Assembly: GCA_008330645.1 (NCBI GenBank)
Contig: VLTN01000007.1
Location: 124,001-188,000 of the forward strand
Source of the DNA: Cafeteria roenbergensis
Lineage: Eukaryota > Sar > Bigyra > Bicosoecida > Cafeteriaceae
Direction: 5' to 3'
DNA: 64,000 nt
This document shows, one piece after another, positions 1 to 64,000 of the stretch (positions are counted from its first letter, which is position 1; every line of letters begins with the position of its first letter). The notes below the pieces were generated by a model. That model saw only the letters and a program-made list of their open reading frames with translations. It searched no databases and was not told the origin of the DNA. The translations under genes were made by a program, and so were the position numbers.

Positions 1-1
1 C

Positions 2-745
2 CCGCGCAGCGGCGTGGGCCGCCGGAGGGCAGCCACCGCGCGCGGGCCGAGCTCTCCGCTCGTGATTGTGCCCGGCGGCGGCGCGAGGCCCCGGCCAGCT
101 GTCGAGTCCTCGCCGACTGCCGCCTCCGCCAGCAGCGCCGGCGTTGCGGGCGACGCCCACGGCCTCGGCAATGCCCGCTTGCTGGCAGCCCTCGGCCTGA
201 GCCCCGCCTTCGTGGCCATGCAGACGGGCCAGCCCAGCTCGCAGGGCCTGCAAGCCTTCACCTCAGACCTCTCCATCGCGGCCTCTGCCGCGCCCTACGC
301 TCCCTCGGCCGACTCCCCCGCGGCGGCCTCGCGGTACCCCACGGGGCCCGTCCTTCGGGAGCCGTCTGCGCTGAGCATCGGCCTCGCGGCTGGGGACCAC
401 CGCCCCCACGACAAGGAGTCCTGCCGCGCCGCCAACGCGAGCAACCGCGCCCACAGCGGAGGGGGCAACCTGAGCAGCCCGCAGTGGGGCTGGTACGAGT
501 CCTTTTCGCCCCAGCTGGGGCCGCCGGGCACCCGGGCTATCGCCTCGGCGCAGGCCGCCCTGGGCACTGCCCCGCGGCAATTCACGCCGGCGGCGTCGGC
601 GCCGCTGGCGGCCCGGTCGCCGGTGCCCCCCGCCGCAGACCCAGCTGCAGCCACGGCCAAGTCGCCGCCCCGGCCGTCTGACGGCTTGGACATGTACGTC
701 TCGGGAATGGGCGGGCTGCCGCTTCCCGGAGCAGGGCCAAACTGA
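2..745 (+). CDS. hypothetical protein, 3' part of a gene cut by the window edge
   Basis: The frame is open from base 2 to a TGA at 743-745 (about 247 residues), with no stop upstream, so the true start probably lies outside the window. The product is rich in Ala, Ser, Pro and Gly and looks disordered. The only distinctive stretch is an aromatic block around residues 155-170 that reads SPQWGWYESFSPQ. I do not recognise a family. It could be the disordered C-terminus of a larger regulatory or scaffold protein. Both strands are open over part of this stretch, as is common at this GC content, so strand and coding status are only moderately supported. Confidence 0.45.
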   Translation, partial: PRSGVGRRRAATARGPSSPLVIVPGGGARPRPAVESSPTAASASSAGVAGDAHGLGNARLLAALGLSPAFVAMQTGQPSSQGLQAFTSDLSIAASAAPYAPSADSPAAASRYPTGPVLREPSALSIGLAAGDHRPHDKESCRAANASNRAHSGGGNLSSPQWGWYESFSPQLGPPGTRAIASAQAALGTAPRQFTPAASAPLAARSPVPPAADPAAATAKSPPRPSDGLDMYVSGMGGLPLPGAGPN

Positions 746-1197
746 CTCGGCAAACCGCGAGCCGCTGCTGGAGATGCAGTGCCAGGTCGGGCCCCGACGC
801 GGCCAGCTCCGGTCGCATGGCCCCGGGCGCTCGCTTATGATCCGGAATTGATGATTTTGGGAACGGTGGACTGAGGGCTGCTTGAGTGCGGAACCCGGGA
901 GTTGTTCACTTGTGTGTGCGTGCGCGTGGATGCCGGGGCGCGCGCTCGGCCTGGGTCTTGCCAGGCCTCGAGCGCGCCGCCTGCGAGCCTGCAGCGCGCT
1001 GCCAACGAGCTATGAGAACCGACGGCGGGCCCCGCCCCGGGTCGGCGGCCCGCGCCTGCGCGCGGCTGCCGGCCGAACGGCAACCGCCGCTCGCGGCACG
1101 CTTCAAACTCGGCAGCCTTGCGCCCATCTTGCAGCGCTCTGCCGCCAGTCTGCAGGCTCGCGCGAGCACTCGGCAGGCCCGCGCCCCTGCTGGCGAG
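746..1197. other. intergenic, upstream of PIG-V
   Basis: This 452-bp gap holds the 3' flank of the first gene and the presumed promoter and leader of the PIG-V gene. The frame leading into PIG-V is open from about 886 and has an in-frame ATG at 1012, so part of it could be an N-terminal extension. There is a GT-rich patch near 908-927. I see no TATA box or RNA gene. Confidence 0.5.
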
Positions 1198-3375
1198 ATG
1201 CGCGACGAGGCGCGCACAGCGCTCGCGGCCGCCCTCGTGCGCGGCGCGGTGGTGGCGGTGGCGGTGGTCACCGCGATGCTGGGCCGGCCTTACGACGACA
1301 GCATCGCAGTGGCTACGCCCCCTCTCGCCCCCGCCGCTGCCGCTGCTGAGGCCCCGGGGGCAGGCGCCGTGTCCTGGCTGGACGGCCTGCTGCTGCGGGC
1401 GGTCGTGCCGCTCGCCTCGTGGGACGGCGTGTTTTTCCAGCGAATTGCCGAGGCCGGCTACGAGTACGAGCAGTTCCACGCCTTCTTCCCGCTCGTGCCT
1501 GCGGTGGGGCGTGCCGTGTCCATCTGGGTCGTGCAGCCGATCTGCGCGGCAGCCGGCCAGCCTCTGAGCCCTCGCGTGTCCTGGGCTGTCGCGGCCGTGC
1601 TCGTGTCAAACGTGTCCCACGTCGTCGCCTGCGTCCTGCTGCTGTGGCTGACCGAGCGCGTCCTTGCCGTACCTGCCGGCAGGGGGACGAGCGGAAGCAG
1701 TCGGGCCGCGTCCAAGGCGGCCGCCCGGCGCCTGGCCGTCACGGCAGCCACGCTCTTCGCCATCACGCCGGCAGGCGTCTTCGCCTCGGCAGCCTACACC
1801 GAGTCGCTCTTCGCCGCCCTGACCTTTGGCGGCCTGCTCCTCGTGGAGCGCGCCCGCTCGCTGGTCGTGGAGGCGACGGCTGCGGAGAGGGCTGGGTCCT
1901 GGGCGGGCGCCCTTGGTTTCGCCAGCGCCGGCGCGCTGGTGCTCGCGGCAGCAACGCTGGCCCGTTCCAACGGCGCCACACACGCCGGGTACCTGGGGTA
2001 CTGGGCGCTCGAGGCCGCTGCCTGCGTGCTGGGCCCGGTGCTGCTCGTCCCTGCCTCGGTCTCCAAGGGGGAGACTCGGTGGGGCGCCGCCGTGCTCTGG
2101 GGCCGGTGGCTGTGGGGGTCGGGAGGGGACGGGGAGGCCGAGGCAGGGGAGTCCGACGGCCGCCAGCACGCGCCGCAGAGCCTGCGTCGCCGCCCCGCCC
2201 GCCGCGCCGCTGAGGCTGCCGTGGCCGGCGCCTTCGAGCAAGGGGCAGTCAGCCCCGTGTCAGAGGCGGACCGCCGCCTCGCGAGCGCGTCGCTCTGGTC
2301 GCCCTCCCCCGTCCTGGCCTCCCACGCGAGCGACTGGATCTGCCCCTGCCTCACAGCCGACCGCCGCGCCACCGACGCTGCTGGGTGGCTCTTTGCGCCG
2401 GAGGCCGCGGGCGCCGCTGGCGCGCCCGGGCCGCTTCCCGTGGAGGCCGTGGAGCGGCCCACCGTCGCGCAGCGCCTGGCCGCGCTGTCCGTCGCCGGGG
2501 TGGGCCTCGCGCTGGCAGGGGTCGTGGCTCTGCCGCTGCTCGCCTTCGCGCTGTACGGCCACGCCCTGTACTGCGGCTGGCCCGCGTGGCTGGAGGCGGC
2601 TGTCGAGGCTCTGGGCGGGACCACCGGGCACCTGCCCGCCGCCGCGGCGTGGGCGGCGCGCGTGCTGGTAGACCCCCCGGTGCGGCTGCTGCTGGGACTC
2701 GCCTCGGACGGCCCCATCGACTGGCTTCCGCGCCAAGGGTCCCACCCCGACCGCCCCTGGTGCGGCTCCGCCGGGGGCCTCGGGCTCTACGGGTTCGTGC
2801 AGGACGAGTACTGGGGGGTGGGGGCCTTCCGCTACTGGCGCCTCTCGCAGCTCCCCAACTTCGCCCTGGCAGCCCCGGCGCTGGCGGCGGCCACGTGCGG
2901 CGTGCTGTGGTACTTCCACGGCCGCATCGGCCGGACAATCTGCGGGGTGGGCGGACTGCTGGCGGCCGCGGGCGGCGTGGCCGCGCCGGGAGCGCTGCAG
3001 TGGGGCACGGCTCTGCCGGCAGGCACGCCGTCGATGCTGGCCCGTGCGGCGGCAGCCTCTTCGGCGCGGGTGTCCGCCCGCGCCACCGCATGGCCGGTGC
3101 CGTGGCAGGCGGCCGCCATGACGCTGTCGCCGAGGGCTCTGCCGTACGTCGTCCACCTGGGCCTTCTCACGGTGGGCGCGCTCGTGGGCATGCACGTGCA
3201 GGTTGTGACGCGGTTCCTGGCGGCGTGCCCGGCCCTGCACTGGTGGCTGGCCGCGCTGTGGCTCTGGCCGGACCACGCTGAGCGTGCCAGGTACCGGTGG
3301 TGGGTCGCAGCCTGGCTGACAGGGTACACTGCCATAGGGACCGTCCTATTCCCCCTCTTCTACCCGTGGACGTGA
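1198..3375 (+). CDS. PIGV: GPI mannosyltransferase 2 (PIG-V/Gpi18)
   Basis: This is a multi-pass ER membrane enzyme of the PIG-V family, which adds the second mannose to the GPI anchor precursor from dolichol-phosphate-mannose. Family landmarks are clear: a luminal block WDGVFFQRIAEAGYEYE followed by AFFPLVP (about residues 74-105), an AAYTESLFAALTFGG helix near 200, a RSNG block near 260, and a C-terminal segment with YWGVGAFRYW and PNFALAAP (about 540-560). The protein ends in FPLFYPW. At 725 residues it is longer than human PIG-V (about 490), mainly through a low-complexity loop at about 300-440. I chose ATG 1198 because it opens directly into a membrane helix; ATG 1012 would add 62 Arg/Ala-rich residues. 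No intron is needed. Confidence 0.88.
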   Translation: MRDEARTALAAALVRGAVVAVAVVTAMLGRPYDDSIAVATPPLAPAAAAAEAPGAGAVSWLDGLLLRAVVPLASWDGVFFQRIAEAGYEYEQFHAFFPLVPAVGRAVSIWVVQPICAAAGQPLSPRVSWAVAAVLVSNVSHVVACVLLLWLTERVLAVPAGRGTSGSSRAASKAAARRLAVTAATLFAITPAGVFASAAYTESLFAALTFGGLLLVERARSLVVEATAAERAGSWAGALGFASAGALVLAAATLARSNGATHAGYLGYWALEAAACVLGPVLLVPASVSKGETRWGAAVLWGRWLWGSGGDGEAEAGESDGRQHAPQSLRRRPARRAAEAAVAGAFEQGAVSPVSEADRRLASASLWSPSPVLASHASDWICPCLTADRRATDAAGWLFAPEAAGAAGAPGPLPVEAVERPTVAQRLAALSVAGVGLALAGVVALPLLAFALYGHALYCGWPAWLEAAVEALGGTTGHLPAAAAWAARVLVDPPVRLLLGLASDGPIDWLPRQGSHPDRPWCGSAGGLGLYGFVQDEYWGVGAFRYWRLSQLPNFALAAPALAAATCGVLWYFHGRIGRTICGVGGLLAAAGGVAAPGALQWGTALPAGTPSMLARAAAASSARVSARATAWPVPWQAAAMTLSPRALPYVVHLGLLTVGALVGMHVQVVTRFLAACPALHWWLAALWLWPDHAERARYRWWVAAWLTGYTAIGTVLFPLFYPWT

Positions 3376-3847
3376 TGTGCGTTTGTGCCAGTTGCAGCGG
3401 CCCGGCAGGGGGCTCACGGGGGGAGGGGGGGAGGGGGGGAGTTGGGGGAACGGCGGGGCAAGAGCCGCAGCGAGCTCGGACGTCGTCTTCCCCGCTCTGC
3501 ACACCCCCATCCTCCCCCATGCATGCCCCTGCCCTCTCAGTTCTTTCGTTTCTCGCGCTTCTGGCAGCGTCAAAGCAGCGCTGCAAGGCTGCACTGGTCG
3601 GATCTGAACTGTGTGTGCGGGGGGCTCGGCGCCGCCATGTGCCTTGCCTCGCAATGCAGAGGGACGGCAGCAACGGAGGGTGCTTCTAAAACGCGGTGGT
3701 CGGCGTGCTCGAGCACGGTCATTGGCCGAAGCAGACACCATGCATCAAGACCTCGAAAGCTAGCACTCAATTGCTTGGCACGCGCGCTCGCGCACCGCAG
3801 GAAGCGCCCCCGCTGCACGCGAGCCGTGCGGGTGCAAGCAGCCGCGG
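3376..3847. other. convergent intergenic region with G-rich tract
   Basis: This gap lies between the 3' ends of PIG-V (+) and glutamate synthase (-), so it should hold both 3' UTRs and terminators. Its left part carries several long G runs (3407-3460) on the plus strand, a good candidate for G-quadruplex formation. The short open frames in it look like GC-driven noise. Confidence 0.55.
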
Positions 3848-6800
3848 TCACGCCCGCTCGGCCTCGGCCTCGGCTGCCGCGATGAGCGCGGGCACGTCGA
3901 GCGCGCCGGCGGAGGCGCGGCCCCCCCCCGCGCGCTCGAGGGCAAAGGACCGGCTGGACCAATTCGGCACGTGCGCCATCGCCTGGCTCTGCCTGCTGAG
4001 GGGCTCCGTGTTGGGCTCGACGCGCCAGAAGAGGGGTAGGAACTCGTCGAAGCGCTCGAGAATGACGCAGCCGCGCGCGCTGCCGGTGTTGGCCACGTGC
4101 TCCTCGATGAGGGTCCGGAGATCCGCTGCCTCGTCGCTGCCAGGCTCGATGCGCACGGGCTCCACCATGCCAGTGTTGTAGCGGTCGAGGAAGCTGTCTT
4201 GGTGGTCCAGCACGAAGGCGCAGCCGCCGCTCATGCCGGCTCCGAAGTTGCGCCCGGTGCCGCCCAGCACCACCACGGTGCCGCCCGTCATGTACTCGCA
4301 GCAATGGTCGCCCGCGCCCTCCACGACGGCCACTGCGCCGCTGTTGCGCACGGCGAAGCGCTGCCCGGCCATGCCCGCGGCGAAGAAGCGGCCGCCCGTG
4401 GCGCCGTACAGCACGGTGTTGCCGGCGATGACCGAGGTCTTGGGGAGGCCGGCCGCCTCCGCCGTGGCCTGGCCCGGCGTCTGGGAGGCCTTGGCCTTGG
4501 TGGCGAGCTCCGAGCCCGCGCGGGCAAGGAGCGCGGCCCGGCCCACAGCGTCCTCCTGGGGGGCGATGACCACCTCTCCGCCGAACATGGACTTGCACAC
4601 GTAGTCGTGCGCCTCGCCGCGCAGCACCAGGCGCATGCCGCGGTGGCAAAAGGCGCCGAAGGACTGCCCGGCGATGCCGTGGAAGTGCAGCGTGAGGGTG
4701 CCGGGGGGCAGCCCGGCGTCGCCGGTGCGGCTGGCGAGCTCGCCTGCGAGGCGCGCGCCCACGGACCGGCTGGCGTTGGCGATGGGGAAGTGGAGGTCGC
4801 TCAGGGAGCCGCCGGAGACGACGCGGGAGGCGGCCGCGGTGGCGGCGTCATGGCCCGCCGGGGCGGACGCAGCCGCCGAGGCAGCGGCGGCCGCGTTTCC
4901 GACGGGGCCGCGGTCCAGGCCCGTGCCGTGGGCCGCCACGAGGCCGTCGATTGAGGGCTCGATGGTGCGCCAGACCACCTCGTCGAGGTAGGTGGGGTCG
5001 CGGAGGTCGCCCGCGATGCCGAGCTTGGCCTGGGGCTCGTTGCGCTGCCCGGCCGGGCGGGTGCAGCGGGTGTCGCAACCCTCGGGAGCCGTGGCGCGCG
5101 TGAGGAGAGCCGACACGTCCATGGTGCCCTTGGGGAATGCGGCGTCGCTGCGGCCGCTGAGCAGGTCCGCCCTGCCCACGGCCTCGTCGAGGGAGCGGAA
5201 GCCGAGGCGGGCGAGCTCCTGTCTGGTCTGCTCGGCGGTGTGGAGGAGGAAGGAGACGACGTGGTCCGGGTGGCCCTTGAAGCGCTTGCGCAGCTCGGGG
5301 TCCTGGGTGGCGATGCCCACGGGGCAGGTGTTGAGGTGGCACTTGCGGGCCATGACGCAGCCGAGGGCGACGAGGGCGGAGGTGCCGAAGCCGAACTCCT
5401 CGGCGCCCAGCAGGGCGCCCATTACCACGTCGCGGCCCGTCTTGAGGCCGCCGTCCACGCGCAGGCGCACGCGGTCGCGCAGACCGTTCTGGGCCAGCAC
5501 CTGGTGGGTCTCGGCCAGCCCCAGCTCCCAGGGAAGCCCGGCGTGCTTGATGGACGAGAGCGGGCTGGCGCCGGTGCCGCCGTCGTTGCCGCTGATCTGG
5601 ATGTAGTCGGCGTGGCCCTTGGCCACGCCCGCAGCGATGGTTCCCACTCCCGTCGTGGACACCAGCTTGACGATGACCTCCGCGCGCTGGTTGACCCGCT
5701 TGAGGTCGTAAATGAGCTGCGCCAGGTCCTCGATGCTGTAGATGTCGTGGTGCGGGGGCGGGCTGATGAGGGTGACGCCCTCGACGCTGTGCCGGTTCTT
5801 CGCAATCTCGGCGTTGACCTTGTGGCCCGGGATGTGGCCGCCCTCCCCGGGCTTGGAGCCCTGGGCCATCTTAATCTCGAGCTGCTCCGCGTGCGCCAGG
5901 TACGACGGGGTCACGCCGAAGCGCGCGGACGCGATTTGCTTGATCTTGGAGTTCCCGAGGTCGCCAGCGACGGGGTGCCAGGACTCCGACAGGCTCACCT
6001 CGGGCATGTCCCGGGAGTAGGGCCGGTGGCGGCGGGGGTCCTCGCCCCCCTCGCCCGTGTTCGAGCGCGAGCCGAGCTTGTTGGCGGCGATGGCGAGCGC
6101 CTCGTGCGCCTCGCGGCCGATGGAGCCGTGCGACATGGCCTGCGTGGAGAAGCGGCGCGCGATGCTCACCGCGTCCTCCACCTCCTCGATGGGGACGGGG
6201 CCGGACGGGAGAGGGTCCGCTTGCAGCGCGTCGCGCACGAAGGTGAGCGGCCGGCCGTCGGCCTCGCTGGCGTAGGCCTCGTAGCCAGCGTGCGCCTTTG
6301 CAAACGACTCGGCGCTGCCGTCCTCCGCGGCAGCCTCGGCCGCCTTGACGGACGACGCCCGCAGCTTGTTGAACACGGGCGGGTTGAGGGAGTGGTACTC
6401 GCCGTCCTTGACGCTGCCGTACGCTCCGGAGCGCGTGAGGGGGGATCCGCGCTTCCAGGCGATGGGGCCGCCAAACGCGGAGGCGTGCCACGCGAGGGCG
6501 TCGCGGCCGAGCGCCTCCCAGCCGACCGTGGGCAGGCGGCTCGCGGTGCCCTCGAACACCTCGCTCACCACCTCGTCCGCGAGCCCGATCGCCTCGAAGA
6601 TCTGCGCGCCGCGGTACGAGTCCACGGTGCTGATGCCCATCTTGCTCATGATACGCATCAGGCCGTCCTCCAGCGCGGAGCGGTAGTTCACGAGCGCCTC
6701 CTCCACGGACAGCTCCGCCAGGCTCTTTGCCTCCTCCTCCGAGGTGGATGCGGCGCCCTTGAGCGCGTCGGCTGCCGCCAGCTCCGCGACTGTCTCCATG

Positions 6801-9777
6801 GCCATGTACGGGAAGACGACGGACGCCCCGTAGCCGAGCAGCGCCGCCACGTGGTGGTCCTCCCTCGCGTCGCCGCTCTCCACCAGCAGCGACGCGCGCA
6901 TGCGCTTCCCCTTGCGAATGAGGTGGTGGTGCACCGCGCCGACCGCCAGCAGCGACGGCACGGGCGCGCGCTCGGCCGACACGTTCCTGTCCGAGAGGAG
7001 GATGTATGAAACGCCAGAGTCCACCGCGGCCTCGGCGGCGCGGCAGAGCTCCCGCACGCCGTCGCGCAGGCCGCCGGGGCCGGCGTTTGCGTCAAAGGTT
7101 GCGCTGAGCGTCTCGGACGCGAACTCGCGGTGGCCCACGAGCCAGGCCAGCTGCGCCTCCGTCACCACCGGGGAGGGCAGGCGGACGAGGAAGGAGGCGA
7201 ACTGGGTCTCCTCCAGCAGCATGCCCTTGCGCCCGAAGGTGATGCTCAGCGACATGGTGGAGCGCTCGAGGAGCGGGTCGATGGGGGGGTTGGTGACCTC
7301 GGCGAAGCGCTGCTTGAGGTAGCGGTAGGCCTGCTGGGGCTTGGAGCTGAGAGCGGCCAGGGGCGTGTCGTCGCCCATGGAGCCGATGGGCTCGTGCGCG
7401 GTGGCGGCGGCGGCGCGCACGATGAGCGTCTCGTCCTCTCGGCTCCAGCCGAAGGCGCGCTTCAGGCGGGCGCGGTCCTCCAGCTCCTGGAGCAGGGGGG
7501 CGGGCAGGTCCTCCGGGGCGAGGGCCTTGGCGCGCGGGACGCGGCGGCGCCGGGGCTTGGGCGGCTCCTCCCCGGCGGCGGCGGCGGCGGCGGCGGCCTC
7601 CGCTTCCTCCTTGGCAGCAGCCTCGGCCGCGGCCTTGGCCTCCTCAGCCGCCTGGGCCTCGGCCGCGGCCTCGAGCTGCTGCTTCGCCCTCACGGGCGAG
7701 ATGACGCGCATCAGCGTCTCCGTGGAGAGGATCTGGCCGAGGCCCTTGCGGCCGCCGGTGAGGTGCCGCACCGAGCGCTCGAGCCACGCGGAGTAGGGGC
7801 GGGCGGTGGCGAGCTGGGTCTTCACGTCCTGGTTTCGCAGGAGCACTCCGGTCTCGACGTCGGCAACGAGCATCTCGCCCGCGCCGAGGCGCCCGCGCTC
7901 GACCACCATCTCGGTCGGGACGGACACGATGCCCACCTCGGAGCCGACGATGAGCTTGTTGCTGGACGTGAGCCAGTACCGGAGGGGGCGCAGGCCGTTG
8001 CGGTCGAGGGACGCGGCGGCCACGCGGCCGTCCGTGAAGCAGAGGGCGGCAGGGCCGTCCCACGGCTCCATGAGAGTGCGCTGGTACTCGAAGAAGGCGC
8101 GCACGCGCGGGTCCATCTCCTTGTGGTTCTCAAAGGCCTCGGGCACGAGCATCGCCGCAGCGTTGGCGGGCGAGCGCCCGCACTGCACGAGCAGCTCCAT
8201 CACGTTGTCTAGCGCCGCCGAGTCGCTGCCGCCCTCCTGGATGACGGGTGTGAGGTCGCTGAAGCGACTGCCAAACACGTCGGAGCGCAGCGACTCCTCG
8301 CGCATGCGCATCCAGTTGATGTTGCCCTGCAGCGTGTTGATCTCGCCGTTGTGCGCCAGCATGCGGAAGGGCTGCGCCGTGTACCACATGGGCATCGTGT
8401 TGGTCGAGTACCGCTGGTGAAAGAGGGCGAGGGCGGACTGGAAGTCGCTGTCGTTGAGATCCGGGAAGAGGTTTCGCACGTTGGGCGCCACGACCAGCCC
8501 CTTGTACACGATGGTGCGCGACGAGAACGACGCCGCGTAAAAGTCCAGGGGCGCCCTGCCGTCCGCAACGGCGTCCCGCGACGCCTCGCTGAACTTGCGC
8601 TCCATGGTGCGGCGCGCGAGGTACAGCAGGCGCTCAAACGTCTCGTGCGCCGTGTTGCGTGCCGCGGGGCCAAGCGAGCCGCTCAGCGCCTCGCGCAGCG
8701 GCACAGGGGCGCGCATGACGAGCTGCTGCATGTCCGGCCGGGACAGGGCCGCGGCCTTGCCAAGCGCGTACGTGCCCATGGGCACCTCGCGCCACGCCAG
8801 AACCTCCACTCCGAGCTGGGTCACCACGCTCTCGCAAAGCTGCCGCAGCTCTAGGCGCTCGGGCTCGCTCAGGCGCGCCGAGTGGCCCGGCAGCATGAGC
8901 ATACCGATGGCAATGGGCTCGTCGTGGGGCATGCTGATCGCCGCCATGTCCACGCCGGCCGCGCTGAGCGCCTTGCGAAAGAAGAGGCGGGGAATCTGGG
9001 TCATCACCCCGACTCCATCGCCGGTCAGCGAGTCCGCCGCGGCGGCACCGCGGTGGTCGAGGCGGCGAACGGCCTCGAGGGCCTCGTGCACGGTCGTGTG
9101 CGTGGGCGTGCCTGCGCGACGGGCCACAGGCGCGCGCGGGACACACACACGCAAAGCGGTCAGCGGCGTTGACGAAATGCAACCGCGTCTCCGCTGGCCG
9201 GCCGACGTGGCCGGCACACGAGCCCGCAGGAGGGCCAGGGGCCCGGGCGGGCAGCGAGCAGAGGCCGCGCGGCTGCTGGCGCGCGGCGGGGGGCCCGGGC
9301 GTGCGAGGCGCGCGCGGCCTCGACGGCCGCGAGCGGGGCGGGCGGCCACGCTCGGCAGGCCGATTCGCCGCGGCCGACGCAACCAGGTTGACGCCCGCTT
9401 GGTGGCGACTCGCCGCAGGCGCCCGCTGAGCCACCCCCAGCGCAGCCCACAGCCCAAGCTGCAGCATGGGGAAGCATGCGTTGGGGGCGGCCTTTCCCAT
9501 TTGGGGCCGCGGGGAGGCCCGGGCCGCGAGGGCGCAATCGGAGAAAGGGAGCCTTCAGGGCCTCACCGTTCAGATCCGCAATGAAGCCCACGCCGCACGC
9601 GTCCCGCTCCTTCGCCGGGTCGTACAGGCCTGTCTTGCGGGGCAGGAAGGCGGGCGTCCGCGAGCCGTCAGGGTTGACGGTCATGAACCCGCGGCCTGCG
9701 CTGGCGGCAGCCGTGCGCTGAGCAGTCGACCGGCGGGCAGTGCGACGGGCCGCAGCCGCGGCGGAGGACGAGAGCAT
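3848..9777 (-). CDS. glutamate synthase large chain (GOGAT, ferredoxin-type or alpha subunit)
   Basis: This enzyme converts glutamine plus 2-oxoglutarate to two glutamates. I model two exons, 9567-9777 and 3848-9111, joined by a 455-bp phase-1 intron, giving 1,824 residues. The join rebuilds the start of the glutaminase domain: CGVGFIADLNG then TPTHTTVHEALEAV. Cys61 is the expected N-terminal nucleophile after a 60-residue Ser/Ala/Arg-rich presequence, which suggests import into an organelle. Further landmarks are RYSTNTMP and HNGEINTLQGN (glutaminase), an FMN barrel with ISGNDGGTGASPLSS, and the 3Fe-4S triad CVMARKCHLNTCPVG (about 1320-1335). The GXGXG domain closes the chain. No FAD/NAD(P)H beta domain follows, so the electron donor is ferredoxin or a separate subunit. 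An Ala/Glu-rich insert of about 60 residues plus an extra linker follow the glutaminase domain. Confidence 0.93.
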
Positions 9778-10227
9778 CGGCCGGGAGCTAGGAGGCTGGC
9801 GCTTCCCGACTGGGTACCCTGCTCGCCTCGGCGCAGATCGCGGCGCCTTGCTGCGCGCGCGTTCCGAGTGTGCCAGCGCGGAGGCGGTTGCTGGTTTCAA
9901 CTTGCGCTTGACGGACTGACCCGCGACGGGTCACACGCTCTCCGCGCATTCAGTCCGACGCCATACGGCGCGCAAGGCGCAGCCCGCGCGGGGGCCAGGC
10001 GCGTGCCGCTCTGGCCCCGCCGCACCAAACACGCATAATCAAGTTACGGAGACAGAAAGCAGCTCCATAGCGGGCGTGGCGGTCGAGAGCAGGACAAGGC
10101 GCGGCTGTCCGACCACCCCGCGCCCCTGCCGACCGCCCGCCTCGCCTCCCGCAGCCTCCGCGCGCTCCGCTGCAAGCCCCACCGCCAAAACCAGCGAGGT
10201 GCCTTCAGCGTCCCTGCTGGAACCCGC
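9778..10227. other. intergenic, GOGAT upstream region
   Basis: This 450-bp stretch lies between the start of glutamate synthase and the stop of the ParB-like gene, both on the minus strand. It should hold the GOGAT promoter and leader and the neighbour's 3' UTR. The GOGAT frame stays open to about 9900 without another ATG. I see no RNA gene or repeat. Confidence 0.5.
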
Positions 10228-11380
10228 CTAGACGGATGCGGACGCAGTGGTGTTGCCGCAGTCCGGGTAGTCGACCGTGCCAGTGCCCCACCCCGGCAGC
10301 GGCTGCGCCGCCGCCGACTGGCTCAGAGCGATGGCCTGCCCCAGGGCTGCTCCAATCGCAGAGCTCTCGGCCGTATAGCAAAGCTCGTCGTCGAAGGGGG
10401 CGGCCGCGCAGTACGCCCAGCGAGCGGCGCCCACTGCGCGGTTGCCCTTTGCGCCTCGCAGCGCGCTGCCGGCTGCAACCGACGCACCGCCCGCTGCCGG
10501 CAGCAGGTTGTAGCCCCGCAAGAACTGCGCGTACAAAAAGTCCTGGTAGGAGGACCCCTCCACGGCGCCGTACCCACCGTTGTTCCGGACGCCCCAAACG
10601 AGGGAGCGGTACGGGTCGTTGACCATACGAGTCAGCGTGGTTGGGAGCAGGTTGGGGTGCATGGGAGCCCCGTCCTTGTCGTCAAACAGCCACAGCAGGT
10701 CGCGCTCCAGCATCGCCGTCCAGAAGAGGCCAAGCGTCGGCGATGCGGACAGGTCGTCTGTGATGTTCAGCACGACGAGCCGGTCGTCCGACTTGCGGTC
10801 CGCCAGCCACAGGGCAAGCGCCGAGTGGTGGTGGTCCGTGATGAACAGGTCGCCCTCGATGCCAACCACGGCAGGAACGATGTGCTTGCCCCAGTACTTT
10901 TGAAGGTCCGAAGATCCCATCGACGCGTACCGCGCCGTCTTGCACCGAATCTCCTCCATGCCCACCAGGGCTTGCGTGGGGCGAATACGGCTGCTCGTCA
11001 CGTCGATCGAACAGAGCGACCGGACCGACGGGTGGGAGCCGCAGGCCGGGAAATCGGATGGCGTCGTCTTGGCCCAGGCTGCGGTGGAGGGCGTCGCGTC
11101 GGTTGCAGCAGCGCTCGAATCTCGCCGCGCAACTCGCAAGCCAGGGCGCGCTTGCGCAAATACGGTCCGGCCACGGAAGCTCGAGCGTCCCAAAGCCACA
11201 CCAGGCGGCCAAGGCTCCCGCAGATCACGCCCATGGCCGCAAACGCAACGGAGATTCGAGGTGCTGCTGGCCGGCAGAGGACGAATCTTGAACGCGAGCA
11301 CTGAGCCTCTTGCGCGCGCATCACAGTGCCTCACCCGCAGACGCGACAAGCACTGTCAGGGTCATGGCAATCTTCATCAT
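10228..11380 (-). CDS. secreted ParB-like nuclease-domain protein (ParBc_2-like)
   Basis: Exons 11335-11380 and 10228-11078 flank a 256-bp phase-1 intron (GTGAGG to CGCAG). The product has 298 residues. The short first exon, read across the join, gives a signal peptide: MMKIAMTLTVLVASA then AWAKTTPSD, with a plausible cleavage site after AWA. The mature part contains SSRIRPTQALVGMEEI, then VVGIEGDLFITDHHHSALAL, which resembles the putative ParB-like nuclease family also found as secreted proteins in bacteria and fungi. Six cysteines in the mature chain fit an extracellular protein. Family membership is from motif memory. Whether it cuts DNA or acts as an NTP-binding switch, as other ParB folds do, is unknown. 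The gene is one of three minus-strand genes in a row. Confidence 0.68.
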
Positions 11381-11596
11381 GATGGCGGCCAGGGGGGTGG
11401 GATGCGCGCCCTCGTCGACTCAAGGTGCTGCCGCGCAGCCCGCGAACACCGGCAACGGGCGACTCGCGTGCTCTGCCGCTCTGTTCAGCGGGAAACGCCC
11501 CTTGAGCGCCCCCCCATGCAAGCACGCAACGATGCAGGCGGAACAGCTTTCGCAAGGCGCATTCGTGGGCACAGCCTTGCCAGGCGCATCGAGCGG

Positions 11597-13732
11597 TCAC
11601 TGCGACGCAGCCTCGGCTGCCGGGTCAGAGGCACCGGCGCCGGTTTCGGGCTCTGGCGTAGGCTTGGCCTCAGCCGGCAAGAGCCCGTGCTGCAGGAAGG
11701 ACCCGACGGTCTCTTGGAGGGACCGCTCGATGGGAGTGAAGCGCACGCCGAGGCCGTCGGCGGCTCGCTCCTGGGAGAAGAGCGCTTGCGGGTAGGGCAC
11801 GGGTCCGTCCTCGACCCCGCCGGGCAGGGAGATGGCCTGGCCCATGGCGGCGACCGCGCGCGGCGGGGGCAGGCCCGCAGCGATGGCGCGGACAGCCTCC
11901 CGCCACGCGATGACCGCGCCGATGAGCACGTAGCGGCCGGAGGCCCGGGGCCGCAGCTGCGCGGCCACGTGCGCCGCCGCGACGTCTCTCACGTCCACCA
12001 TGCACTTGGTCGCGTTGGGAACCACGGGGCGGCTGCCGTCCACCAGGGCCTTGATCTGGGCAGTGGAGGTGGTCACCCGCGGGGCCAGGACCGGCCCGAT
12101 GACAAGCGTTGGGCAGAGCACGATGAGCTCGGGCGCAGGCCGCCCTGCCGCGCGCTCGCTTCCCACAAAGTGCCACGCAGCCCGCTCCGCCAGCAGCTTC
12201 GAGAGGGCGTAGTGGTGTCCGTCCCGGCGCAGGGCGGCCTCGTCGCTCCAGCTGTCCTCGTCCACCAGCGTGTCCTTGGGGTCCGCGTTCATGTACACCG
12301 AGGCGGTGGACCCGGTGACGATGGCGCGGCGCACGCCGGCACGCGCGCAGGACCGCAGCACGTTCAGCGTGCCCTCCACCGCTGGCCGGATGAGCTGCGC
12401 ATCGGGGTCGGTCACCCCCTCCGTGAAGAATGGGCTGGCGCAGTGATGCACGGCGCTGCAGCCGGCGACGGCCGCGTCGAAGCTGCCCTCTGTCAGCAGG
12501 TCGGCGCGGACGAGGCTGAGACGCGACCTGGCGCCCGGCAGCGCCCAGAGGTGGGCAGCTCGGGGGCCGCCGTCCTCGGGCGCGTCCGGCCGCACTGTGG
12601 CGCGCACTCGCATGCCCTGGGCGAGGAGGCGCTCGATGACGTGGCCGGCGATGAAACCGCTTGCCCCTGTGACGCACACGAGCGCGGCAGCGTCTGCAGC
12701 AGCGCCGGAGGTCGAGGGGAGGCACGGGAGGACGGCAGCGGGAGCCGGGGCACCCGGGGCAGGGGCAGCGGCGGGCACCGCCCCTCCAGCACCGGCGGCA
12801 GCGGTCATTGCTGCCGCCGACGCCCCGGACGCCTCCGACGATGCTGCTGCGGCTGCGGCTGCTGCTGCGCCTGCTCCGCGCTCCAGAGCTGCACGTCCGC
12901 GCAGGTAGCTCCCCAGGGGCGCACGAGGCGCAGTGGCGCGCGTGTGGAGGAGCTTGAGGGCCGGCCTGGTGTCCAGCGCCGACTCGCTCAGCGTGAGAGC
13001 GGCGTCGGCTGCAGCCACGGCCACAACGTCGGCATACACCAGGGGAAGCTGAGCCGGGGGCGAGGCGGCCGAGGCAGGTGCGCCCCCCCCGCTTCCGGCT
13101 GCGGCAGCGGCAGCAGACGTCGCCGCGGCAGCCGCCGCTGCAGCTGCAGCGGCAGCTGCAGCGGCAGCTGCCGGGGCGCGGCCGGGACGCAGGAGGGTGG
13201 TGGGTCCGCCAGCAATGGCCTCAAGGCCATCCAAGCAGGCGCCCAGGCCAGGCGCTTCGGGGTCGGCCGGGCTGGCGGCGGCCCTGGGGCGGCCTGCGGC
13301 TCCGGCGCTCCCGGCAGCGGCCTCAGGCGCCTCGATTGCTTCGCCACGGACTGCAGCGGCCCGCCCCGCAGCGTCGAGGGCAGATGCCTTGGCGGCCTCG
13401 CGCAGCACAGCGAGGCTCAACGCAACAGCTGAAGCCTCAGCGGCCGCGGCCGCAGGCGATGCGTCCGAGGGCAGCGACGCGCCGTGCCTGCGGCCCAGGA
13501 AGGCGAGGACTGCCTCGCAGCCTGTCACCTCGGTCTGGGTCGCGTCATCGAACAGCGCGGGCAGCACTTTGGCACCGCGCATTCCCGCGAGGGCCTCTGC
13601 GGCGGCCTCGGGGGTGTCCACGCGGGTGTCTTCCCACGCGGCCCCGCGGGGCCCCACAAACGCGCCAAGCACCATGCGGCACGCCTCGCTGACGCCCCGG
13701 CCGGAGCCCGAAACGAGCTCGTACACAGCCAT
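11597..13732 (-). CDS. fusion protein: glutathione S-transferase-like N-terminus plus NAD(P)-dependent reductase (extended SDR)
   Basis: One continuous frame gives 711 residues from the ATG at 13732. Residues 1-85 look like a sigma-class GST thioredoxin fold (MAVYELVSGSGRGVSEACR, then LPALFDD and a TEVTGCEAVLAFLGR block). An Ala-rich stretch and an all-helical part to about 310 would be the GST C-domain. From about 350 comes an extended short-chain dehydrogenase of the dihydroflavonol/cinnamoyl-CoA reductase type: VTGASGFIAGHV (NAD(P) loop), TGSTASVY (active Ser) and YALSK (Tyr/Lys). It ends in a polar, Pro/Glu-rich tail. The SDR half is clear; the GST half is a moderate call. The substrate is unknown. 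Poly-Ala runs lie between the parts. Confidence 0.75.
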   Translation of the reverse strand: MAVYELVSGSGRGVSEACRMVLGAFVGPRGAAWEDTRVDTPEAAAEALAGMRGAKVLPALFDDATQTEVTGCEAVLAFLGRRHGASLPSDASPAAAAAEASAVALSLAVLREAAKASALDAAGRAAAVRGEAIEAPEAAAGSAGAAGRPRAAASPADPEAPGLGACLDGLEAIAGGPTTLLRPGRAPAAAAAAAAAAAAAAAAATSAAAAAAGSGGGAPASAASPPAQLPLVYADVVAVAAADAALTLSESALDTRPALKLLHTRATAPRAPLGSYLRGRAALERGAGAAAAAAAAASSEASGASAAAMTAAAGAGGAVPAAAPAPGAPAPAAVLPCLPSTSGAAADAAALVCVTGASGFIAGHVIERLLAQGMRVRATVRPDAPEDGGPRAAHLWALPGARSRLSLVRADLLTEGSFDAAVAGCSAVHHCASPFFTEGVTDPDAQLIRPAVEGTLNVLRSCARAGVRRAIVTGSTASVYMNADPKDTLVDEDSWSDEAALRRDGHHYALSKLLAERAAWHFVGSERAAGRPAPELIVLCPTLVIGPVLAPRVTTSTAQIKALVDGSRPVVPNATKCMVDVRDVAAAHVAAQLRPRASGRYVLIGAVIAWREAVRAIAAGLPPPRAVAAMGQAISLPGGVEDGPVPYPQALFSQERAADGLGVRFTPIERSLQETVGSFLQHGLLPAEAKPTPEPETGAGASDPAAEAASQ

Positions 13733-13918
13733 GCCAGCAGCGCGACGCGGTCTCTCCCCGGGCCTGCGCCTGTGCGCGAGAGTGCCGGAATCGCGCGAGG
13801 CTCGGCAGAGCAGCGAATTGGGTCGCTGGTTCGGCAAGGCGAGGCGACGCGTCGCGCGGCCGGCGCGCACTCAGAGGGGAGCCACGAAACGCGCCATGCA
13901 CGCAGAGGTGGCCACCCC

Positions 13919-15457
13919 TCACATTCCGATGATGCCTACTAGGTCCCCTTCGCGGGTCCCGGCAAGCGCAGCCCCCGGGCCCAGCTGGCACACTGCCGAG
14001 AGCCCCTCCGCTCCGCCCATGACGGCGTGTGCCGCCTCCACCGGCGCCGCGCAAGCCATGGCCGACCGGGAGCAGAACGGCTCCCGCAGCGCCCCGCCAG
14101 CCCCGGCTGCCCACGCTGCTGGGGGCACTCTCGCCACTGCAGCAGCGCGCGGTGCGCCGCCCACGGCCACCGCAGCCGTGCCTCGCCAGAGAGCGCAGAC
14201 GTCCGGCGCAGCGGCCGCGAACGGCGTGCGGGGCGCCCACGCGCTCTCGCAGGTGCCGCTTGCCGCGTCCAGCCACGCCACGGAGCCGTCCGCCAGCTGC
14301 AGCAGCAGCGACCCCGCTCCAGCCGGCAGGAGCCTGGACACCCCTTCGCCAAGCCGGGCCGCGACTGGCTGGGCAACCCCCGCTGCCGCCCGGGCCGCCC
14401 CGCCTCGGTTCAGCGCCCGCGCCACCACCGCGGCTGCCCTCACGCGGAGCATCGCTGCTGGCGCCGGGTCGGAGCCGAACGCGGAGTGGGTCAGCTTCCG
14501 ACAGTCCACGGCTTCCAGCAACCCGCCAGCGCGCCCCACGAACAGCAGGGAGGTCGACCCCGCAACCGAACTCCCGCCAGGGCCCCCGCCGCTGCCCCGC
14601 CCCGCGCAGGCGACAGCGCTAGACCCACCCCCCTGCCCGGCCGCGCTGAATGCAAGCCCCGAAACCGCGCCACTGCGCCTCGCTCCATCGGAGCTGCCCA
14701 CCACCGCCGTCGGCCGGTCGCGCGGCCACTGCGACCACGGATCCTTCCACCCAGATCCCCCTTGCTCTGCAGCCTCAGTCTGCTGCTGCTGCTGCTGCAG
14801 CTGCAGCGCTGCTGCGTACCCCAGCTCTGCCTCGGGCCGGCAGCGCCCCTCGCAGCGCGACCCGCCGCCAGTAGAGGCCGCCGGCATGCCGTCTGCGCGC
14901 AGCGGCCCGTCCTCGACGGCCGACTCGCCGCCGCGCCCGGCCTCCCTTGTTGACGTGGGGCGGGGGGAGGGGGCCCGCTGCCGCTTGCTCGCCCGCCTTC
15001 CAGCCGAGAGACTCAGGAGGCCGAAGCGCGACCCGCCGCTGACAGGCGCCCGCCTCGACGATGACGACGGCGCAGGCGCCTCTGGCGGCCGCGCGCTCCC
15101 CCGCCCCTGCCGCACCGACGCTGCCGCTGCCTGGTCCGGGGTACGCTCCCTCCCAAAGCCGCCGCCGCCTCTGCTGCTGCTGCTGGTTCTGGTGCTGGTG
15201 CTGCTGTGCATTGCACCGCCGCCAACCCGGTCGTCGCCTTGGGCAGCCGGCCCCAGCTGCAGCCCGAAGCGGCTCTTGGGGCGAGCTTGACCCACTGAGG
15301 CCAGGCCGAACCTCGGGCGCTGAGCGCGTGGGTGGGACGCTGCTTCTGAGCTGAACGCCCCACCGGCAGACTCGCCTGGCCCGCGGCGGCGGAGGCCCTG
15401 GGAGCCACCTCCGCCGGCCCGTGCGCTGGCGATGGCGCCTCTCACCGGTGGAGAGGG

Positions 15458-15504
<47 letters not shown>

Positions 15505-17131
15505 AGCTTGACGCGGCTCGCGGGGCAAAGAGACCACCCAGCGCGGCGTCGAGACGCCCCCTGGAAGCGCCTCTGCCGCTGCTGCTGACGACCCATGCAC
15601 CCCCTGGGTCGGCGTGCGCGGGCCTGGCAGGCGCACCATGGCGCCACAGATCGGACAGGCGCCCCGCCACGCCGGCCACCCGCTGCATCGCCCACCGAGG
15701 CTTGAGCGGGGCGGGCGACCAGCCTGCCGCCGGGGCGAACGACCGGTCGCTCTGCGACATGGGCATGATGGCCTGCGGACTGGCGGACGACGCCCTCAGG
15801 TCCCACAAGCACACCACCCCGGACGCCATGCCGCCCACCAGCAGCTGCCCGCTCTCGGCCCCTGGCACGGCCCCCGGGTCGGCCCAGGCCAGCCTCGTGA
15901 CCACGCCCGCCCCGCGGTCGCCAGCGCGGCCCCCCAGCCCCCTCCCGCCGCCCAGAAGCGCCACCATCCGGGGTCCCGGCGTTCCTGGCTCGGCCAATAG
16001 AACCGCCGCCCGGACGTCGCCCTCGAGGCAGGCGCCGAGCCGCCAGCCCGGGCCAGCGTCCAGCTGCGTCGCCGCCGCCGCTGCGCCCGTGAGCCGGAAG
16101 CACCCCCACTCGTCAATGGCGCCGCTCTCTCCCGGGCCGGACAGGGGGGCGCCCAGCAGCAGCTGCGCCCCGCTGTCGGCGGCGCCCGCCCCTGCCACGC
16201 CGCTGGCAGCGTCCGCCACCCGGTGCCGCAGCCGCAGCGAGTCCTGCCCTCTGCGCAGCAGCGGCCCCGCTGGAAGGAGCCGCAGGACCGCCGCCTCGCC
16301 CCTCGATCGGTGGAGGACGGCCACCGACGCCGCCCCGGCAGAGCTGTGCGGGCCGGTGGCAGAGCCGACAGCGGTCATGGCGACCAGGCGGCCCACGCCG
16401 CCCCTGCCCGCCCGCTCGAGCGGAACCGCGGCGCAGAGGCCTGGCCACACGGCGGCGAGGCGGGCGGGGTCCACGGCTGGCCGGCCGAGGCGGAGGCGGC
16501 GGAGGCGGCCGCCGGGGCTGGAGCAAGGCAGCGAGCCCGTGGGAGGGCCGGCCGAGGCCTGCAGCGCAGCTGCCGCCGGCGCCAGGGCCGGAGGGGCTGC
16601 GGGGGGTCTGCGGGCTCGGGCGGGGGCGCCGCCGATCCCGGGGGCTGCGTTGGCTCCCAGCTCACGCAGCAGCAGCCGGGCGGCGACAGGCCGGACGCTG
16701 GACGCGGGGGGCGCCTCGCCCTTGCGCCGCTCCACTGCGGCCGCGGCCTCGGCCTTGGCCAGGGCCCGCATGCGGAGCATGGACGTCTCGAGGCGAATCG
16801 GGCCGCGGGGACGCCAGCTCGGCCTCGGCACGGCGCCGTCCGAGCTGCCGCTGGCCACGGACGACGCGTCGCTGGCATCGCCCGCGACGCCATCGGCAGT
16901 GGCCGCAACACTCCCGCCTGCTGCGGCGCCGTCGTGGGGTGGCGTGGGGGCGGCGCGGGGGTTGTCCTGTTTGAACTGGCTGCCCGGTTGCTCGGCGGCA
17001 GGCACCACCCTGGCCTCCGCCCTCGCGGCAGCACCTGCGTGTGCCGGGGCGCCCGGCGCGCGCGCGGACCGAACCACGGCGGCCTTGCTGGACACAGTGA
17101 ACAGCGTGAGCTGGCGGCGCCCGGACGACAT
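13919..17131 (-). CDS. large low-complexity protein with WD40-like segments
   Basis: The frame from the ATG at 17131 gives 1,070 residues. The N-terminus starts MSSGRRQLTLF and is followed by basic, Ala/Ser/Pro-rich sequence. Blades resembling WD40 repeats are visible, for example GQLLVGGMASGVVCLWDLR (about residues 425-445) and several LLVG or LLQLADGSVAWLD strands near the C-terminus, but they are weak and interrupted. A (GCT)15 run on the plus strand is read here as poly-Ala. I do not recognise the family; a beta-propeller scaffold is the best guess. The frame is open upstream to 17644, but the sequence there lies in the UPF1 leader. It shares a 344-bp divergent promoter region with UPF1. 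Confidence 0.6.
15459..15503. repeat. (GCT)15 trinucleotide repeat
   Basis: Fifteen uninterrupted GCT units (45 bp) lie inside the minus-strand WD40-like gene, where they are read as GCA codons for a poly-alanine run. Pure repeats of this length are usually polymorphic. Confidence 0.9.
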
Positions 17132-17475
17132 GCCGCAACCACAAGCGCGGGCCAAGGCCACCGCTGCGCGCACAATTGCACGACGCCCCGAGCCCGCACG
17201 AACAGCCGCCCCACAGCGGGCGCGTACCTGGCGCCCACGGGCTTTCGGGCCGGCCCGCTGCCTTGAAGGCCCTGCCTGCCGATTGCGGGGCGTGCTCCGC
17301 ATCGCGGGAGCAAAACTCTGCTCGGGTGCGGGCAGAGCTGGGGCTGCAACTCTGCTGATGACTCTGGAGCGGGCTGTGGGGCGGCCGACGAGGCAATGCA
17401 GTGGCTTGCTGCACAGCTCGCACGCCACCCGGGCAGGCGCGGCCGCCCCTCCCGCGCCGGCGCAGCGCTGCCACG
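17132..17475. other. divergent promoter region
   Basis: This 344-bp gap separates the start codons of the WD40-like gene (-) and UPF1 (+), so both promoters must lie here or overlap the genes. I find no TATA box or clear repeat. Confidence 0.5.
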
Positions 17476-20400
17476 ATGGAAGACCGCGCGTCGGACTTTG
17501 GGGACGCGGATTCGGTCGGTGTGGCGGAGGGAGACGCCTCCTCATTGGCCGGAGGCGAGAGCCCGGTGGCTGACGAAGGTGGCATCGCGGCGCGCAGCCC
17601 CGAGGCGGCCGTTCCAGGCGCGGCCGCGGCCGCCGTCCCGGCAAGTCTGGCTCTGGGCGCGCCGCTCGACGCTGCCGGCCGTGCGGGTGGCATGACTATG
17701 CCGTCGGCGTCAGGAGAGGCCGGCGGCGGCACCGGCGAGCAGCTTCACGACTTGCTTGCGGCCGGGCTGCGAGGGCAGGAGGAGGACGACTCGGCGGGCG
17801 AGGGCGGCGACGAGGAGGCCATCGACGATGGCCGCGACGAGGGGCTGTGCGAGGACGAAGACGCCGGCGGTTCGGGTGATGGCGAGGGCGAAGAAATGGG
17901 GCCGTACGACCCGGCCAGTCTCCCGGAGGAGCACTGCCAGTTCTGTGGCGTGCACGACCCCCGCTGCCTGGTGCAGTGCGTGCGCACCAAGAAGTGGTTT
18001 TGCAACTCCCGGCTGGGCAGCGGCGGCCGCGGGGGCTCGTGCATCGTGATCCACCTCGTCAAGGCGCGCCTGCGAGAGGCCGAGCCGCACCCGCGCTCGC
18101 CCGTCGGCGGCGTGCCGTTCAAGTGCCACAGCTGCGGCACGCGCAACATCTTCGTGCTCGGCTTGCTGCCGGCCAAGCTGGTGGCCGCCATGGCGGTGGT
18201 CTGCCGCGTCTGCGTGACCAGCCGCGGACCGTCGCTCACGGCGCTCGACTGGGACGTGTCGCGCTGGGAATCGCTCATCCGCGAGCGCGTCATCCGGCAG
18301 GAGCTGGTGCCCCCCGCGCCCCCCGAGGCCCGCCTTCGCATGTGGCGGCCCACGCAGCGGCAGCTTCTGGCGCTTGAGGAGCTGTGGCGCGAGAACGCTG
18401 ACGCCTCGCTCCACGACCTGCTGGCGGCGGGGGAGGGCGGCCTGGCGGTCACGGACGCCCCCGGCGACGTCCTGCTGCGGTACGAGGACGCCTACCACTA
18501 CCAAAACGTGCTGGCGCCGCTGGTAGAGCTCGAGGCCTCGGAGGACCGCCGCCTCAAGGAGGGCCGCCGCCGGGAGGACCTGGAGGTCACCTGGGACAAG
18601 GCCCCCCAGAGCGGCAGGGACGTCCTTCGCTTCCGCTTCCTGGCCGGGGAGGAGGCGGGGCACCTCCTGGAGGGCGACGAGCTCGTTGCCAGCCTGCCCG
18701 CCGGCCGGTCAGAGCGCTGCGGCTTCCGCGCCTGGGAGGATAAGGGCGCGGTCCGCACCGCCTCGGACGGCTCCGTGCTCCTGGAGCTCGAGGGCAGCAG
18801 CAGCCCCGCCCCCACCGACGTGCGAAGCGGCTTCGACGTGCGGTTCGTGTGGCGAGACACCACCTTCGCGCGGATGCAGGCCGCCCTCCGCCAGTTCGCG
18901 CTGGTGGAGCAGGCGGTGTCGGCAGAGCTGCGCAATGCCCTCCTCGGCATCGCGCCCCCGCCACCCCCCGCGCCCGGCGCGTTCCCCCCGGTGTACCGCG
19001 TGGACGGCATGCCGATGCTGAACGGGCCGCAGGTGGCGGCGGTGCGCACGGCGCTGGCGCAGCCCCTCACGCTGATCCAGGGTCCCCCCGGCACGGGCAA
19101 GACAGTGACGTCTGCCATGATCGTGTGGCACCTCGTGCGGCAGGGCCGGCTGGACCAGGAGGCCGAGCAAGCGGCCATGGACGCTCGTCTGCGCAGCAGG
19201 AGCGCCAAGGGGGGCAGGGCCAGGAGCCTCCGCATGCAGGCGCAGCTGCGGGCGCCTCGGCGCCGCGTGCTTGTCGCAGCCCCGTCCAACGTTGCGGCCG
19301 ACAACCTGGCCTCGCGCATCGCCGCGGCAGGCGTGCGCGTGGTGCGAGTGCTGGCCCGCTCGCGCGAGCAGGTGGGCACCACCGTGGAGGAGCTGGCGCT
19401 GCACAAGCTGGCGCTGACGATTGACTGCCCGCGCGTGGGGACCAACATCGACAAGCTCGCCTCGCTTGCCAGCCGCCGCGCGGCGGAGCCCGGCAGCCTG
19501 AGCGACGCGGAGGAGCGCACGTTCGGCAAGCTGCTCCGCGCGGGGGAGCGGGCCGTGCTCGAGGAGGCGGAGGCCGTCTGCGTCACGTGCGTCGGGGCCG
19601 GCGACCCGCGGCTCAAGTCGATGCGCTTCTGGGCGCTGCTGCTCGACGAGGCGACGCAGGCCACCGAGCCCGAGGCCATCATCCCCACCGTGCTGGGCTG
19701 CCGCCGTCTCGTGCTGGTGGGGGACCACTGCCAGCTCGGCCCCGTGGTGCAGTCCAAGCCGGCGTCCACCGCGGGCCTGACCCAGTCCCTGTTCGAGCGC
19801 CTCATTTACCTGGGAGTGCAGCCGATCCGCCTGCGCGTGCAGTACCGCATGCACCCCACCCTGGCCGAGTTCCCGTCCGACACCTTCTACGAGGGCGCCC
19901 TGCAGAACGGCGTCAGCGTGGCGGACCGCGTCGGCGCGCACGACGCCGCCATCAGCTGGCCCGTGGTCGGGCAGCCGCGCGCCTTCCTCACCTGCACGGC
20001 CCCCGAGGAGCTCTCCTCGTCCGGGACGTCGTACCTCAACCGCGGCGAGGCGGCGGCCGCGGACCGCGTCGTCACTCGCCTGCTTCGCGCCGGCGTGGAC
20101 CCCTTCCGCATCGGCATCATCACCCCGTACGAAGGCCAACGCGTCCACCTGGAGCAGATGCTGGCGGCGGGGCACGGCCAGCTCCCCACGGACCGGTACG
20201 CCGGCCTCGAGATCGCCTCGGTGGACAGCTTCCAGGGCCGCGAGAAGGACTACATCGTCGTGTCCTGCGTGCGCTCCAACGAGCGCCAGGGCCTCGGCTT
20301 CCTCGCCGACCCTCGCCGGCTCAACGTGACGCTCACCCGCGCCCGCCTCGGCCTCGTCATCGTGGGGAACCCCCGCGTGCTGGCCGGCGACGTCCTCTGG

Positions 20401-22467
20401 AACTGCCTCCTGAACCACTTCCAGGCGCGAGGCTGCCTCTTCGAGGGAAGCTTCGAGGCGGCGCGCCCGACCACGCTCAAGCTCCCAGCGCCGCGCCGCT
20501 GGGTCAACCCCCGCTACCGCCTGCTGCTCCAGTCCATCGCCACCCCGGACACCGCCGCGGCCGGCGCCCCCCCCGGCGGCCAGGACCCCTCCGCCTTCGC
20601 CAGGCTCGGCGTATTTGCCGCCTCGGCCGGGGCCGTGCCCGGCGCCTCCGACGCTGGCTCGCACGCCTTTGACGTGTCCAAGCTGCCCCCCTCCGCCCGC
20701 TCGATGGTGCTGGCTGCAGCTGCGCACGCCGCAGAGGCGGGGGCCTTCTCGTCGCCCTTCGGCGCGCACGCTGCCGCGGACGGCGACCGCGCTGCACCCT
20801 ACGGCGGGAGGGGCGCCGCGGAGCGCCCCTACTCCGGAGCCTACGACGGCGCCGGCTCTGGCCCGGAGGGCGGGGTCACGCAGGCCGGCGCGCCGTCCGG
20901 GGCGGGCGGAGAGGTTGCCTCGGCCGCGGCCGCCGCCGCAGCAGCAGCAGCTGCCGCGCGCGCAACTGCGGGATCGTCCGAGGCCGCGGAGGCCCTCGCG
21001 AGGGAGCGGGGGGACACAGACGCGGACGCCGCTCGCGCCCGCCTCGCCGACGCGCAGGCAGCCTCTGCCACGGCGTCGCAGGGTCTGCCCGCGTTCGGGG
21101 TGCCAAGCGGGGCTGAGCGCCTCACCGGCTACGGCGGCCCCTCCACGGGCGCGCCCCTCCAGCCCGGCGCCAACGACGCCATGGCGTTCATGGCCGCGGG
21201 CGGGGACGGGACGGGAGGCTTCGGGTTCACGGGGAACCCGTACGCCAGCTACTCGGTGGCAGAGCAGGACTACGCGCACGGCGAAGCCAGCAGCCACCGC
21301 GACGACGACGCGGCCACGGTGCTGTCGTCAGTGGTGGGCTCTGCCTACGGAACCGGCGGCTACGGCGGCGCGGGCGGCTACGGCGGCGCGGGCGGCGGAA
21401 TCGTCTCGAGCGGCGCGTCGGCCATCACTGGCGGGGCGTCGTCCGTCGTGGGGCGGGGAGCCATGGCCGGCCGGCGAAGGGCGGACGAGGGCGACTCAGC
21501 GTCGGTGGCTGCTGGCGACTCGTTCGGCCGCGGCGGGGGCGGCATCGACGAGGCGTCGTCCGTCGTGGCGTCGTCGGTGGTGGGCGAGCGCGACGCCGCA
21601 GCCCTCATGATGGCAGCCATGGCGGCGGGCAGGCGCGGGGGGGGCGGGCAAGGCGCCGGCTCCGGCAGCGGCTCTGGCAGCGGCTCCGGCAGGGTCATGC
21701 GAGGCACCCGCGGCATGCGCCGGCGCACTGACGCTGGGGACAGCGCAAGCGACGTCGGCGGCAGCGCGGAGTCGGAGGCCGGGGTGGCCCTGTCCACCGT
21801 GGGAGGCGAGAGCATCGCGCAAGGGTCGCTCGTTGCGGGGTCCATCACCGCCGGGTCGCTTGCGCCAATGGCCTCGCGCCCGGTCGGCACTCGCGGAGCT
21901 GGCGGCCGCGCGCGGCCCGCCTACCCATCTCGGCTGGGATTCGACCCGCAGGGCCTTCACCGCCCTGCGCTCTCGCCCGAGGAGGCGGGGCTGCCGGCGT
22001 CAGAGGCGGAGCGCAGGGCGCTGCAGGCGCACGTCGGCGAGGGGGCAGCGCTGGCGGAGGCAGCGCTCGCACCAGGCCACGGGGGGGGCAACGATGGCAG
22101 CAGCGGCTCTGGAGTCGGCCGAGGACGGGACCGGGGCCGCGGGCGAGGGCGTGAGCGCGGGCGAGGGCGAGGCCGGGGTCGCGGCCAGGCGACTCGCGGC
22201 GCTGGCGAGGGCGAGGGCGCGACGCCGGCAGCGGATGATGCCGTCGCAGCGGTTGGCACGCGGGGCGCGCCGAGCGCCGATGCGGCACCCTCGAGGGGGC
22301 GCGGGCGCGGCCGGGGCCGCGGCCGGGGCCGGGGGAGGGGCAGAGGCAGCGGAGCCGGCGGCGCCACGTCCTCGGGCGGGTCCACGCCCCGGGCGCATGG
22401 CAGGGGCCGCGGAGGCAAGCCCCGCGGCGGAGGCAGGGGCGGCGCCGCTCAGTCGGGGGGGAGCTGA
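17476..22467 (+). CDS. UPF1: UPF1 RNA helicase (nonsense-mediated decay)
   Basis: This is the ATP-dependent superfamily-1 helicase that drives nonsense-mediated mRNA decay. The frame from ATG 17476 gives 1,663 residues with no intron. After an acidic N-terminus comes the Cys/His-rich UPF2-binding domain (about 150-250), with CQFCGVHDPRCLVQC and CHSCGTRN. Then follow the 1B region, the P-loop QGPPGTGKT (about 535), the Walker B box LLDEATQA (about 722), GDHCQLGPVV, the VDSFQGREKDYI motif V and TRARLGLVIVG motif VI, which ends near 970. The C-terminal tail of nearly 700 residues is unusually long (human UPF1 is about 1,120 in all). It is Ala/Ser/Gly-rich and finishes in about 110 residues dominated by RG/GRGRG repeats, which may bind RNA. 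Matches across all helicase motifs make the call secure. Confidence 0.96.
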   Translation: MEDRASDFGDADSVGVAEGDASSLAGGESPVADEGGIAARSPEAAVPGAAAAAVPASLALGAPLDAAGRAGGMTMPSASGEAGGGTGEQLHDLLAAGLRGQEEDDSAGEGGDEEAIDDGRDEGLCEDEDAGGSGDGEGEEMGPYDPASLPEEHCQFCGVHDPRCLVQCVRTKKWFCNSRLGSGGRGGSCIVIHLVKARLREAEPHPRSPVGGVPFKCHSCGTRNIFVLGLLPAKLVAAMAVVCRVCVTSRGPSLTALDWDVSRWESLIRERVIRQELVPPAPPEARLRMWRPTQRQLLALEELWRENADASLHDLLAAGEGGLAVTDAPGDVLLRYEDAYHYQNVLAPLVELEASEDRRLKEGRRREDLEVTWDKAPQSGRDVLRFRFLAGEEAGHLLEGDELVASLPAGRSERCGFRAWEDKGAVRTASDGSVLLELEGSSSPAPTDVRSGFDVRFVWRDTTFARMQAALRQFALVEQAVSAELRNALLGIAPPPPPAPGAFPPVYRVDGMPMLNGPQVAAVRTALAQPLTLIQGPPGTGKTVTSAMIVWHLVRQGRLDQEAEQAAMDARLRSRSAKGGRARSLRMQAQLRAPRRRVLVAAPSNVAADNLASRIAAAGVRVVRVLARSREQVGTTVEELALHKLALTIDCPRVGTNIDKLASLASRRAAEPGSLSDAEERTFGKLLRAGERAVLEEAEAVCVTCVGAGDPRLKSMRFWALLLDEATQATEPEAIIPTVLGCRRLVLVGDHCQLGPVVQSKPASTAGLTQSLFERLIYLGVQPIRLRVQYRMHPTLAEFPSDTFYEGALQNGVSVADRVGAHDAAISWPVVGQPRAFLTCTAPEELSSSGTSYLNRGEAAAADRVVTRLLRAGVDPFRIGIITPYEGQRVHLEQMLAAGHGQLPTDRYAGLEIASVDSFQGREKDYIVVSCVRSNERQGLGFLADPRRLNVTLTRARLGLVIVGNPRVLAGDVLWNCLLNHFQARGCLFEGSFEAARPTTLKLPAPRRWVNPRYRLLLQSIATPDTAAAGAPPGGQDPSAFARLGVFAASAGAVPGASDAGSHAFDVSKLPPSARSMVLAAAAHAAEAGAFSSPFGAHAAADGDRAAPYGGRGAAERPYSGAYDGAGSGPEGGVTQAGAPSGAGGEVASAAAAAAAAAAAARATAGSSEAAEALARERGDTDADAARARLADAQAASATASQGLPAFGVPSGAERLTGYGGPSTGAPLQPGANDAMAFMAAGGDGTGGFGFTGNPYASYSVAEQDYAHGEASSHRDDDAATVLSSVVGSAYGTGGYGGAGGYGGAGGGIVSSGASAITGGASSVVGRGAMAGRRRADEGDSASVAAGDSFGRGGGGIDEASSVVASSVVGERDAAALMMAAMAAGRRGGGGQGAGSGSGSGSGSGRVMRGTRGMRRRTDAGDSASDVGGSAESEAGVALSTVGGESIAQGSLVAGSITAGSLAPMASRPVGTRGAGGRARPAYPSRLGFDPQGLHRPALSPEEAGLPASEAERRALQAHVGEGAALAEAALAPGHGGGNDGSSGSGVGRGRDRGRGRGRERGRGRGRGRGQATRGAGEGEGATPAADDAVAAVGTRGAPSADAAPSRGRGRGRGRGRGRGRGRGSGAGGATSSGGSTPRAHGRGRGGKPRGGGRGGAAQSGGS

Positions 22468-23207
22468 TGCGCGCGCCCGGGAAGGGGCATGGGGTGCGGG
22501 GGTGGGAGCTGGCAACGGAGGCTGCCGCGCACGACGGCGGAGTCTCGCTGTGCGCCTCGCTGTGCGCGAAGAGTCCCAGATTTCCTCCCCCGGTCCCGTT
22601 CCGCCTCGGCCAGCCCTGCAGCGAGTCCTCGCGCTCCCACGCTGCGCGGCGTCGGGCCGCACGATCGGATGCCCTGGTGGGGGCGCCTGCGTGGCTCAGG
22701 GAAGCCCCCCACCACGCGACGCTGCAACGACGGGCGAGGCCACAAGCTGCCATCCCATGCGCGCCCCGCGCAGATGTTCCACGAGGCCTCCTCTTGGGCG
22801 AACGGGCGCGCGACGCCAAGGCGCAAGCGCGACGCCAAGAAAGTCCGCCAAAGCCAAGCAATGTGGCGGCGAGGCGGCGCTGTGTGTTGCGTGTGTGTGT
22901 TTTTCTTGCACGCCAGCCGTGCGCAGCTGTCCCGCTCCCCCCCCCCCCGCCTCTCTCCAACTGCTTTGCGGCGCTGCCGCGTGGGCCTTGTGTGCGCGCT
23001 GGGTACTCTGTGGTGCGCCTGTGCAAACCCTGAGGGCAGTCGCAGATGCTTGGCGGCCGCGGCGCGTCAGCCAACCACGCGACTTCAACAATGCGACCTG
23101 GCCGAGCACAACATCTGCCCGCAATGGGCGCGGGGCCGGCCCAGGCTGCCAGCGCGGTGTCGCTTGATACAGAAGGAGCACAAAGTTTCCCAGCACCGCG
23201 CAGGGAG
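22468..23207. other. convergent intergenic region
   Basis: This 740-bp gap lies between the stops of UPF1 (+) and the copper transporter (-). It has a GT-rich patch (about 22884-22905), a C run of 12 (22937-22948) and otherwise ordinary GC-rich sequence. I see no conserved reading frame, tRNA or repeat family. It probably holds both 3' UTRs. Confidence 0.5.
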
Positions 23208-23750
23208 CTAGTGGCAGGCCGCCATCTGGCCGTCGCTGGCGGCGAACCACTTGTGGCAGCCGCACATGCTGAGGGCAGGGTCGAACGCAACGACGCCGAG
23301 CGCCTCGCCGGCGCAAATGCCGAGGAAGAGGCCGCCGTTGTAGGTCATTGTGACCAGCATGTTCAGGAAGGCGGCGGAGACGGCGAGGAAGGAGAGGAAG
23401 CCGTCGATGCACGCGACAGCGAGCGGGGACTTGGCGACCCAGTCAAATGACCCGGCAGCTGCGCCCTCCTTGTAAAAGCCGGGCTCCGCATGCGCAACGC
23501 CTGCGCACGCGCCCGAAGAGCAGCCGGGTCCGGAGCTGTCGTGGCCCATTCCCGCGAGGGGCTTGCCTTGCTTGGACACCCAGCTGCGGAAGTTGCGCCG
23601 CAGGGCGACGACCAGCTGCCTGGCCATGCCCATGAGGATGACGGCGAAGATGGACCAGCCGTACTGGCTGCAGTCTGTCGTGGTCCAGTTCTCGAACAGG
23701 ATGGTGGCCTCGCAGGACTGGTAGAACCACATCTGCATCATCATCATCAT
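23208..23750 (-). CDS. CTR-family copper transporter
   Basis: CTR proteins form trimeric channels that take up Cu(I). From the ATG at 23750 the product has 180 residues, typical of the family. It begins with a Met cluster (MMMMMQMWF), as expected for copper capture, followed by LFENW, the conserved block before helix 1. Helix 1 contains WSIFAVILMGM. A Cys/Gly-rich cytosolic loop follows. Helices 2 and 3 contain LNMLVTMTYNG and GICAGEALG, which match the MxxxM and GxxxG signatures. The chain ends in Cys-His, the usual metal-handoff tail. The frame is open upstream to another ATG at 23987 (259 residues), but the added part is Pro/Arg-rich and lacks family features, and the ATG at 23750 has good context. 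Confidence 0.88.
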   Translation of the reverse strand: MMMMMQMWFYQSCEATILFENWTTTDCSQYGWSIFAVILMGMARQLVVALRRNFRSWVSKQGKPLAGMGHDSSGPGCSSGACAGVAHAEPGFYKEGAAAGSFDWVAKSPLAVACIDGFLSFLAVSAAFLNMLVTMTYNGGLFLGICAGEALGVVAFDPALSMCGCHKWFAASDGQMAACH

Positions 23751-24221
23751 GGCTGCCGGTGGCTGCGGGCTCGCGACGCGCGGGGAGGAGTGCGCGCTGG
23801 GCGGCACTGCGCGGTTCGGCTGCGACTGCAGAGCTGCAACCTGCCTCGAAGCTCCGCCGGGGCGCGCCGCCGCCATGTGCCGTCTCGGGCAACCTCGCGG
23901 GCGGATCCTGGTCCTGCGTGGTCCCAGGGGGGGCGGGCCCGCAGGAGCGGGCCCTGGGCGCGCGCCGAGGCTGGTTTTGGACGGCATGGTCTGACGCTTC
24001 CGCCCATCGCCACCGAGTCAGCTGGCAGCGGCGGGACGAAAAAAGCGAAGATTGCTGTCAGCTGCGCGCGGCAGCATGCCCGGAGGCGCGCGGGCGCGCT
24101 GCGGCAAGGTTGGGGGAGGGGGGCACCGGCTGCCAGGCGCGGTGTTTTTTCACACGCACACATGCACAAAACTTGCGTGCGTGCGCGGACTGCCGAGCTT
24201 GCGAAGGAGTCAGCAACCCAT
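23751..24221. other. intergenic, copper transporter upstream region
   Basis: This 471-bp gap contains the presumed CTR promoter and the 3' flank of the GTPase gene, both minus strand. A short run of T followed by CACACG-type sequence lies near 24144-24170. Nothing else is recognisable. Confidence 0.45.
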
Positions 24222-25565
24222 TCAGCGCCGGCTCGTGGACTTGATTGCCTCGCGCAGCATGCTCTGGCGCTCGTCCTCGCTCGCACGCGCCCCCCTCTTA
24301 AGCAAGTCCACGGGGAGCTCAATCGGGAGGCCGGCGGCGGGCGGCGCGTGCGCGCCCTGGCCCTCCACGGCGGCTTCAGCGGCGAGGCGCTTCGCCGATT
24401 CGGCCATTCGGCGCATCGCACTCTTACGAGAGCGCGTTGGAAGGGGCCCCAGACCCGCGGAGCCAGCCAGAAGCGTTCGGAGTTCATTCACCCCCTCTCC
24501 TGTCCGGGCGGAAACGAAGCAAAAGACCGGCAGGGGGCCGTTTCGGCGCAGTCCCAGGCTTGTCTCGATTGCCGACGATATCGCCGCCCGCTCGGCGGGG
24601 GAGACCGTGTCACACTTGGTGAACACGACCATCCACGGAACTTGAGAGTCCTCCAGCATGGCCGCGACCTCGCAGTCCTCGGGCGCCATTGAAACGAATG
24701 GGAGGTCGCCTTCCGCTGCGGCGCCGCCATCGCCTCGTCCGCCGCTGGCCTCCGCCCCGGCCGGCGCTGGCGGCGCTGCTGCAAAGCTTGCCGCAAGATC
24801 AGCGGCCATAGCCGCCCGTTCCGCCTCGTTGCGGCCGTATTTGCTCGCGCCAGTCGCCGACGCCCTTCCCTTGCCAGGCGAGCTTGCGGCCGCGCCTGCA
24901 GCAGCAGCCCCACGCCGCATGCCCTCCATTGCCGCAGCCACCCCTTGCGGGAGCGCGAGCCTCGAGTCCACAAGTAGCACCGCCCTCCGCAGCACGTCCC
25001 GGGGCCGCCCCTGCAGGTACTCGGCGATGGTGGCCACCCACTCCTCCTGGCGCTCCTGCGACCGCTTCGCGAACCCGTAGCCAGGCATGTCCACGAACAC
25101 AGCCGGCGGCTGGTGGGCCTTTCCCAGCCCGTAGAACAGCACCTGGCCCGTGCGCCCGGGAGTGCGCGACGTGGGCGCGAGGCCGGGTCGCTGCAGCAGC
25201 TGGTTCAGCAGCGAGCTCTTCCCCACATTGGACCGCCCCACCAGCGCAATCTCGTGACGCATGGGCAGGTCCTCGTCGTCCGGCCCAACCTGCTCGGCGT
25301 ACGAGCCCAGGAGGCGCACATCTTGCCGAAGAAGCGCCTCGAGCGCGTCGATGTCCGCCCGCTCCGTGAGTGGGGCCTGGGTCGCGCCGAACACGGGAAA
25401 TACCACCTGATCTCGCTTTCGTCCCTTCGTGGCGGCCTTGGGACGGCTCTGGGGGCGCTGGCGCTTCGCGGCATGGCCCTTGGAAGCAACAGCAAGGCCG
25501 CGCGCCCCCGCTGCCAGGCTGCGAGCAAGAGTCGCGCGCCCGCAGGACAGCATGGCTGCAAGCAT
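24222..25565 (-). CDS. EngB/YihA-family GTPase, probably mitochondrial (GTPBP8-like)
   Basis: The 447-residue product from the ATG at 25565 starts with an Arg/Ala-rich, acid-poor presequence (MLAAMLSCGRATLARSL), which suggests mitochondrial import. The G domain follows: GRSNVGKSS (G1), TSRTPGRT (switch I), VDMPGYGFAKR (G3), FTKCD (G4) and SARTGEG (G5). EngB proteins help assemble the large ribosomal subunit, and GTPBP8 does so in mitochondria. Compared with bacterial EngB (about 200 residues), this protein has an Ala/Gly-rich insert of about 90 residues between G3 and G4 and a C-terminal extension. The codon at 25574 would add three residues but is GTG, so ATG was preferred. Confidence 0.9.
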   Translation of the reverse strand: MLAAMLSCGRATLARSLAAGARGLAVASKGHAAKRQRPQSRPKAATKGRKRDQVVFPVFGATQAPLTERADIDALEALLRQDVRLLGSYAEQVGPDDEDLPMRHEIALVGRSNVGKSSLLNQLLQRPGLAPTSRTPGRTGQVLFYGLGKAHQPPAVFVDMPGYGFAKRSQERQEEWVATIAEYLQGRPRDVLRRAVLLVDSRLALPQGVAAAMEGMRRGAAAAGAAASSPGKGRASATGASKYGRNEAERAAMAADLAASFAAAPPAPAGAEASGGRGDGGAAAEGDLPFVSMAPEDCEVAAMLEDSQVPWMVVFTKCDTVSPAERAAISSAIETSLGLRRNGPLPVFCFVSARTGEGVNELRTLLAGSAGLGPLPTRSRKSAMRRMAESAKRLAAEAAVEGQGAHAPPAAGLPIELPVDLLKRGARASEDERQSMLREAIKSTSRR

Positions 25566-26077
25566 GGCACGCACGCACAGCAGGCGGTCCGGCCGCGCAG
25601 CCCCTTGCCTGGCTCGAAGGTTGGGGAACCGCTGTCGGTGAGCGTGCTAGTGTGTCCCAGCAGCCTCACTCGAGCAATTGCACTTGGCGCTCTGCTTCCC
25701 GTGCAAGGCGCGCCGCTGTGCGCTGGCTGGGCCCGGGCCGTTGGCGAGGGCTCAAGTTCGACGCCCGGTTCAGGTCACAGTCGCAAGCGCCACGGAGGTC
25801 GACGGCGAAACGCACAATACCACGCGCGCTTGCGGCAGCACGGGGCGAGCACACTCAATTCGCGGTTTGTTGATACGCACAACACGCAAGGGAAGCCATC
25901 CAGGACAGGGCGCCGCTCAGCCCACAAGGCAGCCGAGTCCGAGGCGCACTTGGGTGCGTCTGGCACGCGATCTCCGTCGCGCCCGGCAAGCGCAAGGTTC
26001 CGACGTTGGTTTGCGAACGCTGGCCGAGCTCTGCGGCGCGGAAGCACGCCGCGAAGCCCTCGCTTGGCTCAGGCGGA
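25566..26077. other. intergenic between GTPase and CIPK-like kinase
   Basis: This 512-bp gap lies between two minus-strand genes. It should hold the EngB promoter and the kinase 3' UTR. The overlapping short frames on both strands show no family features. I see no RNA gene or repeat. Confidence 0.45.
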
Positions 26078-28248
26078 CTAGGAAGGCGCGGCGCCCTTGA
26101 CCCCCACCTTGGCAAGCTCGGCCCGGAACCGAACGAACAGGTCGGCGAACGCGAGCAGGTCGCCGCGACCGCGCTGCAGCTCAACGAGCGTGAGCAGGTC
26201 TGAGAGCGGCGTGACCACGATGCGGAGCGAGACCGCGCCGTGTCGGGTGACCACCTCGCCGCTGACGGCAGACTCCTCGTCCGAGGCGGCTGCGCCGAGC
26301 CGCGCAAACGCCTTGCTTGCGGCCGCAATGATGTCCGGCAGGGGCGTCTCTGAGAGGAACTGCGGCTGCGCGAGCTGCAAGCCAGCGTCCACGGTCTTGA
26401 GCAGCCGGTTCAGCGCGAGTCCCCCGAACATGTTCACCACGTCGAAGGCGGTGGCGCTGGAACTGCCGCCGTCCTCGTCCTCGCCGTCGTCCAGCGCGCC
26501 CTCCTTCACAGCGCCCTCCATGTCCGCCTTGCTCACCCCAGCGCCGCTCCCGGGTGCTGGCCGGGCAGCGCTTGACGCGCCTGCGGCCGCGGCCGCGGCC
26601 GTCGTCGCTGCCGGCTTGCGCACGGCGGAGGCCGCGGCGGAGGCGCCGGCTGCCGCGGCAGCGCCAGCGCCAGCGGCTGCCCCGGCGCCCGACCTGGACC
26701 CCGCAGCGGCGCCCTCCTCCTCCGTCCTCGGCGTGGCGGCCGGCGCGGTGCGCAGGCGCATGGGCCGGTAGCCGTCGGCGCCCACGAACCAGGGGTGGGC
26801 CATGATCTGCTCCACCGTGTACCGGCGGGACACGTCCACCACGATGATGCGCGAGATGAGGTCGCGCGCCTCCCCAGTGATCCAGGGCGGGAAGTCGTAC
26901 GTCCCGCGCTGGATGACCGCGAAGAGCTGCGACAGCGTCTGCTCGTCGAACGGGAGGAACCCAGCCATCATCACGTACAGGATCACGCCGCAGGACCACA
27001 CGTCGGCCATGGAGCCGTCGTAGCCGGTCTCGGCAAGGACTTCGGGCGCGACGTAGTTGGGCGTGCCGCAAGTTGTGTGCAGCAGCGACTTTCGGCCTTC
27101 CCCTTCATCGCCGCCGTACACGGCCGAGAGCCCAAAGTCCGAGATCTTGAGCGTGCCCCGCGAGTCAAGGAGCAGGTTTTCCGGCTTCAGGTCGCGGTGG
27201 GCCACGCCCATGGAGTGGCAGTAGCGAATGCCCTCGATCAACTGCCGAAAGAAGAAGCGCGCCTGCGCCTCAGTGAAGCGCTGAGACTCCAGAATCTTCT
27301 GGAACAGCTCCCCGCCCGTGATGAGCTCCAGCACGATGAAGATCTTGGAGCGCGACGCCAGCACCTCGTACAGCTTGACCACGTTGGGGTGGCGAACCAT
27401 CTTCATGATGGAGATCTCCTTCTTCATCTGCGCGCCCATGTTTTGGCGCTTGATCTTTTCCTTGTCGATGATCTTGATGGCGACCTTCTGGTTCGTGGTG
27501 GTGTCGCGCGCCCACTTCACCCTGCGCGGCGCGGACGGGTCGGGGCGCGGGGGCGGGCGAGGAGCGGCTTGGAAGCGGGCGGGCGGCGCTTCTGCAGGGC
27601 AACCGCGCGGATCGGCAGTCGCTCTGCTGCGCGCCCGCGGGCCGCGCTCGCTGCGGCCGCGCGGCGCCGCCGCGGGCGGGCCGGTTCGGGACGCGACGGC
27701 GCGACCCGAGTCGCCCGGCAGCCGCCGCAGCAGCGGCGGGAGGCAGGGGAGGGGGGCGCCGGCTGCCCTTGTGGCAGCGGGCTCGACGAGGCGCAACGCC
27801 TTGCAGAAACGGCCCGGCCTTTGCTCACTTGGCAAATGTCCCTTCGCCGAGGGTCTTCCCGACCTCGTACCTGCGGGCGCGCAACAGCGGCAGCCGAACA
27901 GTCGCACTCGGGTGGCACGCCGGCGCTGTGAGGCAGGGGGCTGACGTGGGCTGTGGAGGGGATGGGGGGAGGGAGGGAATGCCGGGCAGCCAGGCTGTTC
28001 AACGGGGCGGCCCGGAAGAGGTCGCCCGGCGGCCAGGCCCCGCAGGCGCGCCTGCCTCACTTTCCCACCTGCGGGGAGGGCGGGGCGAGGAATCGCACAT
28101 CTGGAGGTCGCGGGCGCCCGGCAAGCGGGAAGCGCAGGAGCCGGCCGCCGCGCAGGGGCGCATTGGACGGGGCCGGGTGCGCTCGCTGAGCAACAGGGCG
28201 GCGGCCTCGGGCGGCCGGCGGGCGGCCTGCACTCACATTGCGGGGCAT
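26078..28248 (-). CDS. CIPK/SnRK3-like Ser/Thr kinase with NAF-type tail
   Basis: Four exons give 501 residues: 28237-28248, an 8-nt microexon 28061-28068, 27829-27870 and 26078-27521. The first three rebuild the missing kinase start: MPRN, VGK, YEVGKTLGEGTFAK, then VKWARDTT. Kinase landmarks are the Gly loop GEGTFAKV, VAIKII (Lys), HRDLKPEN, DFGLS and CGTPNYVAPEV, with a threonine activation-loop site. After a long Ala-rich linker, TAFDVVNMFGGLALNRLL (about 380) resembles the NAF motif that binds calcineurin-B-like Ca2+ sensors, and the last 100 residues match the phosphatase-interaction/KA1-like part of CIPKs. Plain SNF1/AMPK alpha is the alternative. No CBL sensor is in the window. Phases are 0, 2 and 2; introns are 168, 190 and 307 bp. 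Confidence 0.86.
28061..28068 (-). other. 8-nucleotide microexon of the CIPK-like gene
   Basis: Eight bases read GTGGGAAA on the minus strand. They are preceded by CCCCGCAG and followed by GTGAGG, the acceptor and donor forms used throughout this window. They enter in phase 0 and leave in phase 2, supplying Val, Gly and two bases of Lys. Joined to the neighbouring exons they give VGKYEVGKTLGEG, the normal opening of CIPK kinase domains. Confidence 0.78.
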
Positions 28249-28571
28249 GTCCCCCAAGCCTACGGGTCGGTGCGCTTCTTGGCTGCCGACCGAAAAGCCG
28301 CCAGCTGCTGGGAGCGCTCCGCAGGCGCCGGGTGCGCCCCTGGCCCGTGCCGGAGGCGCAAGTCGCGAGAGCTCTGCCCCTGGCCGCTTTGGCAGTTGTT
28401 GCGAAGCTGGGCTGCATGCGAGCGCGATGCGGCAGCCCAGGCGCGCGTGCAGGTGCTGGCAGGCTGGCTGGCTGACGCAGCAGCGTGGTTCGGGATTGTT
28501 GTTGTGCGAGGCCGATCCCATCGCCGCCCAATCAAGTCAGGTTGGCGAGGCAAGCATGTGATGGGGTTTGC
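28249..28571. other. intergenic between CIPK-like kinase and STN1
   Basis: This 323-bp gap holds the kinase promoter and the STN1 3' flank. The kinase start codon is followed only 12 bases later by its first intron, so regulatory sequence could also lie in introns 1-3. Nothing specific is recognisable. Confidence 0.45.
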
Positions 28572-30914
28572 TCACTCCACTGCCCTGAAGCGGGTGCCTT
28601 CCTCGTCCGCCGCCACGATCAGGGCCTCGCACTCCAGGCCCCGCAGCACAGCGAGCCACCTCCGTCGCGAAATGCGGCTCAGCGACTTGTGGAACATTCT
28701 GCCGGCCAGCGTCTGCACCGCCGCGCTCGACACGGCGCCGGCGCCCTGGCGGGCCTCCTGCTCAACCACGCGCAGCGCGGCCGCCCGCAGGAGGGCAATG
28801 GACGTCACAACCGTCACTGCCTGCACCGCGCCGGCAGCACCTGCCCCTGCTGCCCCCTCCACACGCTCGGCGGCAGCCTGAGCCTCGGTGGCAGCCTCGA
28901 GCCACGCCTCGCGGACCCTCGCCGCCCACCCGCCAGGCCCTTCCAGCACGCCGGCCACGGGCCTGAGAAGCGACACAGCGGCCGCCGCAGTGGGCGTGGA
29001 AAGCAGCACCCCCGCCTCCGTGAGCCTGCTCACGCACTCGGCGGCAGCGAGCTCGGCCGCAGCAGCGGCGGGCTCGGCGCCGCGCGGCAGCCCCGTACCG
29101 CGCACCAGCGCCCCGAACCATGCCAGCCCTGCCAGCCTTGCCGGCGTCACGAAGCAGCCGGCAGGAGCCGCCATCGAGACGGCGAGGCCGGAACGCGCCG
29201 GCGGCTCGCAAGCCTTGTCAAAGCTGCTGAGGCCGGCACCGGCCGCAGCGCTCAACGCTCCCCCTCCCGAAACGCCAGCGGAGCCGCTTCCCAGCACGCC
29301 AGCGCGGACCACGCAGCCCGCCTCCAGGGCTTCGCCCACCCACGCCGCGTCCGCTGCTCCCGCCATCGACGGCGCCTGCGCTGAGTCGACCTCGTCTCCC
29401 TCCTCTCCGTCCGCCGAGGCGGCGGCGGCCTCCCGCCCCTGCCAGGGAGCCACAAGGCCGGTGCGGTCCATCGAAGTGGGAACGCTATGAGGCGGCAGAG
29501 CCGAGTCCTGCCCGGCCACGGGAAGGAGCCACCTCACCACGGCAGCGCATGCGCTGTCAACAACCGCCAGCGACACGCGGGTCGGCTCCTCCACCGGCGC
29601 TCCCGGCCCTGCCGCCTCAGCGCGCGCGAGATGGCCCCTATCGCCCTCGCAGCCATCGCCTCGCAGCGACGCGCCCGAGGACGCCCTCTCCCGCAGCGCC
29701 GGCTGCGCCCCATCGGTCTCGGCGAGGTCCCAGCGGCGCCAAAAGGCCTGGGCGTCGGCAGTCATGACCACCGCGGGCACCACGTCGGTGACGGGGCGCG
29801 CGTACCACTGCCTGTGAAGCTCGTCCACCTCCTGCCAGTGCCGCGACAGCGCCTGCTCGCCGGCTTCAGAAGTGCCTGGCAGAGCCGGGTAGCCAGGAAG
29901 AGGGCGGCGCCACACGGGGCAAGGGCGCTGACGGGGCGCCATCGCGCTCAGGTCGGCCGCGGGCAGGGCACCCCCCTTGGCCAAGGACGCAGGCGCGCCA
30001 GCGCCCGCACCACTGCCAGCGCCCGCACCTGTGCCAGCGCCCGCACCACTGCCAGCGCCAGCACCACTGCCAGCGCCCGCACCACTGCCAGCGCCAGCAC
30101 CACTGCCAGCGCCCGCACCACTGCCAGCGCCAGCACCACTGCCAGCGCCCGCACCACTGCCAGCGCCAGCACCTGTGCCCGCGCCAGCGCCCCCGTCTGC
30201 ATCGACGGGAGGGTGTCCCCGTGCCGGCCTGGATGCCAGAAGCGTCACCAGCCGGGCCACTCCCCCGGCCACGAACGGGACCCCGTCCCCCTCCGGCCGG
30301 GCCGCGAGCGCCGCCCACGCCTTGGCGTCCCGCTGGCCCGGGAACGGGTGCTCGTCGCCCGCGGCGCCAAGCCCGCTCAGAGGCGGGCCCTGCATCGCAG
30401 CCCTGCCTGGGCCTCTGCCGGTGGGCGGCGCGCGAGGCGCCGAGTTCAACGCGCCGGCGACAGTTAGCGCCCTGGCTGCCCTGTCGCCGGACGGCCCGCC
30501 CCACCCGTGCACGCGGTCGGCAGTCAGAGTCCGGCGCAACCCGCCCCTGTCCACCTGGCGGATGCGGCCCGAGGCGCGCACCACGTCGCCCAGCTCGAGT
30601 CCGCGAACCACCAGCCGAGCGCTGCCATCGAACCCCCGCCGCCACACGGTAACCTCCACGGGCACGCCTGAACCGTCATCCAGTGACATGGTCACCGCGT
30701 CCTCCCGCTCGTCGAGAGCGGACAGGAAGCCGCAGACCTCGACCGACTGGACAGGCCGCCCGTACAGCAAAAACACGCCGGAGGGGCCAGCCTCCGGCAT
30801 CTGCAGCACGTGGGCACCGAGCACACGCACCGGAGTGCTGAACATGGGGTCCATGCCAAACTGCACGGGGATCAGCTGCGCGGGCGCAGCGACTGGGGGG
30901 AGCGTGTCCGCCAT
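28572..30914 (-). CDS. STN1: STN1-like telomere-capping OB-fold protein (CST complex)
   Basis: The frame from the ATG at 30914 (GCC before ATG) gives 780 residues. Residues 15-150 look like the STN1 N-terminal OB fold: FGMDPMFSTPVRVLG, GVFLLYGRPVQSVEVCGFL, then MSLDDGSGVPVEVTVW. The order matches animal STN1 (DPVF, PGVFLYNGHPI, VDDSTG, W). With CTC1 and TEN1, STN1 binds single-stranded telomeric DNA and helps C-strand fill-in. A repetitive GAGAGS segment (about residues 240-305) interrupts the chain. The C-terminal part is Ala-rich and helical and ends in a basic SRISRRRWL block that could be a winged-helix remnant. The protein is about twice the usual length, and another RPA2-type OB protein is possible. 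It is divergent to the MFS gene across 533 bp. Confidence 0.75.
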   Translation of the reverse strand: MADTLPPVAAPAQLIPVQFGMDPMFSTPVRVLGAHVLQMPEAGPSGVFLLYGRPVQSVEVCGFLSALDEREDAVTMSLDDGSGVPVEVTVWRRGFDGSARLVVRGLELGDVVRASGRIRQVDRGGLRRTLTADRVHGWGGPSGDRAARALTVAGALNSAPRAPPTGRGPGRAAMQGPPLSGLGAAGDEHPFPGQRDAKAWAALAARPEGDGVPFVAGGVARLVTLLASRPARGHPPVDADGGAGAGTGAGAGSGAGAGSGAGAGSGAGAGSGAGAGSGAGAGSGAGAGSGAGAGTGAGAGSGAGAGAPASLAKGGALPAADLSAMAPRQRPCPVWRRPLPGYPALPGTSEAGEQALSRHWQEVDELHRQWYARPVTDVVPAVVMTADAQAFWRRWDLAETDGAQPALRERASSGASLRGDGCEGDRGHLARAEAAGPGAPVEEPTRVSLAVVDSACAAVVRWLLPVAGQDSALPPHSVPTSMDRTGLVAPWQGREAAAASADGEEGDEVDSAQAPSMAGAADAAWVGEALEAGCVVRAGVLGSGSAGVSGGGALSAAAGAGLSSFDKACEPPARSGLAVSMAAPAGCFVTPARLAGLAWFGALVRGTGLPRGAEPAAAAAELAAAECVSRLTEAGVLLSTPTAAAAVSLLRPVAGVLEGPGGWAARVREAWLEAATEAQAAAERVEGAAGAGAAGAVQAVTVVTSIALLRAAALRVVEQEARQGAGAVSSAAVQTLAGRMFHKSLSRISRRRWLAVLRGLECEALIVAADEEGTRFRAVE
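29998..30188. repeat. 18-bp minisatellite in the STN1-like coding region
   Basis: About ten 18-bp units alternate between CCAGCGCCCGCACCACTG-like and CCAGCGCCAGCACCACTG-like forms, giving a partial 36-bp higher order. On the minus strand they encode the hexapeptide GAGAGS or GAGAGT, and the period keeps the frame open. Confidence 0.88.
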
Positions 30915-31447
30915 GGCTGGGGCGGCCCGGCGCCAGCGGGGCCCGTCGCTCCCCGCTCCCGCTGCTCCGGCCGACCGCCCAGCAGCAGGGCCCGGGGCGC
31001 GGCGCCTGCGACGGCAAGCGCCCAGGCCCGCCAGCCCGGCCCGCGGTGAGCCGCATCGGGGGAGGCGCGAATGCAGAGCCCCGTGCGGCGTCAGCGATTT
31101 TTGCCGCCGGCGTGGATCCCCTCCGACTCGTGCGCGTGCCGATGTCGGCACGGACGAATCGCCCCTCCGCAGCTGGCGGGATCGTGTCGGTCAGTCGCTT
31201 GTGGCGCTGGCGTCGGTGGTCCACAACACTTCCATGCTCACTGACGCGGCCCGCGCTCGTTCAACTTGGCGCGGCGAGCGGCAACTGCAGAGGCAGCCGG
31301 CCGCGGCAAGCAGCGCCGTTGCGACGGCACCGGCCTGGAGAGCGCGGCCCCGACACCGCCCCGAAGGAACACGAGAAGCACAAACAAGGCCGGGCTGGAC
31401 CAAACAACCGCCCCCTGCGCTGACCGCCGGCCTCCCGCGGACACGGC
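30915..31447. other. divergent promoter region
   Basis: This 533-bp gap separates the start codons of STN1 (-) and the MFS carrier (+) and should hold both promoters. No TATA box, operator-like repeat or RNA gene is visible. Confidence 0.5.
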
Positions 31448-32995
31448 ATGGCGGTGACTGACGACGACGCAAAACGCCGCAGCAAGTCGCTGGCGTCCCA
31501 GACCGACCCCCATGACGGAGATGCTTCCCCTGCCGACGAAAGCGCTCGCACGGTGATTGCAGGCCCCATCCTGTGCTGCGGGGCGTGGCGAACCGAGCTC
31601 CCTGCCTATGCGTGGGTGCTTCCCGTGGTGCTGATGGAGTACCTCGTCTTGTCGCTGGTAGCGTCCATCGTCCCGGCCCTTGAGAGCAAGCAATTTGGCG
31701 GCAGCGAATACGTCATCGTTGGCGTGGCATCGGGCATCAACGGTCTGCTGTCCGTCTTCGGCACGCCCACGATCGGCCGCCTGTCCGACGCGCTCGGCCG
31801 CAAGCCGCTCATGGCCCTGACCGTCGTGGGCTCCTCGCTCCCCATGTGCATCCTCGCGGCGACGTCCAACATGTGGGTCTACGAGAGCATTCGCGCTGCG
31901 GCTGGCCTGGTCACCGCGACCTTCTCCGTCGCCTTCGCCGTGGCCGCCGACGTCACCACGCCGGCGCTGCGGGCCACGGCCATCGGCCGCGTGGTGGCGA
32001 CGTTCGGGATATCTCTGAGCATCGGCCCGCTGGTGGGCGCCGGTCTCATCACCCTCGTGGGGCCCCTGGGCCCCGAGCTGCTCGCGGTGGTGCTCACGGT
32101 GCTCAACGCGGCGTACGTGATGCTGGTCCTGCCGGAAACCCTTCCGCCCGCTGGCAAGACGCAGGGCGTGTGCAAGCACGTGCGGTCGCCCGTGGAGACG
32201 ATGGGCCCGCTGCTGCAGCACCCCGCCCTGCGGCTGGTGGGCGGCGTGGTGTTCTTCGTCAACGTGGCCGAGCAAGGCCTCGTCTCCCTCCTCATCAGCT
32301 ACCTGCAACGGCACCTCGGCTTCGGCTCGATGGATATCGGTATCTTCGCGCTGGCGCTTGGCATAATGATGGCTGGCTCGCAGGCGTTCCTGCTGCCCAT
32401 CCTGCTGAAGCGGTTCGAGACGCGGAACGTCGTAGTGGCCGTGTCCGCGGTCAACGCCCTGCACACAATGCTGTACGGCCTGGTGCGAGAGAAGTGGCAG
32501 GTGTTCTGCGTTCTCGTGCTGGCCGTAATATCATTCCTCGGCTTCCCGGCAATCGCCGACATCGTGTCCAGGATGGTGCCGCGGGAGAGGCAGGGCCAGT
32601 TCCAGGGAGCGGTCACAGGCGTTCGGGCGCTCACGGTGGGGATCGGCCCGGCACTCTTCGGCTTCATCCTCAGCGAGACCTGTCCCAGCTCCTCGGAGGA
32701 CGGCGGCGACTTCGACATCAGCTGCTCCACTGCGTTCTTCATCGGCGCAGCGCTCGTCGCCGGAGGGGCGATACTGGCGATGTGGCTCCCGAGCCACAGC
32801 GACCTTCTGGCCATTGCCAAGGAGATCTTGGCCCTCACGGCCGCAGCTGAGGAGGACAGCGAGGCGCTCGGCGACAGCCCGGCGATGGACGACTACGTGG
32901 CGATGGAGTTTGGTGAGGCGCCCGTGAACCACTCGCACGCAGCAAAGGTTGCGCCAGGTGCGGGGCTCGGTGCTGGCCCTGCCGACGTCGCGTAG
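31448..32995 (+). CDS. major facilitator superfamily carrier, MFSD14/HIAT1-like
   Basis: The 515-residue frame starts at ATG 31448 and has about 12 membrane helices with a polar N-terminus and an acidic C-terminus. The loop between helices 2 and 3 has the MFS signature in the form IGRLSDALGRKPL. The next segments (VTATFSVAFAVAADVTTP, then GRVVATFGISLSIGPLVG) resemble MFSD14/HIAT1, a eukaryotic branch related to bacterial tetracycline exporters. A second GRL-like loop is replaced by KRFETRNV in the C-terminal half. The substrate cannot be inferred. No intron is needed. A tetracycline-resistance-like annotation would describe ancestry only. Confidence 0.85.
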   Translation: MAVTDDDAKRRSKSLASQTDPHDGDASPADESARTVIAGPILCCGAWRTELPAYAWVLPVVLMEYLVLSLVASIVPALESKQFGGSEYVIVGVASGINGLLSVFGTPTIGRLSDALGRKPLMALTVVGSSLPMCILAATSNMWVYESIRAAAGLVTATFSVAFAVAADVTTPALRATAIGRVVATFGISLSIGPLVGAGLITLVGPLGPELLAVVLTVLNAAYVMLVLPETLPPAGKTQGVCKHVRSPVETMGPLLQHPALRLVGGVVFFVNVAEQGLVSLLISYLQRHLGFGSMDIGIFALALGIMMAGSQAFLLPILLKRFETRNVVVAVSAVNALHTMLYGLVREKWQVFCVLVLAVISFLGFPAIADIVSRMVPRERQGQFQGAVTGVRALTVGIGPALFGFILSETCPSSSEDGGDFDISCSTAFFIGAALVAGGAILAMWLPSHSDLLAIAKEILALTAAAEEDSEALGDSPAMDDYVAMEFGEAPVNHSHAAKVAPGAGLGAGPADVA

Positions 32996-33317
32996 CTGCT
33001 CGCCGCATGCTGCCCTCGCGGACCAAGAGAGGGCTTCTCTGCGCAGCAGCCAGTGCCTTGCACACACGAATTGCACACGCCGCGCGAGCGCTCTCGCAGT
33101 CCGCGCAGCTCCGCCCGGCGGTCCAGCCGCGAAGCAGCGCGATCTCGTGCGGGAGGGCATTTCGCATCTGGTGCAACAGCAGCGCCCGAAAGCAGAGCCG
33201 CCGGCCACCACATGCGACGAAGCGCCGCCAGAGCAGTCGCGCGCGGGACGCGCAGGGCACAGGGCGGGCGAGAAAACCTCCCAACCCCTCCCCCCAGGCT
33301 TCCTGCGCAGGGGGTCG
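32996..33317. other. intergenic, upstream of the ABHD13-like gene
   Basis: This 322-bp gap between two plus-strand genes holds the MFS 3' UTR and the next gene's promoter and leader. It contains no in-frame ATG upstream of 33318 and nothing else I can name. Confidence 0.45.
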
Positions 33318-34874
33318 ATGGCGCGCGCGCTCGGCGCTCTGGCCGTTGCGAGCTTGGTGCTGTGCAACACGTGCCTCGCCAGCAACTTGGACGCGGCCAC
33401 GCCCGCGGAAGGCGCCGCCCCCGGTGCAGTGTCCGAGACTTGGACCATTGTGGCGGACGATGCGCCCATGGTTGAGGACCGGACGGAGCCCCTCGGCCTG
33501 GCCGCTGCCGACGAGGAGTTCCTTCTGGAGGAGCAGGAGGCTGAGGCTCTCGGTGACGGCGTGGCGGGCGCGGGCGTGAAGGAGGAGGCGCCCGACGAGC
33601 AGCCCCCGGAGCCTTCTACCCTGTGGGACGGCCTGGTCCGCCTGGCGGGCATCGTGGGCTGGGTTGTGGTGCTCGGGGTCATGTGGCTCGGCTCGCTCTT
33701 CTACAACCAGGAGAACGTCCTGTACCACCCCGAGCAGCCCAAGGGCTATCGCAGCCCGTCGGACATCCCTGAGGAGGCAGGCCTTTCGTCACCTGCCGCG
33801 CGTGACCCGCCGCTGCCGTTCAAGACGGTGTTCCTCGCCACCGAGGACGGCGCTCGGCTGCACGCCTGGATGGTGCACGCAGCGGACCCGGACCTGCGGA
33901 AGCGCGTGCCCACCCTTGTATTCCTCCACGGCAACGCAGGCAGTGAGTTCCCGCTTCACCCCGCGGGTGCTCTGTCCGTCGGCTCACCCCGACTGCCTTT
34001 GATCGCACGCCGCCCTCTCCCAACCCGCACCGTGCCGCCAGCGAGAGCCCGCGGCTGCCGCCGTCGCGCCCTCCCCTAGCCCGGCCCCTTGCTCTACCCC
34101 GCCATTCGCTTCCGCTCTGGCCTGCTTGCCGGCGCCACCCGCGCAGACATGGCCTTCCGGCTGCCCAACGTGGAGGTGCTGCACGCCGCTTGCGAGGGCA
34201 CCGTGAACATCTTCATGCTCGAGTACCGCGGCTACGGCGACTCCACCGGCAGGCCCAGCGAGGACGGCCTCGGGCTGGACATCGACGCGGGCCTCAAGTA
34301 CCTGAGGACTTGCGGAGACGTGGACCCGGACAACGTCTTCGTCTTCGGGAGGTCGCTCGGCGGCGCCGTGGCAGTGAGGGGCGCGGTCGGGGCGGAGGGC
34401 AAGGGCATTCGAGGGCTCATTCTTGAGAACACGTTCACCTGTGTCAGCGACATGGTCGACGTGCTCATGCCCCACCTCAAGTGGGTGAAGAAGCTGGTGC
34501 TGCGCATGCACTGGCCCACGCGCGAGCGGCTCACCACGCTGGGGCACCTGCCAGCCCTCTTCATCTCGGGGGGCCAGGACGAGCTCATCCCGGCAGAGCA
34601 GATGCGAGCAAACTTCGTCTCCCACGCCGCGCCGATGAAAGACAAGCTCTTCATCCGGGTCACGCTCGGCACGCACAACGACACGTGGCAGCGGGGCGGC
34701 TGGAGGTACTACGAGCAAGTGTTCGCCTTTGTGAAGAGGACGGCGGTGGGAGAGGCCGCGGATCTGGTGCGCGTGCCCACGAGGCAGTGGTGGGGCGCCT
34801 GGAGCCGGCGTCGCGAGCTGCTGTTGTGGAGGCCGGCGTCTGACGCAAAGCCGAAGCCGATTGCGGCAGAGTGA
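33318..34874 (+). CDS. BEM46/ABHD13-family alpha/beta hydrolase, membrane-anchored
   Basis: Two exons, 33318-33942 and 34147-34874, flank a 204-bp phase-1 intron and give 450 residues. The splice falls in the oxyanion-loop motif and restores it: FLHGNAG then N then MAFRLPNV, matching GNAGNxxxRLPN of the family. The catalytic set is visible: nucleophile elbow FGRSLGGA (Ser), acid GGQDELIP (Asp) and LGTHNDTW (His). LEYRGYGDSTGRPSE is also typical. The chain opens with a signal-like segment (LGALAVASLVLCNTCLAS), an acidic stretch of about 70 residues and a membrane helix (GIVGWVVVLGVMWLG) just before YNQENVLYHPE. BEM46 proteins sit in the ER or plasma membrane; the natural substrate is not established. 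Confidence 0.9.
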
Positions 34875-35231
34875 CCGCGCGCGGGGGGCAATGCGCCTTT
34901 GCGCGCGGCGCCGCACGCTCGCCCCATCTCGGGCACGCGGCGCCGCAGTAGCGCGACGAGGTGCGCGACGCGCAAATCCGATGGGGGCGCTTGCGTCGCG
35001 TGGCTCCAATGCGGGCCTCGAACTGAGACATGAAGTGCCTGAACGCCCCACGCCACCCGCCATGCGCAAGGGAAGAGCGCACGTCGCGCACGAGAGCACA
35101 CACGCCCGGGGTCGTCTGCGCCTGAATTGCGCCTGAGTTCAGCAGAGCCGCGGCTGAGTTCGTCCCGAAGCCTAGTGGCGAGAGTCAACCCGTTGCGCCA
35201 CAGTCCCGGGGTCGGACGGTGGGACTTTGCG
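34875..35231. other. intergenic, upstream of the giant IQ protein gene
   Basis: This 357-bp gap between two plus-strand genes holds the presumed promoter of the giant gene. The downstream frame is open from 35127 but lacks ATG before 35232. No repeat or RNA gene is seen. Confidence 0.45.
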
Positions 35232-38200
35232 ATGGCCGCGGCCCAGGGCGGCATGGGCCGAGGCACCACGGAACTCCCGGAGTTCCTGACCAAGGACCCG
35301 GAGTGGCACGGCCCCGCTTGGGCCATGTCGCGGCTGCACAGCCAGTCGAGCCGCGATCGCTTGAAGCTGGACATCGTCGACACGATCATCCTCACGGGGG
35401 ACAAGCCTGTCTGGCTGTTCACGGGCAAGGCTGGGGTCGTGCTGAGAAAGTCTGAGCCCAAGTCCACGCCCGGCAAGGTGGTGGACATGCTGCAGCGCTT
35501 CGCGGTCGACCCGCTGGCCGCCAAAACCAAGCCGTTGCCGCAACCCGAGACCGCGCGGTCGGCCTCGTCGGCCAAGGACGGCCACGCAGGCATGGGCCTT
35601 GACGACCCTACAGACCGGTTCTCTTCGTCCAAGCCCCGAGCGCAGCGCAGCACCGCCAAGTCCTCGTCCGCTTTGGTGCCGGAAGAGGGCAGCGAGTTCG
35701 GCTACATCGAGTACTCCGCCGCAGGGGATGGCGACCCGCACCTCATTAGCCGCGCGGACGGCTATGAGCGCCTCCTCAAGGGTGGCTTGCCCGCCTGCGC
35801 CATGGTCCAGCCGTACCTGCTGCCGAAGCACATCCGCCGGGCCCACGCAAACTTTCGGCACCGCTGGAGGTGAGCGAGGCCTGCGCTGATTCCGGATGCC
35901 GCCCGCTTTTGATGCCCTCGGGCCCTGTTGCCACTGCGAAAGGGGGTTCGTTGGGCCCCTCCAGCTCGGCGGCAGGCGTGGCTGTCGCCCAGTCTCCGCG
36001 GCATCCGCTCCTTGCCCCAAGCGCACCGCTGCCGCCATGGGCACCGAGCCCGCCACGCCCCCCGTCCCCATCCCCACCCTGCCCCGCTCGCAGCATGTAC
36101 ACGGCCACGCCGGGCGCTCCTCCCACGTCGCACTGCTTTCAGCTGCACGAGCCGCCTCCCGCCCAGTCGAGCAGCGCGGCCGCCGCGTCTGCTGCGAGCT
36201 CGGAGCTTTCCGCCGCGCTCAGCCGCCACCGCTCCCTGAACGAGCGCATGGAGGACATGACCAGGCAGATCTGCCGGTACATCGCCTCCCGCTGCGGGGG
36301 GCGCGTCACGGAGCTGGTGGCTGACTATCACCTGGACACGCATGACGCCCTTCGGCTCGCGCTCGTCACCTCTGTGGCGGTCGTACCGAGCCCCAACCCC
36401 GCTCCTGCGCGGTCAAAGCGCGCCAACGCAGCGTCTTTGTCGTCGTCGTCATCCGCGGCAGCCACAGCGGGGGCGGCCGCCTTCCCCAGCGCCGGCCCCG
36501 CAGCCGCCGGCAGCCCTGCCAGCCCGCAGTGGGCGCAGCTGACCGCGCGCATGGGCAAGGCGCAGGCCGAGGCCGTCTCGCTTGCTCGGGAGATCCTGGG
36601 CGACGGCGAGGCAGCCCGCCTCGCGCGCCGCCTCGCCCCCAGTGACGAGGGCCCGGCGCCTTCGTCCCGGGCCAAGCAGCCGGCCACCACCATGTCAGAC
36701 CTGCTGCGGGAGCGCGCCGAGGCGGGAACCATGCCGGCTGGGGGGGCCGCCTCTGCTTCGCGCGGAGACAGCCACGGCCGCCGCCGCCGCCGCCGTGGGG
36801 GGACGAGCGGCCACGACGGGTCCGGCGCCGGCGCGTCGTCCTCGGGCTACGACTCGACGTCCTCGGCCTCCGTGGCACTCCCGTCAGCCGTGGGCGGCGC
36901 GGCAGAGCTTGAAGGGGACTCCACGTGGCAGCTCTCCGCCAACGACCTTGCAGAGCTGCGTTCCTTCAAGCGACCGCCCCCAGGCGTGGAGCTCGCCGTC
37001 TCGGCTGCCCTCCTGCTCCTTGTCGGGCGGACGGCGCAGTGGCCGCGCGCGCGCCGTGTGCTCTCGTCCTCCGGCCCGGGAGGCGGCCTTCTCGGCGCGA
37101 TGGCCAGGTTCGACCCAGACCGCTGCCCCGCCGACCGCATAGCGGCCCTCCTCCCGCTGGTCAACGGCGTGGCCTTCCAGCAGGAGGCCATGGCGCCGGT
37201 GTCCATGGCCGCAGCGCGCCTGGCATCCTGGGTCGGCGCCACTGTCGCTGCGATTGACGAAGCGCGCAAGGCAGGAGTCAGGCCCTCGGAGTACCTGGCA
37301 GCAGAGCCCATCCATCCGGAGGCGTCGCAGACGTCGCTGCTCGAGGTGAGCGACCCCGACGTGCGCGGAAGTGGCTACCAGCAGCAGCACGGCCAGCGGC
37401 TGGCGGGGCTGCGGCCGGCCAAGGGCCACGCCTGGGCGTCGACAAGCTCGCTGCCGGACTTGCAGCCCTCCCCGGTCAAGGAGGTGGGGCGTCGTCGGCG
37501 AGCGGACGTGGGCAGCACGGAGCTCGACCGCGACGACGACCGGGACAGCCGCTCCGTGCGCGCGGCTGCCGGTGGGGGGGCCGAGGGCGAGGAGGACGAG
37601 GAGGACGAGGAGGAGGGCTTCGGCACGCGTGTTGGAGCGTCTGGCCTGTCGGCGGAAGTCGAGGCACCCCTGCATAGACCGGTGGCAAGGCGCGCCGCGC
37701 AGCCCTCTGCCGCTCCTGCATCGGGCAAGAGCGTTCGAAGGCTGTCGTCCGCTGAGTCGGCCAGGCGGCTGGCTAGGGCGGAGGCTGCGGCGGCCCCTGC
37801 GCCGGGCCTGAGCCAGTCGGTGCGCTCCCTTCCTCGCGCAGGTGCGGCGTCAGGCTCGCAAGGCGCCATCAGAGGGGGCACCTGGGCGGGAGGCGCCCTG
37901 CCCGGGTCGGGAGCCGGTGCGGCCCGGCGCTCGGCCAAGGGCAGGGGCAGAGGCAAGGGCGGCCCAGTGGCGTCGTGGGGGCAGCCGGTGTCGCTGCCCC
38001 CAGCTGTCGCCCGTGCCGGCCTCCCGGCCATCTCGCAATCGGGCCAGCCAGGGCTCCAGGCGAGGCAGGAGCCCGCCGAGGCCGCTGCGGGGGCTGCCGG
38101 CACAGTTGACGATGCCGACTGGCTGATACAGCCCGGGTCCGGCGGCGGCCTCGTCGTTGAGACGGACCGCCACTCGTACGCTTGCAGCGGGCCTGGTCTC

Positions 38201-41200
38201 GTGGGGGCCACGCTCTCGTGGGTGCTGGTGGGCGAGGCTGACTCGTCCCGCCGGGCTCACGACTTCGTTGTGCTGCCGGACATCTTCACGACGGGCGATG
38301 CGCTGCTGCCGCTGCTGCGGCCGGTGGCGCTGCGGACCCGCTCGAGGTTCCTCGTCGTCAACTTGCCCGGGCAGGCCCACACCCGCTTCCCAGGGGACGA
38401 TGCCGAGGCGGCCACCGGCCGCACCCGCCGCGCCTCGGACGGCCCGCCGCTGTCCAACACCTTCCACGCAGCCGCGCTGGACGAGCTGCTCGGGCACTTG
38501 GACAGCACGGGTGCGATTGAGGTGACTGCCAGGCGGGCGGACAGCAATGCCGCTGCGGCACAGAGGGCCAGGGGCGCTGCTGCCACGGCCGCCGGCGGCC
38601 TGTACGTGTCGGGCGCCGTGCCGGGCTCGCGGCCGCGTCGCTGGCACCTGCTGGGATTCGGCAGCGGCGGCGCCGCGGCGCTCGCATTCGCGTGCAACCA
38701 CGCCTCCGGCCCCTACGCAGGCAGTCTGGCTTCTGTTGTGACGCTGAATGCCTTTGCTCGGACTGACTCCCAGATGTCCGCGGTGATGCACGCGTCGGAA
38801 AACGTCTTCGCCTGCTTCCCTGCCGAGCGGCGGGACCTTGCAGACAGCTACTTCAGCCGGTTCCTATTCTCCGACGACTACCTGCGCAAGGTCACGCCGG
38901 AGGGCGCGCAGCGGCGCCTGGCGGCCGCGGACAACCCCATCACGCCGGGAGGACGCGCTGCTCTGTGCCGAGGCGTGCTGGCGAGCGAGGACCTGCGGCC
39001 CCGCCTGCCGTCCGCGCCCGTCCCCATCATCGCCGTGCAGTCCACGGAGGGCGCCCTCGTGACGGCAACCTCGGCGGAGGAGGTGACTGCGGGCCGCGAT
39101 GTGCGCCACGTCACGGCGCCGGACCCGAACGAGGCGCCCACCGCCGGGAAGGCACTTCGCGGCGTGGCCCTGCCGCGGGCCACGCCGCAGCTGCTTCCGC
39201 CCGGGGTCATGCCGGCGCTCTCACACGTCCTCTCGACGCGGGGGGGGCGCGCCCTCGTCGTGTGGGTGGCTGCTGGCCACGAGCTGCGCCTCGAGACGCC
39301 GGCCGGAATCCTGCAGCTGCTCACTGTGATGGCGGACCCCGAGTCGGCCGTTGAGGAGGCGGATGCAAGGCAGGACGAAGTCGCCATTGCCGCAGCGCGC
39401 GGCGGGCGGGCAGATGCCGCTGCTGCTGCGGCTGCCTCCGTCGCGCCGTTGGGCCAGTCCGCGTTTGACATCGACTGGGACACGGAGCGGGCGGGCGCTA
39501 GCGGCGTGGTTCACCCCCTCAAGATGCTCAACCCCTCCCAGCGCCGGGACAAAAAGGACCAGCGCCGCCTTCGCATGGCCCTGTCGGGCGCGATCGACTC
39601 GGACACCTCGTCGGGCGCCCCCGTGTCTGAGGCAAGCGCCGCCGCCGCCGCAGCGGCAGCAGCGACAGCGGGATCCCTCCCACCGCAGAGCAAGCCTGCA
39701 CCAGTGCGCTTCGGCAGCTCCTCGCTGTCACGCGCGACCGCCACGGGCGCCGTTATGGGGGCCACTGTGCAGCGGGGGAGCAAGTCAGACTTGGCTGTCT
39801 CGACTGCCCTGTGGAATGGCGGTGCCGTCAAGGCCGCGACTGGCTCTGCAGCAGACACTGTGATGGCGTCGACGGCCCCCTCTGCGGGCGGTGCCACCAG
39901 CGACGCCCTGGCCCGCCTCCGGAAGGAGCAGGAGGAACGCATGGCCAAGTGGCGGGCAGAGGAGGAGGCTCGGTTCGCCGCTCTCAAGGAGGACCTCTGG
40001 CAGAGTCAGCGCGACCGAGAGCGAGAGACTGGCCGCACCAGGCAGGAGGCTGCGGCTAGCTCAAGGCAGGCGGAGCAGGCCACGCAGCGAGCCGGGCAGG
40101 CGGCCTCGGCGGCAGCGGCAGCCATTCCTGTGACCGACGACGCGGTGCAGCGAGGCATGGATGCCCTGGGCGTCTCCGCCACGGCGGCGCGGGGCGGCGA
40201 CAGCAAGGAAGCGCTCCCTTCGTCCTTCGGGGCCGCCCACTCCGCGGCTGCTCCGGCCGAGTCTGTCAGCTCTTTGCTTGCCAAATCGACTCTGCACTCG
40301 AGCTTGCGGCCAGAGCCAGCAACTGAGACGCTGCCGATGAGCACGCTGACGGAGCAAGGGTACGCTGCTGTGCAGGCAGAGCTCGAAGAGGCCCGCCGCG
40401 AGGAGGAGGAGGCCGCAGCACTCGCCAAGCGGCGCGCTGAGGAGGAGGCATTCGTGGCTCGCCTGCCAGCCATGAACGCCGCGTCGGGAACCATCCAGAG
40501 GGTCTGGCGCGGCCATTTGGGGAGACGGGCCGCGCACTCGCAGAGGATCCTGCTCAAGATGAAGTCGGCCGAGATGAAGGCCGTGCAGCTAATTCAGGTG
40601 AGTGAAGGTGGCGACGCAGCCCGCACGGCCGGGGAAGGCTTGGTTCGTTCCCAGCAAGGTGCCGACTGCGAACACCTGTCTGATGCCTCGGGGCAGACAA
40701 CGCCCACCCGCGAGATTGGTGTCGCCCGACAGGACCAGCAAGAGGTCGACAGTGCTGCTGCCGACATCACCGACGCTGAGCCAGCGGGTGACGCCGAGCC
40801 AGCGGGTGACGCCGAGCCAGCGGGTGACGCCGAGCCAGCGGGTGACGCCGAGCCCGCGGGTGACGCCGAGCCAGCGGGTGACGCCGAGCCCGCGGGTGAC
40901 GCCGAGCCAGCGGGTGACGCCGAGCCCGCGGGTGACGCCGAGCCAGCGGGTGACGCCGAGCCCGCGGGTGACGCCGAGCCAGCGGGTGACGCCGAGCCAG
41001 CGGGTGACGCCGAGCCAGCGGGTGACGCCGAGCCCGCGGGTGACGCCGAGCCAGCGGGTGACGCCGAGCCCGCGGGTGACGCCGAGCCCGCGGGTGACGC
41101 CGAGCCCGCGGGTGACGCCGAGCCAGCCGGTGACGCCGAGCCAGCGGGTGACGCCGAGCCAGCGGGTGACGCCGAGCCAGCGGGTGACGCCGAGCCAGCG

Positions 41201-44200
41201 GGTGACGCCGAGCCAGCGGGTGACGCCGAGCCAGCGGGTGACGCCGAGCCAGCGGGTGACGCCGAGCCAGCGGGTGACGCCGAGCGAGCCAGCGGGTGAC
41301 GCCGAGCCAGCGGTGGACGCCGAGCCAGCGGGTGACGCCGAGCCAGCGGGTGACGCCGAGCCCGCGGGTGACGCCGAGCCCGCGGGTGACGCCGAGCCCG
41401 CGGGTGACGCCGAGCCAGCCGGTGACGCCGAGCCAGCGGGTGACGCCGAGCCAGCGGGTGACGCCGAGCCAGCGGGTGGTGAGCGCCGAGCCAGCGGGTG
41501 ACGCCGAGCCAGCGGGTGACGCCGAGCCCGCGGGTGACGCCGAGCCAGCGGGTGACGCCGAGCCAGCGGGTGACGCCGAGCCAGCGGGTGACGCCGAGCC
41601 AGCGGGTGACGCCGAGCCAGCGGGTGACGCCGAGCCAGCGGGTGACGCCGAGCCAGCGGGTGACGCCGAGCCAGCGGGTGACGCCGAGCCAGCCGGTGAC
41701 GCCGAGCCAGCCGGTGACGCCGAGCCAGCGGGTGACGCCGAGCCAACCGGTGACGCCGAGCCAGCCGGTGACGCCGAGCCAGCGGGTGACGCCGAGCCAG
41801 CGGGTGACGCCGAGCCAGCGGGTGACGCCGAGCCAGCCGGTGACGCCGAGCCAGCGGGTGACGCCGAGCCAGCGGGTGACGCCGAGCCAGCGGGTGACGC
41901 CGAGCCAGCGGGTGACGCCGAGCCCGCCGGTGACGCCGAGCCAGCGGGTGACGCCGAGCCAGCGGGTGACGCCGAGCCAGCGGGTGACGCCGAGCCAGCT
42001 GGTGACGCCGAGCCAGCGGGTGACGCCGAGCCAGCGGGTGACGCCGAGCCAGCCGGTGACGCCGAGCCAGCGGGTGACGCCGAGCCAGCGGGTGACGCCG
42101 AGCCAGCGGGTGACGCCGAGCCAGCGGGTGACGCCGAGCCCGCCGGTGACGCCGAGCCAGCGGGTGACGCCGAGCCAGCGGGTGACGCCGAGCCAGCGGG
42201 TGACGCCGAGCCAGCGGGTGACGCCGAGCCAGCGGGTGACGCCGAGCCAGCGGGTGAACTGGAGCCAGACTACGATGTCGGAGACGTGGCCGTCGAGGCT
42301 TAGTCACTGGTGTTCGGGTGGCTGGTGTCCAGGATCGCTCAAGCGCCCAAGCGATCTCTCAACCAGCTCGCTGCCGGGCACGCCCCACTTCCGTACCGTG
42401 GTACCACCGCTGCCCGCTTGGTCCCGGCACGATTTGGGTGCGGCCCGGGCGGCGCGGCAGGCCGCGTGGACGGGAGTGTAGCGTGTGGCAGCGAGCTTGG
42501 TTGAGTGGCGCACCTGGTTGACGCATCCAGCTTGGCCCGGCCGGAAAGCCCGCGCCTCGGCGGGCCTGGGCTCTGGCGCGGGCTTTCGGCCCAAAACCCC
42601 GGTCCGGCCAGCAGGCGAGGTCGGAGCGCGTCCGGCAGGCAGCTGACGCTACCCTTCCTTCGCAGGGGATGTAGAGCCGTCCGACTCCAATTGGAGTCCC
42701 TTGTTGCATCGCCTTTTCACTCTGCACGCTGCCACTCACGATGCATCCCACCAGGCGCGCAGCGCGATGGCTTTCCACGTTTTGACTCGTTGTTGTTGTT
42801 GCACCTTTCCTGATTCCACTTGCAGGCCCACATTAGGGGGCGGTTCGGCAGGCTGCGTGCGCACAAGGCCCGGATGAAGCGACTCCGCGAGATCTTTATG
42901 GCGGATGCCGCTTCTCGCATTCAGCGCGCCTTTCGCCGGTACCTTGCCACATGCGCTGCCGAGGTGCTGCGCTACCAAGGCGCAGCCCGAGACGTCCAGC
43001 GCGTGTTTCGCGGCCACATGGGAAGGCTGTACGCATCTGCGGTGCGGTCTCGAAAGTCGAGGCTGGAGCGGCAGACCAAAGCCGCCGTGCGGATCCAGGC
43101 ATGCTGGAAGCGCCACCGCGTGATGCAGGGCTACCGCGAGATCCAGGTATTGCGCATCGGGGCAGTGACCATCCAGCGGACATGGAGGGGCTACTTGGAC
43201 AGGCGGTTTGTCACGGACTTGCGGGAGTGGGAGTCAAAGGAATCAGGCCCCGGACGGCTCGCGGTTGGCGTCCGGATCATGCAGCGGGAGTCGGCCGCGC
43301 TCGTGCAGTTTCAGCGCGACAGCACTGAGTCGGCTCGTGCGCACGCGCGCTGCATCAACCGAGCGGCCCACGCCAAGCGACGCCTGCGGCGAGTCAATGC
43401 CGAGCTGCGGCGGATTCGTGCCACCAAGTTGGGGCATGAGCGCGAAGCGGCCAAGCTTGACGAGGTATCTCGCGACCGCAACGCGCTGGAGGCCGCACTG
43501 AAGGGCATGGAGGAGGCCTCGACGGCGGGAAACCACGAGCGACGGCCTCGAATCGACCTGAAGCTGCTGCAGCAGCTGGCAGGGATGCACGGAGTCCGCA
43601 TGCCCGGCGGGCTCGAGGCCGAGACAAAGGCGGAGGCCGCCACCAGTTCCGACGGCGAGTCGGACGACAGCGCTGCGCGCCGAAGGCGAAACATGCGCGC
43701 CCGAAGGAAGCGGCAGCGAGCCAAGGCCGCCATGGCTGAAGCGGACCAGCGCGAGCGCATGCATCTGGCGCAGCGTGTGCAAGCGCGCGCAGAGGAGCGC
43801 GAGAACACCATGCTGGCCGTGCGGCTCCGGCGGGCTGAAATCGGGCGGGCCGTGCTGGAAGACGAGCGCAGAGAGCGCGCGCTCGCGGAGCACGCGGACT
43901 CCTTGAGCCAGGCCGCAGCAGCGCTGGAGCGCCAGGCTGAGGCGCTCACTGCACGGCGCCGGAAGCGGCAGCGTGAGCTCAGCCACATTGTGGACCGCAT
44001 CACCATGCTCGCGGACCGGCAGACCAAGGAGTTCAACGCCATCCAAGACCGCACGCGCAGCCAGCGACAGGCCGAGGTCATGAAGCGCATCGCTGAGTTG
44101 TCCGACCAGGCTCAGCGAGCGGTCAAGGCGGAGGCGGAGCGCAGAGCCGACGCGTTTGCCGGCGACGCGGAGCGCGCCCTCACAAGCTTCATCCAGCCAG

Positions 44201-46293
44201 CTGCGGCGGCGTTCCTCTCCAGCGTGACCACCATCGGCGCTATCGAGGACGGCACTGTGGCGTCGCACGCGCGCGCCCTCGAGTTTCTCACAGGGGGGGC
44301 GGCGGTGCGGGCCACCAGCATGGCGAGCCCGGCGCAGCTTGGCGGGCTGACCAACGCGCAGGCTGCCGTAGCGGGCACAGACGCGGCAATGGTGGCCTTG
44401 GGCTTTCAGCCGCCATCGCTGGAGGACCGCGAGGGCCGACAGTCCCGCCGCAGGCAGCTGCTGCTCGCCGCGACCACCGCGACCCGGGTTTCTGACGCCA
44501 AGGAGGCGGCCGCGGCCTCTGGTGTTTCAGCGCCTGGCGCTGACGGCGCGCTGCCTGCCATCATGGACCGGGCTGTATCGTCGTCCCAGCGGCCCTCCAT
44601 GCAGCTGGTCCCACTGTCTGGCAGCGCCAGCGCAGCGGGCCAGTCGAGTGCGATTCAGCCCCACCGCCGCAGGCGCCGTCGCTACCGCCCCAAGTACCAA
44701 TTCGGCGCCGACCCAAGCACGTCGATGGTGGAATCCAGCGTGGGGACGACCCAGGCGAGTCGGTCGTCCGCGGGCGGCGGCAGGGGCTGGAGCGATGAGG
44801 ACAGCGAGCAAGACGACGGCCTGTCCAAAGATGAGGCCAGCGTGGCCAGGGGCAGGCGCGAGCGCGACGCGGCCAGGAGGCAGCAGTGGCTCAGGACGCG
44901 GGAGCGGAGAAGCGGGGCGGTTGTGGGAGCGGGTGCCCGCGCAAGGAAGGCGGCTGAGGAGGCAGCGAGGCGGGGCGACTCTGCGGACAGCGACGAGGAC
45001 TTCGTGGCCGGCGTGGTCGTGGACGAGCTCGAGGACGAGAGGCAGGAGGCAGAGCGCCTGGCAAAGGAGGCGGGCGGGTCGGTGCCTGACGCGATGGCGC
45101 CCCGTGCCCAGGCGATGAGGCGAGCCCTTGCAATCGGAGCAACAACCAAGCTTGACCTGGCCGCCTCCACCGGGCTGACGCACCAGGAGCGCACCCGCGA
45201 TATAGATTACAGTTTTGGGAAGGGCGCTGTGCGGACGAAACGCCCGCCCAAGCGCTCGGCGTCGCGGTTCCTGCCGACGTCGCTTCGGCAGTTTGCGGTG
45301 CCGGACCTGGCGGCCATCCAACTGCGCAAGGTGGAGGAGGACCGAGCGGCAGCGCTGCTGGCGGAGGCCGAAGCCTCGCGCGAGCGCAAGGCCCTGAGAC
45401 GCATCCGCAAGCTCGCCGACTCGGACGACGACTCCGAGGACACGGACGATGGTCGCGATCTCTCTGAGAAGCGGGGCGGCTCGCTGGCTGCGGCCATCGA
45501 AAACGCAAGAGCAGAGGCGTTCGGAGCAGAGCTCCCTGCCGACGTCCGCAAGTGGACGGTGAAGCACGTGGGAAAGTGGCTGAACGGGATCGGCTTTGGC
45601 CAGTACGCCGCCAACGCTGCCGAAGCGGAGCTCGACGGCATCGCTCTGCTTGAGATGTCGCCGGTGGATATGCGTGACGTCGTGGGCATTGACAACCCCA
45701 AGCACCTGCAGCGGGTGAGTGCTTTCCGGCAGAGGCTGGCCGAGCCGCCTCCCACGTACGTCCGGCCGGGAGGCGACCTCAAGCGCTGGAGAATGGGCCG
45801 CTACGCTGGAGACCCGGTCAAGCCGTGGGTGCCGGAGGAGGCAGGCCGTGCGGAGCGGGGGCCGGAGCTGTCGGACGGGCGCCCGCTTCGGCCCGAGACA
45901 GTGCTGGCTCAAGCCAAGCTGGGCCGCTACGGCCGCGTGGAGGAGGCGCTGGCCGCGGGCCTGCCTCCCGATGTGCTCACCGGCGACGGCCTGGGCAGGG
46001 CCGGACTGCACATGGCTGCGCTCCGGTGCGACCGGCGCATGGCAGCCGTGTTCCTTCGCTACGGCGCAGACGTCAACGCGAAGGACAGGTTCGGAAATAC
46101 GCCGCTGCACTACGCCCAGGCCCTCGAGCCCGACGGTGACATGGTGGCCTTTCTCCTGGACCGCGGCGCCGACGACAGGGCGCGAAACAATCTCGGCAGC
46201 CTTCCGGAGGACCGGCGCCTGGGGCCGGGGGCAGATGCTGGGGCCATCCTGGTGCCTGCGCACCTCCGCAAGCAGGCAGACAAGGCGCCATGA
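35232..46293 (+). CDS. giant multidomain protein: hydrolase-like fold, six IQ motifs, coiled coil, SAM, ankyrin
   Basis: Exons 35232-35869, 36094-40597 and 42826-46293 give 2,869 residues. Intron 1 (224 bp) is phase 2. Intron 2 (2,228 bp) is phase 0 and splits an IQ motif exactly after Ile-Gln: LIQ, then AHIRGRFGRLRAHK. About residues 930-1290 resemble an alpha/beta hydrolase (HDFVVLPDIF, VVNLPGQAHTRFPGDD, LLGFGSGGAAAL, VVWVAAGHE), but the nucleophile elbow is altered, so it is probably inactive. Six IQ-type motifs (about 1675-1850) should bind calmodulin or EF-hand light chains; long charged coiled coils follow. A SAM domain lies at about 2617-2695 (VGKWLNGIGFGQYAANAAEA) and ankyrin-type repeats at the end (TPLHYAQALEPDG). 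A cytoskeletal or flagellar scaffold is a reasonable guess. I know no named orthologue. Confidence 0.8.
40598..42825 (+). other. large intron 2 of the giant gene, mostly minisatellite
   Basis: The intron starts GTGAGT directly after the codon for Gln in an IQ motif and ends in a T-rich tract and TTGCAG before the rest of the motif. At 2,228 bp it is about five times longer than any other intron placed here. It holds about 175 bp of ordinary sequence, a 1.5-kb 18-bp array, and about 570 bp of unique sequence with a perfect 16-bp palindrome at 42683-42698. Confidence 0.85.
40772..42256. repeat. 18-bp minisatellite, about 82 units
   Basis: The unit is GTGACGCCGAGCCAGCGG, repeated for 1,485 bp with a few variant forms (for example CCCGCGG or CCAGCCGG endings). 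Variants recur 216 bp apart: CCAGCCGG at 41831 and 42047, and CCCGCCGG at 41921 and 42137. This shows a 12-unit higher-order duplication. Length changes near 41283-41320 and 41470-41490 are not multiples of three, which argues against coding. All frames stay open only because the unit length is divisible by three and holds no stop codon. Confidence 0.96.
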
Positions 46294-47029
46294 GGTGCGC
46301 ACGGGACAGCGCAGCGGCTGGAGTGGCCGCAGCCGGGACCGATTGCACGCACTGCTTGCTTTTATGATATGACCGTAGGGTCGTTTGGTTGAACCTACGG
46401 GGCAGGTGCGTACCGTTTGGGCGAGGCTCGGGCGGCAGAGCCGCCCGATGACTCTGCCCAGGGGAAAGGGCCATGGGGCCTGCGCCCTGAACCGACACAC
46501 TTGAGGACTCCCTCACCGAGCGCTCGCTCGCCGCCTTCTCGGCTCCCAGCAACGGGTGCGTACGCTCCACCCAACGCAACAGGCGACCTCGTCGCCCTCC
46601 TGTCTGTGCTTGCGCGGTCGGCCGGGCCGCCCCCAAGGACCGCCTCGCTACCCTGAAGCGCCTGGCGGGACGTCCCGAAGCGACGGAGGCTGACCTGTGG
46701 GCCCGGCTCGCGGCCGCCGGCGCGTCGGGTACGGCCACCTCTCTCGCCGAGCTGCTAGGGGGTCTGCCTCGCGTTGGCCGGTCGGATTTTCGAGGCTCTC
46801 CGCGGCGCTGACTCGGCGCCTCCGCGGAGTAATGCGTGAGGAGCGCGCCGTCCCAGCCGACGCGCACACTGGCGCACAGCCGAGCACCAACCGCACACAC
46901 GAGGAACCGTCGGCCGCGGCCACGCCAACGCCACGCGCCTACAACCCCGCCCCGGCGGTCGCGCGGGGACCACGGCGCCGGGACCCCAGCGGGCCCTGAC
47001 CGCATCGGGGGCGCCCACCCGATGGGCGG

Positions 47030-49411
47030 ATGTGCTCCACGACGCGGGCCCGGCCCCTCCGGCTTCGCGCTGCCCCGCCCGGCTGCGCGCGGTCGCTGCC
47101 CCCGGTCGCTCCGGATCCCGCGCCGAAGCCCGGTGCCCTGGGTCGGCGGCGATCCGCCCAAGAGGACGGCCCGCCGGTGGCCCCGCCGGGCAGCACGCCG
47201 GACCCGGAGCCTACGCCCGGCGAATCCCCATGCGGCGAGATGGCCGAGGTGCCTCTGCGGCCTCCGGCCCGTGTGCCGACCACCACTCCATACCGGGCCA
47301 GCCCAGCCGCCGAGCGATACCGCAGTTCGCTGACTACGCCGGCCCCGGTTGTCCCGACACCCACGCAACGGGTCTCGTCCTCGGGGCAGTCGTGGGCGGC
47401 CCCCGGGTCCCCCGCCGTACACTTCCAACGCGCGGCGGCCCTCCTCGCCGCTAATGACATGGACGTCCACTCCGTTCCGCCGGAGGAGCTGAGCACGTGG
47501 CTCGACGAGCTGTCCCGTTCCGGCGTCCTTGCTCCGGCCGTCGACGCGGCGGCGAACGAAGCCGCGTCGTCGGCCGGCGCCCGCCTCGACGGCTCGCCCG
47601 GCACGCTGGGGGACTTCCCCGTCGTGGCTCCGCTCGCCAATCCTGACGTGCCCCGACTCTGCCCTGTCGCGGTCCTGCGGGAGCTCCGGCGCCCGGGTGA
47701 TTCGTCCTGGCATCACGCCTTCGCGTGCGTGCTCCTCGGCGCCCCGGCGGAGCCTTCGCACCCCGTCGCGGCCTTCCAGCCTCGTCCGAACCGCCTGGAC
47801 AACGCCGGCACCACGGACTCTGTCCAGTCGCTACTCCAGCGGGACGCCGACAAGTGGTGGATCGTCCCCGTTCCCCCCGGGGCGTGGGCGCCGCCGCCGA
47901 GCCCCCTCAGCCTTGTCGCGAAGACCAACGGTCGGGGTCGGCTTATCTGCGACGACAGCAGCCGATCCCGTTCGGGGAAGATACGCGGGCCGAACGGCGC
48001 CTGCGACACCAGCCGCCTGCCTTTCCCGGCCACGGTGTCCATCCCGGGGGTGGCGGCTTGGCTGCGTACTGCGCCCAGCCCGGCGCCGGGCCAGTCCGTC
48101 TTCGTCATGTCGTGGGACATCACGACGGCCTTCCGCCGCATCATGCTCTCGGCTCAAGCGCGAGGGGCCGCGTCCGTGCGGTGGGCGGGCCGCACGTACC
48201 GCGTCACCGCCTGCAGCATGGGATCGCGGTGGTCGTCCAGCGCCATGAACGCCATCGTTCACGCGGTGGCTAAGAGCCTCCGCCGCGCGGATGGCAGGGC
48301 CCGCGTCGTGAGCTACTGCGACGACACGCTGGGCTACATGGTCGGCACCAGGGCGGAGGCAGACGCCTTCCGCCTGTCGGTGATCCGCAGATTCTCCGCG
48401 CTGGGGCTCCCAATGGCTGAGGCCAAGTGCCCCCCGCCGGACACCTCGATTCAGTGGATCGGCCTCTCCATCTCAACGGCCGGTCCAGAGGCCACCGTCG
48501 GCTACGCTCCCGCCCTGGCGGAATCCCTCGAGCAGGAACTGGCATCCGTCACGGTCCGCGGGGCCGTGTCGCCCCCTCCCTTGCGGCGCCCACTGGGTCG
48601 CCTTGGCTGGTTGGCGTGCGTCGCTCCGCCGGTCGGGCTCTGGCTACGCCGGCTGCGCCAGGCTCTCTGGGAGGCCGCCTCGGGTGCCCGATTCTCTCGA
48701 GCCGCGGCCTCGGGCGCCGGCCGCCTGCGCAGCCTCTTCGTGCGCAGCGTCTGGCCCGTCTCCGACATGTGCCGCCGGGCGTTCCCCGACAAGTTTCCAG
48801 CCGTCACGCTGATCACAGATGCGTCGACCTCTCGGGGCGGCGCCGTCGCCCTCGCGCCATCGTCGGTGGCCAACGGCGTACTGCACGTCGGCGCGCGGGG
48901 CCGTGGCCTTCTCCCCACGGCGCTCACGGTCGAGTACGACGCCCGCGTGCCGGCGTCCACGAGGTCGGAATTGCTCACGGTCGTGCACGTAGTCCATTCC
49001 ATGGCGGACGCTCTCGCTGGCAAGTCGGTGCGCCTGTTTTCGGACAACATGGCAGCTCTGGCCGCGTCTCGCGGGAAGGCCAGTTCCGCTTCGGCGCACG
49101 CCGACGACCTCGGCGAGGCCCTTGCCGCCCTTCTGCTCGACAACCGTATTTTCTTGGAGGCGTTGCACACACCAGGCGTCGAGAACGAGGCGGCCGACCT
49201 GATCAGCCGCCACAACTGCGCATTCACCAAAGAATTTGCGGCCGGCTCTACCACCTGGGCCGCGGGCCTCCGCCACGCGTGGGAGCGCGTGGCCCCCACA
49301 ATCCGGTCGGCGCGGGTCAATGGCATCATCCTTCGCCCGCGGTGCGAGCGGGTCCGAGCTGGTTCCGCGCGTCCTGACGGCGGCGCAGCAGTCGTTTCGG
49401 CGCGTGCCTGA
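47030..49411 (+). CDS. reverse transcriptase-RNase H polyprotein of the Ngaro-type element
   Basis: This 793-residue frame carries a DIRS-type reverse transcriptase (about residues 240-480) with the SWDITTAFRRI region and the YCDDT core, followed by an RNase H domain (about 590-720) with TDAS and the LLTVVH and DNMAAL blocks. The first 150 residues are Pro-rich and could hold the end of a gag-like part. It overlaps the recombinase frame by a short distance, as is usual in this family. It appears intact. It belongs to the mobile element and has no host function. Confidence 0.85.
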   Translation: MCSTTRARPLRLRAAPPGCARSLPPVAPDPAPKPGALGRRRSAQEDGPPVAPPGSTPDPEPTPGESPCGEMAEVPLRPPARVPTTTPYRASPAAERYRSSLTTPAPVVPTPTQRVSSSGQSWAAPGSPAVHFQRAAALLAANDMDVHSVPPEELSTWLDELSRSGVLAPAVDAAANEAASSAGARLDGSPGTLGDFPVVAPLANPDVPRLCPVAVLRELRRPGDSSWHHAFACVLLGAPAEPSHPVAAFQPRPNRLDNAGTTDSVQSLLQRDADKWWIVPVPPGAWAPPPSPLSLVAKTNGRGRLICDDSSRSRSGKIRGPNGACDTSRLPFPATVSIPGVAAWLRTAPSPAPGQSVFVMSWDITTAFRRIMLSAQARGAASVRWAGRTYRVTACSMGSRWSSSAMNAIVHAVAKSLRRADGRARVVSYCDDTLGYMVGTRAEADAFRLSVIRRFSALGLPMAEAKCPPPDTSIQWIGLSISTAGPEATVGYAPALAESLEQELASVTVRGAVSPPPLRRPLGRLGWLACVAPPVGLWLRRLRQALWEAASGARFSRAAASGAGRLRSLFVRSVWPVSDMCRRAFPDKFPAVTLITDASTSRGGAVALAPSSVANGVLHVGARGRGLLPTALTVEYDARVPASTRSELLTVVHVVHSMADALAGKSVRLFSDNMAALAASRGKASSASAHADDLGEALAALLLDNRIFLEALHTPGVENEAADLISRHNCAFTKEFAAGSTTWAAGLRHAWERVAPTIRSARVNGIILRPRCERVRAGSARPDGGAAVVSARA

Positions 49412-50525
49412 AACCTGGACGCTGGATCCCCACGCGCCCTCGCTGTGGGCGGCGACTGGGGCCGTCCCGTCGTGGGATGGCCTCCTCACATTCTGCGATG
49501 CGGTGGCCCACGCGGCTGCGTTCCACCTCGGAGGCAGCGCACGGACCGTACCGGACGAGCCGTTCGCAAGCCTGCCCCATACGTATGGCCCGGGCTATGC
49601 CGCCATCGTCGCCCTCTGCGACAAAACGTCCAAGCGCATCACGTCCGTTTCGGCCGTCCGGTGGTACGCTCGCCGCAGCCGCCTTCTCGACCGCACTTTT
49701 CCCCCGCTACGGCTGATCGCCGACGACGCCGCGGCCTTGTTCGCATTCCTCGCGTCCCGCGAGTGCTTGCACCTGAGCGCTGGGACCGTATCTAGCTACA
49801 TCGGCGCCATTACCGGCTTCGCCGGCCGCACGATGGGCGTTCGCAGCACGCCAGACGTGCGCGCCCACAAGCTGGTGGCGGCCCGGCTCGCGGCGTCGCT
49901 ACCGAAGACCGTTGACACGCGACCCCCGGTGCCTCGCCGCGCGTTCCTCGACGCCTGCAGCGACAAGTCCGCGCCCCTGGCATGCCGTCTGGCGCTGGCC
50001 TTTTGCTTCGACACGGTGAGTCGACCCTCGGACTACCTGACCGAGTCCCGTGCGGACAGCTGCAAGCCTATCCCCATGCCCCTGGGCCACGTGACCGTCG
50101 GCCTTTGCCCCAAGGGTTTCCCCGTGGTGGACCTACGCACCACGGTGAAGGGCGATCGGAAGGGCGTGGTCACCACTATCCGGGCCAGCTGCTCCCCGGG
50201 CTCGCCCGAGTGCCATCCATGCGGCCTTAATGCGGCCAAGAACATTCGCGCGTGGGTCGTCTGGCGTCGAGAGCGCGGCGCGTCGCCAGAAGAACCGTTG
50301 TGGCGCCTCGCGGACGGCCGGGGCGCCACGGCCAAGGACGTGCTGGACCTCCTTCGGAAGCACACGGACCTCGCCGTATCGCTCCACACGACGAGGATCT
50401 CCAGCGCCAGCGAAGCGGTCGCACGGGGCGGCTTCACCCTGGGCCAGCTCGCCACCCTAGGCGGCTGGTCCAGCGCCGACGCCTGTCGCCGCTACGTCCG
50501 CACCATCGTTGTGGGCGCGTCCTGA
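49320..50525 (+). CDS. tyrosine recombinase of the Ngaro-type element
   Basis: The 401-residue product has the YR-retrotransposon integrase layout. An N-terminal helical arm-binding part is followed by a catalytic part with the first Arg in DTVSRPSDYL, the HxxR box in LHTTRISSASEA, and GGWSSADACRRYVRT, whose Tyr is the presumed nucleophile. DIRS and Ngaro elements use this enzyme in place of a DDE integrase to insert a circular DNA copy. It appears intact. The start chosen is the first ATG of the frame. Confidence 0.85.
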   Translation: MASSFARGASGSELVPRVLTAAQQSFRRVPETWTLDPHAPSLWAATGAVPSWDGLLTFCDAVAHAAAFHLGGSARTVPDEPFASLPHTYGPGYAAIVALCDKTSKRITSVSAVRWYARRSRLLDRTFPPLRLIADDAAALFAFLASRECLHLSAGTVSSYIGAITGFAGRTMGVRSTPDVRAHKLVAARLAASLPKTVDTRPPVPRRAFLDACSDKSAPLACRLALAFCFDTVSRPSDYLTESRADSCKPIPMPLGHVTVGLCPKGFPVVDLRTTVKGDRKGVVTTIRASCSPGSPECHPCGLNAAKNIRAWVVWRRERGASPEEPLWRLADGRGATAKDVLDLLRKHTDLAVSLHTTRISSASEAVARGGFTLGQLATLGGWSSADACRRYVRTIVVGAS

Positions 50526-50912
50526 GCCCAGCCGTCAGCTGCTCTGCAGCGCCCTCCTACTACATCCGTAAGTGGCCATGGGCGGCACGGAGGGCAGAGC
50601 CGCTCTGGCTCTGCCCGCCGTGCTGTTGGACTCTCCCTCCAATCGAGTCCTTCCTGCCACTCACGCGTCTGCCGGCGCCAACCTACACAGCTACCTCGGG
50701 CCGGCACTCCTCAATACCACCGATACCACAGGGTTCATGTTTTTTCGTCCGTTGCTCGCGTGCGTGTGCTCGTTGCGCTCGACCCACTGCAAAACGGCCT
50801 TGGCTACAGGGCATGCGTGTGCTTCGAAACTGTCGTTTGGCACGGCTGCCACACTCAGCCACCGCTGCTGGTCCCGCAACTCGGGGTGCTGCCTCGCAGT
50901 CGGCTGGTGCTC
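50526..50912. other. retrotransposon right end and aminotransferase 3' flank
   Basis: This 387-bp stretch holds the hairpin above, a second inverted pair (GGACTC and GAGTCC near 50628-50650) and then sequence leading into the 3' end of the aminotransferase gene. The exact boundary between element and host DNA is not visible. Confidence 0.5.
50583..50625. repeat. imperfect inverted repeat at the right side of the retrotransposon
   Basis: Two 19-base arms, 50583-50601 and 50607-50625, pair with two mismatches around a 5-base loop. The position downstream of the recombinase frame fits the terminal repeat zone of a Ngaro-type element. Confidence 0.7.
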
Positions 50913-52927
50913 CTACGCAGGTGGACGGCGCGCCGATGGCGACCCCATGGAGGACTGCGACTCGCGGCGCAGCTTGCTGCGGGCCAAGGTCCGGTCTGCC
51001 TCCGCGAGCGCGGCGTCGAGCGACCCAGGAGATGCGATGGCAGCGGGGAGCTCGTCGTCGTCGGAGTCCGTGTCGACAGCGATGGCGCCGGACGGCGCAA
51101 GCGGGGACGCCGCGGCCGCTGCTTGGGCAGCCGGGTGCGCGCCGGCTGCAGGTGCGGCGCAGCCCGAAGCTGCGCGACGCTTGGCGACGAAGGCGCCGAG
51201 GCGGCGAATGCCAGCCTCCAACGACGCTGGGGACATCCACGCAAAGCAGCAGCGGAAGTGGCCTGGCTCGGCCGCGTGACAAGAGAGACCCGGGGTGAGG
51301 AGGAGGCGACACTCGTCGAAGAGGCGCATCTGAAGCGCGGCCTCGGCCTCGGCTGTCGGCTCGTCAAGCAGCTCCCTCAGGTCGATCCATGCAAAGAGGC
51401 CAGCCGACGCTGGCGTGGAGGGAATGTCTGCGGCTCTGAGGGCCCTCCAAAGCGTGTCGTACGACCGCTTGAGGGACTCGTGCGAGGCTGCGAGGTACCC
51501 TTTGCACCAAGCGACATCCTCCAGCACAGCGGCCACGCGGCCCTGAAGCGTGTTGCCCATGGTGCTGAAGTAGCCCAGGTTGCCCAGAGCAGTGGCGATC
51601 TCCTGGTTCTCGCTGTAGAGGGCCCCGACGCGCAGGCCCGACGCTCCAAAGTCCTTGCTCATGCCCCAGATCACGTGCACAAGCGGGCCCAGCAGCTCGG
51701 GCTTGGATGATGCGCCAGCCTCGGCAGCTTCCGGCGAAGGCAAGCCCAGCACTTCGCGTGAGAGGGCCGGGATGCCGGCGGGGGCGCACAGGTGGACGGC
51801 GGACACAAACTCGTGGTCTGCCGAGTACGGGTCGAACACCGAATTTGCGTAAATCTCGTCCACCATGACGTGCATCTTCTTGGACACGGCCCTGCGCGGC
51901 CGGGGAAACGCGGGTCAGGCAAAAAAGGCTCGGGGGGCGTCCTCCCGCGCCGCGTCGAGGCGCGCGGCTGCGGCTTTGCCGGCGGGCTCTCTCGGACGGT
52001 GTGGCGCCCCAGACTCGCGCCAGGCGCAGCTCGCACGGGCCCCGATGTGCGGAAGGGGCGCGACGACGGCGCCTTATCACTCACCATCGAATTGCCGTGA
52101 CGATCTCGGACTGAGAAAAGGCGATGCCAAGCGGGTTGCTCGGGTTGGTGAGGATGAGCAGCTTGGGCGGGGCGCCGCTGGCCTCGGCGCGCGCAGCCGC
52201 ATCGTCGAGCGCCTCCACGGTGATGCTGTACAGCGACGAGTCGGTGCGGGCCTCGAACAGCTTGCAGTCCGCACGCACGGCGCAGTCGTTGTCGAAGGCC
52301 GGGTAATAGGGGGAGGGGATGATCACGCCGTCGCCGGGCCCCGTGGCGCACCACGTCACGATCTCCACCAGGGCGCCGCTGCCCGAGGCCACGCTCAGGT
52401 TGGTAGGGTCCAGCAGGCCCTCTGCCGGGGAACCGCCCTTGGACAGCGCGGTGGCCTCCATCATGCCGCAAAACGCCTTGCGCATCCTGGCCATTCCGCG
52501 CATGTCGTTGTAGCTCATGGCGATCGTGTCCACGGCCGGCTCGGCCTCCATGCGCGCTGCCAGGCGGTCACAGACCTGCTTGTTCTCGGCTACAGCACAC
52601 ACCACATACCTGCGGGCCAGTGTCGGACACCGAGCACGAGCAGGCGCGGACTGGCTGTAGTCAGGTCGCTCGGCGTGCTGCGCCCGCTGCTCAGCCTCGC
52701 GACCACGGCTCACCCCTCTGGGTTCTCGTCGGAGTGCAGATCCTGCTGGGCATGCAGGAACTGGCCTGCGCTTCGAGGGGGGGAGTCTTCACCGCGCGGG
52801 GAGGACTTGCAGTCGCAGCGCGGTGCTCCGCCGCGCACAGCACCCCCCAGCTGACTCGCCACTCACCCAGGTAGGACAGGGAGGGCGTCGCGGCCCGCTT
52901 GCCGCGAGCAGAGAGGGTGGACTCCAT
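50913..52927 (-). CDS. ACC-synthase-like class I/II aminotransferase
   Basis: Four exons, 52867-52927, 52714-52765, 52085-52609 and 50913-51891, give 538 residues; introns are 101, 104 and 193 bp. The joins rebuild family blocks: DENPEG then YVVCAVAENK at exons 2-3, and IRW then AVSKKMHVMVDEIYA at exons 3-4. Fold-type I PLP enzyme landmarks follow: SYNDMRGMARMRKAFC, SGSGALVEI, PSPYYPAFDND, LTNPSNPLG, and SKDFGASGLRVG with the PLP lysine (about 290). FRCCFAWM near the C-terminus holds the carboxylate-binding Arg. Similarity is to 1-aminocyclopropane-1-carboxylate synthases and related fungal and animal enzymes, many of which lack ACC synthase activity. The real reaction is therefore open. The last 75 residues are a disordered Ser/Ala tail. 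Confidence 0.88.
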
Positions 52928-53181
52928 GCTCTCGCCCTTGAATCGGTGCGTGCCAGGTGGGCAGGGAACTCGTTTTGCAGCCTCGCTGGACGCTGCGCTC
53001 TGCTCGGAAAACCTTTGGGGGGCTGAGCGCGCAGTCGAGAGAACTCAAACGTCTTTCGATCGTGGGCGCTCGTCCAGGGCCTTCGTTCGCACCCTCGCCA
53101 CAGCCTAGAGAGGGGGGGCGGGGCTGGGGCGGCGAATGGCGCATCGTTCTCGAGCGTGCTCTGCAGCCTGAGCCTCGGCGC

Positions 53182-54663
53182 TCACAGCCCGCTCTGCATC
53201 TCCGACCAGTCCTCCAGGCTCGGAGCCGTGTCTACAATTGCGCGAGCAAGCGCTGGGAAGCCGCCGTCCAGGGGGGTGGCGTCTGCCGCCATCGCCAGCA
53301 GCGACGTCGCGCCCTCCCTGCCCGGCCGCCCTGGGTATGTCGCGTTCGGCTTGATGTTCACGTCAAAGGGCAGGAAGCGGAACGCGTCGTCGCGCAGGCT
53401 CTCTGCCGTGCCGCGCATGTCCACGCGGATGGGCATTGGGGACTTGACGACCGCGGCAATGTCCTGGCACAGCCGCGCAGCAGCTGCCACGGCCGGCTCC
53501 CAGTCTGCCAAGTCGAGCCCACCAACAGCTCGGTCGAATGGCAGGCTGTTGAGGGCGACGGGCTCTACGCCGTTGTAGGGCATCACGGTGCTGCTGCCAG
53601 AGGGCGTGCGGGCTATGGGCGTGAGGGCCGCGAAGCCGTTTTCCGGCCGGCACAGCGCGCGCCAGCCCGGCCGCGCCGCCTCCTCCGTCGCCGCGGCAAC
53701 GTGCCCCAGCATGGACGCTGGCACCACCGCCACGGTGATCTCCGGCCCGGGCAGTAGCTCTTCCACCACGAAGCCGCAACCGAACCGCGGCCACTGCAGC
53801 CGCGCCCTGCCCTGCCCGCAGCGCGTGGCTGCCACGTTGCGCGCCAGCGTTCGGCCCAGCTCCGTCACGGAGCCCTTCCCGATCCGGCCGTGGATCCCCG
53901 GGTCGGCCATCAGCGCCTCGTCGGGCCGCCCCTGCAGCAGCTGCTCGAGCCCGGGCACCGCGTCCACTGCCACCTCCTCCTCGGCAACGGCCGCCCAGCA
54001 CGCCTCGCCATACTCGCGCAGCTCCTCCGCCGACGAGACCACCTTCACCCCCTCGCTTCCGCGGCCGCACACTGGCTTGCACACCACTGGGAAGACCAGG
54101 CCGGCCGCGTCCACTGCCTGAGCAGCGGCCTGCGTCCCCACCACCTGCCACAGCCCCTTGGGGCTGTATTCGCCAGCTGCAGCCACCCCACGACTAGCGT
54201 CCGCCCCCGAGCGCCAAACTAGCAAGGACGGCGCCCTCCCGCTCGGGAGCAGGCCAGCAGTTGCCGCGGCGGTGGCCGCCTTGTCCTCGACGCGGCCCTT
54301 GGGCGGGCATGCCATGAACACGCCAGCGCGCCCGTGAGCACGGGCTGCGCGCTCCACAAGACCGCTGGATCCGACTGAGTTCACCCACAACGTGACTTGC
54401 TCCAGCCCGGCTGAATCGGCCGCGGCCAGTGCCTCAGCGACGCCCTGCTCCGAGTCAGGAAATGACCAGTCACTGTCCTCGCCAGGCGGCCCACCCTGTG
54501 GCAGCAGGACGGTCCTCCCCATTCCCGATAGCAGGTTTGCAATGTCTGCGCTAGAGTCTGCGTAGCCGCCTGGCTTGGGGGGCCTCGGGAACGGCGCACA
54601 GCCGAGCTCAAACAACGAGCGCGAGGCCTGCCTGAGCAAGGCGACCCCTCGAGCGGGAGGCAT
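53182..54663 (-). CDS. ATP-grasp ligase-like protein
   Basis: The intact 493-residue frame has an ATP-grasp core resembling D-alanine-D-alanine ligase: a Rossmann-like N-terminal part with VLLPQGGPPGEDSDW, the central FPVVCKPVCGRGSEGVKVV nucleotide loop, VVEELLPGPEITVAVV, and the metal-binding end IRVDMRG plus FDVNIKPNATYPGR (Asn). Such enzymes join a carboxylate to an amine or thiol through an acyl-phosphate. The substrate is not predictable, and eukaryotic members are often of bacterial origin. The codon pattern matches its neighbours, so any transfer is old. The start is the first ATG, 3 bases inside the open frame limit. No intron is needed. Confidence 0.8.
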   Translation of the reverse strand: MPPARGVALLRQASRSLFELGCAPFPRPPKPGGYADSSADIANLLSGMGRTVLLPQGGPPGEDSDWSFPDSEQGVAEALAAADSAGLEQVTLWVNSVGSSGLVERAARAHGRAGVFMACPPKGRVEDKAATAAATAGLLPSGRAPSLLVWRSGADASRGVAAAGEYSPKGLWQVVGTQAAAQAVDAAGLVFPVVCKPVCGRGSEGVKVVSSAEELREYGEACWAAVAEEEVAVDAVPGLEQLLQGRPDEALMADPGIHGRIGKGSVTELGRTLARNVAATRCGQGRARLQWPRFGCGFVVEELLPGPEITVAVVPASMLGHVAAATEEAARPGWRALCRPENGFAALTPIARTPSGSSTVMPYNGVEPVALNSLPFDRAVGGLDLADWEPAVAAAARLCQDIAAVVKSPMPIRVDMRGTAESLRDDAFRFLPFDVNIKPNATYPGRPGREGATSLLAMAADATPLDGGFPALARAIVDTAPSLEDWSEMQSGL

Positions 54664-54848
54664 CGAGAATCACGCGCTCGCCCTTCCTGAGCACCACGGC
54701 TCGCGAATCTGCTACAGCCGCTGACGGCCGCTGGGGGGAGGGAGCGGGGTGTGTGGAGACTGAGTCAGGGTCCCAGGCAAAGCCGGAGCGGGATTCACAA
54801 TGTTAAGCGGGATTGCCTTGCTGGTCCGTCGCGGCAAGCCGCTCGCGC

Positions 54849-54881
54849 TCGCGCGCGCGCACACACACACACACACACACA
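54849..54881. repeat. (GC)n(AC)n dinucleotide microsatellite
   Basis: About 11 GC-alternating bases run into ten to eleven AC units. The tract lies between the ATP-grasp and membrane-protein genes. Alternating purine-pyrimidine DNA of this kind can adopt Z-form. Confidence 0.85.
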
Positions 54882-54933
54882 TGTCCGCACGCGTGTATGC
54901 TTGTTGATTCAACACGGAGCGCATCGTGGCAGG

Positions 54934-55839
54934 CTACTCCAGGGCGAGCCTGCGCCGGCGCAACATGTCTAGCCGGGACACGGCCGGCCCGTCCGGCTGC
55001 GACTGCCCTCCATCAGCGACCGGCTCCCGACGGTCGCTGCCCCGTCTTGGAGACTTGCGGGTGCGGCCTGTGACGAGGACGCGACCCCCTGCCCACAGCG
55101 CCCTGGCGGCTGCCGTCAGGGCCGACAGCTGGCCGCCGAGCACCGCCAGCGAGCACAGCAGCAGCGCCAGCTGCTCCGCCGGACCGAACGCCAGCGAAAC
55201 GGCGGAGTGCCAAACCACCATCGAGACCACAGGCGCCACCACCGCAAAGCGGACGCACGCGTCCCACCCGAACACGTCGCCCACGGCGCTCGTGGCCGCC
55301 TGCGCGCGGCTCGGCCCGCAAGCCACCCACGCGAGGGAGTGGGACGAAGCCTGGCCTACGACGCGGCGCAGCGACCGCTCCATCGTCAGGCACACCAGAA
55401 CCGCCAGCACGAAGGCGTCGCTGGCTGCTGAGACCGTGGCCGCAGCGGCCGCCACTGCCGCCACAATGGTCTGCAGGTCCGTGAGAGCAGCGCCCATCCA
55501 AGCGAGCGACTGCGTGGCGCCGGGCGAACCAGGAACCAGCGCAACGCTGTCGGCGCCGCCCCCCTCCAGCTGCGAGGCGCCTGGCCCGGAATATGCAGCG
55601 CAATCGCCTGCTGCAAGAGCCCAGCTCAGCAGCAGCGCCGATACGTCCCAGGGCTCGCCTGCAGACAGCCGCCGCCACGCCAGCGACATGCCCGACATGT
55701 CACTTGAGAGCCCGGAGAGACCTTCGCCAACGGCGGGACCCGCCCCAAGGAGCAAGCTCAAGCGAGGAGCCACGAGGCTGGACCCGATTGCCCGGGCCGA
55801 CCCCGGCGCCGCCGCTGGGCACAGCCCGGTCGATACCAT
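54934..55839 (-). CDS. unknown multi-pass membrane protein
   Basis: From the ATG at 55839 the product has 301 residues. Several hydrophobic Ala/Leu/Val-rich stretches are visible (for example VSALLLSWALAAGDCAAY, TVSAASDAFVLAVLVCL, and paired helices around FAVVAPVVSMVVW and LALLLCSLAVLGG), so four to six membrane passes are likely. The C-terminus is basic and polar (RTRKSPRRGSDRRE) and probably cytosolic. I do not recognise the family. The frame is open much further upstream (to 56568), but that part overlaps the neighbouring kinase tail in another frame and looks noncoding here. Confidence 0.55.
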   Translation of the reverse strand: MVSTGLCPAAAPGSARAIGSSLVAPRLSLLLGAGPAVGEGLSGLSSDMSGMSLAWRRLSAGEPWDVSALLLSWALAAGDCAAYSGPGASQLEGGGADSVALVPGSPGATQSLAWMGAALTDLQTIVAAVAAAAATVSAASDAFVLAVLVCLTMERSLRRVVGQASSHSLAWVACGPSRAQAATSAVGDVFGWDACVRFAVVAPVVSMVVWHSAVSLAFGPAEQLALLLCSLAVLGGQLSALTAAARALWAGGRVLVTGRTRKSPRRGSDRREPVADGGQSQPDGPAVSRLDMLRRRRLALE

Positions 55840-56125
55840 GGCGCGCAGATGACCTCGACCTGTGGACGGCTGCTTGACACCCCGCCCGATGGCTCGCTTG
55901 GTGGATCGAGGCGAGCGGCGCAGTCGCGAGTGTGCGGGATGCTTGTTTGCATCGAAACAGAGCTGCAGCTCGGGGCAGGCTTTCGGCCTTTTTCGCGCCA
56001 ATGGGACTCGGGCAAAACACGAAAATCCGGCCCACGGCCTTGATGCATCCAGCAATGAACGATCCGTCGACCTCGCGGCGGTTGGTGCAGGCCTATGACA
56101 AGTGAATGGCTGCTGCCAAACGCGC

Positions 56126-58281
56126 TTATGGCGCTGCCATTGCCGCTGCAGCTCCGGCAAGTCCCACGCCCACGCGCGGAGCGGGCGCAACGCGCACGGC
56201 ATGTTGCAATGACTTTGGCGGGGGGTGAATGGGAGTGCCCGGAGCGGCGGCAGGGACAGAAGGCAGCGCGTCCCCCACTGCTGCCGATGGGCGCCTTCTC
56301 GCAGCAGCCCCTGCGGAGGCAGCTGCAGCCGCGCCTGGAAGGTCAGGGTCTGTGTCATCGTCTCCGTCTGCGATGCCCCACTCCGAGCCAAACTCCGGTG
56401 CTTGCAGGTCTGCGTCCGTCGTGCCAAGCCGGAGGAGCTGCTTGGCATTCTCGAGCGCCTCCTCGGTTTCGTCGTGCTCGGCAGTGGAGCTGACGGCATC
56501 CTCATCCAGAATCTCGCCGAACGGCCTGCTTTGGCGCCTGCTCGGGCGGCGGGAGCTCTTGGCGCCACTTGCCATCGCGCTCAGACTTCCAAAGTGCTGC
56601 CGGAACGCGTCGCTGTGCGCCGCGGACACGGCGCTCGTGGAGCCTGCGGCGCCGAAAGGCGAACGCGGCTCATCATCGTCCACGCTGGCTTGGCTGCCTG
56701 CCTTGCTGCCTGCCTTGCTGCCTGCCTTGCTGCCCTCCTTCGACGGGACGATGCGGGCCGTGACTCTGCGGGTGAGGCAATCTCGCATCAAGTGGCTGGG
56801 ACGTCCTGTGAACCATGGCAAAGGCGCCGGCCCGCCCCGCTGCGCAGCGCAAAGCACCGCACGTGGCCGCACGGTTGCGGGAGAGGCTCACTCATGCGCA
56901 ATGTGATCCGCCTCCTTCTTCATTGCGAAGAGTCGCTTCAGAATTTGGTTGAAGGTGGGGCGGTCGGCCGGCCTGTCGGCCCAGCATTCTTGCATCAAGA
57001 CGCTGTAGTTGCGCGGCACATAGCTGGGAATTTCCGGACGCTTGCCTTGCTCTGCTGCAGCATAGGCGATTTGGACACCACGCTTGCCCCCATAAGGCTC
57101 CTGCCGAGTGATGAGCTCCCAAAGGATGATGCCAAAGGAGTAGACATCCACCTTGTCTGTGTACGCTTCCATCCTCACAATCTCGGGGGCAGTCCACGCG
57201 GGCGTCCCGCAGGCAGTCAGGTTCCCGTCAGCACCTGTTTCTGTCATCACCCGGCTGAGCCCAAAGTCGGAGACCTTGGCATTGAGACTAGCATCGACCA
57301 GAACATTCCGTGCCTTGAGGTCCCGCTGCACAATGTTCTGCTTGTTGTGCAGATACTTGACCCCACGGGCAATGTCGACCGCGAAGCGGTAGACCAAAGA
57401 CATCGTGATGCGAATGCTGTGCGTTGTCTCCGATCGTAAGAATTCGTGGAGACTGCCGTGGACGCAGTGCTCGAGCACCAGACACACGTTGGGCGGCTGA
57501 AGGCATGCTCCCATAAACATAACCACGTTTGGGTGGTGCAGAGCACTGCGCGGGAATTTCGCGGCGGGTGCACCCGAGTCCTGTGAAGCAAGCCGGCTTG
57601 CAGCAAAGCTGCTGCTTTGGAAGGCCCACGCGCAGCTTTCCTCACCTTTGCATGAAAATTTCGTCGATGAAGCGTTTCACAACTGCCTTGTCCGACTGAA
57701 GCGCAGGAAGGAGCGTTTTGACTGCGACTGGGGAGCCCAGCCAAGACGACAGCCATACTTCCCTGCGCGTGCGAACGGAACAGAATGGAGCGCATGCGGC
57801 GCGGATGTATCCTGGCTTGGCCCCAAGCGGGCGCCCGCGGGCGGGTGCGGGCTCGCGGAGCCTTGCGCGGCGGCCCTCACCCAAAGTTCCCCCGGCCGAT
57901 TAGGCGCTGCAGCTGAAGGCGCTTCCACTCGATCTCCCACTCGAAAGGCCCGTGCTTCCGGTCCTCGGCGGTAGGAACGATGGTTTTGCGCTGCGACTGG
58001 CCCGCAGGAGCAGGAGTCGGATGGGGCTCAGGGTCCGGAGTCGAGCCGGACGAATTTCGTGGCCGGCTCGGGCGGCGCCCCAGGGCGTAAGTGACCGATC
58101 CCGCAGGGCGTGAGAGGGGCTTGGCCTCGAAGGAAGTCCGGAGCGTGTCAAAGAGGGTTCGCCCGTGCGCGCGTGCAAGCCGGGAAATGGATGCCAGCGC
58201 CAGTCCCGCCACGACGCCGAGCAACAGCGCCACGGCGAAAAACACGCCCGCGAGCGCATTGAAGTCCCAAGCGTCCGCCAT
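56126..58281 (-). CDS. membrane-anchored TKL/RAF-like protein kinase
   Basis: Four exons, 57881-58281, 57646-57762, 56892-57545 and 56126-56765, give 603 residues; introns are 118, 100 and 126 bp, all phase 2. A membrane helix near residues 12-32 (VFFAVALLLGVVAGLALA) precedes a Pro/Ser-rich linker and the kinase domain (about 122-350). The joins rebuild LIGRGNFG, EVWLSSWLGSPVAVKTLL, then DEIFMQS, ALHHPNVVMFMGAC, the standard TKL order. The catalytic loop reads QRDLKARN, with Gln for the usual His; DFGLS and APEIVRMEAYTDKVDVYSFG are normal. The third donor sits on a stop codon: unspliced RNA would end at IAHE (391 residues), while splicing adds a 212-residue Ser/Ala/Asp-rich tail with four GSKA-type repeats. 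An outward receptor role is not evident, as no ectodomain is present. Confidence 0.82.
56693..56741. repeat. 12-bp tandem repeat in the kinase tail
   Basis: About four copies of a GGCAGCAAGGCA-like unit (minus strand) encode KAGS repeats just after the last intron of the TKL kinase. Confidence 0.8.
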
Positions 58282-58639
58282 GGACGCAGCGGGGTCGGGG
58301 GTCCCCCCGCGAAGGCTGCGACTGCGACGGGCAGCCGGTGCAAGGTTTCTGCCTCGCTTGCGGAGAGCAGAGCGAAACCACGCGCCAGCCGCGGTCGGCA
58401 ATTCACCCCATCACGACAGCGGGGCCGCCAAGCGAGCTGGAGGCAGTCTCGCTGGCGTTCCACCTGGCCACGATCCCAGATCGTGGCCGCATGGCTGCCG
58501 CCCACGGGCGAGCCTGGCGCGCACAACGCCCCCACCCGACTGCTCGCAGCGCCGCGGCTCTGCAATATGACGGGGCTGCTAGCAAAACGCTCACGTCACT
58601 GAGCGCTGGCAGTCGGGCGCGTCGGGCAGGCCCAGGGAT
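58282..58639. other. divergent promoter region
   Basis: This 358-bp gap lies between the start of the TKL kinase (-) and a small secreted-protein gene (+). It should hold the kinase promoter. I see no conserved motif. Confidence 0.45.
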
Positions 58640-59074
58640 ATGGGCCGAGCTTTGATTGTGTTGTTTGTGGCAGCCTGTCTAGCGGGCACCCGGCCCGCTT
58701 CGGCCGCCGCAGCGTCCAGCCGCTGCCTGGAGCAAGGCACTTGTTCGCCGCCCTGGATGCCGGGCGTCCTCAGACCGCAGGCCCACTCGGGCCCGAGTCC
58801 CCCGCCGCCACCCGGCCAAACTGAGGCTTCGCCGGCCGGGGACCCGGGCGAGGCGCACCCTGGCCGCTGGTGCCAGTCGGGCGCTGTCGGCGAAGCAAGC
58901 GAGCCAGCCTCCGTGCCGCTGGCCTGGCCCGATCAGGCACAGTGGACCAGCGCGGGCGCAGCCGTGGCATCGTCGTTCGTGACGCTGCTCGCCATCATGG
59001 CTTCGTCGGCTGCTGCGTGTGTCGGGGCGGACGAGCTGCTCACGTGCATCAGCAAGCGCGCTTGCCCGGCATGA
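58640..59074 (+). CDS. small putative secreted or membrane-anchored protein
   Basis: The 144-residue frame begins MGRALIVLFVAACLAGTRPASA, a good signal peptide. A Pro/Gly-rich middle with scattered Cys follows (SRCLEQGTC, then WCQSG), and a hydrophobic stretch near the end (AVASSFVTLLAIMASSAAACVG) could be a membrane helix. It ends CISKRACPA, which is a little too polar for a classical GPI signal. No family is recognised. The gene ends 82 bp before the convergent stop of the WDR62-like gene. It may be a chance frame; the signal peptide is the main support. Confidence 0.45.
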   Translation: MGRALIVLFVAACLAGTRPASAAAASSRCLEQGTCSPPWMPGVLRPQAHSGPSPPPPPGQTEASPAGDPGEAHPGRWCQSGAVGEASEPASVPLAWPDQAQWTSAGAAVASSFVTLLAIMASSAAACVGADELLTCISKRACPA

Positions 59075-59156
59075 CGACGGCGCGATTTTCGCGGGGTCGG
59101 ACGCGGTTGCAAGGAGCGGGGCACGCAGGGCTGTCGGACGCGCTGCAGGCACGCGC

Positions 59157-62100
59157 TCACGACTGCAGTTTGGCGCTCACTCGCTCCACAAGCAGCTGGC
59201 TGTACGACTCGAGCAGCGCGGTCACGCCCGGATGGTCCAGGCTCAGCGGCGAGACGCTGCCGGCGGCTGCAGGGCCGGCCTCCCCCGCTGCGGCTGCGGT
59301 CGCCTCCCCGAGATCTTCCTCGCCGTCAGCCCGGAGGAGCGCCATTGCCGACGTCAGCTGCTTCACGCTCTGAGCCATGGCTTGCCGCAGAAGCCGCGCC
59401 ATGGCCCCGCTGGACTCGCCAGCCTCCCCCGCGAGCTGCTCGGCCAGCGACGTCGCAGCCAAAGTTGTGCTCTCCAGGGCCGACGTGGCCTGCACAACGG
59501 CTGCAGCGCTCGGCCCGCCGCCCTCCCCGGCCGCCTGCGACGCTCCAAGGCTGCGCTCCAGCCGCGGCGACACGCTTGCCAGCGGCGCGCCAGCGGCTTC
59601 GGCCCCGATTCGGGCGGGGGACGTCCCAGCCAGGCCCCTGGGCGGGGTGCGGACCGCGGCCGGATCGCTGTGCCCCTCGGCCTCCGCTGCGGCGCCTGCT
59701 TCGCTCTCTGGCGCCTCCGAGGACGCAGCAGGCTCCGGGCCCGTGGGCAGCGCCGACTGCCCGGTGAGGTACTGCAGTGCGCGGTCGTGCACTGACGGCC
59801 TGGAGCAGACCCCCCCGCGAGAGCCCGAGGCCCGCGCACCCTCAGCGGCGAGCTCCACCGGCTCCGACGGGCTGACTGTCAAGTCGTCCGCCGCCCCGAG
59901 CGGCACCTTGGGCGTGGCGTCGAGCGCGATGCCGAGCTGCCGCAGGCCGGCTCGCATGTTGGCGACGGCGTCACGCACACTGGGGGCGTCGACGCTTGAC
60001 CTGGCGGCGCTGGAAGCCGTTCCCGGCCGGGAGCCTGCACGGCTCCCAGCCGTGGGCACGCGGTACGCCCGCAGGCCGGGAGGGCCAGCCTGCCCGCCGC
60101 GGTCCAGGCCCTCAAGCACCAGCGCCCCCGCGCTGGCGGCGCTCTCCCCGAGGCTGCTCTCCGCCATCCGGTCCTCTGGCGCTGCAGGCGCGGGGGGAGC
60201 AGGCGAGCCATCATCCTCCAGGGTGGCCGCCGCGCCTGCTGCCGCGATGCTGCTGGGGGCTTCCAGCGGCAGGGCCTCCTTGCGCGGAGTGATGGTGATT
60301 GCAAACGCGTCGGGCGGCCCCAATGCGCTGCCCGGCGTCGACGGCGACGACTCCGATTCCCCGGGCTCGGAGTCGTCCAAGTCTGCGAGGGAGGCTTGTG
60401 AAGCAGCAGCAGCATAAGCAGCAGCAGCGGCAGCGAGACGGAAGAGTCGGGGACACACGGCGCGCGATCGCTGCGTGGCAGCGGAAACGCGTCGTGCCCA
60501 GGCCGAAACAAGGCACTGTCACAGAGGCAGGAGTTGCCGCCCGAACACGCGCCAAACCAACACGCACCGAGCGCGCGCGGATGCAGGCGAGCAGAGCGGT
60601 GCGCGCGCCATCCCAGGCAGCGCGCCGAGGGCCGCGCGCAGCTCTCACTTGGCAGGTCCGCGAGGTAGGGGGCGGAGTCGACCATGGGGCGGCTCGGGTC
60701 GGACGACCCGGCGTCCTCCATCTCGAAGTCGTCGCCGTAGGTGTCCTCAGCGTCAGACGCTGCCTCGGCAGAGTCGGCGTTGGACGCACGGCGGGAGCCC
60801 ACCGGCGCGCTGGTGGCTGGGCGCATCGGTGGCGCGTCCTTGGGTAGCGAGCCATCAGCGCCGAAGCCCGGCCGACCCGACAGCGGCCCTGCCGACCGTG
60901 CGGGCGAGCCGCCTCCCGCCAGGGCAGCAGCAAGCGCGCCCACGCCCAGCTGCCTCCCAGTGGCGTCCGGGGCGCTGGATGCCGGGCTCGACGCGCCCGA
61001 AGCATCGGCGTCGTCGTCGTCGCCCAGGTGGAACATGGCCATGACGCCGGCGGAGGAGGCGGACCGCGGGTCAGCGGCGTCCGCCGCCCCGCCAGTGCGC
61101 CGCGCCCACGACGGGAGAGAGCTCGGGCCGCGGTCCATCCCGGATGCGCCGGCGCCGGCGAGCGCGGCGTCCGGGAGCGTTGGCGGGGGCACTCGCGCCG
61201 GGCTGCCGTGTGCCGGCGGGTCTGCCGGCTGCGGCGGGGGCGGGGACTCCGGGTGCGGTTCGGCCGGGTTCGCGGCGATGGCCGATGCCAGAGCAGCGGC
61301 CGGTGCCTCTGGGGGCCGCTTGGCAACTGCGCTCCCCACGGCTGCCGCAGGGCCTCCCTGGTCCGCTGAGCCCTTTTGCGAGGCGAGAAGCGCTTGCGAG
61401 GCGCGCATCGCCCTTCCCGAGAGAGCAGCGGACCGCGCCTGCGTGATTTCGGCAATGCGCTCGCGGACGGAGGCCGTCACCGCCGCTCCGAGCCGCCAGA
61501 CGAGGACAACTCCGTCGGCCGACACGGTAATGAGGCGCTTGCAGTCCGGCGTGAAGGTCAGCCCCGTTACGACGTCAGCGTGGCCCTGGACCCTGGCCAG
61601 CGCCCTGCCGCCGTAAAAGTCGACGAGCGTGACGCCGCAGTCTTGCGAGGCCACCGCTGCGAACAGGCCGGAGGGGTCCATCGCAACCCGAGCCAGCCCG
61701 GAGGCGGGCTTCCCTTCCGACCCGGCAACCTTGTGAGAGCGCAGGTGCCTGCCGGAGCGCAGCGCCCACACGTGGAGGGCCTTGTCAGTGCCCACCGTGG
61801 CGGCGTGGCGGTTGGTGGCGTCCATGGCGGAGGAGAGGACGGAGCCGTAGGGCTGGGACGCGGAGCGCCACAGCTTGGCCGCGACGGAGCCGGTGCAAGC
61901 AGCGTGCTGGGCGGCGGCAGCGGCGGCCCGAGCAAGGGCCATCGCCGGCGGCAGAGCATCGCCGGTCATGCCGGCGGGCGGCGGGGCGGCGGCCGACGTG
62001 GACACGGCCACGAGGTCGACGGGCGCGCGGCCAGCGATGGTGACCTTGCAGAAGCCCACCCCGCCGTCTGCGCCAGTTGTCACGAGCTTGCAGTCGTCGT

Positions 62101-64000
62101 AGGAGAAGGTGAGCGAGGTGACCGCGGCGCTGTGGTGGGACAGCCGCGCGCACTCGCGCAGGTGGTGCGTCCGCGGCGCGTACGGGAGGGCGGGCGCGGT
62201 GCGCGCGTCCATGACGCAGGCCGTGTGGTCCTTGCTGGCCGAGGCCAGCGCAGCACCCGTGGCGGGCGAGAAGGCAACGGACAGGACGTCCTTCGTGTGG
62301 GGCCTGGCTCTGCCGACGACGCGCAGCGTTCCCAGCGAGACGAGCACAACCTCGCCGGACGACGTGCCGATGGCTGCGATGGCGTCGCGGTGGGGGGGCG
62401 CGTCGGCCGAGGGGCGGCCGCCCACGGGCACCTCGCCCTGCCTGACAGCCACGCACAGAGGGCTGTTGATGTCAGCCGACGCAGGGGCCCGCCACCCGCG
62501 CTCTGGGTCAAAGGTTGCCGAAGCCACCGCCCTGGCCGACGCGCTGCCGCGGGGGGGCGGCGACCACCGGCCGTCGCCGTCGCTGCCGTCGAGGCTGAGC
62601 ACGGCCAGCGTCTCGTAGCCGAGGGGGTGCCGCGCAGGCACGCAGCCGGCCTCGTCTGCGCCTGGGTGGGGCGGGAGAGGCGTGCTCGGGGTCCCAGCGG
62701 GGTCGCGCGTGCCGGGAGCTGCCGTGGTCGGTCGCATGAGCGCGGCGGCGGCGACGGCGGCGAACGGGGACGCGCCTGGCGACGGGTTCGGCGTGCCCTT
62801 TCCGGAGCCGAGGCCGCCACGGAGCGCGGCGACAGCGGCCGTAGGGGCCGTGGCCGGGCGCTTGGAGGGCGGCAGCACCGCCGGATTGATGTTCCAAAGG
62901 CGGACGGTGCCGTCGGCCGAAGCGGTGACGAACGACCCGGGGGGCACCCGCGGCGCGTCGGCGTGCGTGAGCCGGCGGGCGGCCCCGTCTGCACCAGCGG
63001 ACGGCACTGCTGCCATGGCCACGGCGGCGTCTTCCACCACCGCCACGTCCCTGACGGCACCGCAGTGGTGGAGGAAGGAGCGGAGCCGGCGGGCGCCGCG
63101 CGGGTTGAGCACGGGGGGGCGGCCGTTGGCAGGCCTGGGCGCCTCTGAGGGCACAGCCCAGAGCGCCAAGCTGCGGTCTCCGTAGATCACGGCGACCCTG
63201 CCGCCCTTATGCGACGCGCGCACTGCAACCGCCCCTGGCCGCACGCTGGCCTGGGCGCCGGGGGAGGCAGAGTCGGGCGCCAGCGCCCCCGCAAAGGGCA
63301 GCGCGCCCACCACCGGCGCGCGCGGCAGCGTGCCCAGGTGTTCGAGGGAGGGGACGGCGAAGGCCCGCACCGTGCCGTCGGAGCACCCCACGTACGCCAC
63401 GCTGCCCGCGGCCGTGACGGAGAAGGCGCTGTCCGCCCGGAGGGGCACCCACCGGTCCATGAGGCGCGTGCTGTCGAAGGCGGTGAGCATCCCGCCCGCA
63501 GTCACCGCAAGGGTCACGCTGGCACCGCGGCGGGGTGACTCCAGGGGGATGTCCCCCGGGTCGGCGCCAGCCCGCACTGCCGCCGCGTGGCTGATGCGCT
63601 CGGAGGCGGAGGCCACACGGCACACGACGACGTCGACGAAGGTCGCGCTGTGGTGCTGCTCGAGCATGACGGCCGGCCGAGAGGGGATGGTGGCGGGCGC
63701 GGCGCCGCCCAGCTCAGACCCGGAGGACGAAGGCAGGGGCGGCGGCGGCGGCGGCTCCCAAAACTTGATGTGACGGTCGCCGGCCGTGACGAACCACCGC
63801 CCAGCGGGCTCCCAGGACGCGCTGTACACCTGGCGCGACACGGTGGCGGTGGACAAAATCTCCCCGGACGAGGGCGCAGGGGCCGACAGCGGGTCCAAGC
63901 GCCACACGTGGATGCGCTGGTCGTTGCGAAAGCCCACGGTGAGGAGGAGGGAGCTGTCGAGCGGGTGAAATGCGACCACCGCCACGCCGAAGGAATGCTC
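59157..64000 (-). CDS. WD40 protein, WDR62/MAPKBP1-like (5' end outside the window)
   Basis: Two exons, 60650-64000 (approximate boundary 60649) and 59157-60382, flank a phase-1 intron of about 266 bp. About 1,525 residues are visible and the frame is still open at the window end, so the N-terminus is missing. Many WD40 blades are seen, e.g. VAVVAFHPLD with DQRIHVWRLD, SVAYVGCSDGTVRAF, GSFVTASADGTVRLWNINP, GAALASASKDHTACVMD, CKLVTTGADGGVGF and CKRLITVSADGVVLVWRL. Their spacing suggests two propellers, as in WDR62/MAPKBP1, which scaffold JNK signalling and spindle poles. A long Ser/Pro/Ala-rich tail ends in a Leu-rich helix (LLESYSQLLVERVSAKLQ), also typical. Another large WD40 scaffold is possible. 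Confidence 0.85.

Follow-up and report, generated by a model that had tools for sequence, protein, structure and literature searches.

The large tandem array in the window, by which we mean the whole 64,000-nucleotide stretch of Cafeteria roenbergensis DNA analyzed here, most likely belongs to a segment that splicing removes from a gene transcript, and most likely owes its repeat-protein look to a unit almost without stops. In the reading that we consider very probable, a normal GT-AG intron in a gene with IQ, SAM and ankyrin sequences contains a GC-rich minisatellite that expanded there through slippage or unequal exchange, and the open frames of the minisatellite are a by-product. The spliceosome would join 40597 to 42826, restoring the second IQ motif of the protein, and the array RNA would be discarded together with the intron. 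The strength of the splice sites, the IQ match that appears after splicing, the uniqueness of the 40598/42825 pair and two frameshifting indels together favor an intron, as the preliminary description had proposed. What the DNA shows directly is the array, its indels, how strong the sites are and an IQ match that depends on the junction; from these we infer the splicing itself, the mode of array growth and the absence of a product.

The putative GT-AG intron occupies 40598..42825 of the plus strand (2,228 bp), and the borders named earlier, GTGAGT and GCAG, are in place. The donor GTGAGT (40598..40603, in the context CAG/GTGAGT) scores 10.74 bits and outscores the donors of 93 of the 96 introns that a self-trained model called; 10 of 23,986 GT sites score at least as high by a PWM that included calls from the array region. 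The acceptor TTGCAG (42820..42825, TTGCAG/G) scores 11.37 bits, better than 91 of the 96, and 14 of 31,217 AG sites are equally good. The reference introns are 96 GT-AG calls outside the array region, good and doubtful together, and both borders fit their consensus (donor GTGAG, acceptor CGCAG). The calls come from a small gene finder that used the window plus 200 kb from contig C1 for training. It imposed a 45-bp minimum intron and a strong penalty, and its output still contained doubtful introns. The length of the intron counts against it, being twice that of the longest (1,115 bp) of 51 strong introns, defined by a GTGAG donor and a CAG acceptor, whereas the 741 bp that remain when the array is subtracted fall within their range and count in its favor. 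Two called introns are also longer than 1,115 bp (1,398 and 2,059 bp), both with weak donors.

The upstream coding exon (36095..40597, plus strand) has as its putative start the first in-frame ATG after 36000, ends in ...KAVQLIQ and carries a Pfam match to MT (dynein stalk; 26.7 bits, cut-off 24); the open frame that holds it runs from 35768 to 41299. The downstream coding exon (42826..46293, plus strand) contains the remainder of the second IQ motif, more IQ motifs, a SAM domain and ankyrin repeats, as found with Pfam, and from the ATG at 36095 the spliced gene has 2,656 codons. The alignment to an IQ paralogue on contig C39 is too repetitive for placing the intron. Elsewhere in the window, an ORF with UPF1 domains lies at 17362-22464.

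When the two exons are joined, Pfam IQ (PF00612) matches the spliced 40-residue junction over profile positions 2-17 with an E-value of 0.029 and 14.6 bits, which for so short a piece is below the cut-off of 20.3 bits. A spliced stretch of 191 residues shows four IQ stretches (E 4.4e-16). On the unspliced pieces the Pfam IQ match is absent, both from the retained upstream side and from the downstream side. Among 527 local GT-AG pairs, 40598/42825 is the only one with an IQ motif spanning the junction, and 33 of 200,000 random GT/AG joins have one. The joined exons thus restore a continuous domain by Pfam, a result weakened by the last codons of the intron: these encode LQ, so LQAHIRGRFGR is present without splicing and the join is less special than had been claimed. 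That LQAHIRGRFGR is entire on the downstream side, and that a strong hairpin lies 3′ of the array, would suit two separate genes, the upstream one ending in the array region and the second starting near 42826. Such an arrangement leaves an excellent donor-acceptor pair unexplained and splits the run of IQ motifs, and the unspliced downstream piece has no Pfam IQ match; we regard it as very improbable.

The array itself, at 40772..42257 of the plus strand, consists of 82.1 copies of the 18-bp unit GACGCCGAGCCAGCGGGT. It is the one large array that Tandem Repeats Finder reports in the window (period 18, 95% matches, score 2697), and it fills two thirds of 40598-42825, in agreement with the approximately 82 units described before. 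With head-to-tail units in the range of 10-100 bp, it is a minisatellite and a candidate VNTR. The consensus GACGCCGAGCCAGCGGGT accounts for 53 units, a CCC variant for 12, a GCC variant for 7 and the two changes combined for 2, with a few singles. The order of unit types, aaacacacacaaacacccb..., in which cccba blocks and ac dimers recur, suggests multi-unit duplication, a pattern that would fit slippage or exchange. In the assembly (36.3 Mb, 167 contigs, 72% GC), where the window is C7:124001-188000, an exact search with the array dimer gave at least 37 matches and a search with a 27-mer of the array, allowing up to 3 mismatches, at least 79; all of the matches listed in either search lie at the array locus. 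With 42304-42825 as a DNA query, the sole match listed is its own locus, and the matches listed include no second copy of the region.

Two units are 22 bp long. The first +4 indel (41276..41297) doubles GAGC and the second (41478..41499) holds GTGAGC, both on the plus strand; since each adds 4 bp, the GDAEPA frame shifts twice, as had been recognized. The array therefore does not keep one frame throughout, as a coding array would. Continued from the upstream exon, frame 0 reads LIQ-VSEGGD...ITDAEPAG across 28 units until, past the first indel, it meets a stop at 41297-41299. The last array segment ends ELEPDYDVGDVAVEA in the GDAEPA frame, followed by a stop at 42301-42303. On the minus strand all three frames lack stops across the array, and 569 codons are open over 40597-42303, so the array is indeed open on both strands. 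With a stop in just one of its six frames, the 18-mer unit leaves the other five open whatever the copy number, and open frames of this kind are probably what such a unit should give in DNA of 72% GC. The forecast that a gene finder would be misled was borne out: the self-trained model assigned the array to exon sequence interrupted by three doubtful introns, stepping over both indels via two 55-bp introns and also using a weak donor at 42277. That call speaks against an intron, though the training set contained the array itself.

The open minus frames could instead belong to a separate antisense gene over 40597-42303 encoding SASPAG-type repeats comparable to those Ser/Pro-rich arrays that RCC1-domain genes carry, and SASPAG does resemble SASPSV and TASPTS, translated by eye, in the arrays of RCC1-domain ORFs. 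The same two indels break this frame as well, a stop lies just ahead of the SASPAG frame of the last segment, Pfam finds nothing in the minus-strand ORF next to it (42362-42832) and the unit is no nearer to 11 other units than shuffled ones are (best 12/18, P 0.44). We judge an antisense gene highly unlikely.

The likeliest of the rivals is an alternative C-terminus, in which some transcripts retain the intron and the upstream exon continues into VSEGGD... and the GDAEPA repeats, splicing at 40598 producing the other isoform. Exon and array do share one frame, and the retained product would end 233 residues past the junction or, if the indels are assembly errors or recent, with ELEPDYDVGDVAVEA at 42303. 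The 174-bp (58-codon) flank between exon and array is open, and scored with the codons of C1 exons it reaches 0.03, high for an intron (33 intron read-throughs have their 95th percentile at −0.056). Among 717 exon windows that same score ranks at the 12th percentile, and each of the 44 windows from the gene's own exons exceeds the flank both in this score and in GC3 (0.655 in the flank). Scored with the codons of Pfam-supported ORFs, the flank gives −0.32, and 5 of 27 upstream-exon windows are lower. A frame contrast matched for composition does not set the flank apart: its value is reached or exceeded by 12.7% of 228 intron frames, and 18.9% of 719 exon windows do not rise above it. The open frame itself is shared by control introns, 7 of 33 of which are open for 58 codons. 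The three scorings of the flank disagree, and codon composition does not decide between coding sequence and intron.

A further observation that could speak for a retained intron is the phase of variation within the array. When variant types are counted by codon phase, the three phases have 1, 1 and 4, so that four of six types are at third positions, a bias of only p = 0.10; by cells, 26 of 28 are in the third-position phase. These counts exclude units with more than 3 mismatches and the first, partial stretch, and the favored phase corresponds to GDAEPA on the plus strand and to SASPAG on the minus strand. The types in seven other arrays of the genome behave alike. A genome search whose query was the translation of the flank and of the beginning of the array gave at least 56 matches, and each of 12 loci fetched from it has an array whose period is 18 or 36, a choice of loci that the query biases toward six-residue periods. 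The seven arrays are those of five of these loci (L036, L038, L039, L040, L041), one at 29997 of the window and one at 50622 of C1; the array of L037 shows no variation. In 7/7, variant types are most numerous in the phase that corresponds to codon third positions in the longest ORF across the array (p < 0.05 singly in three), in a set without a large noncoding array as a negative control, and a second ORF on the opposite strand is usually in the same variation phase. By cells, the third-position peak is found in six of the seven, L039 having 10 of its 14 cells in another phase. Shared ancestry of the 18-bp unit with the 11 other units was considered and rejected, the best agreement of 12/18 not being above shuffles (P 0.44).

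Four of the ORFs among these seven arrays carry RCC1 domains by Pfam. Their arrays (L036, L038, L040 and L041) are GC-rich and of period 18 like the intron array, with types that peak at one codon phase, as those of the intron array tend to; unlike it, they lie in continuous ORFs with no net frameshift. Indels were tracked in 13 other arrays, where most calls of −6 and −9 are at array ends. None of the 10 in predicted exons has a net frame change, and such a change is also absent from one array in a predicted intron; of two arrays in predicted intergenic DNA, one has none either and the other is flagged solely at its end. The two frameshifts within the intron array weigh against retention, which we consider unlikely. 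In a variant of the idea the array would once have been, or would facultatively still be, a coding tail: retention would add a GDAEPA C-terminus within the IQ run, third-position variation would have been kept, two recent indels would be starting its breakage, and 71 weak donors and a strong decoy would tune retention. We give this version, too, only a small chance.

The array contains 71 GT sites of at least 5 bits, or 48 per kb vs. 4.8 per kb overall, and the donor of the plain unit scores 5.20 bits, above 27 of the 96 called donors. The strong decoy donor GTGAGC (41479..41484, plus strand) scores 9.14 bits, above 73 of 96. Its position is as previously reported; it arose together with the second indel and not by point mutation. 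Since the best acceptor within the array scores 0.36 bits, an intron ending inside the array is unlikely. A second strong acceptor (42660..42665, plus strand) scores 11.30 bits, above 91 of 96, and its use would lead to LIQGM-stop. Whether the decoy at 41479 is used or the intron is fully retained, the reading frame ends 233 residues past the junction, and with the acceptor at 42665 it ends after 2 residues. All three products would be truncated, and their transcripts would be NMD targets, provided that the pathway works here as it does elsewhere.

The 3′ part of the intron has a long predicted RNA hairpin (42357..42506, plus strand). The fold of 42350-42499 has a z-score of −4.18, with none of 200 shuffles as stable, and z-scores of −4 or lower are found in none of 116 strong-intron windows and in 2 of 80 random windows. 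A shorter inverted repeat (42539..42592, plus strand) has 18-nt arms that are 89% complementary, and 42530-42610 folds with z −1.77. Six array units give z +1.5 in the sense and −1.6 in the antisense orientation. A window over the 5′ edge of the array has a fold z-score of −5.2. Rfam has no match at the gathering threshold in the whole window; in 42200-42900 there are three weak matches, the best to MIR8622 (22.9 bits, cut-off 197).

Intronic VNTRs are already known. In TERT, VNTR6-1 in intron 6 is a tandem array whose alleles have tens of copies and whose length is linked to isoform splicing and a G-quadruplex (PMC11830802), and in ABCA7 the length of an intronic VNTR is linked to skipping of exon 19 (PMC5954066). 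Like these, the array here probably lies inside an intron; its unit has a single GGG run per 18 bp. In two green algae tandem repeats are densest in introns and in coding sequence, and are mainly of short motifs in contrast to the 18-bp unit here (PMC3887541). What is particular here is that the array mimics a repeat protein, and does so in a genome with many long repeat-bearing ORFs. The locus illustrates cleanly how a near-stopless repeat unit misleads a gene finder in a high-GC genome, and it offers a within-genome contrast between arrays inside ORFs, where the frame is kept, and one that has escaped the frame in an intron. Were the array retained and translated after all, a protein with IQ (calmodulin-binding) motifs would gain an isoform with a repeat tail.

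Four loci elsewhere in the genome, retrieved by similarity to the intron's translated flank and the initial portion of its array, carry arrays of 18-bp units within RCC1-domain ORFs, at positions 1532-4101 of L036, 1937-2722 of L038, 1819-2245 of L040 and 1798-2133 of L041. Copy number across these ORFs ranges from ~19 to 143, and in the ORF frame the units translate, as judged by eye, into Ala/Ser/Pro-rich hexapeptides, with most variant types falling at codon third positions.

The intron itself contains a long inverted repeat (window 42357-42506), most of which is covered by an RNA fold of window 42350-42499 with z = -4.2. When the assembly DNA was searched with 42304-42825, a stretch that includes this repeat, the query itself was the sole match among the matches listed. 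A fold spanning the 5′ edge of the 18-bp array (window 40698-40847) gave z = -5.2.

The host protein (window 36095-46293) combines a run of IQ motifs, a SAM domain and ankyrin repeats with a Pfam MT (dynein stalk) match that barely exceeds the cut-off. Directly downstream, the ORF at 47000-49408 shows a weak match to reverse transcriptase (RVT_1; E 8e-07), its 29.4 bits lying below the cut-off of 29.6.

In the sample of contig C1 used in training the gene finder, two predicted introns hold small arrays, of 42-bp units (28127-28243) and 21-bp units (19722-19789), both periods being multiples of 3. Elsewhere in this sample, because two pairs of called introns ~22 kb apart (L024 and L026-L027; 127982-129077 and 149650-150746) have identical splice-site sequences, the repeated pairs suggest a segmental duplication.
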